Below are positions 1 through 64,000 of a stretch of DNA of 64,000 nt, piece after piece. The notes under the pieces are model-generated. The model was given only the letters and a program-made list of their open reading frames with translations, ran no database searches and was not told the DNA's origin. Positions within the stretch are counted from its first letter, which is position 1. Every line of letters begins with the position of its first letter. The position numbers and the translations under genes are program-made. Origin of the DNA: Cristatella mucedo (Eukaryota > Bryozoa > Phylactolaemata > Cristatellidae); the NCBI GenBank assembly GCA_009760855.2, contig WPIO01000170.1, positions 359,501-423,500 on the forward strand, read 5' to 3'.

Positions 1-1545
1 GACCTGCTTAAAACAAGTTAGTTCGGTGGCTGAGCACCAAGTGCTGGTGTGTGTGACGTTACAGTATCCGTCGTGTCGATTTAACCTTATGCCTCCGCCC
101 TTTTTTTATTCGTGGACCTGCCTTACTTCTCGGCTAGGTCGGATACAGATACGACGGTGCCTTTCGATTCTTGTGCTGTCGACGACCTTACCGTTAGCCT
201 GCTTAAAATAAGATATGTTAGATGGGCTTATGTTGATCGTGACTCTGCACGTATCTCGATCATGGCTGCCTGCAGCCGGCGTCCTTAACTGGCAAAAGAA
301 GCATAGGTGAGGAGGGCCTATAGAGACGTAGAGCTATAGAAGAGACGCGTTGCGCCAAGCAGTTCTCTAAAACTTACGCTACAGGCATGCTTTGAAGAAT
401 GTAACGGGCAACAAGCCACCACTTTTTTTGTGCATCGTAAATTTCGCTGTACCAGCACCCTGACAGTCACTTTCCGTCCTGCTGCCGAGTAATCTGCACT
501 CTGTAAGCAGTCAACGGTAATGTCCATCGTAGTCTGGAGACAGTTCGTGTATAAGTCCGACGTGAAGTCAAAGCTGTCTTTCGAAGGACCTTGCAGCTTG
601 GCACAATCGTTTCCTGATACGATTGTACTTTTAGAATGGGTCAGTGATGGCGCCCTTACCAAAGTCTCGCTTAAAACAAGCTAGCTTTCCCGGTGAAGCA
701 CCAGATGACGGTTTGGGTCGTCATAGTATCCTTTCCCTTGATTATGACGTTAGGCGTCTGCCTATTATCTTTTGTTGGACGGGGCTTGCAGCCCGATGTG
801 GACGGCGCCGGATACGACTTTGCTTTTTGATTCTTGTGCTGTCGACAGCTTTACGGTAGGCCTGCCTTAAATGAGCTACTTGGGCGGCCCTAATGTCCTC
901 TTAGACGCAGCAGATTTCTTGACTATGGCAGCAAGCAGGAGGCGGCCTCAACTTCACAACGGAGATTAGGTGTGGAGTGCCCACGGAGACAACATACCAT
1001 AGAAGAGATATATATACGTCGTGCTAAGCAGTAATGTAAAATCTAACCTATCGTCTTACTTTGAAGAACATGGGAGGCAAGAAGCAAGAACGTTGTTTGC
1101 ACAACGTAAATTGTACTGCACCGGTATCCCGACAGCTATTTTCTGTCCTGCTCTTCAGCCGACTATTTGACATTGAGTATACAATTAAGGGCAATGTGCA
1201 TCGTAGTCTGAAGACCGTGCGTTTGAACGTCCCATGTGAAGTCGAAGCTTCTGTTGTTTGCTGAGACGTACTCGTTTACCATATGCAGTCGGAAGTACAA
1301 AGGTACTACCGTAATCATGTTCCATATTCGGTAAACATTTAAGATCGTTACCTTAACAAGTAGGAAAGGAGAAGTGTCAGATGATGCTGATAACCTCGTG
1401 ATCATCCAAGTCAATGCAACGTATTTGGTCAGACAGAGTAGCAGTTATGTCGCCTAGCTTACCATGCAGGAAAAGAGAAGTATCAAATTATGCTGACTCC
1501 CTTGTGATCATGCTAGTTGATGCAACGTACGTGGACAGAAAAACT
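1..1545 (+). repeat. Edge copy of the complex ~1-kb repeat, inverted relative to the main array
   Basis: This block is the reverse complement of sequence repeated many times at 8.99-18.07 kb. Shared landmarks are the imperfect palindrome at 604-625 (CAATCGT arm, then ACGATTG), the segment at 540-600 matching the array sequence that follows each palindrome, and a short open frame at 644-859 whose product resembles those read on the - strand of the array. The inner end at about 1320-1545 carries a module (accession point for comparison: 16.09-16.25 and 17.33-17.48 kb, reversed) with two adjacent subcopies around 1365-1430 and 1465-1525. The left boundary is outside the window. I see no transposase or known family signature, so only the repeat relationship is asserted. 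Confidence 0.8.
604..625. repeat. Imperfect palindrome conserved in the complex repeat
   Basis: Left arm CAATCGT and right arm ACGATTG flank a short centre. The same palindrome recurs at about 9922, 10972, 12022, 13063, 14113 and 15141 in the tandem array. Its retention in every unit of both orientations makes it a useful phase marker; whether it does anything is unknown. Confidence 0.7.
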
Positions 1546-2380
1546 CGCTTACGTCTTTTTACTGCCCTCGCTGTGACTCGTCGATGAGCCTAAATCATGG
1601 AACAACGACAACAAATCTTTTTGAATTCACGGCTAGCTTAGAGCAGCAAGATCATTGGCCTTCTGGCCTATTTCATTTGGCATCCGCATGCTTTACAGTT
1701 TCACTCCGCGCGCACCTATCTGTTTTGAACTCTGTCCAGGTAGAGTAGCTCTCTCACTTTCCAATAACTCACTGACTCTTCATCGCTCTCTCATTCCTAA
1801 CCAGTGCACACGGCGTGCGTCCCTCCGGTAGGTCCTTTAGGAGCACTGCCTCTTACTGGCGTTCCGTAGGCCCGTGCCTTGCTTTGATGCTCTGCTAGGC
1901 GTATAGGCCTAAGGTTCTCTCAGTTCACCCCGGCGATCGTGCTGTTTAGCTTCCGCATCATCCACTTTATTTACCACTAAAATTTAGTAGATTGGCCGGC
2001 AGTGCCTTCACTTTACCGAGATTAAGAGCTTGCGAAGTCGTACAGACATATTTTTTTTTAACGTAATGTCACATCCGTATTGGAACGGGTACGCCTCGAT
2101 TTCAATGACATGCCATCCATAACATCTGAATGTGACTAGTATTGACATAATTGCGAGACAGTCGTTGAGTTTTCCCAGGTAGCTTTGTAGTTAGTTTCAT
2201 CATCGTGGCTGCTGGGTAGCCTGTATTGGTAACTCAGCTATTCATTCGACAAAGAATGGTGACCTGGTCATTTATAAATCGCTGCTTCTTCTATAGCACT
2301 GGAGCAATAGTGCGAAGAATGACGTTTGATTGTGGGTTGCATTGTGTTACAACTTACTGAAATGCACCTAGCAACATGAA
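1546..2380. other. Unassigned intergenic sequence
   Basis: No convincing coding frame, tRNA-like box pair, tandem repeat or recognised transposon was seen here. It separates the edge copy of the complex repeat from the dispersed repeat at about 2.39 kb. Confidence 0.4.
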
Positions 2381-2384
2381 GCAG

Positions 2385-2690
2385 TTAATCTCTGATTACA
2401 CACAACTTCAAGAAAAGTATCGCCATAATTTATAGGACACAGCTTCAACTGCAAGCCTTTCCGTTTGAAGCTCGGCGGTCTTGTATCTCTCATCGACGAT
2501 CAACTTGCTGGAAAACTCCTAACTGTGCATGTTTAGCTCCCATGGATTCGTTGAACACGCCCCTCTCATTTATCTCCCCTTTTGAGCTGTCAATCACTCT
2601 CCCTCAATCCCAGCAATGGCCATTCCTCAATCGCCACATTTCCAAGTGAGCTGTACCACTAGAGCTAAGAGCCGTAATCCCGTCTCAGCG
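2385..2690 (-). repeat. Dispersed repeat, inverted partner of 24.37-24.64 kb
   Basis: The reverse complement aligns by eye with 24365-24640. Anchors are GGCGATTGAGGA, a GATTGAGGGAG block, a TGATTGAC block, and a stretch beginning CCAGCAAGTTGATC followed by about 24 codons that align without indel or stop in either copy. In both copies the block begins right after TTCCAG, which resembles a 3' splice site. It could be a diverged interspersed element or a duplicated exon remnant; no protein family is recognised. Confidence 0.6.
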
Positions 2691-3343
2691 TAGGGTAACG
2701 CCGACATACTCCAAAAATAGTGCAGCTGTGGACACAGTTCGGCGTCTGGTATATGAAAAGCGATGGTCATTGATATGACGGTCAGTTAAACTCTTAAAAT
2801 ATTTGTCGTAAAATGCAACGATGCTCGCTGCTCTCATCACTAACCAGGAGTCGAGCGTCTATGAAGAGGCAGCAATGCAGGTCGTATCTAACGCTGCTAA
2901 CACATTCATTAAAGCTTTGATGAAACCTAGAATCTATTGCAGCGATCAGAGACACTCCACGGTTTTGCTACCATCGCGAGTAGTTCGCCGACCACGATTA
3001 AGATTAGGATGATGGCTCCGGAGAATCGAGAAGCAATCGATTCTCATTTTTCAACAACAATCGAATACTTCTGACGCCAATCGTTACGCCTGCGGGTAGC
3101 AGCTTCGGTACTGCAGTCGTTAACACCAAACACCCGCAGACAGCGAGTGGCGAGTAGTGATTGCTTGTCCTCAAAGACAAAAGCATCCTGACAGCAGTCC
3201 TGACTGAACACTGGCCTGGATGCTGCGGAGCGCGGCTCGTGAGTCGCACACCCAGAGCTAGCGCACCGTGGAGCGACCGAGCGTCGCGTACTCGCAGCTA
3301 GCTGAAGCAAGCAGATAGATGATCAAGTATCAAAATAATAACA

Positions 3344-3345
<2 letters not shown>
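2691..3345. other. Unassigned sequence, CpG-richer toward 3.3 kb
   Basis: An open - strand frame of 88 codons (3044-3310) lies in the CpG-richer part, but its product is not recognisable and it has no visible exon borders that I would defend. Otherwise nothing is supported here. Confidence 0.3.

Positions 3346-3380
<35 letters not shown>
3346..3380. repeat. (TA)n microsatellite
   Basis: An uninterrupted run of alternating T and A, about 17 units, lies just outside the A/T-rich end of the LINE tail that follows. Confidence 0.95.
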
Positions 3381-3383
<3 letters not shown>

Positions 3384-3424
3384 CCATGCACCATTCACGT
3401 GTACACTTGTGACTATTAAAACAA

Positions 3425-3895
3425 TAGTAATAATAATAATACCTTTGATATAGCACCCTCAGAGAACTCAATCTCTTTCTAGGCACTTTACATTCGCTGC
3501 AAAGGAAGCACCATCGAACAGTTAACGGTAGCGTGCTCAGTAAACAACAAGAATAGCATGGTTAGGGGTGACGTGCACTGGGTCAGAATGCAAGTGTGGT
3601 TAGTGGCAGCATGCACAGTGTCACCACGCATAAGCAGATAGAGAAAGTCAAATCGCAGGGACCCACTAAATGCTGTGATAAATAGATGGATGCGTGTTTA
3701 GCTTCTTTTTAAATGTGGTCAAGTTAGGAGATGTCGTTACGCAAGTTGGGAGTGAGTTCCAGGCCTCGAAACCATACGAACTAAAGGCACGGTCTCCAAA
3801 GGATTTGAGGCTCGTACGATGTGTGTGTAAGCAACTAGATTCCGAAAAGCGAGTGGTACGATGCTTATCCTGGTGGGGAGAAGAATAATTACGGA
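3425..3895 (-). mobile_element. 5'-truncated L2-like LINE, 3' end (ATT-tail subfamily)
   Basis: Read on the - strand this is the 3' end of a non-LTR retrotransposon. The conserved C-terminal protein signature is GDRAFSSYGFEAWNSLP, followed by LTTFKKKL. An untranslated tail follows, with the segment giving GGGTCCCTG, repeated GCATGCACAGTGTCAGCA-like motifs, and GAGTTCTCTGAGGG, ending in an ATT-type run (ATAATAATAAT on +, 3429-3441). The same order appears at 31.57-31.93 kb and 33.76-34.23 kb. It is non-functional because it lacks endonuclease and reverse transcriptase. Confidence 0.8.
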
Positions 3896-3904
3896 TTATA
3901 ATGA

Positions 3905-3946
3905 TTAATTAATGAATAAATAAATAAATAATAAATAAATAAATAA
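3905..3946. repeat. (AATA)n simple repeat
   Basis: Repeated AATA/AAATA units abut the truncated LINE end and may be part of the insertion scar or an expanded A-rich site. Confidence 0.85.
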
Positions 3947-4439
3947 GTTTCTGCTCCTATAGATTAGATCCCGATGCCAGCTGCATTTACTTCTACGATT
4001 CTGGAACACCTAACTAATCCCCATATCTGTAATTGAGGTAATATTAAAATCGCCCGGCGCTTCACCAGTAAAACCTCGATGTGCTACATCAGCCAGATCA
4101 TAATGTCCCTAGAGATTAGCTCCCGAATAAAAGAGTCTAGGAGCCGGAGATATCAAGGTGCATAATTTAGAATATTTAGCTGGAAATCTCAAGTACTGGT
4201 CATTCTGTTTTACTTTGGCTTCGATTTTTGAGTTATAGGCTATGGCTGGTGCTGAAAACGTGCAGCCACCCTGTGTGGCTTTTAAATATACCGTTGTACG
4301 CAAGGTTATTTAACTTTTATAATAAGGCATGGACGCTCTTACAATATAGTATACACATAAATCATGTGTATAGCACCTTACGAGAGCTAGATTTCTACCC
4401 AGACGCTTTAAATACATCGCAATGTAATGTAATGGATCT

Positions 4440-4566
4440 CCGTCTGTAATTCCGCAAAGCCATAAAGACTATGTGGGTGTTATGCAGAAGAGTTTTGCAT
4501 AGCGCGCTCACAGCCTAAGTGATTTTCGGTACTCATTCGGAAGTCAACAGACTTCATCTCACGCAA
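4440..4566 (-). mobile_element. L2-like LINE 3' tail (second tail type)
   Basis: The + strand reads from CTCCGTCTGTAATTCC through CATAAAGACTATGTGGG to CAACAGACTTCATCTC. The same blocks in the same order occur at 38.89-39.03 kb and, reversed, at the end of the long LINE at 28.19-28.33 kb. It is only the terminal portion, so it is a dead insertion fragment. Confidence 0.7.
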
Positions 4567-4579
4567 CAAATTTTAAGTG

Positions 4580-4655
4580 AGAGGCAGGGCTCGAGCACAC
4601 GGCCTTGGTCGCTAAAGTCCAGTATCTTACTCCTGGGCCAAAGCGGGGCGGCGCT
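4580..4655 (-). mobile_element. tRNA-derived SINE head fragment
   Basis: The + strand contains a reversed B-box-like GGCTCGAGC followed by a diverged copy of the region up to the reversed A-box (CTTACTCCTGGGCC). The arrangement matches the better preserved SINE copies at 44.1 and 63.3 kb. Its own tail is missing; it abuts the LINE tail at 4440-4566. Confidence 0.5.
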
Positions 4656-7300
4656 TTACCGCTGCCATGCTCTGCTACCGTCAGCCTACCTGCCTGTATC
4701 CAGACAGCATCTGCAACTTCGCTGGCCACGCTTCGAGGCACCGGCTCCGCCGGTACTTGTCCCGCATTTCAAATGACTGGCTCCGCTATGAGCACTGCCA
4801 TGAACACCGACTTAATATGTCTCGAGACGATCGTGGTGATCCACTCATCAGGAATCGAGCCTCCACCCAGAGGCGGCAAGGCGTCGAATGTGGCTGCTTT
4901 CAAGTTACTATCAGCTCGGATCGTGCCTAGAATCTGCTAGGACGATCGGAAACACTTCATGCTTTGGCAACCACCGGCCAGTTGTTTACTGCAAGAGTCT
5001 CGAGATGGCGATGATTTAATTACTGCAGTTGGAATCTCATTGGCATATGTACAGAGCTACTGAAATAAATTACATATTTCATTTTATGAAGCTAGCTATT
5101 TGCCAGCCTTCTTTATCGTTACCGCTTTGAAATTGGCAGTGTTTAAGTGGGCTCAGATTTAGTTCCTCTTAAGCTTTACTTGACACACCCCTTTCGTCCA
5201 GCATCGAAGCTCTGATGCCAGAAGCAGGTCTCGGATAGAAGAATGAGAGCTTTAGGCGATGTTCTAACGGTATTCAATAGCACTAACCAGGATTAGTGAT
5301 TAGTTATCCCTCTTAGCGAGCTGTGTCGCCAGTGCTATGAATCACAATTCCGGCTTGGGGTATGAAAACACATTTGGATTCGTCGTAGCCTGTGTTCCAT
5401 GTGCATAGAATACCTTGCTGTAGCTCAGGCGTCGAAATTTCAACAGCAGATGACAGAACTGCCTATTCCTACAGCAATGCCGCATGAACCCAGCATAGGG
5501 TTCACTGCTCCTTTGCCCACCTCGAAACTAGTTGCTTATCCAATGGTTTCTTGCTAAAACGAGTAGCACTTGAAGGCAAGGTTTCATTCTTACTATATAG
5601 CATGGATTGGCAGTGTTCTGCCCCCTCAAGCAGAGAGCTGCCTATTACCGGATATGTCGTTCATCCGAGAACCGAGTAACCAAGCTAGCCGCTTAGAGAC
5701 GGCTGCAGTGGCTGACGGTACCAAAGTCAGAGCCCACGCTTAATAAGTTTTTAGTCTCTGCATTACGCGTCGGTTCGCTTCGTCTGTCTGCTTCATTTTC
5801 TGTTGCAGGACCATACAATCCACAAAGAAATACATGCCTGGACGAAGTGGATCGACTATTTCACACACGGAATTTGCAGCCATTCCTTAGCTTCATCAGA
5901 TGGACACTGGCACGGTTGCTGCATTCTTAGTGGCGACAAGTAAAGGTTGGTGACGACACGAGCACGTTTGAGCTTGAAAAGAGTCGAAGTTGAGAACTAG
6001 GAAAGCTAGGAGACAATAGTCAATCAACTGTGGTGACACGAGAAATTTCTGCAACCCAGTTGGCTTGCTTGGCTGGTGCCACTTGCCCTGTCAATCAGAC
6101 AACTGCCATGGCATGCTGTTAGCTGGAGCACAGTGATAGCCGCCGGAGCATTCGGGTTTCCAAGTAGCCGGAGCCCCCTTAAAGAGGCGGAGCCGACAGA
6201 CCTGAGCAGACCGAGTGGTGGTGACACATAATCACAACCGATGGCTCAACTACTATCATCTTGTACGAAGGGTACTGCGATTTGCGTAGCAGCCAATCAA
6301 TTAATTAAGAAAAATTAGTGTCTAAAAGTGCTGCAGCTTCCAGGTCATCACTGATTCAATTCAGCACGGAACATCTGTTGAAGTGCCTAGTTCTGACGCT
6401 CTGTTGGGTATCGAATCATCGATACTTCGCTTAGTTTGAATATATTTTTCTTCTCGCACTATCCGATGCAAGCTGTAGAATCACGTGCTTGTCTAGCCAC
6501 AAAGGCAGAGCTTAATGTAAGTCCGGCCGAGTCCGTCGTTGAACGGTCCTCAAGCCAGGACCGGACTCGCAGAATTTGGCACGGCAGTGATGTTTCTTCG
6601 GCATTTTGCACTTTTCCAAATGATTTTATTCTCTCCGCTTCAGACGGCTGTGTAAGCAAAAGTCTGGAAGAATGTATTGGAACCTACAACATTGGGCTTT
6701 GTTCAGGTTAGAGGATCAACACAACCGTTTCCATAATTGTCGAGAGAGAGCACTGCACGCCGATGCCTTGTTTCGTGTCTTTCTTGCCTACTGAGGTACT
6801 CCACAGCGGCAACCACGGCTGGCCATCTTATTGTAGTTAGTTGCAAACAAGGATTCTCCAAAATCAGTAATTTTTCAGTATCCGAACCCCAATCTGTCAA
6901 CCTGCAGGTGCTCTAAAAAGTATCATTTGCAACTACCTATCACATTGAACCGGTCTTTATTTGGTTTCAACTAGAAACTTATTTTTTTGAATAATAATAT
7001 TGTGACTACTTAAAGGTCAGGCTACAGCCTATACATTTGTTGGGATAACGAAAGTTGATTCGTGTAAATGTACACGTGTACTATATTCTTAAAATAACTA
7101 TACACTAAACAAATATTATAATATGAGGCTATATGAGCAAAATCTTTTACCCAAATTCGCACAGGATGCACGGAGAGCCTGTCAATGTTGGCATTAATAA
7201 TATCCAATTTTAGAATCATAGCACCACAGTTGATGACTAGGGGCAACGGGAGCAGTTTTTGCTTATTCTTAAAAATTCCAGGTTGAGTCGATAGCATGAC
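4656..7300. other. Unassigned intergenic sequence
   Basis: No recognised gene or element. A frame of 91 codons at 6436-6711 is unassigned and reads through ordinary-looking sequence. Short CpG-richer patches occur near 6.05-6.23 kb. I see no tRNA-like boxes, tandem repeats or reverse transcriptase motifs. Confidence 0.35.
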
Positions 7301-7679
7301 AGTGGTAGGTAAATTACTATTCGGTAATTAGTACTCAGTATTAAGAAGCACACGCAACTATGGCATATACTTGAGGTTGTTCAAAGGCTCAGCTAAGAAT
7401 GTGATTCCTAACGTTTAGTACAATGCGGCCCAGTTTGCTTAAAGATAAGATACGTACCTTGGATCACGAAAATAGATGTTCTAAAAAGCAAGTAAAAAAA
7501 TCTGTTGGAGGTATTTCAGCTCTACGCCATGCAACTAGTCAAATCAATTGCAAGTGCAAGATGTTTACCTTTCCGTAATTATTGTCTGTAAAATTCCATC
7601 AAAAGTGCAAGCTTTTGCGCCTGAATCAGGGTAGCGTGCAGAATAGCTTTGAATATATTTCGCTAAGTACATGAGATTT

Positions 7680-7800
7680 TGGGGATAACATGTCTGAATG
7701 ATCATACTTTGTTAATCATTTAAGTACGATGATCTTGTCATTTATTATAATTGGCAAAAAGAGACATGCCCAGTGCTGCATCCCAATTTCATAGACGCAA
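7680..7800 (-). repeat. Fragment of an unclassified dispersed repeat
   Basis: The reverse complement of about 7690-7800 matches 28.92-29.04 kb, including the shared block ATGAAATTGGGATGCAGCAC and a following ATTAACA(A/G)AGTA block. The fragment may extend further left to about 7.3 kb but the match fades. It lies directly before the SINE at 7.9 kb. Confidence 0.6.
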
Positions 7801-7904
7801 GTTACCCCTAACTGTTATCAGTAAGACCTGCTTAATTACGGATAACGTGAAGTGGCTACTTCGCAGATAATCAAGTAACTTTGCTGTGCGCCCGCAGGCA
7901 GGAT

Positions 7905-8060
7905 TGCCGAGCTGGTTTGGTCTAGCGGTTAAGGTCTCTCCCCGACCAAATTCTGACTGAGGTCGTGTGGTCGAGCCTCGAGGCATATGTGAAGCGCATG
8001 AATAGAGACTAAATTCTCTTGGGGCGCTATATAAACGAATTATAAAAAATAAAAAAATTG
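7905..8060 (+). mobile_element. tRNA-derived SINE
   Basis: The head carries an A-box-like TGGTCTAGCGGTTAAGG and, about 50 bases on, a B-box-like GGTCGAGCCTC, the spacing of an RNA polymerase III promoter. After the head comes a short body and a tail reading TTCTCTTGGGGCGCTATATAAA followed by A-rich sequence. Five or more relatives are in this window (32.0, 44.1, 54.2, 57.6, 63.3 kb). The tail resembles the 3' end of the ATT-tail LINE, so that LINE is the likely source of the machinery that copied it. Confidence 0.85.
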
Positions 8061-8985
8061 GCATCGTTAAGCACCATCTAACATCTGTCATGAGCTATTG
8101 ACTAAGCACAGCTAATTAATACTTTCATCATATTATTCGTTGTTTTGTAGAAAGCTGCCAAACGATGAGCACAATACTCTGCCGTAGCACGAATTCTCAG
8201 ACTTTCGAGCAACCAATAGCTAACACCGCCTCTCGACTTAGGGTACAGTAATCTAAAAATACGGCCGACTATAGCCGCGTTATCAAGAAAGCAAGACAGA
8301 ACCGTTGGATAAGCAAGAAGAAAAGCTAACTGTGTTAAGATTGAAATCAGCTGAGAGCCTAGATTACGACTCACTTCAAAACGCACGAGTTACTACCCGT
8401 CGTATTTTAGCACTTGTCGTGCTACCTAATTGCGGCTGACTAAATATTATTGCTGACCCTTTTATAACTCGGATACTGTAAATAATGCATGAAACGTGTA
8501 CCTCGGTAGTGACCATCTGGTTTTGCAGCACTCCACCGTTTTACTGGTATATTTTATGTTACGGAGTGGCGAAGTTGATGACAAAATGAATTAGATAATA
8601 AGATAATAAGAATAAGAATAATAAAAACAAGAAATAAGATAATATATCGCTCCGAGTGCCAGAGAAACAAGAAATGTCACTAAGCCAGCACTTTACGATA
8701 CCTGCATGTATTTAGTAAATAAATGTTGAAACCTTTCTGTAAACACTGCTGTCGTTGAATTTTGCATGACGTTTTAGTCGGTAGGTAAATAAAATGTTGT
8801 TATGGAACTACAAAGTAGTTAAAAGATTCATCGATGCTGGCAAATAAATTCTTGCACGGCCTAAAGATATTTAAAAGCTGCGATGTAACATTGAGGGCAT
8901 CTCGTTTAAGACTACTTTGGACGCCAGCTCCGCAGTCGCCGCGAACCCATTTCTCTGCAGTGTGCCAACTGCCAACGTCGCTGTG
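8061..8985. other. Unassigned sequence with A-rich low-complexity patch
   Basis: An AATAAGAATAAGAATAAT-like low-complexity run lies at about 8592-8650. A - strand frame at 8102-8386 is unassigned. Nothing else is supported before the tandem array begins near 8.99 kb. Confidence 0.4.
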
Positions 8986-9381
8986 AAGACCTGCTGATTT
9001 CCCTGATTGCTAAATTTGAGTCAATTACCACAGCTGCAGGACGGACATTGATTTTCAGGGTACAGCTGCAGCGGAACTCACGGTGCACGAACAATGCGGA
9101 GGCTTCTTGCCAGGTTAATTCTTTGAAATGTGCTAATAGGATAAGTCTTATATTACTGGTTAGTACGACACGTCTTTTCTATAGCCTGTCGTCTCTGAGT
9201 GTCCTCCTGCATCAACTACACTGCTCTTGGGAGTCAAAGCCGCCGGCTGCTAGCTACCATGATCAGGGTATATGCTGCTTCAAGGATAACACGAGTGCCG
9301 CCCGGAAAGTTCGATGTAAGATGTCCAACGACGAGTCCGTTGACGATCCTAGAATCCGAAAGTCCTGTCCTATCCGGTGCG

Positions 9382-9906
9382 TTAGCTCGAAGCTGCTTGG
9401 CTGGTCCAAAAAATAATAATAGGCGGATGCATAACGGTAGAATCAACGTGACGGATTCTATAAAGGAACACACCATCAATAGGTGCTTCGTAACCGAGCA
9501 AGCTTATTTTAAGCACTTCATTGGTAATCGTGGCTTCGGATCCAGAAGCGATAGCTCCAACTTGCATGGCCCTTTCATAGAAAAGCAATAGGCAACCACC
9601 GTACGAGGAAATCGATGCAACTGCGTCTTTTGCAGCTTTTGCCGTGCCTGGTTGCCGAGCCGCCCAGGTAGCTCGTTTTAGGCAGGCCGACAGTAAGGCC
9701 GTCGACAGCACCAAACTCGGAAAGCAAAGTCGTATCCGGCGTCGTCCACACCGGACTGCCAGCCCCGTCCAACAAAAGATAACAGGCAGACGCCTAACGT
9801 CACAATCAAAGCGAAGGATACTATGACGGCCCACAACATCATCTGGTGCTTTACCGGCAAAGCTAGGTTTTTTTAAGCAAGACTTTGGTATGGGAGCCAT
9901 CACCAT
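9382..9906 (-). other. Open frame of 174 codons conserved in type B units
   Basis: Three B units keep a collinear - strand frame of 173-174 codons (here, 12523-13044 and 14601-15125). The predicted products align end to end without gaps apart from the first residue or two. A basic stretch ending in RRRIRLCF is followed by a hydrophobic LVLSTALLSACL, which could be a membrane segment. The product contains an internal echo: the DYDVRRLPIIFCWTGLA part resembles the later HVDSTVMHQPIIVFWTSQA part because of the ~190-base submodule. No family is recognised, no promoter is evident, and the frame may be open by chance in young repeats. Confidence 0.3.
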
Positions 9907-9921
9907 CCCTTTCTAAATGTT

Positions 9922-10971
9922 CAATCGTATCACGATACGATTGTGCCGAGCTGCAAGGTCCTTCGAATGACAGCTTTGACTTCACGTTTGACCTATACAC
10001 GAACGGTCTTCAGACTACGATGGACAATACCCTTGAGAGTTTACAGGGTGTAGATTACTCGGCAGCAGGACGGACAATGACTGTCATGGTCCAGGTGCAG
10101 TGCAATTTATGGTGCACAAACAAGGTTATGCCTTATTGCCAGTCACGTTCCTCATAGCACGCCAATAGGATAATTTTTAGATTACTGCTTAGCACAACAT
10201 GTCTCTCGTATAGCCTGTCGTTTCTGTAGGCCCTCCCCCACATAAACTCCTTTTTCCAGTTACGGACGCCGGCTACTTGCAGCCATGCACAAGATATGTG
10301 CTGAGTCACGAACAACAGAAGCCCCTCTTACATATTTCGTTATAAGCAGGTTAATGGTAAGGTCGTAGACTGCACGAGAATCGGAAACCACCGTCATATC
10401 CGGTGCAGTCCGTGCCAAGAAGTAAGCCTGGTCCACGAATAAAAACGGGCTGATGCATAAGGTTAAAATAGAGGCAACGGTACTGTGACGTCACACACCA
10501 TCACCGGGTCCTCAGCCACCGAACTACCTTTTTATAAGCATTTCATTGGCAATGGCACCGTCACTGACCCATTCAGAAAAGGGCTTCGGATCTAGAAGCA
10601 ATAGTGCCAAGTTGCATGGCCCTTCCATAGAAAAGCAATGTACAGCCACCATACCAGGAAATCGATGCACCGGCGTTTTTGGCAGCTTGTGCCAGGTGTG
10701 GTAGCAAAGCCGTCCAGATAGCTCGTTTTAGGCAGGCCGACAGTAAGACCGTCGACAGCACAAGAATAAGAAAGCAAAGTCGTATCCGGCGGCGTCCACA
10801 CCGGACTGCCAGCCCGGTCCAACAAAAGATAATAGGCAGACGCCTAACGTCGTAATCAAAGCTAAGGATACTATGACGGCCCACAACATCATCTGGTGCT
10901 TTACCGGCAAAGCTAGGTTGTTTTAAGCAAGACTTTGGTAAGGGCGCCATCACCATCCCTTTCTAAATGTT
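9922..10971 (-). repeat. Type A unit, copy 1
   Basis: Full unit between successive palindromes. It is nearly identical to the next unit; visible differences include CACGATACG against CACGAAACG at the palindrome, GAAGTAAGCC against GAAGGAAGCC, and AAGCATTTC against AAGTATGTC. The palindrome here is the best preserved, with 9-base arms (CAATCGTAT and ATACGATTG) around CACG. Confidence 0.9.
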
Positions 10972-12021
10972 CAATCGTATCACGAAACGATTGTGCCGAG
11001 CTGCAAGGTCCTTCGAATGACAGCTTTGACTTCACGTTTGACCTATACACGAACGGTCTTCAGACTACGATGGACAATACCCTTGAGAGTTTACAGGGTG
11101 TAGATTACTCGGCAGCAGGACGGACAATGACTGTCATGGTCCAGGTGCAGTGCAATTTATGGTGCACAAACAAGGTTATGCCTTATTGCCAGTCACGTTC
11201 CTCATAGCACGCCAATAGGATAATTTTTAGATTACTGCTTAGCACAACATGTCTCTCGTATAGCCTGTCGTTTCTGTAGGCCCTCCCCCACATAAACTCC
11301 TTTTTCCAGTTACGGACGCCGGCTACTGGCAGCCATGCACAAGATATGTGCTGAGTCACGAACAACAGAAGGCCCTCTTACATATTTCGTTATAAGCAGG
11401 TTAATGGTAAGGTCGTAGACTGCACGAGAATCGGAAACCACCGTCATATCCGGTGCAGTCCGTGCCAAGAAGGAAGCCTGGTCCACGAATAAAAACGGGC
11501 TGATGCATAAGGTTAAAATAGAGGCAACGGTACTGTGACGTCACACACCATCACCGGGTCCTCAGCCACCGAACTACCTTTTTATAAGTATGTCATTGGC
11601 AATGGCACCGTCACTGACCCATTCAGAAAAGGGCTTCGGATCTAGAAGCAATAGTGCCAAGTTGCATGGCCCTTCCATAGAAAAGCAATGTACAGCCACC
11701 ATACCAGGAAATCGATGCACCGGCGTTTTTGGCAGCTTGTGCCAGGTGTGGTAGCAAAGCCGTCCAGATAGCTCGTTTTAGGCAGGCCGACAGTAAGACC
11801 GTCGACAGCACAAGAATAAGAAAGCAAAGTCGTATCCGGCGGCGTCCATACCGGACTGCCAGCCCGGTCCAACAAAAGATAATAGGCAGACGCCTAACGT
11901 CATAATCAAAGCGAAGGATACTATGACGGCCCACAACATCATCTGGTGCTTTACCGGCAAAGCTAGGTTGTTTTAAGCAAGACTTTGGTAAGGGCGCCAT
12001 CACCATCCCTTTCTAAATGTT
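10972..12021 (-). repeat. Type A unit, copy 2
   Basis: Direct neighbour of the preceding unit at an exact 1050-base step and about 99% identical to it, indicating the most recent amplification step in the array. It contains, like its neighbour, four phase markers of the ~190-base submodule. Confidence 0.9.
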
Positions 12022-13062
12022 CAATCGTATCACGAAACGATTGTGCTAAGCTGCAAGGTCTTTCGAAAGACAGCTTCGACTTCACGTCAGACTTTTACAC
12101 AAACGGCCTTCAGACTACGATGGATATTTCCCTGATTGCTAAATTTGAGTCAATTACCACAGCCTCAGGACGGACACTGATTTTCAGGGTACAGCTGCAG
12201 TGGAACTCACGGTTCACGAACAATAATGAGGCTTCTTGCCAGGTTAATTCTTTGAAGTGTGCCAATAAAATAAGTCCTATATTACTGGTTAGCACGACAC
12301 ATCTTTTCTATAGTCTTTTCTATAGTCTGTCGTCTCTGTGTGCCCTCCTGCATCACCTACACTGCTCTTGGGAGTCAAAGCCGCCGGCAGCTAGCTACCA
12401 TGATCAGGGTATATGCTGCTTCAAGGATGACACGAGGGCCGCGCGGAAAGTTTGATTTAAGATGTCCAACGACGAGTCTGTTGACGGTCCTAGAATCCGA
12501 AAGTCCTGTCTTATCTGGTGCATTAGCTCGAAGCTGCTTGGCTGGTCCAAAAAACAATGATAGGCTGACGCATAACAGTTGAGTCAACGTGACGGATTCT
12601 ATAAAGGAACACACCATCAATAGGTGCTTCGTAACCGAGCAAGCTTGTTTGAAGAACTTCATTGGTAATCGCGGCTTCGGATCTAGAGTCGATAGCTCGA
12701 AGTTGTATGGCCCTTTCATGGAAAAGCAATGGGCAGCCACCGTACGAGGAAATCGATGCAACGGCGTCTTTTGCAGCTTGTGCTGTGTCTGATTGCCGAG
12801 CCACCCAGGTAGCTCGTTTTAGGCAGGCCGACAGTAAGGCCGTCGACAGCACAAGACTCGGAAAGCAAAGTCGTATCCAGCGTCGTATATACCGGGCTGC
12901 AAGCCCGGTCCAACAATAGATAATAGGCATACGCCTAACGTCATAATCAAGGCGAAGGATACTATGACCTCCCATACCATCATCTGGTGCTTCACCGGCA
13001 AAGCTAGCTTGTGTTAGGCAGGACTGTGGTAACCGAGCCATCACTAACCCATTCTACAAGTA
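12022..13062 (-). repeat. Type B unit
   Basis: After the palindrome the unit switches to the B-specific segment (12118-12450). On the - strand it keeps an open frame of 173 codons (12523-13044), matching those in the other B units. Confidence 0.85.
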
Positions 13063-14112
13063 CAATCGTATCACGAAACGATTGTGCCGAGCTGCAAGGT
13101 CCTTCGAAAGACAGCTTTGACTTCACGTTTGACCTATACACGAATGGTCTTCAGACTACGATGGACATTACCCTTTAGAGTTTACAGGGTGTAGATTACT
13201 CGGCAGCAGGACGGACAAAGACTGTCATGGCCCAGTTGCAGTGCAATTTATGGTGCGCAAACAAGGTTATGCCTTTTTGCCAGTCACATTCCTCATAGCA
13301 CGCCAATAGGATAATTTTTAGATTACTGCTTAGCACAACATGTCTCTCGTATAGCCTGTCGTTTCTGTAGGCCCTCCCCACATAAACTCCTTTTTCCAGT
13401 TAAGGACGCCGGCTGCTGGCAGCCATGAACAAGATATGTGCTAAGTCACGAACAACAGAAGCCCCTCTAACATATTTCGTTTTAAGCAGGTTAATGGTAA
13501 GGTCGTCGACTGCACGAGAATCGGAAACCACCGTCATATCCGGTGCCGCCCATGACAAGGAGTAAACTTGGTCCATGAATAATAATAGGCGAATGCATAA
13601 GGTTAAAATAGAGGCAACGGTACTGTGACGTCAAACACCATCACCGGGACCTCAGCCACCGAACTAGCTTGTTTTAAACACGTCATTGGTAAAGGCACCG
13701 TCACTGACCCATTCGGAAAAGGGCTTCGGATCTAGAAGCGATAGTGCCAAGTTACATGGCCCTTCCATAGAAAAGCTATGGGCAGCCGCCGTACGAGAAA
13801 ATCGATGCACTGGAGTTTTTTTGCAGCTTGTGCCATGTCTGGTTGCCAAGCCGCCCAGATAGCTCGTTTTAGGCAGGCCCACTGCAAGGCCGTCGACAGC
13901 ACAAGAATCAAAAAGCAAAGTCGTATCCGGCGCCGTCCATACCGGACTGCAAGCCCTGTCCAACAAAAGATAATAGGCAGACGCCTAACATCATAATCAA
14001 GGCGAAGGATACTATGACGGCCCACACCATCACCTGGTGCTTCACCCGCAAAGCTAGCTTGTTTTAAGCAAGACTTTGGTAAGGGAGCCATCAATAACCC
14101 TTTCTAAATGTT
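13063..14112 (-). repeat. Type A unit, copy 3 (diverged)
   Basis: Same order of blocks as the two near-identical A units but with many substitutions and small indels. The - strand frame is 120 codons and ends differently from its counterparts. Confidence 0.85.
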
Positions 14113-15140
14113 CAATCGTATCACGAAACGATTGTACCAAGCTGCAAGGTCCTTCGAAAGACAGCTTTGACTTCAACTCAGACTTTTACACGAACGGTCT
14201 TCAGAATACGATGGATATTTCCCTGATTGTTTAGTTCGAGTCAATTACCACAGCTGCAGGACGGACACTGATTTTCAGGGTACAGCTGCAGCGGAACTCA
14301 CGGTACACAAGCATGTGGAGGCTTCTTGCTAAGGAAATTCGTTGAAGTGTGCCAATAGGATAAGTCTTATATTACTGGTTAGCACGACATGTCATTTTTA
14401 CAGCCTGTCGTCTCTGTGTGCCCTCCTGCATCACCTACACTGCTCTTGGGAGTCAAAGCCGCCGGCTGCTAGCTACCATGATCAGGGTATATGCTGCTTC
14501 AAGGATGACACGAGGGCCGCCCGGAAAGTTTGATTTAAGATGTCCAACGACGAGTCCGTTGACCGTCCTAGAATCCGAAAGTCCTGTCCTATCCGGTGCG
14601 TTAGCTCGAAGCTGCTTGGCTGGTCCAAAAAACAATAGTAGGCTGATGCATAACGGTAGAATCAACGTGACGGATTCTATAAAGGAACGCACCTTCAATA
14701 GGTGCTTCGCAACCGAGCAAGCTTGTTTTAAGAACTTCATTGGTAATCGCGGCTTCGGATCCTGAAGCGATTGCTCCAAGTTGCATGGCCCTTTCATAGA
14801 AAAGCAATGGGCAGCCACCGTACGAGGAAATCGATGCAAATGCGTCATTTGCAGCTTTTGCCTTGTCTGGTTGCCGTGCCGCCCAGGTAGCTCGTTTTAG
14901 GCAGGCCGACAGTAAGGCCGTCGACAGCACAAGACTCGGAAAGCAAAGTCGTATCCGGCGTCGTCCACACCGGGCTGCACGCCCGGTCCAACAATAGATA
15001 ATAGGCATATGCCTAACGTCATAATCAAGGCGAAGGATACTATGACGGCCCATACCATCACCTGGTGCTTCACCGGCAAAGCTAGCTTGTGTTAAGGAGC
15101 ACTTTGGTGAGGGCGCCATCACCATTCCTTTCTAAATGTT
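14113..15140 (-). repeat. Type B unit, copy 3
   Basis: B-specific segment after the palindrome (14200-14530) and a 174-codon - strand frame (14601-15125). It is 22 bases shorter than the 1050-base step, owing to small deletions. Confidence 0.85.
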
Positions 15141-18074
15141 CAATCGTATCACAAAACGATTGTGCCAAGCTGCAAGGTTCTTTCGAAAGACAGCTTTGAC
15201 TTCACGTTTGACTTATACACGAACGGTCTTCAGACTATGATGGATATTATCCTTGAGTGTTTACAGGGTGTAGGTTACTCTGCAGCAGGTCAGACAATGA
15301 CTGTAAGGGTCCAGGTGCAGTGGAATTTACGGTGAGCAAAAAGGTGGTGGATTTTTGCCAGTCACATTCTTCGGACCACGCCTGTAGGATAATTTTTAGA
15401 TTACTGCTTAGCACAACACGTCTCTCCTATAGCCTGTCGCTTCTGTACGCCCTACCCCACGTAAACTCCTATTTCTAGTTAAGGACGCCGGCTGCTGGCA
15501 GCCATGAACGAGATATGTGCTGAGTCACGATTAACATAAGCCCCTCCGGTATCTCGTTTTAAGCAGGCCAATGGTAAGGTCGTCGACTGCACATGAATCG
15601 GAAGGCACCGTCTTATCTGTATCCAACCTAGCCGAGATGTAAGGGTGGTCCATGCCGTCACTAACCCGTTAGGAACGCATCGTCGTATCGGAAAAATTGT
15701 GTGCCAAGCTGCAAGAGCATTCAAATGAAAAGGGATGGGCTTGCACCACACGAGGAAATCGATGCGACCTCAACTTTGGATTCTCTGGCCGTCACTGGGT
15801 ACCGAACCGCCCAAATAGGTTATTTCAAGCAAACAAGCAATACGGCAGCCAAAACCAAGCCTTTAAAAAAGCATCGTCGTATCCCTTACTGCTAATTCTG
15901 GGCTGGTGGACCCTTCCAAACAAGGAGAATTGGCAGAGGTCAGACATCAAAATTGACAAATCACCAACTCTGCAACAGCATGCCGTCTTCAAGTACAGTG
16001 CAGCTCAGATAACAGGTTTGTAAGAACCAGCCGTAAGGCAAGAGATACAACGCCCACAAACACATCACAAGGCTATCAGCTGCAATTTACTTTTCAGTTT
16101 AACTACCCAGTGAGCCAGGATTGCTAACAGTTACCCTGTCAGTCCCCATACGTTGGATTAACTTGGACGATCGTAAGGTTATCAAGCACTGCTAACACTT
16201 CTCTTCTCCTACTTGGGTAAGCTAGTATTCCTAAATGTTTAAAAAACGTGTGAACGTACTCACGGTATTACCTTCGTACTACTATCTGCTTCAGGCAGAC
16301 GAGTACGTCTTAGCAACAAACTGCAGCTTAGACTTCACATGTGACGTATACACATACGGTCTTCAGACTACGATGGACGTTCCCTTGATTGTTTACGGAT
16401 TGTCAATTACTCGGCTGAAGGACAGACAATTATTATTGAGGTCCAGCTGCAGAGCAATTCACGGTGCTCAAATAGGGTGGAACCTTCATGCCCATTACGT
16501 TCTTCGAAGTATGCCGATACAGTAGGTCTTAGATCACTGCTTCGCTCGAGGGGTCTTTTCATTAGCCTGTCGTCTCTGTATGCCCTCCCCCACCTACACT
16601 CCTCGGTGCAGTCGAGGCCGCCGGCTGCTAGCTGCCACGAGCAAGGTATGTGCTGCTTCAAACAAATTATGAGGACCATCCAGATAGCTCGTTTTAAGAG
16701 GGCCAACGGTAAGGCCGTCGACGGCACAAGAATCGATAAGCACTGTCCTATCCGGTGCCGTTCGCTCCGGGCGGCAAGCCCGGTCCAACAAAATATTATG
16801 GTTGGACGGATAACGGTAAAATCAACTCGATGGACACTGTGACTGCAAACACCATTAATAGGTGCTTCGCCACCGAGCTAGCTTTTTTTAAGCACGTCTT
16901 TAGTAATGACGCCATCACTAACCCATTCGAAATGAGGCTTCGTATCTAGAAGCGATTGTGCTAAGGTGCAAGGCCCTTACAAAGAAAACGAATGGGCAGG
17001 TGCCAATCACAGAAGTCAATGCGACGGCAACTTTGGAGCGTGATCTTTCACTGGCTAGCGAGCTGCCAAGATAGCTTGTTTCTAGCAAACGATCGATACG
17101 GCGCCAAAACTAGGATTATTAAAAGTTTCATCGCATCCCTCGACACCTCTGCCGGTCTGCCGGACCCTTTCAAACAAAATAAACTGGCAGAAGCAGTACA
17201 TAAAAATCGATAGACCTCTAACTTTGAAAGCATGCCTTCATCGCATACAGTGCAGCTAAGATAGATGGATTACAGGAAGCCATCGGCAAGGCAAGCGATA
17301 CCACACTAACTTACATGATTAATGGACTATCAGCAGCATCTGCTACTTTTCTTTTCCTGCATGGTACCTCGGATTCTTAATTGTTACCCTGTGCATCCCC
17401 ATATATTGCATTAACTTGGATGGTCGTGAGGTTACCAGCAACTGCTAACATCTCTAAGCAAGCTGGTATTCTTTGATATTTACCAAACCGGTGAACGTTC
17501 TTCTTGTTCTTAAATGTCTTCCAAATATATTAACTTCCTTACGGTATTACCTTGGTACTACGATTAGCTTCAGGCAGACGAGTGCGCCATAGCAACAAAC
17601 TGGAGCTTCGACTTCACCTTTGACGTATACACGTACAGTCTTCAGACTACGATGGGCATTCACCTGCTTTTTTTACTGGTGTCAATTACGACGGCGGCAG
17701 GACAAACGATGATTGTTGGAGTACAGATGCAAAGCTAATCACGGTGCACAAACAAGGTGGAGGCTTCTTGCCAGTTAAATTTTTCGAAGTATGCCGATAG
17801 GGTAATATTTAGATTACTGCTTAGCATGACACGTCTTTTATATAGCCTGTCATCTCAGTACACCCTCCCCCACCTAAACTCCTTTTTGCAGTCAAGGCCG
17901 CCGGCATCTAGGTGCAACGATCATTATATGTGCTGCGTCAAGAACGACATAAGGGCAGCAGTGATAGTTCGTTTTAGGAGGGCCAACGGTAAGGCCATCG
18001 ACGGCCCAAGAAACGGAAAGCGCCCTCGCATCCGGCGCCTTTCGCTCCTGGCAGCAAGCCTGGTCCAACAAAAA
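15141..18074 (-). repeat. Diverged distal part of the array
   Basis: Starts as a type A unit but drifts after about 15.7 kb. It contains two copies of a module absent from the central units, at about 16.09-16.25 and 17.33-17.48 kb (shared GGATTAACTTGGACG / GCATTAACTTGGATG blocks), each followed by a recognisable unit start. The inverted edge copy at 1-1545 has the same module-then-unit order, so it derives from this more divergent subtype. The array stops at the LINE tail at 18.08 kb. Confidence 0.75.
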
Positions 18075-18318
18075 ATTTAGGACACCATTTAGTGGGTCCC
18101 TGGGATTCGTCCTTCACGTGCTTATGCGTGCTGACACTGTGCATGCTGACACTAACCACATTTGCATGCTGACCCTGTGCATGTCACCCCTAACCATGTT
18201 ATTCATTTTGTTTGTTTTTCAAGCATGATTTTACTTAACATTCTATTGCATTTCGCTTTGCAGCAAATTTAACGTGCCTACAAAGTGATTAAGTTCTCTG
18301 AGGGCGCTTTATCAAGTA

Positions 18319-18356
<38 letters not shown>

Positions 18357-18357
18357 G
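18075..18357 (+). mobile_element. L2-like LINE 3' tail (ATT-tail subfamily)
   Basis: Begins within the sequence equivalent to 31.67 kb (TTAGGACA, then GGGTCCCTGG) and runs through the motif-rich untranslated tail to GAGGGCGCTTTATCAAGTAC and an ATT run at about 18320-18356. Only the last ~280 bases of the element are present, as expected for target-primed reverse transcription with early termination. It forms the right edge of the tandem array. Confidence 0.85.
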
Positions 18358-18790
18358 GCAGACAGTCTCTTGACCTGGCTGTCGGCAGCCATCGCACTAA
18401 AGTCGCATGGGGTGTCCACCAGCAAACTGAATTAAAACAATTGGCATACCTAGAAGCAGATGGGGGTCAGTAAAGCTTACCCTCCCCTTGCCTATATCTA
18501 TACATATGAAATTTGCTGACAGCGTTTGGCTACCGGCATTGGTCGGCCACACGACTTCATGGTATGGATACTAGGCAATGGCCAGAGCCTGCAAGTTCGT
18601 CAAAATGGTCAAACCTGATAGGGAGGACAAGGGCCTTATGAGAACCAGAAATGCCTCAGCAAGGCTTTCCCTCAACAGACAGACTAACGAGACTATATTC
18701 GAGTTGCTCAGGTGACCTTCCGTCAGCTAAACAAGAAATTTTCGGCATGTCAATTAGTGGAGCTTTTACGTGAACGATTCATGCAATAGC
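18358..18790. other. Unassigned intergenic sequence
   Basis: Nothing recognisable between the LINE tail and the dispersed repeat starting near 18.8 kb. Confidence 0.35.
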
Positions 18791-18799
18791 CAAGGAATA

Positions 18800-19625
18800 C
18801 GAGCTCTGTGCATTAAACGTTAAACGTGACAAATACACAATCCAACGCCAGATAGCGAGTACGTAGATAAGACGTAGGATTCTGAAGCAGCAAAGGCAAA
18901 AATCAAGAGCAAGCATACAACTCTGCACGACATGGGACAACATTCTGAGCGCATGGAATCGTTCGCAGCACAAGTATGACAACAGCTAAAGAATCTTGAT
19001 TGGCAAAAGTCTTCTCACCTTTGAAGAATTCCACAGACGAGTTCAGTCAACAACAGCCATATCTTAAAGAAGACTTCAGACAGTGTTTCACCATTTCTAT
19101 GCAACAACCAGCGACGTCAACACTCAATTACTTGGCTGGAAAATAGACAATTAACATGATCAATAATATAGCAGTTAACTAAAATAACAATTGCAGGTCA
19201 CTTCCCATTTTTAAACTTCGATCAAAATATTGGCATGAATTTTTCTGCCACTTTTAGCTAAAAACGTCGGTAAAATTTAAGTAACTAAGCGGTCAGAAGT
19301 GTTCAAAATGCCATAACCAATTGAGGAACACAGTTAGTAAGGTAGTTGTAAACATAACTTACAAACTAGCCACATGGAAGAACAAAATCAGAACCACCAT
19401 TAGAGAGCTCCGCACGACTTTGTCCGACGCAGACGAGCGATAAAATGGCTCCGACTCTTCTCGTAGGTGCTGCTGAAATGAGCGGCTTCATTAGCGTGGC
19501 TACAAGATTTTAAAATAGAACTGGAACCTTATTAGTTTAATTAATTTTCATATAAACTTGCGTGATACTTGCATAATCACAGAGCCGCCGAGGAGTGAAC
19601 CAGCTTTGCAAAATTTATCACAGCA
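18800..19625 (+). repeat. Unclassified dispersed repeat, copy A
   Basis: Matches 28.53-29.15 kb in the same orientation: GACAAATAC near the start, then TTGATTGGCAAA with GAATTCCAC and GTTCAGTC, later GAGGAACA. From about 19400 it matches 30.34-30.58 kb: GAGCGATAAAATGGC against GAGCGGTAAAACGGC, and CAGAGCCGCCG against CAGAGCCGCGG, then CAGCTTTGCAA. Similarity may continue to about 19.9 kb (CATCTCGGTTCGTAGCAA against CGTCTCGGCTCGTAGCGA at 31.96 kb). No coding capacity or termini were identified. Confidence 0.65.
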
Positions 19626-19899
19626 TCCGTTACATCCGTACACGACTTCCTCTAAGCTATCGCCGATAGCAACCACAGCAACGCATACAAGCATCAGTGA
19701 GCTCTTGGAGCTCTTTTGATAACCTTGGTCAAACTGCAGGGCTCGAGAAGTTAGTCATATTGTGTCAAAGACGTCATGAGATTCTAGGCATTGGACGGGG
19801 AGGCTAATTTTTACAATGTGGTGAAAATCAAACACTGCTCGCCTGCATCTCGGTTCGTAGCAATCTGAGTAGGCTGGCGTTTGGAATGGGTGCCATTAA

Positions 19900-21830
19900 T
19901 AGGGTGAGAATGTGTTTTGGCAAGCGCAACTTTCCAGCAAACTATTCGAACGGAATCCATATCTACGCATCAGTTTAGGCACGAAGTACCCTGTCGCTCG
20001 TATCTACAAACAGAATTTTCACTAATTTTGCAAGTGAAAATGGGCATTAGATTGTCAGCCATGTCCAGTGGAACCATGCAGTACTGCCGCATATCGGTTA
20101 CATCAAGGTGCCAGTTCATCAATGGCTCATTCACTTCAGGAGACATGAACCGGCTGCTGGCAATTCTTATTGAATAGCCTGACGGTGGGCGGTAGTAAGT
20201 GCTGCCTGTGCCGAGGCGCCCAGTGCACCAAAAAATCACGTCAGCATACTGAGGCTCAAATTCCTGCCGGCGATTCGCCTATCCAATGCTTGGCTGGGGT
20301 AAGCGTAAATCTAGTGCTAGGTTTCAGCATTTATTTAAACAAAATACGTTCGGCATCCTTCGTCAGACGGTAGGCAGCATCACGAGCTAGATCATGAGAC
20401 ACAAGAAATTACACCATTGGCACCACATTCAATATCAATCCCAGAATCTGTCGTTAGTGAAAACACTGACAGTAGATTATTTATTGTGCACTACAGAAAC
20501 GAGGTTCGTTCAACGCAATCTCACCTAAACGTCGATCACCCGGCTGCTTCCCGTTTGCGAAAGTAGCAGATCCATGATGTCAGCTAGTACACAGTCACTG
20601 ATGGTTGGTTTATCGCCAACTTGGGTGGCCGATGCTTAATATATAGCAGACCAGCGCTGCACCTGCACATCCTTTAGTAGCTAGCAAGTGAATCAGTACC
20701 AGGCTCTCATTCGTATGGAGGCTTCCTGTACCATTGGGCTTCGGAGGTCTGCAGCCACTGAGGCTCGGCTTCAGGAGGGGACATCGGGTATAAGAATGCT
20801 TACGTAAGCCGATTTTCGTTGGAGGCTATATATAAGAAAGTTCAGGGGGGCCGAGGCAGGTCGAGGTTAGTAATGCCGTTGCAGGATGAGCTCGGGAATG
20901 CAGGGGGTCCAAAGGCTAAGCATGTAGAAATAGAGGCTACAGAAGGCCCCCGTCGCCTGATCCCACGAAGTGTGTCACCCATAGCTCAAGTACGGTGGTA
21001 CACACAGACAGAGCTCAAGTCCAGGCATAATATACGATACGTTCGTTGCTTTAAGGCCATGCCCAGTCGCACATTGTTAGCAGGATGAACGTTCCGGCTT
21101 CAATTAAAAAGAACGAGCCATTGAACTTCCACGAACTTTTCGCCATACTCACTGCGTTCTCAGCTTGATCGTGGAGCTCATTTGAGACCGTTTTCGAAGG
21201 ACTTGCAGCTAAATCAAAACTCGCTCGATCGGAGTCAGTAGTTCATCAAAACAAAGACCTGTCTGTGTGGCTTTACTGAGTTTCGTAGGGCGACATATAC
21301 CAGCTAATACCATGGTCACAGAGGTCGATATGCCTGAACCAATTCTCTTGAAGACACAAACACGGAGCTGCAAGGCTTCGGTAATTTAGATGTCTTATCT
21401 CAGCGTGTTCCGTTTGATTAGAATTTAGTAAAATGGAATTGGTATAATAGAACCGTAAACACCACACAAATCACGGACATTACAATGAACACAAAACAAA
21501 CACAACCAAAAGGTCCCTGCTGTACAATAGAGACCTTGCAGCTTCGTTCGCAGCTGAATAAATCAGAATTTCAGCTGCCAAGACCAGACGACTGCAAGAG
21601 CTTCTGCGGCTAAATTAAAGAATAATGGAAAGCTCATGAGTGATTTGCATAAAATCGTAAGCCGCTCTCACAGACATCAGACTATACCAGCAGGTATCAG
21701 TTGTTTGCGGCAAACTTGCCACATCCTGCGTTAGTACCTTGCCGGTTTTTACTGATGCAATTAGTGAAAGGAAAGTTCAGCTGCTTAAAACCACCCTCAT
21801 TTTCTTAGTGGACGAAAAGACTGATCGGCT
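19900..21830. other. Unassigned intergenic sequence
   Basis: Several short open frames, none with a recognisable product. No tRNA-like boxes, long tandem repeats or LINE motifs were seen. Confidence 0.35.
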
Positions 21831-21839
21831 AAGACCTAA

Positions 21840-24180
21840 GCTGCCAATTGGCAATATACCTAATTGTAACTGTTATGCTCCAACAGTCGGTCCACGCACG
21901 ATCAATCTTCGCCTCTTCGATCGTGAATATGCCGGGAATTGTGGTATTGTCCCAGGACATTGCTGTCGATTGCCGTTCATTGCTCGCGATTGTAAGTGAA
22001 CGATTGGTTGATAGGATTTGGTTGCACTTTTAACACAATGGACTGTGACAGGTAAGATATATTTTATCTTCGCTCAGTCACTTCCAGTGATTTTTGATGG
22101 CCCATAACGGGTTGCCGTATTTGCCCGCGCCAGTGCCGTCGGTTGCCATGACTTTCTCAAAATTGAGCGGCCAGAGCTGAAAAGTATGTGCTCGAGCAGT
22201 TAGGCGCTACGTGGAGTGAGAATTGGAGCTTGATGCAGCCAATTTCTCTTCGATTTGCAACGGATTTTGGTATTGGTCCCTGCCATTGCTGTCGATTGCT
22301 GTGTATTGTTGACAACTGCCATAGAAACAGCTTGAGAGTCTTACGATTTTACTTTTAGAACAAATAAATGTGAAATACGATGACAATCAGCAGTTCGTGC
22401 AGCCAAGTTAGTGTCAACTTGCCACGGATTGTAGTTGATTGCTGCTTCGAGCCGAGCCATTACCATAGATTGCCATACATTGCCCGAGATTTTACGAGTG
22501 CAATTGCTTAAAATAATGTGGTTGACTTTAACCAGAGTGTCTTGTAACATGCATTAAAATTAGAGCATTGCAAAACGAATTACAGGGCATTTTGCATCCG
22601 ATTGCTGTAAATTGAGGTATTGGCCCGGCTCATGCAGGCGATTGCAGTGCATTGCTGCCTAATGATAAAGGCGATTATAGTGGAATTGCGGGATTACACA
22701 GTAAAAAAGTATAGCAACGTTCAATCACTATTAGAGCTTGCAATGTACGTATGCTGGTCAATTATTTGGCGGGTTGCCATACATTGACGTACTGACCCTG
22801 GCAGTTGCAATCGATTGTAGGCATTGCTGCAGAATGTCCATGGCAATTACGGTGAAGTTATGCGAGGACACAATAACCGAAGATTAGGGAAGCTTGCAAT
22901 CATAATTAGAGCTTCTAGTGTACGCATTCTTCCGTTCTCGCTTCGTGGCGGATTGCGGCGGATTTCGGCGGATTGAGTTGGATTGTAGTATGGGACCGGG
23001 TCGTTGCAGTCGATTGCAATTCATTGCATGAGAACGCATGTGCATAATGGAGCGAAATTTTGTGGATGCACTTTGAACTGAGTCTAGTCCTCTGTGCAAT
23101 GTCAATTAGTGCGTCACGATGGCGATTTGAGGATGCTTTGCAGTGGAATAAAGTGTATTGCAGTAGTTTTCCAGGTCATTTCAGGCAATTGCCGCCCATG
23201 GCTTCAGTGCGAGGTTACACAATTTTTTTTCCTCAGTTGTGCATACAGCACGGTGCACTTTAATATCAAATTGAAAACTGGAGCTGGGCGAAATGTATTT
23301 CGATTGTGTACGCGGTGGAATCGTGGATTGAAGTGGATTATAGGCATAGGCTCCTGCAGTCGATTGCAGCACATTGCATGATAACGGCCGTGCCAATGCA
23401 AGTGAAAATTTGTAAATGCAATTGCCACAGAATGCGCAGTCATATGCAATCAACAAGAAGCATTTCGATCAGGATTTCCTTCGTTGCATGGTGGAACGTA
23501 GTGGATTTCGATGGATTGTGGTATTGGCCTGGGCCACTGCAATCTTATTTCAGTGGACTTAATGATAATAATAATAATAATAATACACTTGATAAAGCGC
23601 CCTCAGATAACTTAATCACTTTGTAGGCGCGTTAAATTTGCTGCAAAAGAAAATGCAATTGAATGTTAAGTAAAATAATGCTTTAAAAGCAAACACAATG
23701 AATAATATGGTTAGGGGTGACATGCACAGGGTCAGCATGCAAATGTGGTTAGTGGCAGCATGCACAGTGTCAGCACGCATAAGCATATATGCAGACTTCG
23801 TGAGAACTCATGAACGGAATCACGCGAAATCTTCTGGGTACATTTTGCATGTTGTTTTTAATATTTCAAACTTTCTGGAGCTGTGCGAAGCTGATTTGTG
23901 GTGGATTTGACGGGAACTAGAATGGATTGCGGTGGATTGTGGTGGATTGCGGTGGATTTCGGAACATTCTTACGGCGTCAAAGCTTATTCGCATAAGTGC
24001 ACGTGCTCGGAGCGACATGAAATTTTGTGGACAGATAAATTTGAACGCATACTACAATATCAGCGCCAAATTTAAGCTCGGCAATGCTTACGTCTGGTCA
24101 TTGCTGGCCTAATTAGAGTGGATTGCGGTGGATTGCAGTGGATTTCAGTAGATTTGAGTAGATTTCGGTGTACTGCGGCG
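21840..24180. repeat. Decayed repeat field rich in GGATTGCGGT-like decamers
   Basis: Blocks such as GATTGCAGT, CATTGC and GCAATTGC recur across about 2.3 kb. Larger diverged units are visible: a shared order of 'attagagctt', a GGATTG run, 'ttgcagtcgattgca' and 'cattgcatga' occurs around 22.73-22.86, 22.9-23.06 and 23.29-23.46 kb. The clearest decamer runs are at 22942-22986, 23922-23962 and 24115-24172. Unit borders are blurred by substitution, so this is an old array. A LINE tail is inserted at 23.56-23.79 kb. Confidence 0.6.
23556..23795 (-). mobile_element. L2-like LINE 3' tail (ATT-tail subfamily)
   Basis: On the + strand it opens with ATAATAATAATAATAATAA, then CACTTGATAAAGCGCCCTC, and later two GCATGCACAGTGTCAGCA-like motifs ending near the CGCATAAGCATAT block. 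It is the reverse complement of the tail at 31.69-31.93 kb. It interrupts the GGATTGCGGT-type repeat field, so it is younger than that field. Confidence 0.85.
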
Positions 24181-24364
24181 ATTCGTCGAACACGTCTCGA
24201 AGCTGATGGGGCCGTGCACCTAAGGCTGAGCTCATGTGATGGCACTGTCGAAATAAGCAGCTGCTGTCTGTCGTCGACGATGCAACCCCGAGCGACGGCA
24301 AGAGATTCTACTGTTACCGGAACCGAGACGACGACGACGACAACGATCCTGCATGCGTTCTCGT

Positions 24365-24645
24365 GTACCGAGCATAGATTGTAGCTTCTAGCGCTGGCGG
24401 CAGAGCTGGCTTTTAGGGATGGCGATTGAGGAGATTGAGGGAGGATGATTGACGGCTGGACGGGGGAGTGGAATGAGGGAGGTGTGCTCGGCCACTCCAA
24501 GGGCGTGGCGAATGCACCGCTCTGAGCTCACTCTCATTCCAGCAAGTTGATCATCTACAAGAGCTACCAGACTGTGGAACTTGAAACGGAAGCGCTGGAG
24601 CTCAAAGCTGTCGGATATAAAATAAGTTGGTTGTCAAATGGACTT
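24365..24645 (+). repeat. Dispersed repeat, partner of 2.39-2.69 kb
   Basis: Aligned by eye with the reverse complement of 2385-2690. After TTCCAG a frame runs open to 24780. Its first ~24 codons align to the partner with no indel and mostly similar residues: SKLIIYKSYQTVELETEAL here against SKLIVDERYKTAELQTERL there. Similarity fades beyond about 24645. The frame may be an exon remnant or a piece of an unknown element; no family is recognised. Confidence 0.6.
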
Positions 24646-25338
24646 TTGTGCGATCAAATTAAATTCTACAACTCACCTAAAACGGAAGCAGAGGCAAATA
24701 ACCTGACGAGACACGGGGTCAGCAAAAACTATGCTGGCAGTGAACGGGAAATTATTAAGGAAAAGTTGAGCCAGGCTTGAGCTTCGCTACTCGTTGCATT
24801 GCCAAAGAGCCCAGGCTTACTTTGCTGCATTGGGATTGGGATAACATTTTGAAGCTTCAGCTATAAAACGACGGCAAGGTGAGAGGGTCTCCTAGCCTGG
24901 TGAGGACCTTTACCTGATTTCTCCGAAATACCTTCTGGTATTCCGCTGCTATCTTCGCTGGGACTATTTAGGAGCTGTCCTCGGATATGCTACACAAAAC
25001 AGGATCCGCTTAGTCTAAGGATCGCCGTTAGTCGATACCTACCAGCGGGTCTTCTTCGGTGGGTAAGTGACAGCCTTCCTGCAGCCTGCGTTGGCCCTAT
25101 CAACAGCTCGGCTGTCAAACCTACGACCAATAAGTTTAAAGCGCTGAATAGTACTCGTTGCAGTAGTAGGTCACCTGCCGTGGCCCAGCATGGTGTGAAA
25201 CGGCGACCGGCGGCCGTTACTAAGGTCCAATTCAAATTCGAAGGGCCCCTGTCCGCCGGGCCGGATACACGCCGACGTTAATACAAGCCACTTTATTGCC
25301 GTAGCCTAGTTGTTGGACAGCCTCTTAAATTCCGCCTA

Positions 25339-25960
25339 CTACATGTCCGCTCGCTAAAAACCAAGGGGTTACTTATCCGCGATCAAGTGGTCCAGGAGAA
25401 GCTAGAAGCATTTCTGCTTACCGAAACTTGGATGACGCCTTGTTCCAGTAACTGTATATCAGACACCACTCCACCCGGGTTCTCATTCTATGAGTCCGTA
25501 CGTTCTGACAAGGTTGGTGGCTGAGTTGTGATTGTTGTTCGCGAATCGTTTGGCTATAAGATGTGCGGCTTTTAGAGTTGGCCATCGTTTGAATTGGTTG
25601 CAATCAGGTCTTCATCAAAGACACTGCCTCTCATTTTTGTAATATACCGGCCTCCTTCTGGCTGTCTAAACTTTTTTATAGAGGATTTTTCAGAGTTCCT
25701 CGCTAAAATATTTGAGTGTGACAGGCCGTTACTGATTGCTAGAGACTTCAATATTAACGTTGAGTACCCTATCAACAGCCAGGTCCGCTCATTTTTTGAC
25801 TGTCTGGAGGATTTTGGCTTGGTCCAACACGTTAATCATACCACCCACTTCGGTGGCCATATTATAGATCTCGCGACCACTAAGGATTTCCTCCACACTA
25901 ACCTGGTGTGTTTCCACTGACCCTCTAAGATCATTTTTCGGTTTCGTTTACGGTTCCTGC
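25339..25960 (+). pseudogene. LINE endonuclease domain, disrupted
   Basis: The translated frame starts with LHVRSLKTKG, followed by LTETW (the Glu of the APE active site), YRPPSG, ARDFNIN (normally GDFN, so Gly is replaced by Arg) and GHIIDL. Two in-frame stops lie at 25522-25524 and 25573-25575. A one-base frame change near 25920 shifts the closing part, where DHFSVSF holds the Asp-His of the family's terminal catalytic motif. In the living family this enzyme nicks target DNA to prime reverse transcription; this copy cannot make an intact product. Confidence 0.8.
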
Positions 25961-26699
25961 TCTCTTGTACGTACAGGGTAATGTCGAACTTGTCAAGCGA
26001 CGTAACTTACAAAGCATTTACATTGACAAGGTTTTTAAATTTGTTTATGATGCAGGTCTTCTTGATCTGCATTCAGCCTCGACCGGCAGCCTCGATACCC
26101 TCACTGATGCAATGAACATGACACTCAGGAATGCTCTTGACAATCATGCTCTTGTTCATTCTATCCTTGTACAAAGTCGTGGAGATTCCTTTCAGTTTAC
26201 AAAAAACTTCTAAAGATGTGCCGGGTAAATCGCAGGAATTAAAGTCGTTTCAAGAAATCGGCGTCTGATGCAGATCTGAACAATTTCAAAGACTTCCTTC
26301 GAGTATACAACCGGAAGCTTAAGTGAATCAGTGCTTTTTTTCATCCGAAAGCTGCATTCCTGCCAGTTGGACCCTAAACAGATTTATAAGACAGTGAACC
26401 ATTTACAGGCCAATGCTGAGAGGTCTGACTCCCCGGATATCAAGAGCTCAGCCGAAAAGTTTTCAGCCTTCTTTACAGAAACAATTTATGCACGTTCGTG
26501 CCTCCATAAAGCCCCCTCCGACTAAAGCAATCGCGGTTCCACAACTTGTGACCTTCCTTAAAAGGTTCTCCGAGGTTTCTGCATGTGATGTGGCCACCTT
26601 AATAAGGTCTAGCAAAAAGAGGTCGTCTCCTGAAGACCCTATACATCATCTCTGTGGTCTTCACTAGTAGACCACCCTAGCCATACCATTACCAAGATT

Positions 26700-27542
26700 T
26701 TTAATGCTTCTGTGGGAAAAGGTGTCGTCCCCAAGTACTTCAAATCGGCAATCGCTTGACCCATACTTAAAAAGCCTGGATTAGATACAGGGGTCCTTGC
26801 AAACTACCGCCCAGTTTCCCTTCTTCCTTTCTTGTCAAAGATTCTTGAAAACATTATTGATAGGCAGCTGGTTGAACAAATTAAAAAGAATTAAATGTCA
26901 GATGCATTTCAATCAGGGTTCAAGAGGCAGCACTCAACTGATACTGCTCCCCTTCGCGTTAACAACGATATTCTACGTGGCAACGGTGACTGGAATGTCA
27001 CTGCTCCAGCTCTGCTAGATTTTTCTGCTGCCTTCGACTCCATTGATCACAATGTTCTGCTTGAACGATTGAGAACAACGATCGATCTGGCAGACGAAGC
27101 ACTGGCGTGGTTTAAATCGTACTTGTCTGATCGTTTTCATGCCGTGTCCTGTGGGGGTCATTTCTCATACACGACACGGGTCACCAGTGGAGTTCCTCGA
27201 GGGTCTGTACTCGGTCCCTTGCTGTTCTCCATTTATATTCAACATCTGGGAAAAGTGATTAAGGCCAGTGGAATAGGATATCACTTTTATGCTGACGCTA
27301 CTCAGCTGTATTTGTCATTCAAACCGTCGAAATCTGCTGCAGCCACTGAGAAACTGAATGCCTGCCTTGCCGCAATTCAATCCTGGATGTCGGAAAACTA
27401 CTTAAAATTAAATGACGATAAAACCGAACTGCTGCTCATAGGACACCCTAAGCGTTTGGGTGGATTAAAAGGCTTCGCTCTTCTAATAGGTGATGCTATA
27501 CTGCGACCATCACTACGTTCTCGAAATTTAGGTGTCGTTTAA
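26700..27542 (+). pseudogene. LINE reverse transcriptase domain with YADA catalytic motif
   Basis: Order of motifs: NYRPVSLLPFLSKILE, FQSGFKRQHSTDTA, LLDFSAAFDSIDHNVL (motif A, catalytic Asp kept), SGVPRGSVLGPLLF (motif B) and FYADATQLYL (motif C). In motif C the second Asp of the usual YADD is Ala, codon GCT at 27297-27299; the equivalent in the second copy is YADD. An in-frame stop precedes MSDAFQ (about 26892). The 215-codon open stretch 26895-27542 covers motifs A to C and ends in a stop after LGVV. The altered motif C alone would be expected to abolish polymerisation. Confidence 0.85.
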
Positions 27543-27559
27543 GATAGCTTCCTATATTT

Positions 27560-28275
27560 TAACAGCTTCATTCAGAGGACTGCTTCTGCAGCTAGCCATC
27601 ACGTCCGATCCCTAAAAAAGATTAGGAACTGTCTTCCAAGTGGCTTCCAAACAATTTAACTATCTCCTTAGTTCTGTCTCGGCTTGGTTATAGTAATTCC
27701 CTCTTGGCTTGGCTGCCAAAGAAAGCTATTATGCCACTACAGCGGACTATGAATATGGCTGCAAGGCTAGTCTTCAAGTCCCAGAGGTTTGAGCATGCGT
27801 CTCCTTTGCTAAAAGAACTAGGATGGATGCCAGTTGAGCAACGCATACAGAGCAAAGTTGTTACGCTGACCCACAAGGCCCGCCACGACATGGCTCCTTC
27901 GTACCTAGCTGAACTGCTGTACCAGTTTCAGCCTTCTCGCGCCCTCAGGTCCTGTGTGGATAATAAATTAGCTGTTCCATTCCTTCGCTAAAAGACCGTC
28001 TGCGACAGAAGCTTTAGCTCTGCTGGTCCCAGACTGTGGAACTCGCTTCCACGATTCCTAGCAGCGGCAACTACTCTCCTGCTGCCGCCTATGGCTCATC
28101 CTTTTCAGCGGTCGTGAGCTGCTACTTCCATGCTACTCCCTACCTCAAACTGCTCTCCTGACTCTGCTATACTTCCCACTTTCTCTTTGTTGCGTGAGAC
28201 GAAGTCTATTGGCTACCGAATGCGTACCGAAAGCCGCATAGGCTGTGAGTGCTCTATGCAAACCTCTCCTGCGTA
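27560..28275 (+). pseudogene. LINE C-terminal (thumb/connection) region, disrupted
   Basis: Continues the reverse transcriptase after a stop. Recognisable parts are AWLPKKAIMPLQRTMNMAAR, LGWMPVEQRIQSKV, and, in another frame, TVCDRSFSSAGPRLWNSLP and GYRMRTESRIGCECS. The last two blocks are also in the LINE 3' fragments at 38.93-39.28 kb (- strand) and 55.29-55.55 kb (+). Confidence 0.75.
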
Positions 28276-28529
28276 ACCCCCACATGGTCTTTATGACTTT
28301 GTGGAGTGACAGACGGAGATACAGTACATATCCGGCTGCGCCACCTCATATCTTACTTGAGCCTCCTCAGGAAGAGGAGGCGGATTAGGCGACGGACTCG
28401 TATGCCTCGATAGCCGCGGCGTCAGCATCGAGTGCGCAATGCTATGCTCGCCCCGGCCCTCTTACGACGACGATCGGCTGCCAAACCTACGGCTAGCGTT
28501 CGTGAGCCGTTTCACTTTAAATGGGACAA

Positions 28530-29150
28530 ATACAAAATCCGAGCCCATTTAAAGAGTAAATAAATGACACGTGTACAATTCGGGCAGCAAGAACATTATC
28601 GGGACCAAGCATACATCTTTGCGCTACATGAAACAACCTCGTTACCCTGCATAATAAGCTCGGAAGACATATAGATCAAAACATCACAGGCATGAACACA
28701 ACTGCGGTGTCTCGATTGGCAAACGGTTGTGCAACCTTTCGACGAATTCCACGCACAAGTTCAGTCGACAACTGCCATTAACGTGAAGAAAGGTTTTAGA
28801 GGATGCTTTCCCATTTCAATGTCACCAACTACATAGAAACTTCACGTACTTACCTGCAAAGTAGCCACTTCACATTAGCAATAATCTAGCAGTACTTAAT
28901 AACTACTATCTTAGGCGCCTTGTGTCCATGAAATTGGGATGCAGCACTGGGCTTGTCTCTTTCTGCTACTTATAATACATTACAACTGCATAATATTTAA
29001 ATTATTAACAGAGTAGGACTGTTTAAAAATGTCATACCTAATAGAGGAACATACTCGGCGAAGTACTATGAAACCTATCGTACACACTTATTACGTACAA
29101 GCCTTATTCGAGTACAAAATCAGAAATACTCGACGTGATTTTTCTGAAAA
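28530..29150 (+). repeat. Unclassified dispersed repeat, copy B1
   Basis: Same orientation and block order as copy A at 18.82-19.40 kb, including TTGGCAAACG, CGACGAATTCCACGCACAAG and AGTTCAGTCGACAACTGCC. The stretch at 28.92-29.04 kb also matches, inverted, the fragment at 7.68-7.80 kb, although copy A is more diverged there. It begins about 200 bases after the end of the long LINE. Confidence 0.65.
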
Positions 29151-30335
29151 TAATGCCGAAAAGCGAACAGCGTTGCTCTTGAAATGGATTCAGCCTTAGT
29201 TGCTGAGCCTAAAGCTGCCATAACTTGAAGAGAAAAAAAAGAATCTTTTAATAACTCTATGGAACATTTATTTTCCTGATCGTACTTATGTACCTCGTTA
29301 CTAATCAAACTAGGCCTCATACTACCACATCTTGGGAATAAAGTCGCTTAGGTGAGCCTTCGTCCAACCTCAAAGCTATGCCTTTGATGCGTATGCTCCT
29401 AAAGCCAAGAACTAACTTCACATTGACGTCACGACAAAGGCTCAAGCAGGGATATTAAAAAAAAAGCTAAAGAACTACAGTTCCCCTTTGAATAGTCAAT
29501 CATCTGTGTGCTTATGTAGCTGACACTGGATGTTATCCCTAACTAAATTGACATGTTTTTTGATAGCCTATCTAAATCGCGCGTTAAGTGATTTTGCTTC
29601 TTTAAGGTTCTATTAAAATATTTGGTTATTTTAATAGTTATTTCAAATTTTCCTACTTGCATACATTTGCCCAAATGAGCTTGAGTTATCCCAAAACATT
29701 CGTGAACTACAGCCGTACCTTTATGTGGTAACAATATTAGCTCTCAATAACGGAGTTTCTAGTCAGAACTTAGTAAAAACCTGTTCAATAATTAAAGTTG
29801 CGAACCCACTTTGTAGAGCTCAGAACGCACGGGGATGGATGCTCGGATATTCGGAGCTCGTGGATTTCGGAGGGTCGTTCCTTGCGAATATAAGATGGCC
29901 AGCGGAGCTTGCGGCTCTAAGGGCCCCAGTAGGCGAAAAAGACACGCATCAAGGCATTGGCGTGCAGTGCTTTCTTATAGTGATAACAAGAACGATGCTG
30001 TTGATCAACTAATCTGAATTCAGCACGAAGTCGTAGTTTCCATTTTTTTCTTCCAATCTTTTACGCACACCACCGTCCAAAGCATAGAACCTAACATAAT
30101 TTTGAAATTGTTACACATACCAAAGTGACATTACCGCCCACCAAAAGCCGGCGAGTTCAAGACGCGGTGGGCGGCCGACGCCGTGGCGGCCGCCCGCATC
30201 TAGCACGATCTTAGCTCGGAACGCCGCTGCAAAAATAAAGCAGCCGGATGCACGTTTAGCGCTGCCTTCGTGGCTTGACGAGCGACGGCTCCGATTGCTC
30301 GCTTCAGCCAGCGTGAGGAGAACGGTGAGTCCGGA
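29151..30335. other. Unassigned sequence with CpG-rich end
   Basis: The CpG-rich stretch near 30.15-30.33 kb contains a short inverted repeat with arms GGGCGGCC and GGCCGCCC (30169-30176 and 30188-30195). A - strand frame of 108 codons (30111-30437) runs through the CpG-rich part and into the dispersed repeat; it is not recognisable and is probably fortuitous. Confidence 0.4.
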
Positions 30336-30339
30336 CCCG

Positions 30340-30580
30340 GACACTTCGCTCTTAGCACCGCCACCACTAACGAGCTTCGCGCGACTTTCACCGAGGCAGG
30401 CGAGCGGTAAAACGGCATCAACTCTTCGGGTTGGCACTGTTCAAATGAACAGCTTTACTTCTGCTTGGTGCAGATTTATAATTATACAGGACCTTATTTT
30501 TTAAACTAATTTCTATACAACTTTCCGTCCTGTTTGCATAGTCGCAGAGCCGCGGCGGAGCACATCAGCTTTGCAAGCTC
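30340..30580 (+). repeat. Unclassified dispersed repeat, copy B2
   Basis: Matches 19400-19625 of copy A in the same orientation (CGAGCGGTAAAACGGC; CATAGTCGCAGAGCCGC; CAGCTTTGCAA). It is interrupted at its right end by the truncated LINE; weak similarity to copy A seems to resume just after that LINE at about 31.95 kb, so the LINE probably inserted into this repeat. Confidence 0.6.
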
Positions 30581-31936
30581 GACCGCGGCGTTCGTTGATA
30601 CCATCGATCGCAAAGTTCTTCTAGAGCACCTCTCATCTCGCCTGGGCATCACTGGCACTGCTCTGCAATGGTTCAGGTATTATCTCAGTGGCAGACTCCA
30701 GAGTATTGACGTGAATGGACAAAAATCATCTGAGATACCTCTGAAATAAGGGGTACTTCGGGGCTCTGTGCTAGGCCCGATTCTTTTTATGGTTTATACA
30801 CTCCCTCTTGCGTATGAGATTGCCAACCACAGTCTAGGCTTTCACTTCTATGCGGATGACACTCAGTTGTACCTTTGCTTTGATCCCACCCAGCCTTCGA
30901 GCACCTCGAATTCTCTCAACTCACTTGCTGCATGTATTGATCACATCCGCATATGGATTGCAGCAAATTTTCTAAAACTAAACGATGATAAAACTAAGTT
31001 TCTAGTTATGGGCAAACCCAGTGTGATTCAGAAATTGGAAAGGCTGACGCTCAAAATTGTCTCTTCCAGGATATCTCATGTTGAATCAGCTTGAAATCTG
31101 GGTGTCATGTTCCAGAATGATGAACATAGCTCTACAGTCAAGTCTGCCTACTTTCAGCTACATAACAGTGCTAAAATTCGGGCTTTTTTAGATAAGGATA
31201 CCACGTCTAACTTGGTTCATGCCTTTTTAACATCCCGCCTTGATTTCTGTAACTCACTGCTCGCTGGCCTACCGGCATGTTCAATCAGGCGATTACAGCT
31301 GGTGCAATACTCCGCAGCTAGGATTGTCTGTCGTGAGCGTTGCAGTTGCCACATCACACTGCTTCTCGCCAACCTGCACTGGCAACCAGTCAAGCAACCG
31401 ATCGACTTCAAAGTTTTGTTGCTCACTCACTTTTAGGTCACTTCATTCTTTGGCTCCTGCCTCTCTCAGATCTACTCCCCCACTAGGCCAAGTATCATAC
31501 CACCCGCTTTTCGGAATCCAACAGTCTAGAAATACCTCGTACAAACCTCCAATCCTTTGGAGACCTTGCATTTAATTCGTATGCTCCCAGAGCCTAGTAC
31601 TCACTCTCAACTTGCATCAGAACATTCCCTGACTTGACCACATTTAAAAAGAACTTAGAAACACACCTATTTAGGACAGCATTTATTGGGTCCCTGTGAT
31701 TCGTCCTTGATGTGCTTATGCGTGCTGGCACTGTGCATGCGGCCACTAACCAAACTTGCTTGCTGACCCTGTGCATGTGATCCCTAACCATGTTATTCAT
31801 GTTGTTTATCAAGCATGATATTACTCATCAGTCAATCGCGTTTCCCTGTGCAGCAAATTTAAAACGCCTAGAAAGAGATCGAGTTCTCTAATGGCTCTTT
31901 ATCAAATGCGTTATCATTATTATTATTATTACGGCA
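30580..31936 (+). mobile_element. 5'-truncated L2-like LINE (ATT-tail subfamily)
   Basis: The element begins inside motif A of the reverse transcriptase (AAFVDTIDRKVLLEHL) and runs to an ATT run ending near 31933. Motif B is GVLRGSVLGPILF after an in-frame TAA (30747-30749), motif C is intact FYADDTQLYL. The C-terminal part includes FLTSRLDFCNSLLAGLP and LQLVQYSAARIV. The 3' region has FKKNLETHLFRTAF, GGGTCCCTG and the GCACTGTGCATG motif series. It cannot move itself because it lacks endonuclease and half of the polymerase. The tail is the type shared with the SINEs. Confidence 0.9.
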
Positions 31937-32009
31937 CAGGCTGTTTTAAGTTCTCGACACGTGCGTCTCGGCTCGTAGCGACGCCATTCTCCTCTACTCG
32001 GTGCTAATT

Positions 32010-32172
32010 AAAGAAAGATATTTCATCTGTATAACGCCCTAAGAGAACTTAATCTCTATTTAGTCGCTTCAGTTATCCCACGGGGTACGAGCCCACACCC
32101 TCTGTAGCAACAAGCATTAACCTTAACCTTGGTGAGTGGCGAGCACTTTAACCTCTGGGCCAAACCATCATG
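32010..32172 (-). mobile_element. tRNA-derived SINE
   Basis: On + it reads tail first: ATAACGCCCTAAGAGAACTT and AATCTCTATT, then the reversed B-box (GGTACGAGCCCACACC) and reversed A-box region ending CTTTAACCTCTGGGCC. Extra bases between the boxes relative to other copies suggest a small internal insertion. Confidence 0.75.
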
Positions 32173-33200
32173 TAACATGCGCTTATAATTTTGACATTCC
32201 GAAAGTTAATGGAGTTAATAAGCTACTCTCAAGTAGCGCGCAGCTTAAATTTGTGAACTGACTAGATATGAATTTGGGTAACTGCCAACAGCAGCATGAG
32301 TTCACATTAAAATTTACTCTACAAATTGTCGTCGTAGCCGTTAGTCCACCTCGAAGAAAATAGCTCTTCAATTATTGAATTTGACTACTTTCAAAGTACT
32401 AATGGTCTCACTTAGTGTCTAAGCATTTTTAAGTTGCTGCATTACTGGAGTTCCATGTGCTTGGCTAGACAGCCTCAGATTCTTTAAGCTATATTCAAAC
32501 ACCCCCAATCCTTACCAAGCACCTGCAGTACAGCAATGTTATCAGGCCTAGCTTTCCTCAAACCTACGCTTTTGGTGATGCTTGACAGCCTATATTAGAT
32601 GGGTCGTGGAGCTGAGAATTTCTCAACGCTTGATTCTGTCTGAAATTTCCATCCGGCTCCCTCCATCAGGGGTACAGGTTAGGCCTATAATTTATTCATT
32701 GGACGGCAATATCTTCTCGACTATTGTAATGCATTGTTTGTTACTTTTGATCACTGTACTGATAGCCTTTTTCATTCATTAAAGTGACCTAGCGTATTCT
32801 ATTGGGGCCAACGGTCTGTCCTAGTGGAAAGCTTTTTTCTTGAGAAAAACCAGGGACTGGACTTTCTGGCAGTGCTTCTTTTAAAGAAACTGAAGCCGAA
32901 ACAATATAGTGTGCGGCAGCCAGGAAGCCGAAGATATATACAGAATAAAGAGTACAACGCAATCAGCACTCGACCATGCTAGGCATGAACAAAACATGTA
33001 GGCCAGACTACTGGAAATTGGGTTTGTCGTTTCCGAAAAAAGATGGCTCAGTCATAATGACATTGGATGTGACCGAGATCGCATGAATTAATGTATTGCT
33101 AAACTTCAGGGGGATTTCAGTCAACCGTTCATTGTGTAAGGTTTCTTTTTCCTCTGGGTAATGCTTATGTAAAGGTGAAATAAATGAGGTTACCACTATG
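32173..33200. other. Unassigned intergenic sequence
   Basis: No recognisable gene, SINE or LINE sequence. The first short frames are interrupted and low in information. Confidence 0.35.
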
Positions 33201-33201
33201 G

Positions 33202-33310
33202 CTAGGGTTTCAGGTAACTGTTTAACAGAAACAGTACAAGTAGTGTCAGAAAAATAATTCAGCTTTTTGTCAAAAATTAAAAAAAAGTTAAACCTGTTTT
33301 TTCTGGCTTT
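33202..33310 (+). mobile_element. hAT-like transposon end fragment
   Basis: The first 33 bases (starting CTAGGGTTTCAGGTAAC) match the 5' end of the hAT relic at 36452 in 27 of 33 positions. A T/A-rich stretch follows, as in the longer copy. I could not fix the right end; it may be a solo end or a short internally deleted derivative. Confidence 0.45.
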
Positions 33311-33761
33311 TTTAATGTTTCTAATGGAACAAAAATGAGCAGAAATGCACACTGAGAAGCTAATCGATACTGATAAAGAATATATGAGGCAGAGCTATGC
33401 TTGGTGGCAACTTTATACGGTAAACCAGTTACCCTAATTTTATTTGAAACACACTTGCACCGCAGACGCATAAGTTAAAATGTCGTGAGTAACCAAAGAG
33501 GTGGTCATATAAAATGCATCGAGTTTCAGTACTACGTTACTGTATACACTAGCGCTAGCACTACCAAGAAAGTTACACAAAAAATTGTGTCTCTTCGGTG
33601 TGAAGACGAACTATTGATATCCTCAATGCCTGCAAGCTTCGAATGGCAAGCGTAAGGTACCGATCTGTGCGTTACACTTTGAAAGCTTCAGCTGCTGGTA
33701 TACCTGCCTCAGTCACTTCAGCAACTTTGGGACGTGGTTATCAAACGAGTGGTAACTATAA

Positions 33762-34235
33762 AATAATAATAATAATGCACTTGATAAAGTGCCCTCAGAG
33801 AACTCATTCTCTTTCTAGATGCTTTACATTTTCTGCAAAGGGAAATTCAATTTGATGGTGAGTAATAATATCATGCTTGATAAACCAACAACATGAATAA
33901 CGTGGTTAGTGGTGACATGCACATGGTCAGCATGCAGATGTGGTTAGTGGCAGCATGCACAGTGTCAGCACGCATAAGCACATGAAGGACGAGTCACAGG
34001 GACCCACTGAATGCTACCCTAAATAGGTTGTTTTTAAGTTCCTTTTAAATGTGGCCAGGTCAGGGGATGTTCTGACGCAGGTCGGGAGTGAGTTCCAGGC
34101 TTTGGGAGCATACGAACTAAATTCACGGTTTCCAAAGGATTTGAGGTTTGTACGAGGTATTTCTAGACTGCTGGATTCCGAAAAGCGGGTGGTACGATGC
34201 TTGGCCTAGTGGGGGAGTAGAGCAATTTTTGGAAT
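33762..34235 (-). mobile_element. 5'-truncated L2-like LINE, 3' end (ATT-tail subfamily)
   Basis: Opens on + with AATAATAATAATAATGCACT, then GATAAAGTGCCCTCAGAGAA. It continues through the GCATGCACAGTGTCAGCA motif pair and GGGACCCACTGAATGC into the coding end, where the - strand gives TFKRNLK and FGSRAWNSLP-like sequence. The order is the same as at 3425-3895. Confidence 0.85.
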
Positions 34236-36450
34236 CTAATGAAGACTGCTATAAACTATGGAAGACTGCTGCAAACCTAGCTATTAAGGCGTACTTTTTT
34301 TATTACTTGACACTGCAGCAAGACTAATTTTTCTCACAGCTGCAACTTACGTCGACGCAGGTAGGTATCAGTACTGAATGAGAAAAAAAACTTGTATGAT
34401 ATCTAATATTGCAGGTGAGCCATGCAAGTTTGGTGTTGACTAAAAAGTAAATCGGTTATTGCGAGAAAAAATTCTCCATTCTCGTGTGTCACTAAAAGAC
34501 GTCCGTGGGTTTGATTTAGTTTTAATTATCAATTCTTCTCTCTTAAAATTTGTTTTCTATAATTTAGTTTCTGTCTCATGCTACATCAACTATTTTTGCA
34601 CATGCATGCAGAATCCAGTGACTGATTAAAATGCAGCTCTGTAAGTGAGTAAATAAGCAAGTAGTAAAACTAGGCGTGCATGCTTAGAGCCATGTGGGTG
34701 ATGCAGGCAAACGTCGGGCGCTGCCCAACATTTGGTCAAACAAGCTATTATTTACAAGTCTTACATTTTCTCTATCGTGCAATTAATTTACATTATGTGT
34801 GAGAAGCTTACCAGCCCACCAGAATATATAGTTCGTTTTTGCAAAATTGCTTGAGCTTAATCTTTAATAAGCTTCTAAATTAAAAATCAAAATTAATGAG
34901 TTTTTTTTAGATCTTCTAGAGTCAAACTATTTTTATTTTTGTGAATTAGAGCCAACACTTACTTAGGTGGCTAAGATCAGAGAAACGCGCAATAACATAA
35001 CAACTCAACGCTTGAAATTGAAAATCAGTTGATCCGGTAGGCCCCAATGCTGGCACCAACGGTTTAGCATTTTCGCAATTAGTGCGGTACCGTCAAAAAT
35101 AGAGATGAAAATATTGGCTGGACCACTTCCTAATAGAACAAATGCCGAATAAAATAAGCAATAGTATGCTGTGATTATTTAATGGATGACTGATACTTAT
35201 TACAGAATAGAAAGTCACCGGCGTCGATCTCGCACTTGAAAGAGTCATGTTCTGCGATAGGTCAAATAGTCGCCAGCTTTCTCTGTTCTTTCCCAACACG
35301 TGTATGTCATACGACTGAGCGATTCGTCAGCAAAGGTTAACACAGCGTATCCGATCAGTCAACCTATCATCTCCTTGCATTTATTGGTAAGAATTACGCT
35401 TTAGCACCGAACCCGCTGCCTTAACTGCTGCTATTGTAGATTTCGTGAAATCTAATGCGGCATCCGAGTAATATACGATTACAAATGGTACGGTCAAGAC
35501 TTGCTTTGCGATTCCTATGAGTTCTTTGCCCTTAACGCCGTAGAACTCACGCACAAAAGAACGTGAAATTTCTTACCGCCTACCCATTCCCTTTCACTTG
35601 TACAATATTTTCTGCAATTGTAATATTTCAGTTCCACGATCACGGAACTTTGCTGAGCACTCGACCGTATATGGCTATCATTCAGTCTGCACCTTGTGTC
35701 CGCTTACATAAATCACCAACTGTGAATCGCGAAGCCAGGGGAACCTTCAAAATCTTGATGCCATCCGCACAAAATTATCCTGGTCGCTCGTTCTGCTCGA
35801 TCCTAAAAGCGGCGTGCCTCCGCTCCATCTATTCCAAGTCCGACCTGCCACCAGTTTTGAATTGCTATAACATGAAGCCAGCCGATTTTCTGGCCAAATT
35901 TACGTCTGCACTTTCTAGTGAATGCATTCTAAACCTCATCCAAATAGCCAATGGTTCTCTCTGAAGTCTTAAACTATCGAGGACTAATTTTTGGCAGCTT
36001 AACAACTTGCGGACAATATTAGACTTCCGGCAAAATGATTTGGCATGCAAGGGTTAGTGTAGGTCGTCCCAAGCCACACTTGACCAGGTTAAATCTAGCT
36101 GTTATGAGAAAATTGTGGACTCACCGATGCGCAATCTATTAATGATGGTGCTGACTACTAACGATCGGATTAACAGATCCCAAATCAGAATTGTATATTG
36201 CGATCCATCCTTGTGAGGATTTAGCAGATAACTTTTCTAGAACTTTTCTCTTAAAGTTGGTAATATTTAAGAGCTCAGCCGGAATGTAAAATCCATACTT
36301 GACTCTTCATTGGCCGTTCCGTTCATTAATATCTCAATTCAAGCCCAGAACTAATGACCTCGAATTGAAATTCATTTCCTCTCTATGAAGACCGCTAGCT
36401 CTACACATCTCGTATCTACCGTTGTTCCAATCCTGAGATGCATAGATCTG
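34236..36450. other. Unassigned A/T-rich sequence with one 133-codon frame
   Basis: The frame at 35563-35964 is among the longer non-repetitive ones in the window, but its product has no motif I recognise and the start region looks ordinary. I see no splice-supported gene structure. The rest is A/T-rich single-copy-looking sequence. Confidence 0.3.
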
Positions 36451-36452
36451 CC

Positions 36453-38741
36453 TAGAGTTTCTGGTAACAGTTTAAAAATAACAGTTAAACGGCTGTTTTC
36501 GCCCAAAATAAAAAAACAGTAAACGGCTGCTTTTTCAACTGTTTTACTTTTTTCTAACGAAAAAGTTTTCAAAAAAGATGTACCATCTGAACCTTCAGCG
36601 TTCATTTTTTATATGAAATATGCAACGGAAAACTATTTTTAATTTTTTTTGAATTGGTGAGTTATTTGCTGTTATAATTTTACCAAATTGGCCAAAAAAA
36701 AGCAAAAATGTAAATGCAATTTGAAAAAATTATGCAAAAAAATTATCAAATTGACCTTGCGGCATTGAAAAAAATATTTATATTCTTTTCAGTTACGTCT
36801 TCAATTTTGAAATAAAAAGAAAAACGAAAGAATAATATTACTGAAGAAATAGATGGTCAATGTTTACGACGCAATAAAATCGTCAACTGCTTTGGAAAAT
36901 TCACGACGACGTTAATGAATCGTCTGAAAATACAGTAACTTCATTTGTATAGACCTTTTGGATTATGTACATCCAAAGAAGAGCCCGCGAACAATAAGAG
37001 GACTAAAAAAATTTCCGATTTCCCAGGCAAAAGAGTCTAAAGAAAATTTTTACCGATCTGGCTACTGATAGAATATCGATTAGAATTGTCACCAGAAACA
37101 AGTCATTATTGCTATCATTTTCTCGAGACGGATTCAAACTTCCGGCAAACGAAAGCAAAGTGATGAAGCCGGCACGACGATCACGAAGAAAAGAGAAACA
37201 AAATGATTGATGATATAAATGGAAAACCTGAGAGATGAGTAAGAGATGAGATGAGATGAGAGCTTGGCACGACTACGGATAAATAAACAACCGTTAGAGG
37301 ACGTCGATTCTTCGGAGTCCACATTCATGATAGCGGCGATAAAAGCATGATCCAGACGGATCTTATTCACATATTTGGTTTGTACACTGCTCTTAATAGG
37401 TCTAATCAACAAAACAGCATTTCAAAGTTTATTGAATAGCAATGGAGTTGGATTTAGTGCGATCTACTGCGGACGGCATTGCAGTTAATAAGAAATGCAT
37501 GAGCCACATCGATGTTATCAGACATTTCTGCCTGAGCCTTGGTCTGCACCTTTGATCATGTGACAGGTTTTAAAAAAGAATACTGAGATTGACAATATAA
37601 ATCTGGATAGTAAAAATATTAATGAAATGAGTAATTTTGAACAGGTACCGACTCGGAAGTGATCGGCAATGGTACATTAGAAGAAGACGTCGATTACCAC
37701 GATATGTTCACGAAATCTTGCAAGTTGATCAGATTGATCAAAACATCAACTGTTTAAAATAATTACTTGAATCCAATATAAAAGCTTAGTTCGGACGCGA
37801 CATTTAACTGTAGTTTGACATGAAAAGGTACATGAACTCCATTCCAGCAATGATAAAGCCACTAGTAAAGACAGAAGTCGCCATCCGTGTGACGCTAAAC
37901 AAATTCAACGCCGTGGAAATTATTGAGTCGCCAAGTTGATGAGTGCTGACACTTTTAAAAGTAACTTTTAACTTTTAAACTTTTTTAACTTTAATTTTAA
38001 AACTTAAGCTCGGAAGCTCTTTCTAACCAGAATAATGACATTAGTAGGAAGCTCATGAAAAACTTGAAATGTCGCGCTGAAGAGTGATTAAACAAAGATC
38101 TCATGAATCTCTTTAACAGTCTCAAATATTCATATGTCTTCCCGCCAAAAAATACGCATAATTTCGTAGGAAATCTATCGCCTCGTCTATTTCGAATCAG
38201 CGATGTAGAAATTTTCATTGAGCAGTCGTGAAATGATGCTGAAATTTTAAACTTGTCTCTTCAAGATAAATTTATTGTGTCGCTTTAAAAAAGCCAGATC
38301 GTGAATTTCAGTAGGAGGGCAAAACAGTTTCAAATGGCTCAAGTCCGAATTCAAGCTCTTTATGATCTCTGGCCAGCGTAAGGAAAATCTCCAGAAATTT
38401 TACAAAGCTATTCTATCCACTAAACTGATATCGATGGACATGCGAAACGTTTTTCAGTCTGTACGAATTTTATTCCTGTTTAAAATTGAGATCACGTCTC
38501 TCAGACAGTCGCTCAATGCACTTGTGTTCTTGAAATATTATTAAATGAAGGAAAATGTATTGATTTAGAACCTCTCACGAAAGATATATTTAATAAAGGA
38601 GTTTATCCAAATAATATACTATGGACTGTCAAATTTGTGATATAAATGAAAAATAATAGTAAAACAGCAGTTAACAGTGACTTTTGAAAACTGAGAACAG
38701 TAAACAGTGGTTTTTCAAAAATGACTATTTCTAATTTCCTA
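36453..38741 (+). mobile_element. Decayed hAT-superfamily DNA transposon
   Basis: Two coding remnants fit hAT transposases. At 37499-37580 the frame reads SHIDVIRHFCLSLGLHL, then stop, SCDRF, stop, like the C-x-(A/S)-H-G-x-H-L...C-D region of the catalytic domain. At 38395-38550 it reads FYKAILSTKLISMDMRNVF and, after a gap, SLNALVFLKYY, like the C-terminal dimerisation domain. Terminal regions have inverted AACAGT/ACTGTT-rich subterminal sequence on both sides. Candidate 8-base target duplications are GATCTGCC (36445-36452) and GACCTACC (38742-38749), two mismatches. Length is about 2.3 kb, short for an autonomous hAT. No frame is intact. Confidence 0.65.
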
Positions 38742-38807
38742 GACCTACCGATGACCGCCGGGTAATTAAGTACTATTGATAAATGGATATTTTTACTGCA
38801 AGCTAAT

Positions 38808-38880
38808 AGAATTAAATCTCTTTCTAGGCACCATACATAATCTTCCAAGGAAGCATATCTATTGATTAGTGATAGCATGC
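38808..38880 (-). mobile_element. L2-like LINE tail fragment (ATT-tail type)
   Basis: AATCTCTTTCTAGGCACC and AAGGAAGCAT blocks match the reversed tail at 3470-3515. It lacks the ATT run and much of the tail, and abuts a tail of the other type. Confidence 0.5.
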
Positions 38881-38887
38881 ATATATT

Positions 38888-39300
38888 TATCTCCGTCTGT
38901 AACTCCACAAAGTCATAAAGACCACGTGGGTGTTACGCAGGAGAGTTGTGTATAGCGCAATCACAGCCTAAGCGGCTTTCGGTACGCATTCGGTAGCCAA
39001 CAGACTTCGTCTCACGCAACAAAGAGAAAGTGGGAAGCATAGCAGAGTCAGAAGAGCAGTTGAGGTAGTGAGTAGCATGGAAGTAGCAGCTCAGGACCGC
39101 TGAAAAGGATGAGCCATAGACGGCAGCAGGAGAGTAGTTGTCGTTGCATAAGAATCGTGGAAGCGAGTTCCACAGTCTAGGACCTGCAGAGCTAAAGCTT
39201 CTGTCGCCGACGGTCTTTAAGAGGAGGAATAGAACAGCTAATTTATGACCGAGCATAAGCACAAAAAGGACATTGCGCACCGATGCTGTGAGGAGCAGAC
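38888..39300 (-). mobile_element. 5'-truncated L2-like LINE, C-terminal end plus second tail type
   Basis: On - the frame 39280-38933 reads VGDRSFSSAGPRLWNSLP near its start and GYRMRTESRLGCDCAIHNSP at its end, matching 27.99-28.27 kb of the long LINE. The tail (CATAAAGACCACGTGGGTG on +) corresponds to 28.28-28.33 kb. The 116-codon frame is uninterrupted, so this insertion is younger than the long copy or simply lucky. Confidence 0.85.
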
Positions 39301-39319
39301 GCGTGCTTAGTTTTTTTAT

Positions 39320-39960
39320 TTCATCACGTGGCGGATTGTCGTGATTTCAGTCGGGAGTGAGATCCAAGCTTTGAGAGCATGAGTACTAAAGGCAGGACTG
39401 AAACATAATTTGAAGTAGGTTTAAGGCACGGCTAAAGGACGCGTCCGACGAGCGGCTGGTACGGTGCCTTGCCTCAATGGAAATTAGTTCGGAAATGTAG
39501 GCTAGAGAAAACGAATGAATGGACCTAAACGTAAGTGACACGAGCTTGAAGCCGATATGCATGCTTGATAGAAATAAAATAGGCTAGCGATAAGCAGAGT
39601 CGTGTAGCAAAAGAAAACTGCGAGCAAATGACATTCCAGCATAGTTAGTGATTTCACTGTAAGCCCGTTATTGCATTGAGCGGAGTTGCCTGCGAGTTGT
39701 ATGAGTATCAGAAGCTAAAAAGGGAAGTCACAAGAGTATTCACCAACTTGAATGCGGTTTCCCTGCCTAAGCAGGCACGAATTTCCGAAGTATTACGCCG
39801 CTGGAAGTAGGCAGACGTGATTTTGCAACTGATTTGGTCGTGAGTGTAATGTCATTACGAACAAGGACGCCGCGATTTGGCGTAGATGTGATGGTAGAGG
39901 GGTAATGGGGGAGAGCCCAATTTGAAAGATAGATTTTTCTTCCTGAGGAATACATATGTG
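39320..39960 (-). mobile_element. Possible further LINE-derived sequence
   Basis: The first part (GGGAGTGAGATCCAAGCTTT, then CGAGCGGCTGGTACGGTGCC) matches the reversed coding end found at 3.73-3.88 and 34.08-34.21 kb, so it is LINE derived. The remainder to about 39.96 kb looks like continuing upstream or untranslated LINE sequence but has no decisive motif. Confidence 0.45.
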
Positions 39961-40186
39961 ATTAGTCTTAGATACTTTACCTGTATTCTTCAAGGATCCT
40001 GCCTTAAAGCCACTCACTAGGAAGCTGAACCGCACAAGCGGAACTGTCTGGACTTTTTCTCAAACTGCTTATTTCACTTTGCATCAAAGACAGTGTTCGT
40101 ATCAGCCCTGGCGCATTGACTTTCTTCCTTAGATGCGATTGCTGTTTCAAAATAAATGTGCACTACTTCTCCTTTATTTTTGGGCG

Positions 40187-40197
40187 GGGGGGGGGTT
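40187..40197. repeat. Poly(G) run
   Basis: Eleven or so consecutive G in GGGCGGGGGGGGGG context. Such a run is prone to length error and G-quadruplex formation. Confidence 0.9.
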
Positions 40198-41350
40198 GAC
40201 GACTCTTCCGACTTTCAGTGCTATCGGCTTACTTGGGCACTACCCCAATTGAGCTGCAGTCCATTTTGGAAGGTGACAAGCGACACCTCATGCTGCAAGG
40301 ACGATAGATACACTGTCGCAGTCGGTAGCAGCTGCCTGCAAGACGGCTGAAACTCTGGTTAAGGAAAAGTCGAAGAGGTCAAAGGCTCAGTCGTTTAATT
40401 GGCGGCAGCAGTCGCATTCTGGATCCCCGCACAAGGCGACTCACTCATAAATAATGGCACCGGTCTTTAGTACGGTTGCATCCCTCGCCAGAGCGGGACT
40501 GAGCAATGCCTCCGTTTATCATCTGATTGTGAGAGACACGAGCCCGTTGTCGTGTCGATGGCTGAAGTCTCGCAGACAATTTTTCAGCACGGTGCCTTCG
40601 GCATGTCACATGTCACTGTCCCAACAGTTTGCTGCGTCGGTACATGCACATTGAGAGCATAGCCGCATGCGAGTGCCAAGTGTGCCACGAGAAACGCGAT
40701 TGCCGGCCGGAGGCGACAAGCATTTTCGCATGGTGCATTCGGTTCCTCTGGTGACGGCTACTAAAGAGCCAGTGTCAGCTACTATAGTTACGCCCCTGCT
40801 CGTAGCAATGCTGCTATGGAACTTGCATCTCCGACTTCCTTTACGAGGGACTCTATATCGGTGGCTGCATATCTCCAGCGCTGGCAGTTGACGGAACCCT
40901 CTTTTTGTTCATTGGCTATAGCTTGACATACTTTGACACTGACATGGGCCAGTCAAGTCGGCAAACCTAGCAGCAGCTTGTGGAGACCTAGAGTATTCTC
41001 TTTAAAACCCCTCGCCGCTGAACGATCTGTATCTGACTTCTGCAAACTCAACGAGGACCATTTGCACGAGTGGCTAGCCCAAGCTCTCGCCATGCTCATC
41101 AAAAACGCAACACGGCAAGGTCACCGAGAGGAAGGTGATTAGCGGCTCAGGAATGACCAAAATCTACTGCCAAAACTTGAGCGACAGCCGCGCTGCAGCG
41201 GCTCAGCCGAACTTACCGGCAAGGCAGCATGTGGCGAATCCTCCATCCTAGAGCGCCTATGCTCCAGAGCGACATGGCGGCCTGATACGTCTTTTCGGTA
41301 ACGGAGGCGGCTAGGCGAGCCTTCGGTGGCTCTGCAGTCGTGGCTCTCCT

Positions 41351-41374
41351 AGAGCGAGCGAGCGAGCGAGCGCG
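41351..41374. repeat. (GAGC)n microsatellite
   Basis: Five to six consecutive GAGC units within GC-rich sequence. Confidence 0.85.
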
Positions 41375-42624
41375 TTTCCTGCTATCCTTGAACGTGAGCG
41401 TCGGCTCATGCTACACCTGCGTCCACCAGTGGGCAGACGGCTTGGAGCACTGAAAGTACCGTGCGCTCAATCCGATGCGTCTCTCCACGGCCGTATTACT
41501 CGATGCATCCCTTCACCTCGGCGACGTGCCTCTGTCGTGAGAGATCGGATCGACCATCCAGCACCACACAAGCGGCGCTGAAACCTGGTAAACTTCAGGT
41601 CAATTACTTCGCTGCTGACGCCATATAAACTGCCGTCTAGTGCAACGTCGTTGAAGCTCGTTGGCCACCTTCGGGCAGGTGTCTGGCTGTCTACCCAGCG
41701 TGTAGGGTCTTCTAGCACGCCCTCGAGGGCGGCCTTGAGCAGCCATTCCTTGCGGCGGCCGTATTTAGTATGGCGAGAGACACCCAATCGAACGATCGCT
41801 CGTTGCTCGAGGCCTTCCTTGACCTTGAGTAAACGTTTTATAACACATGAACGCCTCTCTCTTGCAAGCTCTGAGTCAGGTGGTTGCTACAGGAGTTTTC
41901 TTTCGTTTTATTTTGAGGTTGTCCTCGACTGACTCGCTCGTCGTGCTGAATATCAAAGATTGAGCTTTGGTACCGAATCCGTCATTGAAAGGCGTCGCGC
42001 CGGCTTATAGGCTGGCTCCTACCGTCTTCAAAACGGCCACGGAGTCCGTCACCCAATACGTACTGGTTTACGACGCCTTTTTGGATGAGAAGCTCGTCCC
42101 GCAAAATCTGAGCAATCTCTGGCTGACGACTTGACTGTTATTTCTGCGTCACACGACAAATTGAGTCAGTTAATCGTAGCGACTGAGTTGGTGGCTTCCA
42201 ACATGGGCTGGTACTTCCATTCCAAGATTTGCTAATGCGTGGGCGAGATCTTTAAGTTCCGAATGGCAGCTCCACTGCTCCTGCATGATAATGAGCTGCC
42301 GCAGCTCTCGGAGGATGACTGCGTGATCTATCTAGAAATCTATCTAGCAGGGCCTAGGCAAATTCATGGCCGATATTCCGATGTAATGCCTATCACTTAT
42401 GAAGAACATTATCCCTGTGCATGACTCACTTCTCGTCCCCAACCCGTCTGGCAGTAGCTGGACGCTATTAGGACATTCCTTCAGACCAGATTTTACTACC
42501 TATGCCTGGCAGTGATGGTAAGGAATTAAGTAAAAGTGAAGGTGATTTTATCAGACAGCCTTCCTTGATTACATAGCGGCAGAGGAGCCTCAACCGCTAT
42601 CACCACCTCTTGCAGCGGGAAATT

Positions 42625-42705
42625 AAGGGTCGCTCACTGCAGCACTCGAACCCACGATCAAGATCGTGAAGAGATAAACCACCTTACCTCAGGGGCAAGA
42701 CACAG
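42625..42705 (-). mobile_element. Possible diverged tRNA-derived SINE head
   Basis: On + a reversed B-box-like ACTCGAACCCACGATCAAGA is followed about 40 bases later by CACCTTACCTCAGGGGC, similar in layout to reversed SINE heads at 44.2 and 63.3 kb. No tail is visible. Confidence 0.35.
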
Positions 42706-44095
42706 GGAACCATGGAAATGGCTAGATCCCCATAAGCTGGTAGTAATGTGTCTCTGCATGGAGGCACCCTGCCTGCCTTATTTTTCGTCTTCCCATTTGT
42801 CATTCACTCAGCGAACTAGATGCTGAGGTGACCAGAGGCGATGCATGTGTCGCATAGGCTAGCACCTTGCAATATGCTAAATATCTTGTAAACATATTTA
42901 TTCCACCGTACCTCGCTTCCAGTTGGATCAAGCTACACTTTTCAGGAGCACTCATGCGCCTTTGACCAACGAGATATGCTTACTTTTCCTTAAAAGTCGG
43001 CCGATAGATTGTGACGCCTTTCGGTCTGGCCATGGCACCCCATCCCTGCGGTATTACGTTTCGAAAATTTTAATAAAACTGTTTTTGGGTGCGCCAAAAT
43101 CACTAATAATGAATTATTTGCCCCATCAGGAAAGTAAAAGCGTTTATTCGACCACTTTTTCACAGGTGACGGTCAGGCGTTCGCGGCGCCCCTCAAGTTC
43201 GGATGCAGGTGATGTCTAGGCCTCACAAGTGACCAGGGAAACGTCTTACCCGGCCTTCGAGCCGATCACTTTGGAATTTGCACACTCTCCTTCCGAAGTG
43301 GGCTAGCCGTGAACTTTAAAGTCTGGAGCTGTACCATCGCGCGAGGTTACACTTGCTCCCGCGCATGCACTGGGCCGATGCTTCGATTCAACCCAGTCAG
43401 CAGCGTACCGCCTCTGCTCAAAGCAGGAGGAAACTTTACCTCAGTGCTCCACCATTGCCGACCTTTCGTCCCAAAGGTAACGGCCTGGCATAAGCAGGTC
43501 CTGAGTCGTGGGGCTTCGGGGAAGATCTGACTTGGAGTGCTGAATCTGAGCGAATCTGACTGCGGATCTGAGTCGGATCTCGAGTTTGGCAGCTAGCGTC
43601 ACGTGATCAGACTCGGAGAGGCCAGCGAATGCCTGCGGCCGGACCTCATTACATGCTATCGAACTACGGCGAGCAGCGTAGGCGTCGCCATCCCGTTCGA
43701 CACTATCGACAATGTCGCCTTCGAGAAGGCTAACGACAGCAGTTATACTAAGTACGCAGGCATAACGGACGATGTTTTAGTGCAACGGACGATGTTTTAG
43801 TGCAACGGCGAAGATCAGCAAGCATCTGACTATGCTGCCGCTTTCCGGTCAGGGTACCCAGAGAACGGATGCTGCCTCTATGCTGTGTGCACACCGTCCG
43901 TCGCTGGAATCGGAGGCTATCGTGGAAATCCTGCACAGGCGACGTAGCAATGGACAGTGAGGCTTTGAGCGAGAAATCCGTCTCTGGCAAATGCAGCTAT
44001 GCCGTGCTTCGGCAAGCCGCTTACAAGCCGATGTTAGAGTACGTCCCGACACTCGCCACTTGATGAAAATGACCTACGAAAATTAGGATGTTTAT
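42706..44095. other. Unassigned sequence with a 20-base tandem duplication
   Basis: ACGGACGATGTTTTAGTGCA occurs twice in direct succession at 43765-43784 and 43785-43804. Otherwise only short unassigned frames were seen. Confidence 0.4.
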
Positions 44096-44111
44096 TTATT
44101 TTATTTAAATT

Positions 44112-44236
44112 CCATTTATATAGCGCCCCAAGAGAACTTAATCTCTATTCAGGCGCTTCACATATGCCTCGGGGCTCGAGCCTACGACCTCAGTCAGACC
44201 TTGGTCGGGGCGAGCACCTTAACCGCTAAAAATATC
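44112..44236 (-). mobile_element. tRNA-derived SINE
   Basis: Well-preserved copy. On + it reads tail first (ATATAGCGCCCCAAGAGAAC), then AGGCGCTTCACATATGCC, reversed B-box GGGGCTCGAGCC, and reversed A-box region CACCTTAACCGCTAAA. Its tail (44118-44158 reversed) is identical in 34 of 41 positions to the LINE tail at 56782-56822. Confidence 0.9.
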
Positions 44237-44339
44237 GAGCTGAAATAGAAAGTTTGATGCGTGTTTCCATTATAATTTAAAGCAAGGGCGTATCGAATAA
44301 CATGACACTTTGGTAGCCTCTTGGGCTGTGTTGAGCTAG

Positions 44340-44480
44340 CACTGCGGCTACTGCGGCAGCTGTGGCTGCCGCAGCCGTTGAGCAGCTTCGGTAGCGACTA
44401 GAGCAGCCACTGCCGCCACTGCTGCAGCTGCTTCCGGTTCTGGCGGGGACTTTCTCTCTCCGGCAGCGCCTGCGGCGATC
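44340..44480. repeat. GCN-rich low-complexity tract
   Basis: Imperfect GCTGCGGC-type triplets. Read on - this gives an Ala-rich stretch in a frame that lacks an ATG start, so it is treated as a triplet-rich tract and not as a gene. Confidence 0.6.
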
Positions 44481-45563
44481 CCTTTACCCTCAAAAGACTC
44501 CTCGTGCCAAATTAGCGTTGAAATGCTTTCAGGTAAAGGACGTGCATTGAACAAACGTTATAAAAACTAATGAATCGTACGCGGTTGTGCAAACCTAAGT
44601 AATAGCAGACTTAATGGATACATGACAAGGACTTTTAACGAGTAACACGCAGAGTTAATAACTTCAGAAAATGACTTAAATTCGGCTATTATGTTTGAAA
44701 AAATTAGAGATCCGAGATGTTCTGTTATTAAAGGCGATGAAACGGAAGCAGAAGCGGCCATCAGCAACCAGTGGTAGATTGTCGGGACCGCATCACGATA
44801 TTGTAGCTTGGATCCTGCGACCCCATTAGGTAGGTGATGTAACTATCGCCCAGCAGTAGCTTATATTATTCCAGGAAGAACCCCGCTTTCGTCGAAATGC
44901 TTAGTCTGTCATTTGTGTCAGCAGCTCAGTATGCGACAGCGTGGCAGCAGCACTGCTAGCGTCCATGGCTCTGCACTGTGTCCAAGCTAGTTTACTTCTG
45001 TTTTAGGACGGCAAAACCTTCGGTTCCACGCTCTGCCCTTATTGCTAAAGGACAAGGGAGATAAAAGGTAGAACGCTTCTTTTCGCCAACCGGCCAATAG
45101 CCTCGCAACATTCCATGCACTGCAGAAGACCAGTGTGGCGATGCGCCGTATTGCCATTCACGTGACCCTGCTGCAGCTAGCGGCGGTTAACAGCGGGCGA
45201 ACATTGCGGCGTAGTCTCGTGCGAAATATGCTCTGGCTCGTAGGTGTAGTAAATAAAATCAGAGGCCAACGCGAGTCAAATGCTAGATTCTATCAAATAG
45301 GCCGCATACACGGCTGCCTCTACGACGACCCAGCGCGTATTAAAAGCCCTCCGCATTCGAGTGCCCTTACACATCGGCCGCCAGCCTCGTTTCGCGAAAG
45401 CGAAATTCCCTTTACGTAATGCCGCTCGATGTTCAGATCACGTTTTCTGAGAAAATCTTTTCCAGCCACCGGGTAAACAGCACGCACTTGCGCCTGTCGC
45501 CGCGCTTCATTCCAGCCTCCTGCACAAGCGCGCGCGCTGATGTCGTACCAGTTGCTGAGCCTA

Positions 45564-45564
<1 letters not shown>

Positions 45565-45602
<38 letters not shown>
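45565..45602. repeat. (CCG)n microsatellite
   Basis: About 12 uninterrupted CCG units; encodes poly-Pro on + and poly-Gly on -. Confidence 0.95.
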
Positions 45603-45880
45603 GCCTGCGCACAGGGTCCCGAAGCACCTGCTCACAGGCATTCGGGTGGAGGCCTGCCAAAATCGACGTAAATACGGCCAAGCAGACGCCGACCAACCTG
45701 AAAAGAATCAGGCTGAAGTTTGGCAGGCGGCAGTGCTTTAAAAACATCACCTCGAGAAGTGGCTCCGCGAAGCAGCCGCTTCTCTCATTTCAAGCGCCGA
45801 GTACTCGATCGAGCGCTCGGCGCGCGATGCGGCGGCGGCTCACGCACTGAGCCGTCTCTGGGTGGGCAGTCTTTGCAGAT

Positions 45881-45998
45881 TCCGCCGCCGCTGCTCCTGC
45901 TTCTGCCGCTGCTGCCGCTGCTGCTGCTGCCGCTGCTGCTGCTGCTGCCGCCGCCGCCGCCGCCGCTGCTGCTGCTGCTGCTGTTGCTGCTGCTGCAT
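45881..45998. repeat. (CTG/CCG)n compound microsatellite
   Basis: Alternating blocks of CTG and CCG triplets with few interruptions over about 118 bases. Confidence 0.95.
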
Positions 45999-46632
45999 TT
46001 GCATTAAGAGAAATGCGGAGTGCAGATCGGAGGGCACTATGCCCTGCTTGAATCCTCGACCCCCAAAGCGCGCTGCTGCGCGACCCGTTGGCTAGTGACC
46101 AGGAAGTCAGAATCCCACTGGCGCGGCTGATAATAGCTCTGCTTATAACAAGCGCTATCGAATCGTTACATTAAACGCTGCGAGCTGCTCCGGGGCAATG
46201 TCTGTGCAGTCACAAATAGGCCGCGTGCGAGAAGCGCTGGCTGCAGCGTACGTCAAGCGTACCGAGATAAAAATGCCGCTTCCTCGGGGTGCAGCAAAAT
46301 GTCTTATTAATCTTATTGCTGCTGCGAGCGAAAACCCAACGTATACAAGAAAACACATAGAAAGTGTCGCCAGATCGCGTCTTTCTTTATCGAGAATGTC
46401 GCCACCATCGTTTGTCTCTGCTGCCATCGCAAAGCCGACTTATTTCAAAAATAGCGAAACACTATCGGCGTCAAGCTTCGCCTAAGTCGCACACAAAGCC
46501 TGCGAATCTGCTTCGCTCGTTTGATTCGCTCCGACGCTCGACCGACACCGACTGTCGGCGCTCGAGCGTCAAACGCCGCACGCAGCGCCCGGCGAGACAG
46601 AGCGCACGAACGGAGTCAGAGCACTCTAGCGC

Positions 46633-46634
<2 letters not shown>

Positions 46635-46726
<92 letters not shown>
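46635..46726. repeat. (CT)46 microsatellite
   Basis: An uninterrupted 92-base CT run. Perfect purity over this length points to recent expansion. Confidence 0.97.
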
Positions 46727-46729
<3 letters not shown>

Positions 46730-46775
46730 CGGCACACCGGCCGCTGGGCGCTCGCGATGCTCTCATTCGAAATGG

Positions 46776-46836
46776 CTTCCTCCGCGGCTGCACGGTTTTC
46801 CTCCGCGGCTGCACGGTTTTCCTCCGCGGCTGCACT
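46776..46836. repeat. 21-base tandem repeat
   Basis: The unit TCCTCCGCGGCTGCACGGTT(T) occurs nearly three times in a row. Confidence 0.9.
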
Positions 46837-48002
46837 AGCTTTTGCCGCGTCAGCAGCGGCTCCAGCGGAGCGCCGCCGCTTGAAACGAGCCGCAGTTTGC
46901 AAGCGCTCGCGACGCCGAGCGCCCCTTAAACCGCCGCCGCCCCCGCCGCCGCTTGCCCGGCGTACCCGTCGTGCCAGCGAACGCCGCCTTCAGCCGTACG
47001 TGCGGGCGCGGACGAGCCGGCGAGCCGTGCGGCGCCGCGAGGCGGCGCCGCGAGGCGGCGTCGCTGCCGTCAATTGGCGCCAGCGTCCGGGCCTTTTCGC
47101 TCGCCCCGAGAGACGGCGCTGTCGCTGACTGCCGGCCGCGGGCTGTCGCACCGGCCGCCCGCAACCGGGCTGACTAGACGCCCACTCGACTGAAGAGCAC
47201 CGGCATCGCGAGCGCCTCCGGCCGGGGCTCTGGGCGTGCCTCCGTCTGCCCCGGTTAGCGTCCGGGCACCAAAAATGCGCTGGCCAGAGCGGCAAAAATT
47301 CCGATCGCCTCCGGGCGAGGCAACCCGGCCACCTCGCAGTCACCCTTTGTTTCCGCTGGGTAGCGAGTTTTTGCCGAAAACTACTCCGGATTGCCGAACC
47401 GGAGATCGCGAGACGCGGTTCCAGAGTTCAGCTGCGGCGCTCGCGAGCGGCACGTGTTTACCTGCGCGGCGTCGGCCTGCCTTCAGCCGCAGACGGAGCC
47501 TCGGCCTCCGCTCGCTGCCTGGCTACTACCCAAGAGGCCGAGGCGCACGTCTGCGACGCGCCACCTGGCGCCGCGCGAGCGGCCCCAGCGGCAACGCTAT
47601 GCGATCAGGCGCAGGCCACGCGTGGAGGTCAACAGCCGGACATCGGACGCACTCGACCGCTCGGGCGCTGTCACGCAGCGAGGAAGCGGGGACGCGCGCG
47701 CAGCAGCGAGTTGTCGGACCGTCCGATGGACGGGCGGTCAAGCTGCAGGAGGTTTTCCGGCGGCGGCGCGGCTTGCGGTGGCAACGACCAGCGGCACCGC
47801 TGCCGCCGCTGCCTGTGGCGGCATCGAGTATGCCCCGCGGGCCTAAAATCGCCAGGACGTTCGGTGTTTCGAAGACTTTTCTCAAGCTTGCGCTCCTCCG
47901 CGACTTCGCGCTCTGCTGTGGCCGGAATAGACCAGTCGTGCATTCGGCAGCAGCAGCCAGCAGCACTGTGCTTCGCGTGCAATAACCTGCGCCGACGTAA
48001 TT

Positions 48003-48092
48003 TCAAGCTTGTATTTTATATTTTATTTTTTTTATTTATTTTTATTTTATTATTTTATTTATATTGTATTTTATTTTATATTTCCAAGCTTA
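48003..48092. repeat. A/T-only pentanucleotide-like block (TTTTA)n
   Basis: About 90 bases of TTTTA/TTTA units with almost no G or C, bounded on both sides by CAAGCTT and embedded in very GC-rich sequence. It could be a degenerate poly(A)-type tail of a lost insertion or an expanded simple repeat. Confidence 0.85.
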
Positions 48093-48603
48093 ATTTTTTT
48101 CGAGCCGGTTAGACGTGCGCGCGAACGAACCCGACGGCAAGATTGGAGAGCTCGCGCCGAGTGTCCCGGCACCCAAGCGGCTCCAGGCGGCCGCCCCACG
48201 TTCTCGCTCGCTCGCCCGCTGAGCGAGCGAGAGCGTGCCGAGGTCGCCCGTCACCGCGTGCGCCACCGCGGCAAACGTCCGCTGCACGTGGAAAGTGCAA
48301 GGCTCGAACGACGCGCGTCGCTCTTTCGATCGACCGAACCACGGTCGAACGAACATCGAACGGGTGAGCGACACGCGACGGTCGCCGCGAGTCGCGCGAC
48401 GGTCGTCGAGCTCTCTGCGCCACCTCGCTAAACACACCGCCGATCGACTCGGGATTACTTCGGGGCTCGCCATCCGCGCGCCCCCGTTTCGTTTTGCGGC
48501 GGTCGTGCATCTCGACACTGCGGGTAGGTGGCGGGCGGCCCCACCTGCCCGCTCTAGACTGCGATCTCTCGCTGCCGCCGCCGCTACGCCAGAGCACTAA
48601 TGC

Positions 48604-48660
48604 GGCGGCCGCTTCCGGCCTGCGGGCCGGTCGGCCGGCCGGCCGGAAGGAAGCGGCCGT
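48604..48660. repeat. GC-rich imperfect inverted repeat
   Basis: Left arm GCGGCCGCTTCCGGCC and right arm GGCCGGAAGGAAGCGGCC pair apart from a GGAA insertion; a GGCC/CCGG-rich loop separates them. Confidence 0.7.
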
Positions 48661-49099
48661 CAATCGTAGCGCTAGCGGCGCGTGTAGGTCGGAAATGCTC
48701 GACCGAAGCGCAGCAGGCTCAAACAGACTAGCTCGGCGAGTCTTGCCTCTCTGCAGGCGGTGGAGAGCCTCTATCCGTCGCAGCGGAGCGTGACCCACCT
48801 TGACCCTGCTCGGGCCGTGCTTGACTGCCACCGCTCAGATTTGGGGGACAGGGCGACAGCGTCCCAACCGCTGTGCGCAATCGTCGGTTCCTCGAGGCTT
48901 TTTTTAAAGGACTCGCCGTTCGGAACGCCTCGCCGCATCCGGGCAGCGCGGCCGCCAGCGACTGGGCCTCTCTATGACACTAGTGCATCTTCTGCTCTAA
49001 TTTTAGTGAAGTTTGCTAACGCTTCGGGCCGGCGAACAGACATTGCCGAAATTGTGATTTTCGTTTTGATGGCAGTTTACCATTGAGGTGCACCCGTGG

Positions 49100-51000
49100 G
49101 TGGCGCTGTTCGCAGTAAACACTCTGTCTGTCTGTTTCCACCATACACTATGCGCCAGAGTTAAGCAAAAGTCATCGCAGATCCGACGATCTCGTTTATA
49201 CATAGCGGCAACACAGCCTCGGTGAATAGCGCTGCCGCTTTCGGCGAGCGTTTAAGAATTTCCCGATATGCAGGACTTGAACTAATGGCCCGGATAGAGA
49301 AGCGGCGTAGTAGCGACGAATGTTTCAGTGGCTGACCAATCTCGCAAGGCCGCGGGAGCAGGGATTGATTGACCTGACTCTTTGATGCTTTAACAAAGTG
49401 GCAGAAGCAGTTGCTCCATTACTACAGGCGGGCTCAGAAATTCAGAGATCCGCGATCTGACGTCGACGCAAGCACCGATCGACCGCAGACAATCAACTCC
49501 TCGATGCTGTCCTAGAGGCCTCGATGCCTCGGTGCAGATTGCACTGTGACCTGCGTTGTCTAGCACATCCTTAATGCCTTTGCCGTCATTGGCGAAACGA
49601 AATGCATGTATCGGGGCTGGTTGCCTTGCATCGCGCCACATGCGATGCTAACGGCAGCTCACCTCCGGTTGCCCATCATATGACGTAATAGGTGTAGGTA
49701 CGGGGCGATACGTCCCCCCTGGGTTGATTCGAAGGAGGTGTTTCTTAACTTTGTTATATCCAGGCATCAGATTTCAATTTTGTTTGGTACGCGGAGTGTT
49801 CCCTGCTTTCGTGTGTCTAAAATAACGGGGAAATGTAGCTGTTATTTCTTGTGTTCTTCTTTCTTGTTGTTTCTTGTTATTTTTATTTGTTAAATGTTAT
49901 ATGTTAAATTATTGTTATATGTTAATGTTATTTCTTTCTACAAAAGCTTTGCCTTTGTAATCAGGATATTTGTATTATTAAACGAGCAGGTTTTTTCCGT
50001 AAGCAAGGTGTGAATGCAAGGTTCGCACGTAAAGCAGTCGTTATGCCACCGCCCGAAATAGTGAAAAATATGCGAACAGTACACTGCAGAGTATTATCCA
50101 TGGAATTTTAACAGCACATGTGCCACAGATCACAATTTATCTTACGTTAATGTATAACAAGAGAAAAATGAAAGCATTACTTGATTGGGATAAAATCGCT
50201 CGATTACTTGCACTCAGCAGATGCATTTTGGTGCGCGTGGGACAATTTATCAAAAGAGGAACGAAAAATACTCAGTGCCTGCTCCTGTTAAAATGTTTGA
50301 GGCCTGCAGATAATACTTCGACTTGCCTTTAAGGGATCAAGACATTTCCTGGGCATATCAATTCACAGGCGAATATTGAAACATAATTTCTGAAAGTACT
50401 ATGAAAACTATTGATGCTCGCTAGAGAGATTGTTTTCAAACTATTAGGTAATATGCCTAAAATAAAATTTAAAGTTTATCATTCTGTCATTTATTCACGC
50501 TGGTACTGGGGGAAAGAGAGCCGTGAAGCTGTATCCAATGAATACGATAGGAACTTACTGACCACTAAGGAAACTGCTACTTGTTCGCGGTGGTATAAAC
50601 CAATCGTTAACATGACGAGAGCAGGTCTCTTATCATGTATTTCTACATTCGTGTGTCCATCATACCAGTCGCACTTTGCCGTGAGCTCCCCGTCCCAAAC
50701 CCTCCGTAGAGGGATTAGCCCTTTTTAAATGAGAATAGCAAGTCAGACAACGAGAAAAATGTATTCCAAATCTAAATTTCAAATTTACAGTTGCGTCTGA
50801 GTAGAGACTTGCGCACTTTTCTCACCAGACAGACGCTATTCAAGGGACTTCATTCTTATCAGATCTAATGCTGAGCTTCAGACGTCTACGCTCAAGTGAT
50901 GGGGCTATTTAGATACAATTGCACAGCTATATTTTAATATTTCAGAGAAAGCTAGAGGCGCAAGGAAGTTGGAGCTTGTGCAACAGTTTAAGTAGAGAAT
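49100..51000. other. Unassigned sequence
   Basis: Composition drops back to A/T-rich after the island. Frames at 49390-49641 (-) and 50411-50728 (+) are unassigned. A TTGTTATTTTTATTTG-like low-complexity patch lies at about 49.85-49.93 kb. Confidence 0.35.
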
Positions 51001-51017
51001 AAAGAGCCTATAAATGG

Positions 51018-51120
51018 CGGCGGGCCTTGTCGGTTAGAGTAATAATTTCGCTCTTTATCAGTTGATCGACCGGAAGCCGTCATAGTAACGATCGCGCAGG
51101 TTTGATTCTCCCGGATTTAT
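51018..51120 (+). mobile_element. Possible tRNA-derived element of a second type
   Basis: GTCGGTTAGAGTAAT resembles an A-box of the GGTTAGAGCA type, and GCAGGTTTGATTCTCCC about 60 bases later resembles a B-box. The sequence between does not fold convincingly into a tRNA, and the tail is unlike the other SINEs. Confidence 0.35.
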
Positions 51121-51645
51121 TTAACAGCCTTGCAGCGAAATTCATCCCCAACTTTATAGAATGAATGGTTTAATTTCAGCAGCCCGGCCGAAATGGAAGT
51201 GCAATGGTCCAGTCAAGACAGGACCAGGAAACGGGTAAGAGTTTTAGCAGACTACCGTGGTGAACTATCCCTAATCTTAGAAGCGTAGCTAACGTGATGG
51301 CTAGCTGTAGACTTAGTCTTCTTAAGGAAGCTTTAAATCTTGAGTTATCAAATATGCAGCATAAATTCCGAGTACACTTTGCTGATAGCACTGCAGCATT
51401 ATGAAGTAGAAGAGGAAAACCTCATTGTATAGCCAAATGCTTAGGGCAGCCTGTAAGCAGGACCCTGTTTGGTTTTAGCGTCGTGTAGTTTAAGGATATT
51501 GGCAAATATCCACGATCGAATTTCTGCGAGATAAACATATAATTAACATGTTGCTGCCGTAGATGTTGATGGTTTAAATTGCAAATACTCCTAGGCATGA
51601 ATAGAATTTAAGTGGTAGCCGATCTCATGGCACGAATCTTTTCAG

Positions 51646-52556
51646 ATGATCAAAGAATTGCAATTCAAACCAAATTGCCTCGATACAAATGACCGATCAC
51701 AACCATTCAAGTTGGATATCATCTTCAAGGTGTCAAACGCAGCTGATATATCAAGCGTGACCAGGACATCGGCATTTCCTTTATCGTTTCTGCTTAGGAT
51801 GTCTTTGCATACACGGATGAGAGCAGTTTTAGTAGAGTGGTATTGCTTGAATTCCGACTAAACTTTTCTGAAAACCTAATTCTTTTAATTTTTGCTACAA
51901 GCTATTTAGAAAATTTCTTTTCAAGAATATAAGTGAAAAAGAGGATGGGTAACAATGGGCGATAGCTTGCTAATAACTATGAATTATATTCAGGCTTTTA
52001 AAGTTTTAATAGAGCGCTGGTCTTCTTTTTAAAGATATTTGAAATGCACGTTTACTTAGAAAACAATTTTAACCTAAGTCGCGACAAGACTCAGATTCTA
52101 CGCAAGTGAAGACCAGCGAGATGATTGTATCGGGTCTTCAAGCGACGGACTCTTTTTTCTAGACTTAATTCGGGTAACCGCTTGGTATATAGAAACCTTG
52201 GAAAATGTTATAAGGAAGCTTTCGGTTTGTGGCGCAAGGCTTGATTTAGTCAGAGGTGGCTATGGTGCAGCATGAATGTCAGATTTGGCAGAGGATTGAA
52301 TGAAAAAACTATCGGCCAAGTTGTTACTATCTGTGTATTTAGACCACTCAGAACTATCAAACAAATGATTTACTGTTGTATACATTTTTTGGTATGACCA
52401 GCTGGGCTTCAGTTTTTGAGTAATTAAATAAAGCCCCAGCTTTTCCGAGCTTCCGGTTGTAAACACGGTGCGGTATTTGTAACTGGCTAGATCGGTTTCA
52501 GACCCAGACGTCTTAAGGCGGCGCTCAAACCAGCCCTTTACACGGGGCATCTTTTG
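51646..52556 (-). mobile_element. L2-like LINE fragment: linker and N-terminal reverse transcriptase
   Basis: On - the 97-codon frame 52550-52260 (WFERRLKTSGSETDLASYK, KMYTTVNHLFDSSEWSKYTD) matches the linker of the long LINE at 26.24-26.47 kb. Further along, in shifting frames, come LLASYRPLLPILFFTYILEK, AKIKRIRFSE, SEFKQYHSTKTALIRV and LVTLDISAAFDTL (motif A, catalytic Asp kept), matching 26.8-27.06 kb. The element stops right after motif A; motifs B and C are missing. Frame changes disable it. Confidence 0.85.
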
Positions 52557-54065
52557 AATCTTTTGGAAAACAGAAAGGAGTTTAAACGACTCACGAAGAA
52601 GGCAGAACGTTGGGAAGCATGCTCTTCGAGAGCATCCCTAATTTTTTATTTCGCTGCATAAATGAGGGTATCGAGACTTTCTGCAGATTCCGAATAAAGT
52701 TTAACGAAGCTCATAGTCACAAAAATATTTTCAAAATCTCTAAGCATTAATGCTAAAATTAACTTGCCTCGAAATCATTGGCGCTGTCTAAGCAACCCTC
52801 AGAGCGTCAGTCAGAAAACGGCTGCTTCTCGAATCGACAGCCACTTTCGCAATTAAACTAACCAGCATGCATCAGCTTCCGCCATGACTTTCCTGCGCAC
52901 CGGCTTAGCTCCCGTTCCAAAACCAATTGCTAGCTCATGCCAAATGCCTCCCGCGCGACAGCGCTTTCAGTATGAGTGACAGCAATTGCTGAGTAGTGCA
53001 GCTTCCCCGAAGGAAAATGCTCTTTCATCGCGGGAAAATATTTATCGCATAAGATGGCTCCCTGCTCGAGGCCTCAGTCAGAATTTTCCATGGACGCCTC
53101 CAAGCCCAGCTAGATGATAGCCGCTGGACAGCCAGGCTGTATACTCGCCGAGCTTCACACTACGTCGAAGTCCGACGAACCACCGCCACCACCTTAGCGA
53201 TTGGCACTGTTGTAATACACCACCGTGCGACTTGCACCGTTTCTGCAGAAGATCTTTGTCGCTTCTGCTCGATCGAAGCGACGGACTGACGAACGAGAAA
53301 CATCCGAGGCGCCGCCGCGCCTACCGGCCTTTATTAGCTTGCGAACTATTTGGTGCGTCATTAGGGTGCAAACTCCTAAACAGCGAGTTGGAGCGAGTTT
53401 ACTCCAATAATGTCCTCCGCACTTTGGTCACCTTCTTCAATATTTTAATGTGCAACCCTCTTCTTTGCAAGCATTTTCTACGCCAATATAACTTTATGTA
53501 GCTGCAGTAAAATAAATCTATAGCCCCCAGATCCTATAATAATAGACCACGGCCGCGGTCGATCGTGAGATATTACCAATGGCACAGAGTGCATTAGTAG
53601 CCTGTCGTGCCTTAAGACTCCTCAGTGCACTTCAGTATTTCATTGACGTATAAGTCTGCAGCAGCACGACGCTCCTTGTCGATTCGAGCATTTCCGGCCG
53701 CATTCACGCAGTACAACAGGATTCGACTCGAGTACGTGACGTGGAAACTTCAAGGGAGAGCCTTCTTCACATCGACGATGGGGGATGCCATAGAATGATG
53801 GTATCAATGGCTCAATCGATCGAGACCGGTAACTCGGGTAACCCATACGTTTAACTGTTTTCGCACTTAGTCCTAAGGAGGAGGCCCTGTGGTCGTTCTG
53901 CAATTGATAATTATGGCTGTTCTTTTACTAACCGCTAAAGGCCAGATATGTAGATTTAGGGTTGTTGAGAAACTCTGAAGTGGACCGCGGTGAGTGCTAC
54001 TCTCCGCCTTCCTGAACCTGCCTGGATACAGTATCCATGCCTCTACCGCAGAACACAAATGATAA
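52557..54065. other. Unassigned sequence
   Basis: No recognised element. Two short + frames (53225-53501) and a - frame (53640-53903) are unassigned. Confidence 0.35.
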
Positions 54066-54067
54066 TA

Positions 54068-54130
54068 CAAAAAAGACGTTTGTATAGCGCCCCAAGATAA
54101 CTTGATCTCTTTTGAGCGCTTTAAAAACGC
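54068..54130 (-). mobile_element. SINE tail fragment
   Basis: TGTATAGCGCCCCAAGATAA and TTGATCTCTTTTGAGCGCTTT are the reversed SINE tail. The tRNA-like head is absent. Confidence 0.65.
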
Positions 54131-54239
54131 TGAAAAGCAGCGGCCGCAGCTGCCACTGTTTCAATTCGGCTTCCGTTTAAAATTCAAACATTTGCACGCA
54201 TTTAGACTGCACGTTAGGATTCAGCTCTGATAAGAAAGA

Positions 54240-54395
54240 GCCGAGCTGGTTTGGCGCAGTGATTAAGGGACTTACCTCAAATCAAGGTCCGGGAGAACGC
54301 ATTTTATCACCAGTGGTCGTGGGCTTGAGCCCCGTGGCACATGTGAAGCACCTCAATGAAGATTAATTTCTCTTAGTGGATGCTATAGAAAAGAA
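54240..54395 (+). mobile_element. tRNA-derived SINE (diverged)
   Basis: GCCGAGCTGGTTTGGCGCAG at the head, a stretched spacer, B-box-like GGGCTTGAGCCCC, then ACATGTGAAGCACC and TTTCTCTTAGTGGATGCTAT as tail. The spacer between boxes is longer than in other copies. Confidence 0.75.
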
Positions 54396-55285
54396 CTGCG
54401 TGTGTTTATTTGAGCGGAGGGTTTAAAAGCAAGGCTTTGGCGCAGGTTGGCTTAGAAGTAGCGGTAGGCTGGATTGGTCAATCGGCAGTTGCCTGAGCCG
54501 CGAGGTTTATGAATATTTTCTTGATCGAGACCACATTTTTCAGACCGTTCACTCTTATTCAGATTTTGCCTTAGGTCGATCTACATTTTGACGTCGCTGC
54601 CTTTAGAATTTCTGTTGCTGAAAGCGTGCGCCGCTAAGAGATCTGTGTGACGTTGCGAGCGTAGCTCGCGGACTGTCCAACTGAGTGTAAGGCTGAAAAG
54701 AATTTGTTTGCTAAACGATGCGAAAGAAGAGCACGAAAAGCAGAAACGAAATCTCTCTTCAATATTGCACGGAGGATTGCTCGCCGTGGTGCTGTGCTGG
54801 GAAATCGCAGCCTCGTTTGAGTTCGCGACGTGTCGGGCACCTTAAAAGGGCTGGGCAGCTCAAGACAACTCTCCGGTCGGCAGTTAAGTTCTGGCGAACT
54901 GCATCTCGCAGAGTTTGCGGATGCCGAAGATGTCGTGAAACCCAGCTCGGCGCTATCAAGGCCGGCCAACTAAAAGCCTGACTATCTCTCTGTTCCTGTT
55001 CAGACCGTACTACTAGAATTCAGTTCGCTCGGCAGGGCCTCAGAACAAAATGATGCATGCAGCCCTTCCTTTTTTCGAACGATTACGGCCTCAAGATGGC
55101 TTCTTTTAATTAAATTCATTAAATTCGGCCACTTTTTTTCCTGGGAAAGAAATGTGCGATGTCTATCGGGCGATCCATCGAAGAATGCAGAGGAAAATTC
55201 TTTCTCAGACGAGCAGCGCCGCTGTGCCAATCGCAGCCTCGTGGCCCCAAATGATCTGGCGACTAAAAATGAGTCTTCCGATTCG
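54396..55285. other. Unassigned sequence
   Basis: Overlapping unassigned frames on both strands between 54.63 and 55.23 kb. Nothing recognised. Confidence 0.35.
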
Positions 55286-55287
55286 TT

Positions 55288-55555
55288 TGCCTACAAACCG
55301 TCGGTGACAGAAACTCTTGCTCTGCAAGTCTTAGACTGCGGAACTCAATTCCGCAATTCTTAAGCAGCGACTGCATCTTCTCATCTACTCCTGAGCCATC
55401 CACGCTATGCTACGCTCCGTCCGCGCTGCTCACGTCCTCCGCTTGCTCGTTCAGCTATACTTTCTCTCTGCTGTGGGATCTGATGGATCTGATGGCTAGC
55501 GCATGCGCACCGAAAGCCGCACAGGCTTCGAGGTTACTATAAAACTCACTTTAGC
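55288..55555 (+). mobile_element. L2-like LINE C-terminal fragment
   Basis: Nucleotide blocks ACCGTCGGTGACAGAAACTC, TTAGACTGCGGAACTC and GCGCACCGAAAGCCGCACAG correspond to the 27.99-28.23 kb part of the long LINE (VGDRSF...RLWNSLP...RMRTESR). Diverged, with a small GATCTGATG duplication near 55.48 kb. Confidence 0.75.
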
Positions 55556-55999
55556 ATAACGTTCACGTACACAGTCCTAGTGGCGACGCGGAGTTACTGA
55601 TGTACATGATGCCGACTAACGGCTGCCAGGGTCAGGATGGAGGGGTTATGACCAAGGGAAACTAACGACAAGATAGCGTCTGAAAGTTAATGTGAGAGCC
55701 TGGCGAGCCGGCGATGCCGAAAGTGGTCAGCTACCCTAGACTTCCTGATGGGTTTTCCTTACTAACCGGCGGACGGCGGCGGTAACTTAATGAGCCGGCG
55801 AAACGCTGGCCGCTTCTAATCTGCTTTGGAGTGTGCAGATCGGCGAACTGATTGACGCTTCTTGAATTGTAACGATAAAAAACGTCACGCATAATAAAGT
55901 ATGAATTCCGAGCTAATGCGATTATTGTTCAGTTCCATGGTGAAAAAACTTCCTCGCGTGCTTTTCACCCACGACCAATGGGACGCAGAACCAGACGCA

Positions 56000-56750
56000 A
56001 TCGCGAAACTACGCTCGCTCTAACGTCAAGTGGGTGAGTGCTGCTTATTGCTCGCAAGTTCCGCTACTGTGCGTGCACTTGGAACTGCTCGTGCGAACCG
56101 ACACGTCGCGCTTAGAGGAGCTAGTTTCGCCATTTCGCTAAACGGGCGACCTCCGCAATGAGCTCCCGCTACTTGCTTCACATTCCGCAGAGTCACCTCG
56201 TACGAAATATCCCCCTTGCTCAGAACTCTCAAGAACGCCGCACGCTCGAGCCAGTCAGCGCTGGCTCCTTTCGCGTAAACTCTCCTGAGACGCAGGAATG
56301 CAAGCACCTGCGGCATTTCGCTACGGCACACGAGCTCGTTGCGGGCGCTCGCTTGTAACCCGGTAAGGTAGCGAGTAGCACGCGCCAGCTGAGCTTGCGT
56401 ACCTACCCACGTGACAGCTCTCAGAATAGCGTCTCGATGACTCGCGGGCGTGCGGGCTCGCGGGCGGGCGGGCAGGCGGGCGCGCGGTCGACGCAAGCGA
56501 GCCACCAAGCAAACGCATTTTCGCGCGGCGATCACTCGGGCCACTTTTTTCTTTCTTGGGCATTCGGCCGACAGGCCTGCCCGCGAAGCACGCTCCGGCG
56601 CCCATTTGCGCATCCGATCGAGCGCTCGAGCATTATTACGAGCCGGACGCGCTCGCAGCTGCAGCTTTCGCGCGGCTGCGAGCGTTCGCGGCTGTGCAGG
56701 ATGCGAATACTCGCGGCGACAGACAGCTCCTCCCGCCACTAGATCCCGAA
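56000..56750. other. CpG-rich, GC-rich stretch
   Basis: A GCGGGCGGGCGGGC run is near 56.46 kb. A 237-codon - strand frame (56026-56739) and overlapping + frames run through it, but its product is Arg/Ala-rich with no family signature, as expected for fortuitous frames in GC-rich DNA. It may be a second promoter-type island. Confidence 0.45.
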
Positions 56751-56754
56751 GGAG

Positions 56755-56862
56755 TGCCGATTTTCCTTTGCAGCAAATGCAAAGCGCCTACAAAGAGATT
56801 GAGTTCTCTGAGGGCGCTTTATCGAGTGCATTATTATTATTGTTATTATTATTATTATTAGA
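56755..56862 (+). mobile_element. L2-like LINE terminal tail (ATT-tail subfamily)
   Basis: Only the last ~105 bases: TTGCAGCAAATGCAAAGCGC, GAGTTCTCTGAGGGCGCTTT and an ATT run with one GTT. It is the cleanest example for comparison with the SINE tail. Confidence 0.85.
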
Positions 56863-57159
56863 GCAGTGCCGCCGAGTACGTGCGTCCGCGAAACGCGGTT
56901 GCTGCCGCGCCAAGTGTGTCCAGATGCAATACCAACTGGGAAACCGAATTGAACTCTTTTGGTCAGAAGGCACCAAAAGAGTAAATTGATAATTTCAATT
57001 AAATTTAAGCTAAAGTTGGCGGCTGATTAAGCAGCCTCATTTGTAGGGAAACCGAAGAGTATTAGCGGCTGTCACGCCCACATGCAGCAAGCTTCAATTT
57101 AACGAACGCTCGCCACAGGACTAGGAATCCGCGACGCTGGCCGTGCAGTGCAAGCGCCG

Positions 57160-57187
57160 TACCCCCGAGGTTTCAACCCCGGGGGTA
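57160..57187. repeat. Short GC-rich inverted repeat
   Basis: TACCCCCG and CGGGGGTA arms with a 12-base loop (AGGTTTCAACCC). Confidence 0.75.
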
Positions 57188-57239
57188 TAGCACGAGAGAG
57201 GCTGCTTGAAAGGAAGTATTTGAAATGATCAGCGATAAG

Positions 57240-57600
57240 AGCGTGAACGATTTCAGCGCGCGAAAGTGAGCGGGGGGGGCCTATTCAAATGGATTCAAGC
57301 AAATACTGCGAGGAGCGGGCCCAATCCGCTTCACCTGGCTTCCCTGTGGGCGGCGTCCAGTCAGAGCGTCGGTGTCGCGACGCCAGAGCTCGTGGCTGCA
57401 GGAGACGCGCAGGAGGAGCGCAGGTGCGCACTGCGCGGAGCATCGCTGCGTCGATGGCTTGAAATGCGCTGCGCCTCAGCATCCTTCTCACGAAGCGCAG
57501 CGCACCGGACGACGACGGGGTCACCGCGGCTGCAGCTGCCGCGGTGACCCCTTGAAACTTCCACCGGCGCGAGCTTGACTCGACACGACGAGTCGCCGCC
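57240..57600. other. CpG-rich stretch
   Basis: Overlapping fortuitous frames on both strands; contains the perfect hairpin at 57517-57551. No gene assigned. Confidence 0.35.
57517..57551. repeat. Perfect GC-rich hairpin
   Basis: Arms GGGGTCACCGCGGC and GCCGCGGTGACCCC are exactly complementary over 14 bases around a 7-base centre TGCAGCT. Not followed by a T run, and this is a eukaryotic context, so no terminator is implied. Confidence 0.95.
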
Positions 57601-57633
57601 CGAGCAAGAGGTACCTTTCCGTCTTCCGTCTTT

Positions 57634-57780
57634 GCCGAGCTGCTTTGATCTAGTGGTTAAGGTACTCGCCCCGACCAAAGTCTGACTGAGGTCGTGGGCT
57701 CGAGCCCCGGGGCATATGTGAAGCGCTTGAATAGAGATTGGGTTCACTTGGAGCGCTATATAAATGAATTATATTATATA
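57634..57780 (+). mobile_element. tRNA-derived SINE (best preserved head)
   Basis: GCCGAGCTGCTTTGATCTAG at the start, A-box GATCTAGTGGTTAAGG, B-box GGGCTCGAGCCCCGG, then CATATGTGAAGCGC and the tail TTGGAGCGCTATATAAATGA followed by an ATTATATTATATA run. It closely matches, in opposite sense, the copy at 44112-44236. Confidence 0.9.
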
Positions 57781-57904
57781 TTCTTCTTCGCTTGTTCGGT
57801 CGGTTCTTTCGGCTAATCCGCACTGCACTAATGTAATACCGATCAATGTTAGTGATATATTGTTGTTTATATATAGTGTTGCATATTTCATGTTACAGCT
57901 TATA

Positions 57905-57970
57905 ATTACAGTCGTCCCTCGCCACTTTGCGCTTTTACTTTTGCGGCTTCACGCTATCGCGGTTTTTCAA
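57905..57970 (+). mobile_element. Possible pogo/mariner-like terminal repeat
   Basis: Starts CAGTCGTCCCTCGCCACTTTG-like (first 20 bases only considered) and continues with GCGGTTTTTC. CAGT-CCCTCG-type termini followed by alternating TTTGCGG/TTCACG/TCGCGG blocks are typical of pogo-group Tc1/mariner ends. No opposite end or transposase was found. Confidence 0.35.
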
Positions 57971-58354
57971 ATGCATTCATTAAAAAAATCACTTGAATCG
58001 ATTAATCGGAGCCAATTAACCACGATAGACGACTGCATAGACATATTGCGTTATCTATTAGTGCAAACGAGTATGGATTAAAAATGTTGCGGAGCAGAAA
58101 AAGCATGGCGAGTGGTTCGCACTTTCGCTAGTTGCCAGACATGTGCGCGCGCGTGCACGTCAGCACGCTCTGGCGCGCCGGTGGACGTTGCTACAAAAAG
58201 AAGCGGTGCAGAATGAGTTGGGAATCACTCCTCGAAATCTGTTTCTCTGACACGATAAATGAATTATCAAAAAAAAATTCTGCTTTTGCCGACGAGCTGC
58301 AAGCAAGCGCTCAGCGGCTAGATGAACTGGGATGCCCCACTGCCTTCGTATGCC

Positions 58355-58505
58355 AGCTTTGTACGGCTACAATAGTCTAGTCAAGACGGAGCGTGGGCAG
58401 CTTCGTAGGGCTACAATAGTACAGCTATGTGCAGCTACAATAGTATAGCTATGTGCTGCTACAAAAGTAAAGCCGCGTACGGCTACGTACGGCAACAATA
58501 GTCTC
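58355..58505. repeat. Short minisatellite with GGCTACAATAGT core
   Basis: The core, with minor changes, recurs at about 58365, 58409, 58433, 58457 and 58490, mostly separated by GTACAGCTATGTGC-like linkers. Confidence 0.75.
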
Positions 58506-58884
58506 GTCAAGAGAATCGACGAGCTTTTCAGCCCAACTACTCAGCCCAACCGCCGCGACCCTGATCCTGAACAGAGATAAAAAAAAATGACCGACCTTGT
58601 AGGCGGTAACCAGCGTAAAACTATACATTTCAGTTAATTGTCAACGAGATCAGTTGCTTAAATTATACTCCTCGACAGTATCTACGTCTGTAACACCGCA
58701 GCGCCTCTAAGCGGACTCGGCGGAAGTGTTACTGGGGAGCTTCTCGCAGCGCATTCTCCGCCGATGCGAGTTCGGTGAAAATACACTAGCGGGCGGAATC
58801 CATGTCAAGCAATGACGAAAACGCGTCTGAATCATAGCTGGGATATTAAGACAGACTGGGAATGAAATGTAATTAAAGTTAATA

Positions 58885-59030
58885 TACCTCCGTCTATAAC
58901 TCAACTCCTCAGAACCTCAAGGTCTAAGCACGTACTACTCAGGAGAGTTTACATACATCGCATTCAGGGCCTACGATGCAGCTTTCGGCGATCATACGGT
59001 AGCCAATCTACTTTGTCTTGAATAGTATTT
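58885..59030 (-). mobile_element. L2-like LINE 3' tail (second tail type, diverged)
   Basis: TACCTCCGTCTATAACTC, AAGGTCTAAGCACGTACTAC and GATCATACGGTAGCCAATCT blocks correspond to 38.89-39.00 kb in the same orientation, with many substitutions. Confidence 0.6.
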
Positions 59031-62000
59031 ACAGTTACTTGCCGCTTTGCTAAACCTCTGTAAAGCACTTGACTCACAGAGTTAACCTCAGGCGGCTTTT
59101 AAGTAAAATAGCGAGCCCCTTCCAAGCACCCGACAGCCAGCGCGTAATGCACACCGCGTTTCCTAGCGCGATGGAAAATTTGGCAGCAGCAAGCGCCAAG
59201 TGCGACAGCGCTCTACGGCTGCTTGCGACTGAGCGTCGTCAAGTGATCTGACAGGAGGACGCTTGGGATGCTGCGATTCGGAAAATGTCAAGCGCCAGAT
59301 AGTCCAGACGTAGCGAAGACCGGCAATCCCATGCGTCCTTCAACCATCCAGCACACGACGATTTTAAAGACTCTGTGTTGGAAGAGCTTTCGCCGCACAA
59401 TCGAGCAGTTCGTTTCAAAGCACTCTTTGGCCCAACTCTTCTCTTCCCCCCCCCCACCCACCCGCGCGTTGCAATAGAAAACGCGATTGCCTGGCTACGC
59501 CTCCTGTTACGCGCATGCGCGCGAGCGCGCGAGCGCGCGAGCGAGCGTTAGAATCGGCGTCTGACTACTCCCGTCGGCATGCCGATTCGAAAGGATGCAG
59601 AGCTGCTTCTAGGAAATGGAATGTAAACACTTGAGCCCGGTAAACAGATGCAGCCGCTTGCACCATTTGCCGGCGGCGACGAATTAACCTGCTATCCTGC
59701 GGCGGTGGCTCGCGGCTTGAGCTGGACAACACGCTACGCTATAATTTTATAGCCGTGAGAAGAATTCAGTTTCGCATTAATTCCTCTTGAATTTCATCAC
59801 AGCTGCTTCCGCGTTTATCGGAGCGCTCGGCGGTGTCTTTCCACTGTCTGGCCGCCGTCGAGGGCTTAGTCAGCACTTGTGGTCACTGTAAAACGTTGGC
59901 TTTTGATGGCATTCCGCCGTTCAGTCCAAAAACCATTTGCAAGCAGTGACGGTGACTCACTGAGAGTGCGCATTTTCATCAAGTCACCGAGCCCTCTGCT
60001 ATGTCCATGTAAATGCATTGCTGAACCAGCTCCCGCTAGCTAGGGAAATCGGAAGGCGGTAAGAAATGGAGATCGGAAGGAAGAGAAAAATAATCGGACA
60101 GTGGGCTGTCACTCGCTTCATAAGAGGCCTTTTTTAAAAGCACCGCTGACCGTGGAGGCGGGCCCTGGTTGAGTAGTAAGGACAATGAGCGGCACGTGCG
60201 CGATGGACAATGCGAGCGCGTGGCTAAGGCACGTGACGTTCGCAGCTTCAAGGCTACTAAATCAGTTCTTCTAAGTCAGGCGGCGTCGAATCGTTGTATG
60301 CGACGAAAGACCTTCAACTTTTTTTGTCAACGCATCCTCCTTTACTCGGGGAATGAGCGTTTTACTAAAGGTTTTCATAGTGTGGAGCATGTCAACCGAC
60401 AGTTTTGATGAAATCAATAATACAACGGCCCCTAGCGCACTCTTTCGCTTCTTATCAAGCATGTGTACGGTGTCATGAAAGGGATTCAGTTCTCCGAAGG
60501 CGCTACGCAAGCGCTTTTTCATTAGTATCAGTTTTACATCCGTTGCTTTTCTTATGTTACATGGCTCAAACGGCCATTGTCAGAATCCACACCGGTAGAC
60601 GAACGTGTTTTTGTCTCCGTCTTTAATTCTTACGGACGCGTTTATCGCGAATACATTGGCCCGCTTTCACTTTCAAGTGGTCTTCGAATGTTTACTCTCG
60701 CTTTCTTGATGTCTCTGACTTTCGCTTGCCTTCTACGCTATGACCTGGCCACTTCGCAATGCACTCTACCAGCATAAAGCGGCGGTTCTTCCGTGGTTCG
60801 CAGGAAAAAATATTCGTCGTCATATGCATTGCATCATTGACAATCGTGAAGGCGAGGCTTGGTTCTTCAGCAAGAGAGAGACTCGAAATCCGAGAGGAGG
60901 AAAACACCGGAAGAGATAGGCGAGAGTGAACGCTTATTAGGAGCGGGAGAGCAGCTGCACGAGTCCAGTTCGTACGCGCAGCCTCGTCGCCAGTGGCCAG
61001 GCCGCTATTGCAGCGAAACGAAATCGGCGATGCGCGAAAACCCATCGCAGGCCGACTGGGCGTTGACAGCATAGCGAGTCTAGCCTTGAACTTTGAACTC
61101 GGGCGCGGACGCCGCCGACAGCTGCGTCTTACGTAAGCGAGTGAGTTTGCCAGCCAGCAGTCCCGTCGGTGCAAACATGTGCTAAGCATCGAGGTCGCTT
61201 TCGGTCGTGCTCGCTAAGCGCCACGACACGCAGACGGCGACGGCGGCTCATCGCGCGGGCAAGCCGCAGCTGGCCTCCCCCCCCCCCGAGACGGGCGAGT
61301 GCCGGCGCTCACCCGACAGCCGCACAGCGGTGGTGCTTCGCGGCCGAAGCGCTCGGTCGTAGCTTTCGATCGACGGATCGGAGCTCTTTAGCGTAGGTCT
61401 TCGCCGGAAGCGCGAGTGGCAGCTGCGGTTGAGCGGTATTTCGAGGCCATTACACCGCGGCGTCCAAGAGGGCAGTTATCGCTCTTGCCTGCAGTCGCGT
61501 CCGCGACTTTACCAATATCACTAGCGAGCGCGGCCGCATCTTTTCGGCTCCATGCCTTTCAGAAGTACTAGCAGACTCGCCAAATGCTCCGTCGGCAAAT
61601 GCAGCCAGCGTCCGAGTACCCGAGTACTAGGTTCGGGTAACGTGCTGGTATAGCGCTCAAGGGTAATCAGAAAAATATTTTGACCCGTAATTAATGGCGG
61701 CGACAGCTTGCCTGTGCAAGTGCGGTCAGCGTCGGTATCTAGCGTGCAGCAATGCAGCCCTCTCGCTTCGGCGCGCTACACGTATGCGAATGCAAGTGCT
61801 GAAACCTTTTGTGGAGCATGTAGTTCGCTGGGCGTGCGGTTCATCTGTAGGTGCTCGGCGGAAAACTCAATGTTCAGCTTTCAGGCGATCGTGCTTAACG
61901 ACCAATTACTCCGGCAGCGGGCGATCCTCTAGTGCAATCTGTAAGCGGGGACGGTAAGCAGCGACAAAGGCTCTTCTGCCGCCATATACATGAGGCACTG

Positions 62001-62340
62001 TACTCGTCTGATCTCTAATTTGCTCTTACTTTGCAACTCAAAATTGAAATCGAGACGCCTCCATGGGCCAACGGACGTGCGAAACGCACTGCTTTTTTTC
62101 AGAGTGCGTAAAGCGCCAAGAAAATAACAATATCTCTTAGTGTGCCTGCACATTTGTCTTATTATTAAAAGTAGCATTACTAGTATTTTTTCATTCTTTA
62201 TGGGCATCGCTGCAGGGTGAAGAGGTGCTCGTTGGCCAGTCTCCCTCCGAAGGCTTTAGTGCTGCTGAGCTGACCAAAGTGCATTGAAATCTGTAAGACT
62301 TTGTTCGCATTCTGCCGACAGTCATACGATCGATTTCATA
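59031..62340. other. Unassigned sequence with CpG-rich patches
   Basis: Contains (GCGCGCGA)n at 59511-59548, a C run with CCCACCCA near 59446-59462, another C run near 61267-61277, and a CpG-rich segment at about 60.85-61.55 kb. Frames such as 60692-61189 (-) are unassigned. No element is recognised with confidence. Confidence 0.35.
59511..59548. repeat. (GCGCGCGA)n microsatellite
   Basis: Alternating purine-pyrimidine tract of about 38 bases; such a tract can adopt Z-DNA. Confidence 0.85.
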
Positions 62341-62344
62341 ATTA

Positions 62345-62430
62345 AGAACAATTATAAATGTGTTAAGCGCCCTCAGAGAACTTATTATCTTTCTAGGCAC
62401 TTTGCATATGCTGTAAAAGAAGCACGATCA
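62345..62430 (-). mobile_element. L2-like LINE terminal tail
   Basis: AAGCGCCCTCAGAGAACTTA and CTTTCTAGGCACTTTGCATA are the reversed terminal tail. The ATT run is replaced by ATTATAAATG. Confidence 0.75.
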
Positions 62431-62431
62431 A

Positions 62432-62770
62432 ATTATTATCGAACTCTCTCCCAATTTGCTTCATGACAACCCCAGACTTTACCAAATTTAAAAAGAAAAT
62501 TAAAAACGCGTCTATTAATGACAGCATTTACTGGGTCCCTGTGATTCGTTTTTTATGTGCTTATGCGTGCTCACACTGTGCATGCTGCCACTAACCACAC
62601 TTGCATGCCGACCCTGTGCATGTCACCAATAACCATGCTATTCATGTTGTTTATCAAGCATGATACCACTCACCGTTCGATCGTGTTTCCTTTGCAGCAA
62701 ATTTAAAGCGCCTAGAAAGAGTATGAGTTCTCCAAGGGTGCTTTATCAAGTGTACTATTATTATTATTAG
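62432..62770 (+). mobile_element. 5'-truncated L2-like LINE 3' end (ATT-tail subfamily)
   Basis: Starts in the last codons (ACCAAATTTAAAAAGAA, TFKKK in the living family), then GGGTCCCTGTGATTCG, GCACTGTGCATGC-type motifs, and ends with ATTATTATTATTAG. It is the third-longest 3' end of this subfamily in the window. Confidence 0.85.
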
Positions 62771-62774
62771 TTAC

Positions 62775-62930
62775 AGCATGCACAGCATTGACTAGCATAA
62801 CACGGTTAAACGTTACGTTCACAGTGTCGACATGTAAAATATGGTTATTAGTACGATGCGCAGTGTCAGCACGCATAATGCACACAAAGGGCGAGTCGCA
62901 AGAGCCCAGTAAATGTCAATAGGCATAATG
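62775..62930 (-). mobile_element. L2-like LINE tail, middle part
   Basis: GCATGCACAGCATTGACTAG, GTGTCAGCACGCATAATGC and GAGCCCAGTAAATG correspond to the reversed 3' tail at 23.69-23.79 kb and 33.95-34.02 kb. The terminal GCGC segment is missing. Confidence 0.7.
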
Positions 62931-63044
62931 CAGTGCATCTGATTGCACCATCGGCACACCCACCAGCTTGGCGGGCATGGAAAGAACGGCAACTTTGCAG
63001 ACACGCACCATGACCCGAGACAAGCATACAGGGAGACAAAGAGA

Positions 63045-63180
63045 TAGACACGGGGGAGACAGATAGAGCCATGAGAGAGAGAGGGGAGTGAGGGGAGAGA
63101 GGGGAGAGATGGAGCAAGACAGCTAGAGTGAGCGAGTGAGAAAGAGAGAGTGGGTGAAAGTATGGAGCGAAGAATGAATG
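63045..63180. repeat. GA-rich low-complexity tract
   Basis: GAGAGAGAGGGGAGTGAGGG-type purine-rich sequence with decayed periodicity. Confidence 0.8.
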
Positions 63181-63234
63181 CCAAGAAGACGGAGGAAAGT
63201 GAAAGATGGAGGGAGAGTAAACAAATACATGACA

Positions 63235-63355
63235 TTTTTCTAGCCCCCTAAGAGAAATTAATTTGTATCCAGGTGCTTTACATAAGCCTTAGGGCTCGAG
63301 CCCACGACCTTAGTCAATAAAGGCGAGCACCTTACTCCTGATCCAGGAAGAACTG
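63235..63355 (-). mobile_element. tRNA-derived SINE
   Basis: On + it reads TCTAGCCCCCTAAGAGAAAT, CAGGTGCTTTACATAAGCC, reversed B-box GGGCTCGAGCCCACG, and reversed A-box region CACCTTACTCCTGATCC. The spacer is shorter than in the best copies. Confidence 0.8.
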
Positions 63356-63359
63356 CATC

Positions 63360-64000
63360 AAGATGTGGATTCGTCTAGTTACTTGCACAGAGAGGAACGG
63401 CCCTACTTTGCTCCTTCCTCAGTTTCGTCTTAAAGCTTGCAGTAAAACGATTTCATTCACACATCCGCACCATGGTGCGCCAAGACGTCGCCGGCTCGCG
63501 ACCAGCTGGACGCGCCTTGGTGACTACTCGTCGAAAGTGAAGCGCCAGAAACGCTCGCAATATTGCTCGTTGCATGGCTAGCACTCCGTCGCTCCTATCC
63601 AACGAAAGTAGAATCCCGCATGGCATAGAATCATCGCACGTCCGGCTGAACTACGCGTCTCAGTTCTTACACGACTTCATTAGGGGTCTCCCGCCAACGA
63701 AGAGCAAATGGAACAGACGTCTGCGCTACGCCAAAGCTGGATCTGCATAAAAGAAAAAAAGATAAATATAAATATAAAAGAAAAACAGCCACGACAGCCG
63801 CTAGATCATTGCCACGCAAACGCGGGGATTGTTGACACTGTCATCAGGAAAGACGACGAGATAGATCCACCGGCCTCGAGAGTTGAAGCACCAGCTCCAG
63901 CACCGTTGACATTCAACATTCAAGACAAATTCGATTCAACGTCAAGCTACTACATTGGAGAAATACGCGTTTGGAAAGCGATCTGTGTGAGATCGTTCAG
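63360..64000. other. Unassigned sequence at the window edge
   Basis: A short A-rich run near 63.75-63.79 kb; no recognised feature. Confidence 0.35.

Follow-up and report, generated by a model that had tools for sequence, protein, structure and literature searches.

A local satellite-like array in Cristatella mucedo with a macro-domain gene fragment as its probable seed

In a 64,000-nucleotide stretch of the Cristatella mucedo genome (contig WPIO01000170.1, here C78, positions 359,501 to 423,500; hereafter the window, whose own numbering we use), we identified a tandem array at 8997-18076 by self-BLAST and unit alignment. Its core is homologous to an exon and adjoining intron sequence of macro-domain (PARP14-like) genes on C33. 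The array is very likely a local satellite-like repeat that was seeded by a fragment of such a gene and grew by unequal exchange. We use "satellite-like" rather than satellite DNA proper because the array form was found only at C78:344-378 kb, in genome searches whose counts are lower bounds.

Layout of the array and its surroundings

The units are arranged head to tail and fall into two types, A and B (Table 1). Long direct self-BLAST matches, with a reported E of 0, occur at offsets 1029, 2079, 3129, 4170 and 5220, and 10-mer offset counts peak at 1050 (1279), 3141 (645) and 2091 (499). Alignment of a single unit to the region placed unit starts at 9971, 11021, 12071, 13112, 14162 and 15191, and thus steps of 1050, 1050, 1041, 1050 and 1029 bases; a preliminary description, made from the sequence alone, had reported two types of about 1,050 bp with marker spacings of 1050, 1050, 1041, 1050 and 1028. 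The aligned units also reproduce the order that it gave, B-A-A-B-A-B-A, in which the first B is 5'-truncated from 8997 and the last A is partial. Among 15 chosen unit pairs, A1 and A2 are 98.9% identical (about 99% in the earlier account), A2 shares 84.4-92.2% with three other A units, B units share 90.5-91.3% with each other and A-B identity is 74.9-76.9%. Identity is therefore higher within than between types, with a multi-unit period and one A-A step that interrupts strict alternation. The two types diverge most over the first ~690 unit bases (59-86% identity by bin) and have the final ~290 bases in common (85-95%). Units at 15654-18076 are longer (period ~1257-1280) and more diverged (72-77% in the pairs compared), so the earlier remark that divergence grows toward 18 kb was correct. 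The TRF output for the window, in which the longest period given is 500, does not contain the array, and scans of the window detected neither a tRNA nor, at gathering scores, any Rfam match.

Related sequence in inverted orientation lies ~7.2 kb to the left of the array, at about -319 to 1811 and hence reaching ~319 bp beyond the left window edge, so that the two orientations face each other around a spacer. The right and inverted arrays have 48 exact bases in common, and the inverted long-type copy carries ~355 bp of extra C33-like upstream intron at 1457-1811. Direct copies are present ~22 kb upstream (about -14775 to -13364, C78:344725-346136). A single place holds six or seven short units, two long ones and fragments. 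On the right the array breaks off at 18075/18076, against a dispersed repeat; the (ATT)n end of this copy and the existence of truncated copies suggest a LINE-like element. Dispersed repeat copies adjoin the array or occur close by. A LINE-type reverse transcriptase match (Pfam RVT_1) was also recorded.

Table 1. Features of the array and its borders, in window coordinates
Feature	Position	Strand	Basis
Inverted repeat copies: A-like unit, X from 576; long-type unit, X from 1249	1..1811	-	
Unit B1, 5'-truncated, begins at ~unit position 56	8997..9970	+	self-BLAST, unit alignment
Unit A1, 1050 bp; exon remnant ~9966-10166, one stop	9971..11020	+	
Unit A2, 1050 bp, 98.9% to A1; exon remnant ~11016-11216, one stop	11021..12070	+	
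Unit B2, 1041 bp; exon remnant ~12072-12257, open where matched, splice sites gone	12071..13111	+	
Unit A3, 1050 bp; exon remnant ~13116-13307, two stops	13112..14161	+	
Unit B3, 1029 bp; one stop in its exon remnant (peptide match weak, E 0.018)	14162..15190	+	
Unit A4, 3'-truncated; exon remnant, one stop	15191..15617	+	
Older long unit 1: Z 15654-16323, X from 16324, Y block 16676-16985	15654..16985	+	
Core homologous to C33 genes: intron end, 228-bp exon, next intron start	16126..16652	+	
Exon remnant of older long unit 1, in two frames	~16295-16518	+	
Older long unit 2, partial: Z 16986-17603, X; exon remnant ~17577-17798, one stop	16986..18076	+	
Dispersed repeat copy, ends in (ATT)n, right boundary of array	18075..18356	+	

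Related exons on C33 and the distribution of the repeat

The preliminary description could link the unit to no known family, a statement that no longer holds. Searched as DNA, the unit core matches eight places on C33 (best E 2.6e-56), and the exon peptide matches eight exons there (E 7e-47 to 5.2e-17) and 13 places on C78 (10 at E <= 0.001, best 1.4e-10). On C33 the core corresponds to a 228-bp exon, a multiple of three, with splice sites: AG before, GTAAG after and an open frame are present in seven of the eight copies. The pooled pN/pS is 0.35 (28 pairs), and tree-counted changes in the seven intact copies fall 32/22/63 on codon positions 1/2/3 (p=8e-6). The exon is under purifying selection, although its identity is barely above that of its flanks (80.8 vs 79.5%). 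A 3' UTR was first assumed because open frames stop just upstream of the C33 match, but the codon-position signal and the splice sites show an exon.

The C33 source genes are macro-domain genes. A same-strand macro match begins 1.35-1.56 kb upstream (start to start) of five of the eight exon copies. In loci L036 and L037 we detected Pfam Macro matches (E 1.4e-11 to 2.5e-10); L037 also carries another macro-like frame downstream (E 2.1e-4, 21.7 bits vs a cut-off of 22). The source genes match PARP9 in PDB (E 2.7e-8) and, once and below the cut-off, KH (E 0.045). PARP catalytic matches (PF00644) occur within or next to the cluster, at 5329933, 5409981 (with one stop) and 5465593. Two of the three, those at 5329933 and 5465593, are 23.6 and 25.3 kb downstream of same-strand exon copies and may share a gene with them. 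The exon peptide itself had no PDB match at E <= 1 (3-row profile), and two exon frames had no Pfam match above the cut-off.

In an unrooted exon tree, which would fit a gene-fragment seed, the 8 C33 copies split from 12 C78 copies with 98% support; six A-type copies are set apart with 96% and three B copies with 100%. On C33, however, the ~300-bp Y block and a large part of Z are matched only by one weak 42-base stretch, and more than half of the unit is therefore unexplained by the gene. This missing counterpart would suit a satellite-like repeat that came first and was then captured as an exon by the C33 genes, as would the tree in giving no direction of copying. Such a capture is nevertheless very unlikely, as the C33 copies sit at one place within homologous gene units and have conserved splice sites and low pN/pS, the C78 copies are broken, and the matching block takes in intron on both sides.

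Four genome searches returned 17, 17, 28 and 23 matches. Except for one on C665 (E=5.4), these lie on C78 or in one C33 region, and nothing within reach of the searches makes the unit an ordinary part of a known transposon. At E <= 0.001, three DNA searches and one peptide search retained only C78:344-378 kb and C33:4.60-5.44 Mb, the latter a region of 0.84 Mb. Given this confinement, it is very unlikely that the array belongs to a transposable element as its tandem portion (a foldback-like element, a Helitron or LINE 5' monomers), although copies in both orientations flank a spacer and dispersed repeats abut the array or lie near it. Homology among the C33 copies also continues into macro-domain frames, the alignments made show no common termini, the inverted pairs lack one common axis, and dispersed copies with fixed termini were not found in the genome searches, which give lower bounds.

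State of the exon copies near the window

None of the 13 copies near the window retains the frame together with both splice sites. The ~1.05-kb units have lost the 5' end of the exon and its acceptor, AG and GT still stand at the exon borders in the units at 16324 and 17604, and the matched stretch is open in B1, B2 and the A-like inverted copy. The pooled pN/pS is 0.71 over 11 of the 13 copies, leaving out the truncated 8997 unit (u9p) and l-13447; the latter was also omitted from the identity comparison, codon-position test and trees. The codon-position test, which has little power on such short units, used codons after position 45 for A and after 90 for sets with B. After position 90, array changes fall 57/59/71 on the three positions (p=0.40) and those of intact C33 copies at the same codons 20/16/32 (p=0.047); after position 45, the counts are 20/23/28 for A units (p=0.50) and 27/20/48 for intact C33 copies (p=0.0012). 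As this contrast is weak on matched codons, the case for decay rests mainly on the lost splice sites and frames.

The same data bear on a functional gene in which the array copies form a tandem exon cassette. An exon length divisible by three, the copies open across the matched part and the slightly highest third-position rates in each array group, in a test of weak power, would agree with it. The loss of exon 5' ends, acceptors and frames and the non-significant codon-position signal make it highly improbable, as does identity, which in exons is not above that of flanks for type A (83.7 vs 86.8%, the 11021 unit being omitted from the pairs) or type B (88.3 vs 89.2%), though it is in three long copies (73.7 vs 67.6%). 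Open frames in the array, such as 8910-9413 +, 11967-12452 + and 9385-9912 -, were not read as genes, because the frames of related units contain stops. A search of C78:300001-423500 turned up no KH-like or macro part, and C78 has no Macro or PARP catalytic match among the matches listed. Since the exon copies lack combined frame and splice sites, the array is most likely without a protein product or a selected function, and it is probably not a working element.

Proposed origin and comparison with known repeats

Under the gene-seeded origin that we favor, a piece running from the end of one intron through the 228-bp exon into the following intron would have arrived and been joined to the Y block and much of Z, sequence not traced to the gene. 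The joined sequence may then have multiplied in tandem, in units of ~1.26-1.28 kb. Rearrangement would have produced a shorter unit of ~1.05 kb, in which the exon is truncated and Y-type blocks number two, and this unit would have diverged into types A and B, before misaligned exchange amplified a B-A pair into a dimeric higher-order repeat and one recent single-unit duplication gave A1/A2. The dimeric pattern and the 98.9% duplication fit the unequal exchange proposed in the preliminary description; the exchange itself we infer. That the array is instead an assembly artefact is scarcely credible: false tandem expansion would suit a single array locus and the near-identical A1/A2, whose copy number could still be wrong, but it does not make the ~8-27% divergence of the other compared pairs, and further copies lie ~22 kb away and inverted.

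In its head-to-tail units, dimeric pattern and inverted parts, the array resembles satellite DNA with higher-order repeats. In the available sections of one account, such repeats in beetles are usually dimeric, complex ones include inverted monomers and extraneous sequence, and satellite seeds are exemplified by rDNA spacers and transposons, though in theory any sequence could serve (PMC5615363). The array differs in having few units at one place, not an abundant family, and in its seed, a protein-gene exon with intron. Our literature search on gene-seeded satellites found nothing directly on point.

Drosophila Su(Ste) and human D4Z4 are likewise tandem copies containing or derived from gene sequence. 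These arrays have known expression or small-RNA roles; here, by contrast, the longest exact match to C33 is 21 bases, to one copy, with at most 17 for the other seven, which argues against trans-silencing of the C33 genes. There is only the slimmest chance that the pseudo-exon arrays in both orientations are transcribed into dsRNA or piRNA-type small RNAs that brake an expanding PARP14-like family or an unseen closer relative.

PARP14-like genes duplicate frequently, often nearby on the chromosome, for example in lancelet, according to the available part of PMC4245714. The C33 cluster is alike in its repeated, closely spaced macro-domain genes with PARP catalytic matches in or beside it; near the window, by contrast, we found just one decayed exon with bits of intron. 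The array does not indicate a new system: its mechanism is ordinary, and the gene-fragment seed is less usual. The locus illustrates a gene scrap turning into a satellite-like repeat while its seed is still recognisable. Because related exons remain intact and under selection elsewhere in the genome, this one locus lets rearrangement, the splitting into types and the amplification of the dimer be followed. The array also suggests that often-duplicating PARP14-like families leave such debris.

Layout and unit types of the array

The window covers bases 359501-423500 of contig C78 (WPIO01000170.1). Its self-comparison detected a head-to-tail array at window positions 8997-18076, and counting 10-mer offsets gave peaks at 1050, 3141 and 2091. 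When one 1050-bp unit was aligned to the region, units started at 9971, 11021, 12071, 13112, 14162 and 15191, so the unit spacings of the preliminary description are correct to within one base; its unit order, B-A-A-B-A-B-A, was also confirmed. The segments X at 16324 and 17604 are more diverged in this alignment and belong to older, longer units. Units of ~1.05 kb consist of segment X, a Y-like block, a short link and a second Y block, and the long units of X, Y and a longer Z. The array ends on the right at 18075, where a copy of a dispersed repeat family begins that terminates in (ATT)n at 18356; we infer that this family is LINE-like.

Among 15 chosen pairs of aligned units, identity between A units is 98.9% for A1/A2, 92.2% for A2/A3, 89.1% for A2 and an A unit of a second array to the left, and 84.4% for A2/A4; B units are 90.5-91.3% identical to each other and A is 74.9-76.9% identical to B. 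By bin, A and B share 59-86% at unit positions 1-690 and 85-95% at 760-1050. The units thus form a dimeric higher-order pattern, with the A1-A2 pair as sole exception.

Further copies of the repeat are inverted (about -319..1811) or direct (about -14775..-13364; negative coordinates lie left of the window). In B-unit coordinates, the left array stops at ~84 and the right one starts at ~56, with ~22 kb between them; the two may once have been one array that is now in two parts. Both direct arrays are broken inside the same part of the B unit (about -13364 and 8997), with an overlap of ~28 bases. The break points give the impression of an insertion or rearrangement of ~22 kb inside a single B unit. 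An inverted pair of ~2.8-3.6 kb sequence lies at 5210-8055 and -18369..-14779 (two blocks, 96.9% and 88.9% identical), and one copy stops 3-4 bases from the left array. Repeats in the GC-rich stretch listed below are (CGC)13, (GCT)n, (CT)46 and one of 21 bp; the stretch is perhaps a promoter or first-exon region.

Other features detected in the window
Feature	Positions	Evidence
Dispersed repeat family, varying length, both orientations	3420-3904, 18075-18356, 23560-23789, 31471-31936, 33758-34242, 56760-56860, 62441-62778	Self-comparison
Reverse transcriptase fragment, 215 aa, open	26895-27542	Pfam RVT_1, E 1.9e-19
GC-rich stretch	45564-49083	Up to 64% GC, CpG o/e 1.1-1.4

Genomic distribution and proposed source genes on C33

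In searches of the genome (572 Mb in 688 contigs), with counts that are lower bounds, the window A unit gave at least 17 matches (15 on C78, 2 on contig C33), a C33 copy at least 17 (10 on C33, 7 on C78) and the long units at least 28 (20 on C78, 8 on C33; best C33 E 2.6e-56). As far as these searches reach, copies occur at only one array locus and in a single 0.84-Mb region of C33. When the limit was relaxed to E 10, the peptide of the exon matched 23 places, of which 9 are on C33 (8 exons plus a partial one), 13 on C78 (10 at E <= 0.001; best 1.4e-10) and 1 on C665 (E 5.4).

On C33, the stretch matching X is a 228-bp exon with AG before, GTAAG after and an open frame in 7 of 8 copies; in the eighth copy, one base is missing and the acceptor is altered. 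The C33 copies differ from one another with an excess of third-position substitutions in this stretch. Counted on the tree, changes at positions 1, 2 and 3 of the codon number 32, 22 and 63 for the intact 7 copies (p=8e-6) and 46, 30 and 75 for all 8 (p=3e-5); pooled pN/pS is 0.35 (28 pairs). Exon and near flanks hardly differ in overall identity (80.8 vs 79.5%); the signal sits in the codon positions.

Homology among the C33 copies extends more than 2 kb upstream, into long open frames; the one nearer to the exon encodes a macro domain (Pfam, E 1.4e-11 to 2.5e-10; among PDB entries, PARP9 matches best, E 2.7e-8). In 5 of the 8 exon copies a macro match is present upstream on the same strand, at a start-to-start distance of 1.35-1.56 kb. 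One locus (L037) has a second macro-like frame downstream, slightly below the Pfam cut-off. PARP catalytic matches lie at 5.330, 5.410 (one stop) and 5.466 Mb of C33. Because of these macro frames and catalytic matches we name the source genes PARP14-like; the macro and PARP parts may belong to one transcript. Duplication of PARP14-like genes is described as frequent, with copies often close together, for example in lancelet (a passage in PMC4245714).

Upstream of the exon copy in L016 (C33:5029501-5039500; reverse strand, about 1-4368) are several kb of short-period minisatellite-like sequence enclosing a LINE-like frame; no macro match was among those listed near this copy. C68:58-336 kb holds a further cluster of Macro and PARP catalytic matches, in which the exon-peptide search did not find the 228-bp exon.

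Decay and relationships of the C78 copies

None of the 13 exon copies aligned from C78 (two truncated) is intact, since the ~1.05-kb units have lost the exon 5' end and acceptor, and the 16324 and 17604 units, the only ones that keep both AG and GT, carry a frameshift and a stop, respectively. Pooled pN/pS is 0.71 (11 of 13 copies). By codon position, 57, 59 and 71 changes were counted (12 copies; codons after position 90; p=0.40), against 20, 16 and 32 in the C33 control on the same codons (p=0.047); after position 45, C33 gives 27, 20 and 48 (p=0.0012) and A units 20, 23 and 28 (p=0.50). The codon-position test leans towards decay but is weak alone because the control on the same codons gives a reduced contrast; the splice-site and frame losses bear the argument. 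Some C78 copies are open across the matched part, and in every array group the rate at third positions slightly exceeds the rates at the other two, perhaps a remnant from before decay.

The core (the exon with adjoining intron ends) gave a tree, read as unrooted splits, in which 8 C33 copies separate from 12 C78 copies with 98% support. The C78 copy nearest to C33 is the inverted long copy with X from 1249 (95% for the split that unites it with the C33 copies). Six A-type copies group at 96%; the three B copies form a group at 100%, to which the 17604 unit attaches at 90%. The tree gives no direction of copying, which we infer from the intact C33 genes.

Proposed origin of the array

Most likely, an intron-exon-intron fragment was placed at the C78 locus. 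It would have been multiplied along with other sequence, and rearrangement would then have produced the shorter unit. Continued turnover by unequal exchange would explain why amplification is dimeric, why the 3' block is homogenised and why the A1-A2 pair is young; a function is not required to explain the array. At the inverted long copy, the match to the upstream C33 intron extends ~355 bp further. The gene fragment would account for less than half of the unit: one weak 42-base match is all that was obtained at C33 for the Y block and a large part of Z.

The array behaves like a small version of a satellite with higher-order structure but, within the reach of the genome searches, lacks the abundance of satellite DNA, and is therefore termed satellite-like. 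Examples of satellite seeds in a passage of PMC5615363 are rDNA spacers and transposons, any sequence being possible in theory, and our literature search gives no basis for calling an exon seed new. We regard the array as a well-explained case and not as a new kind of structure.
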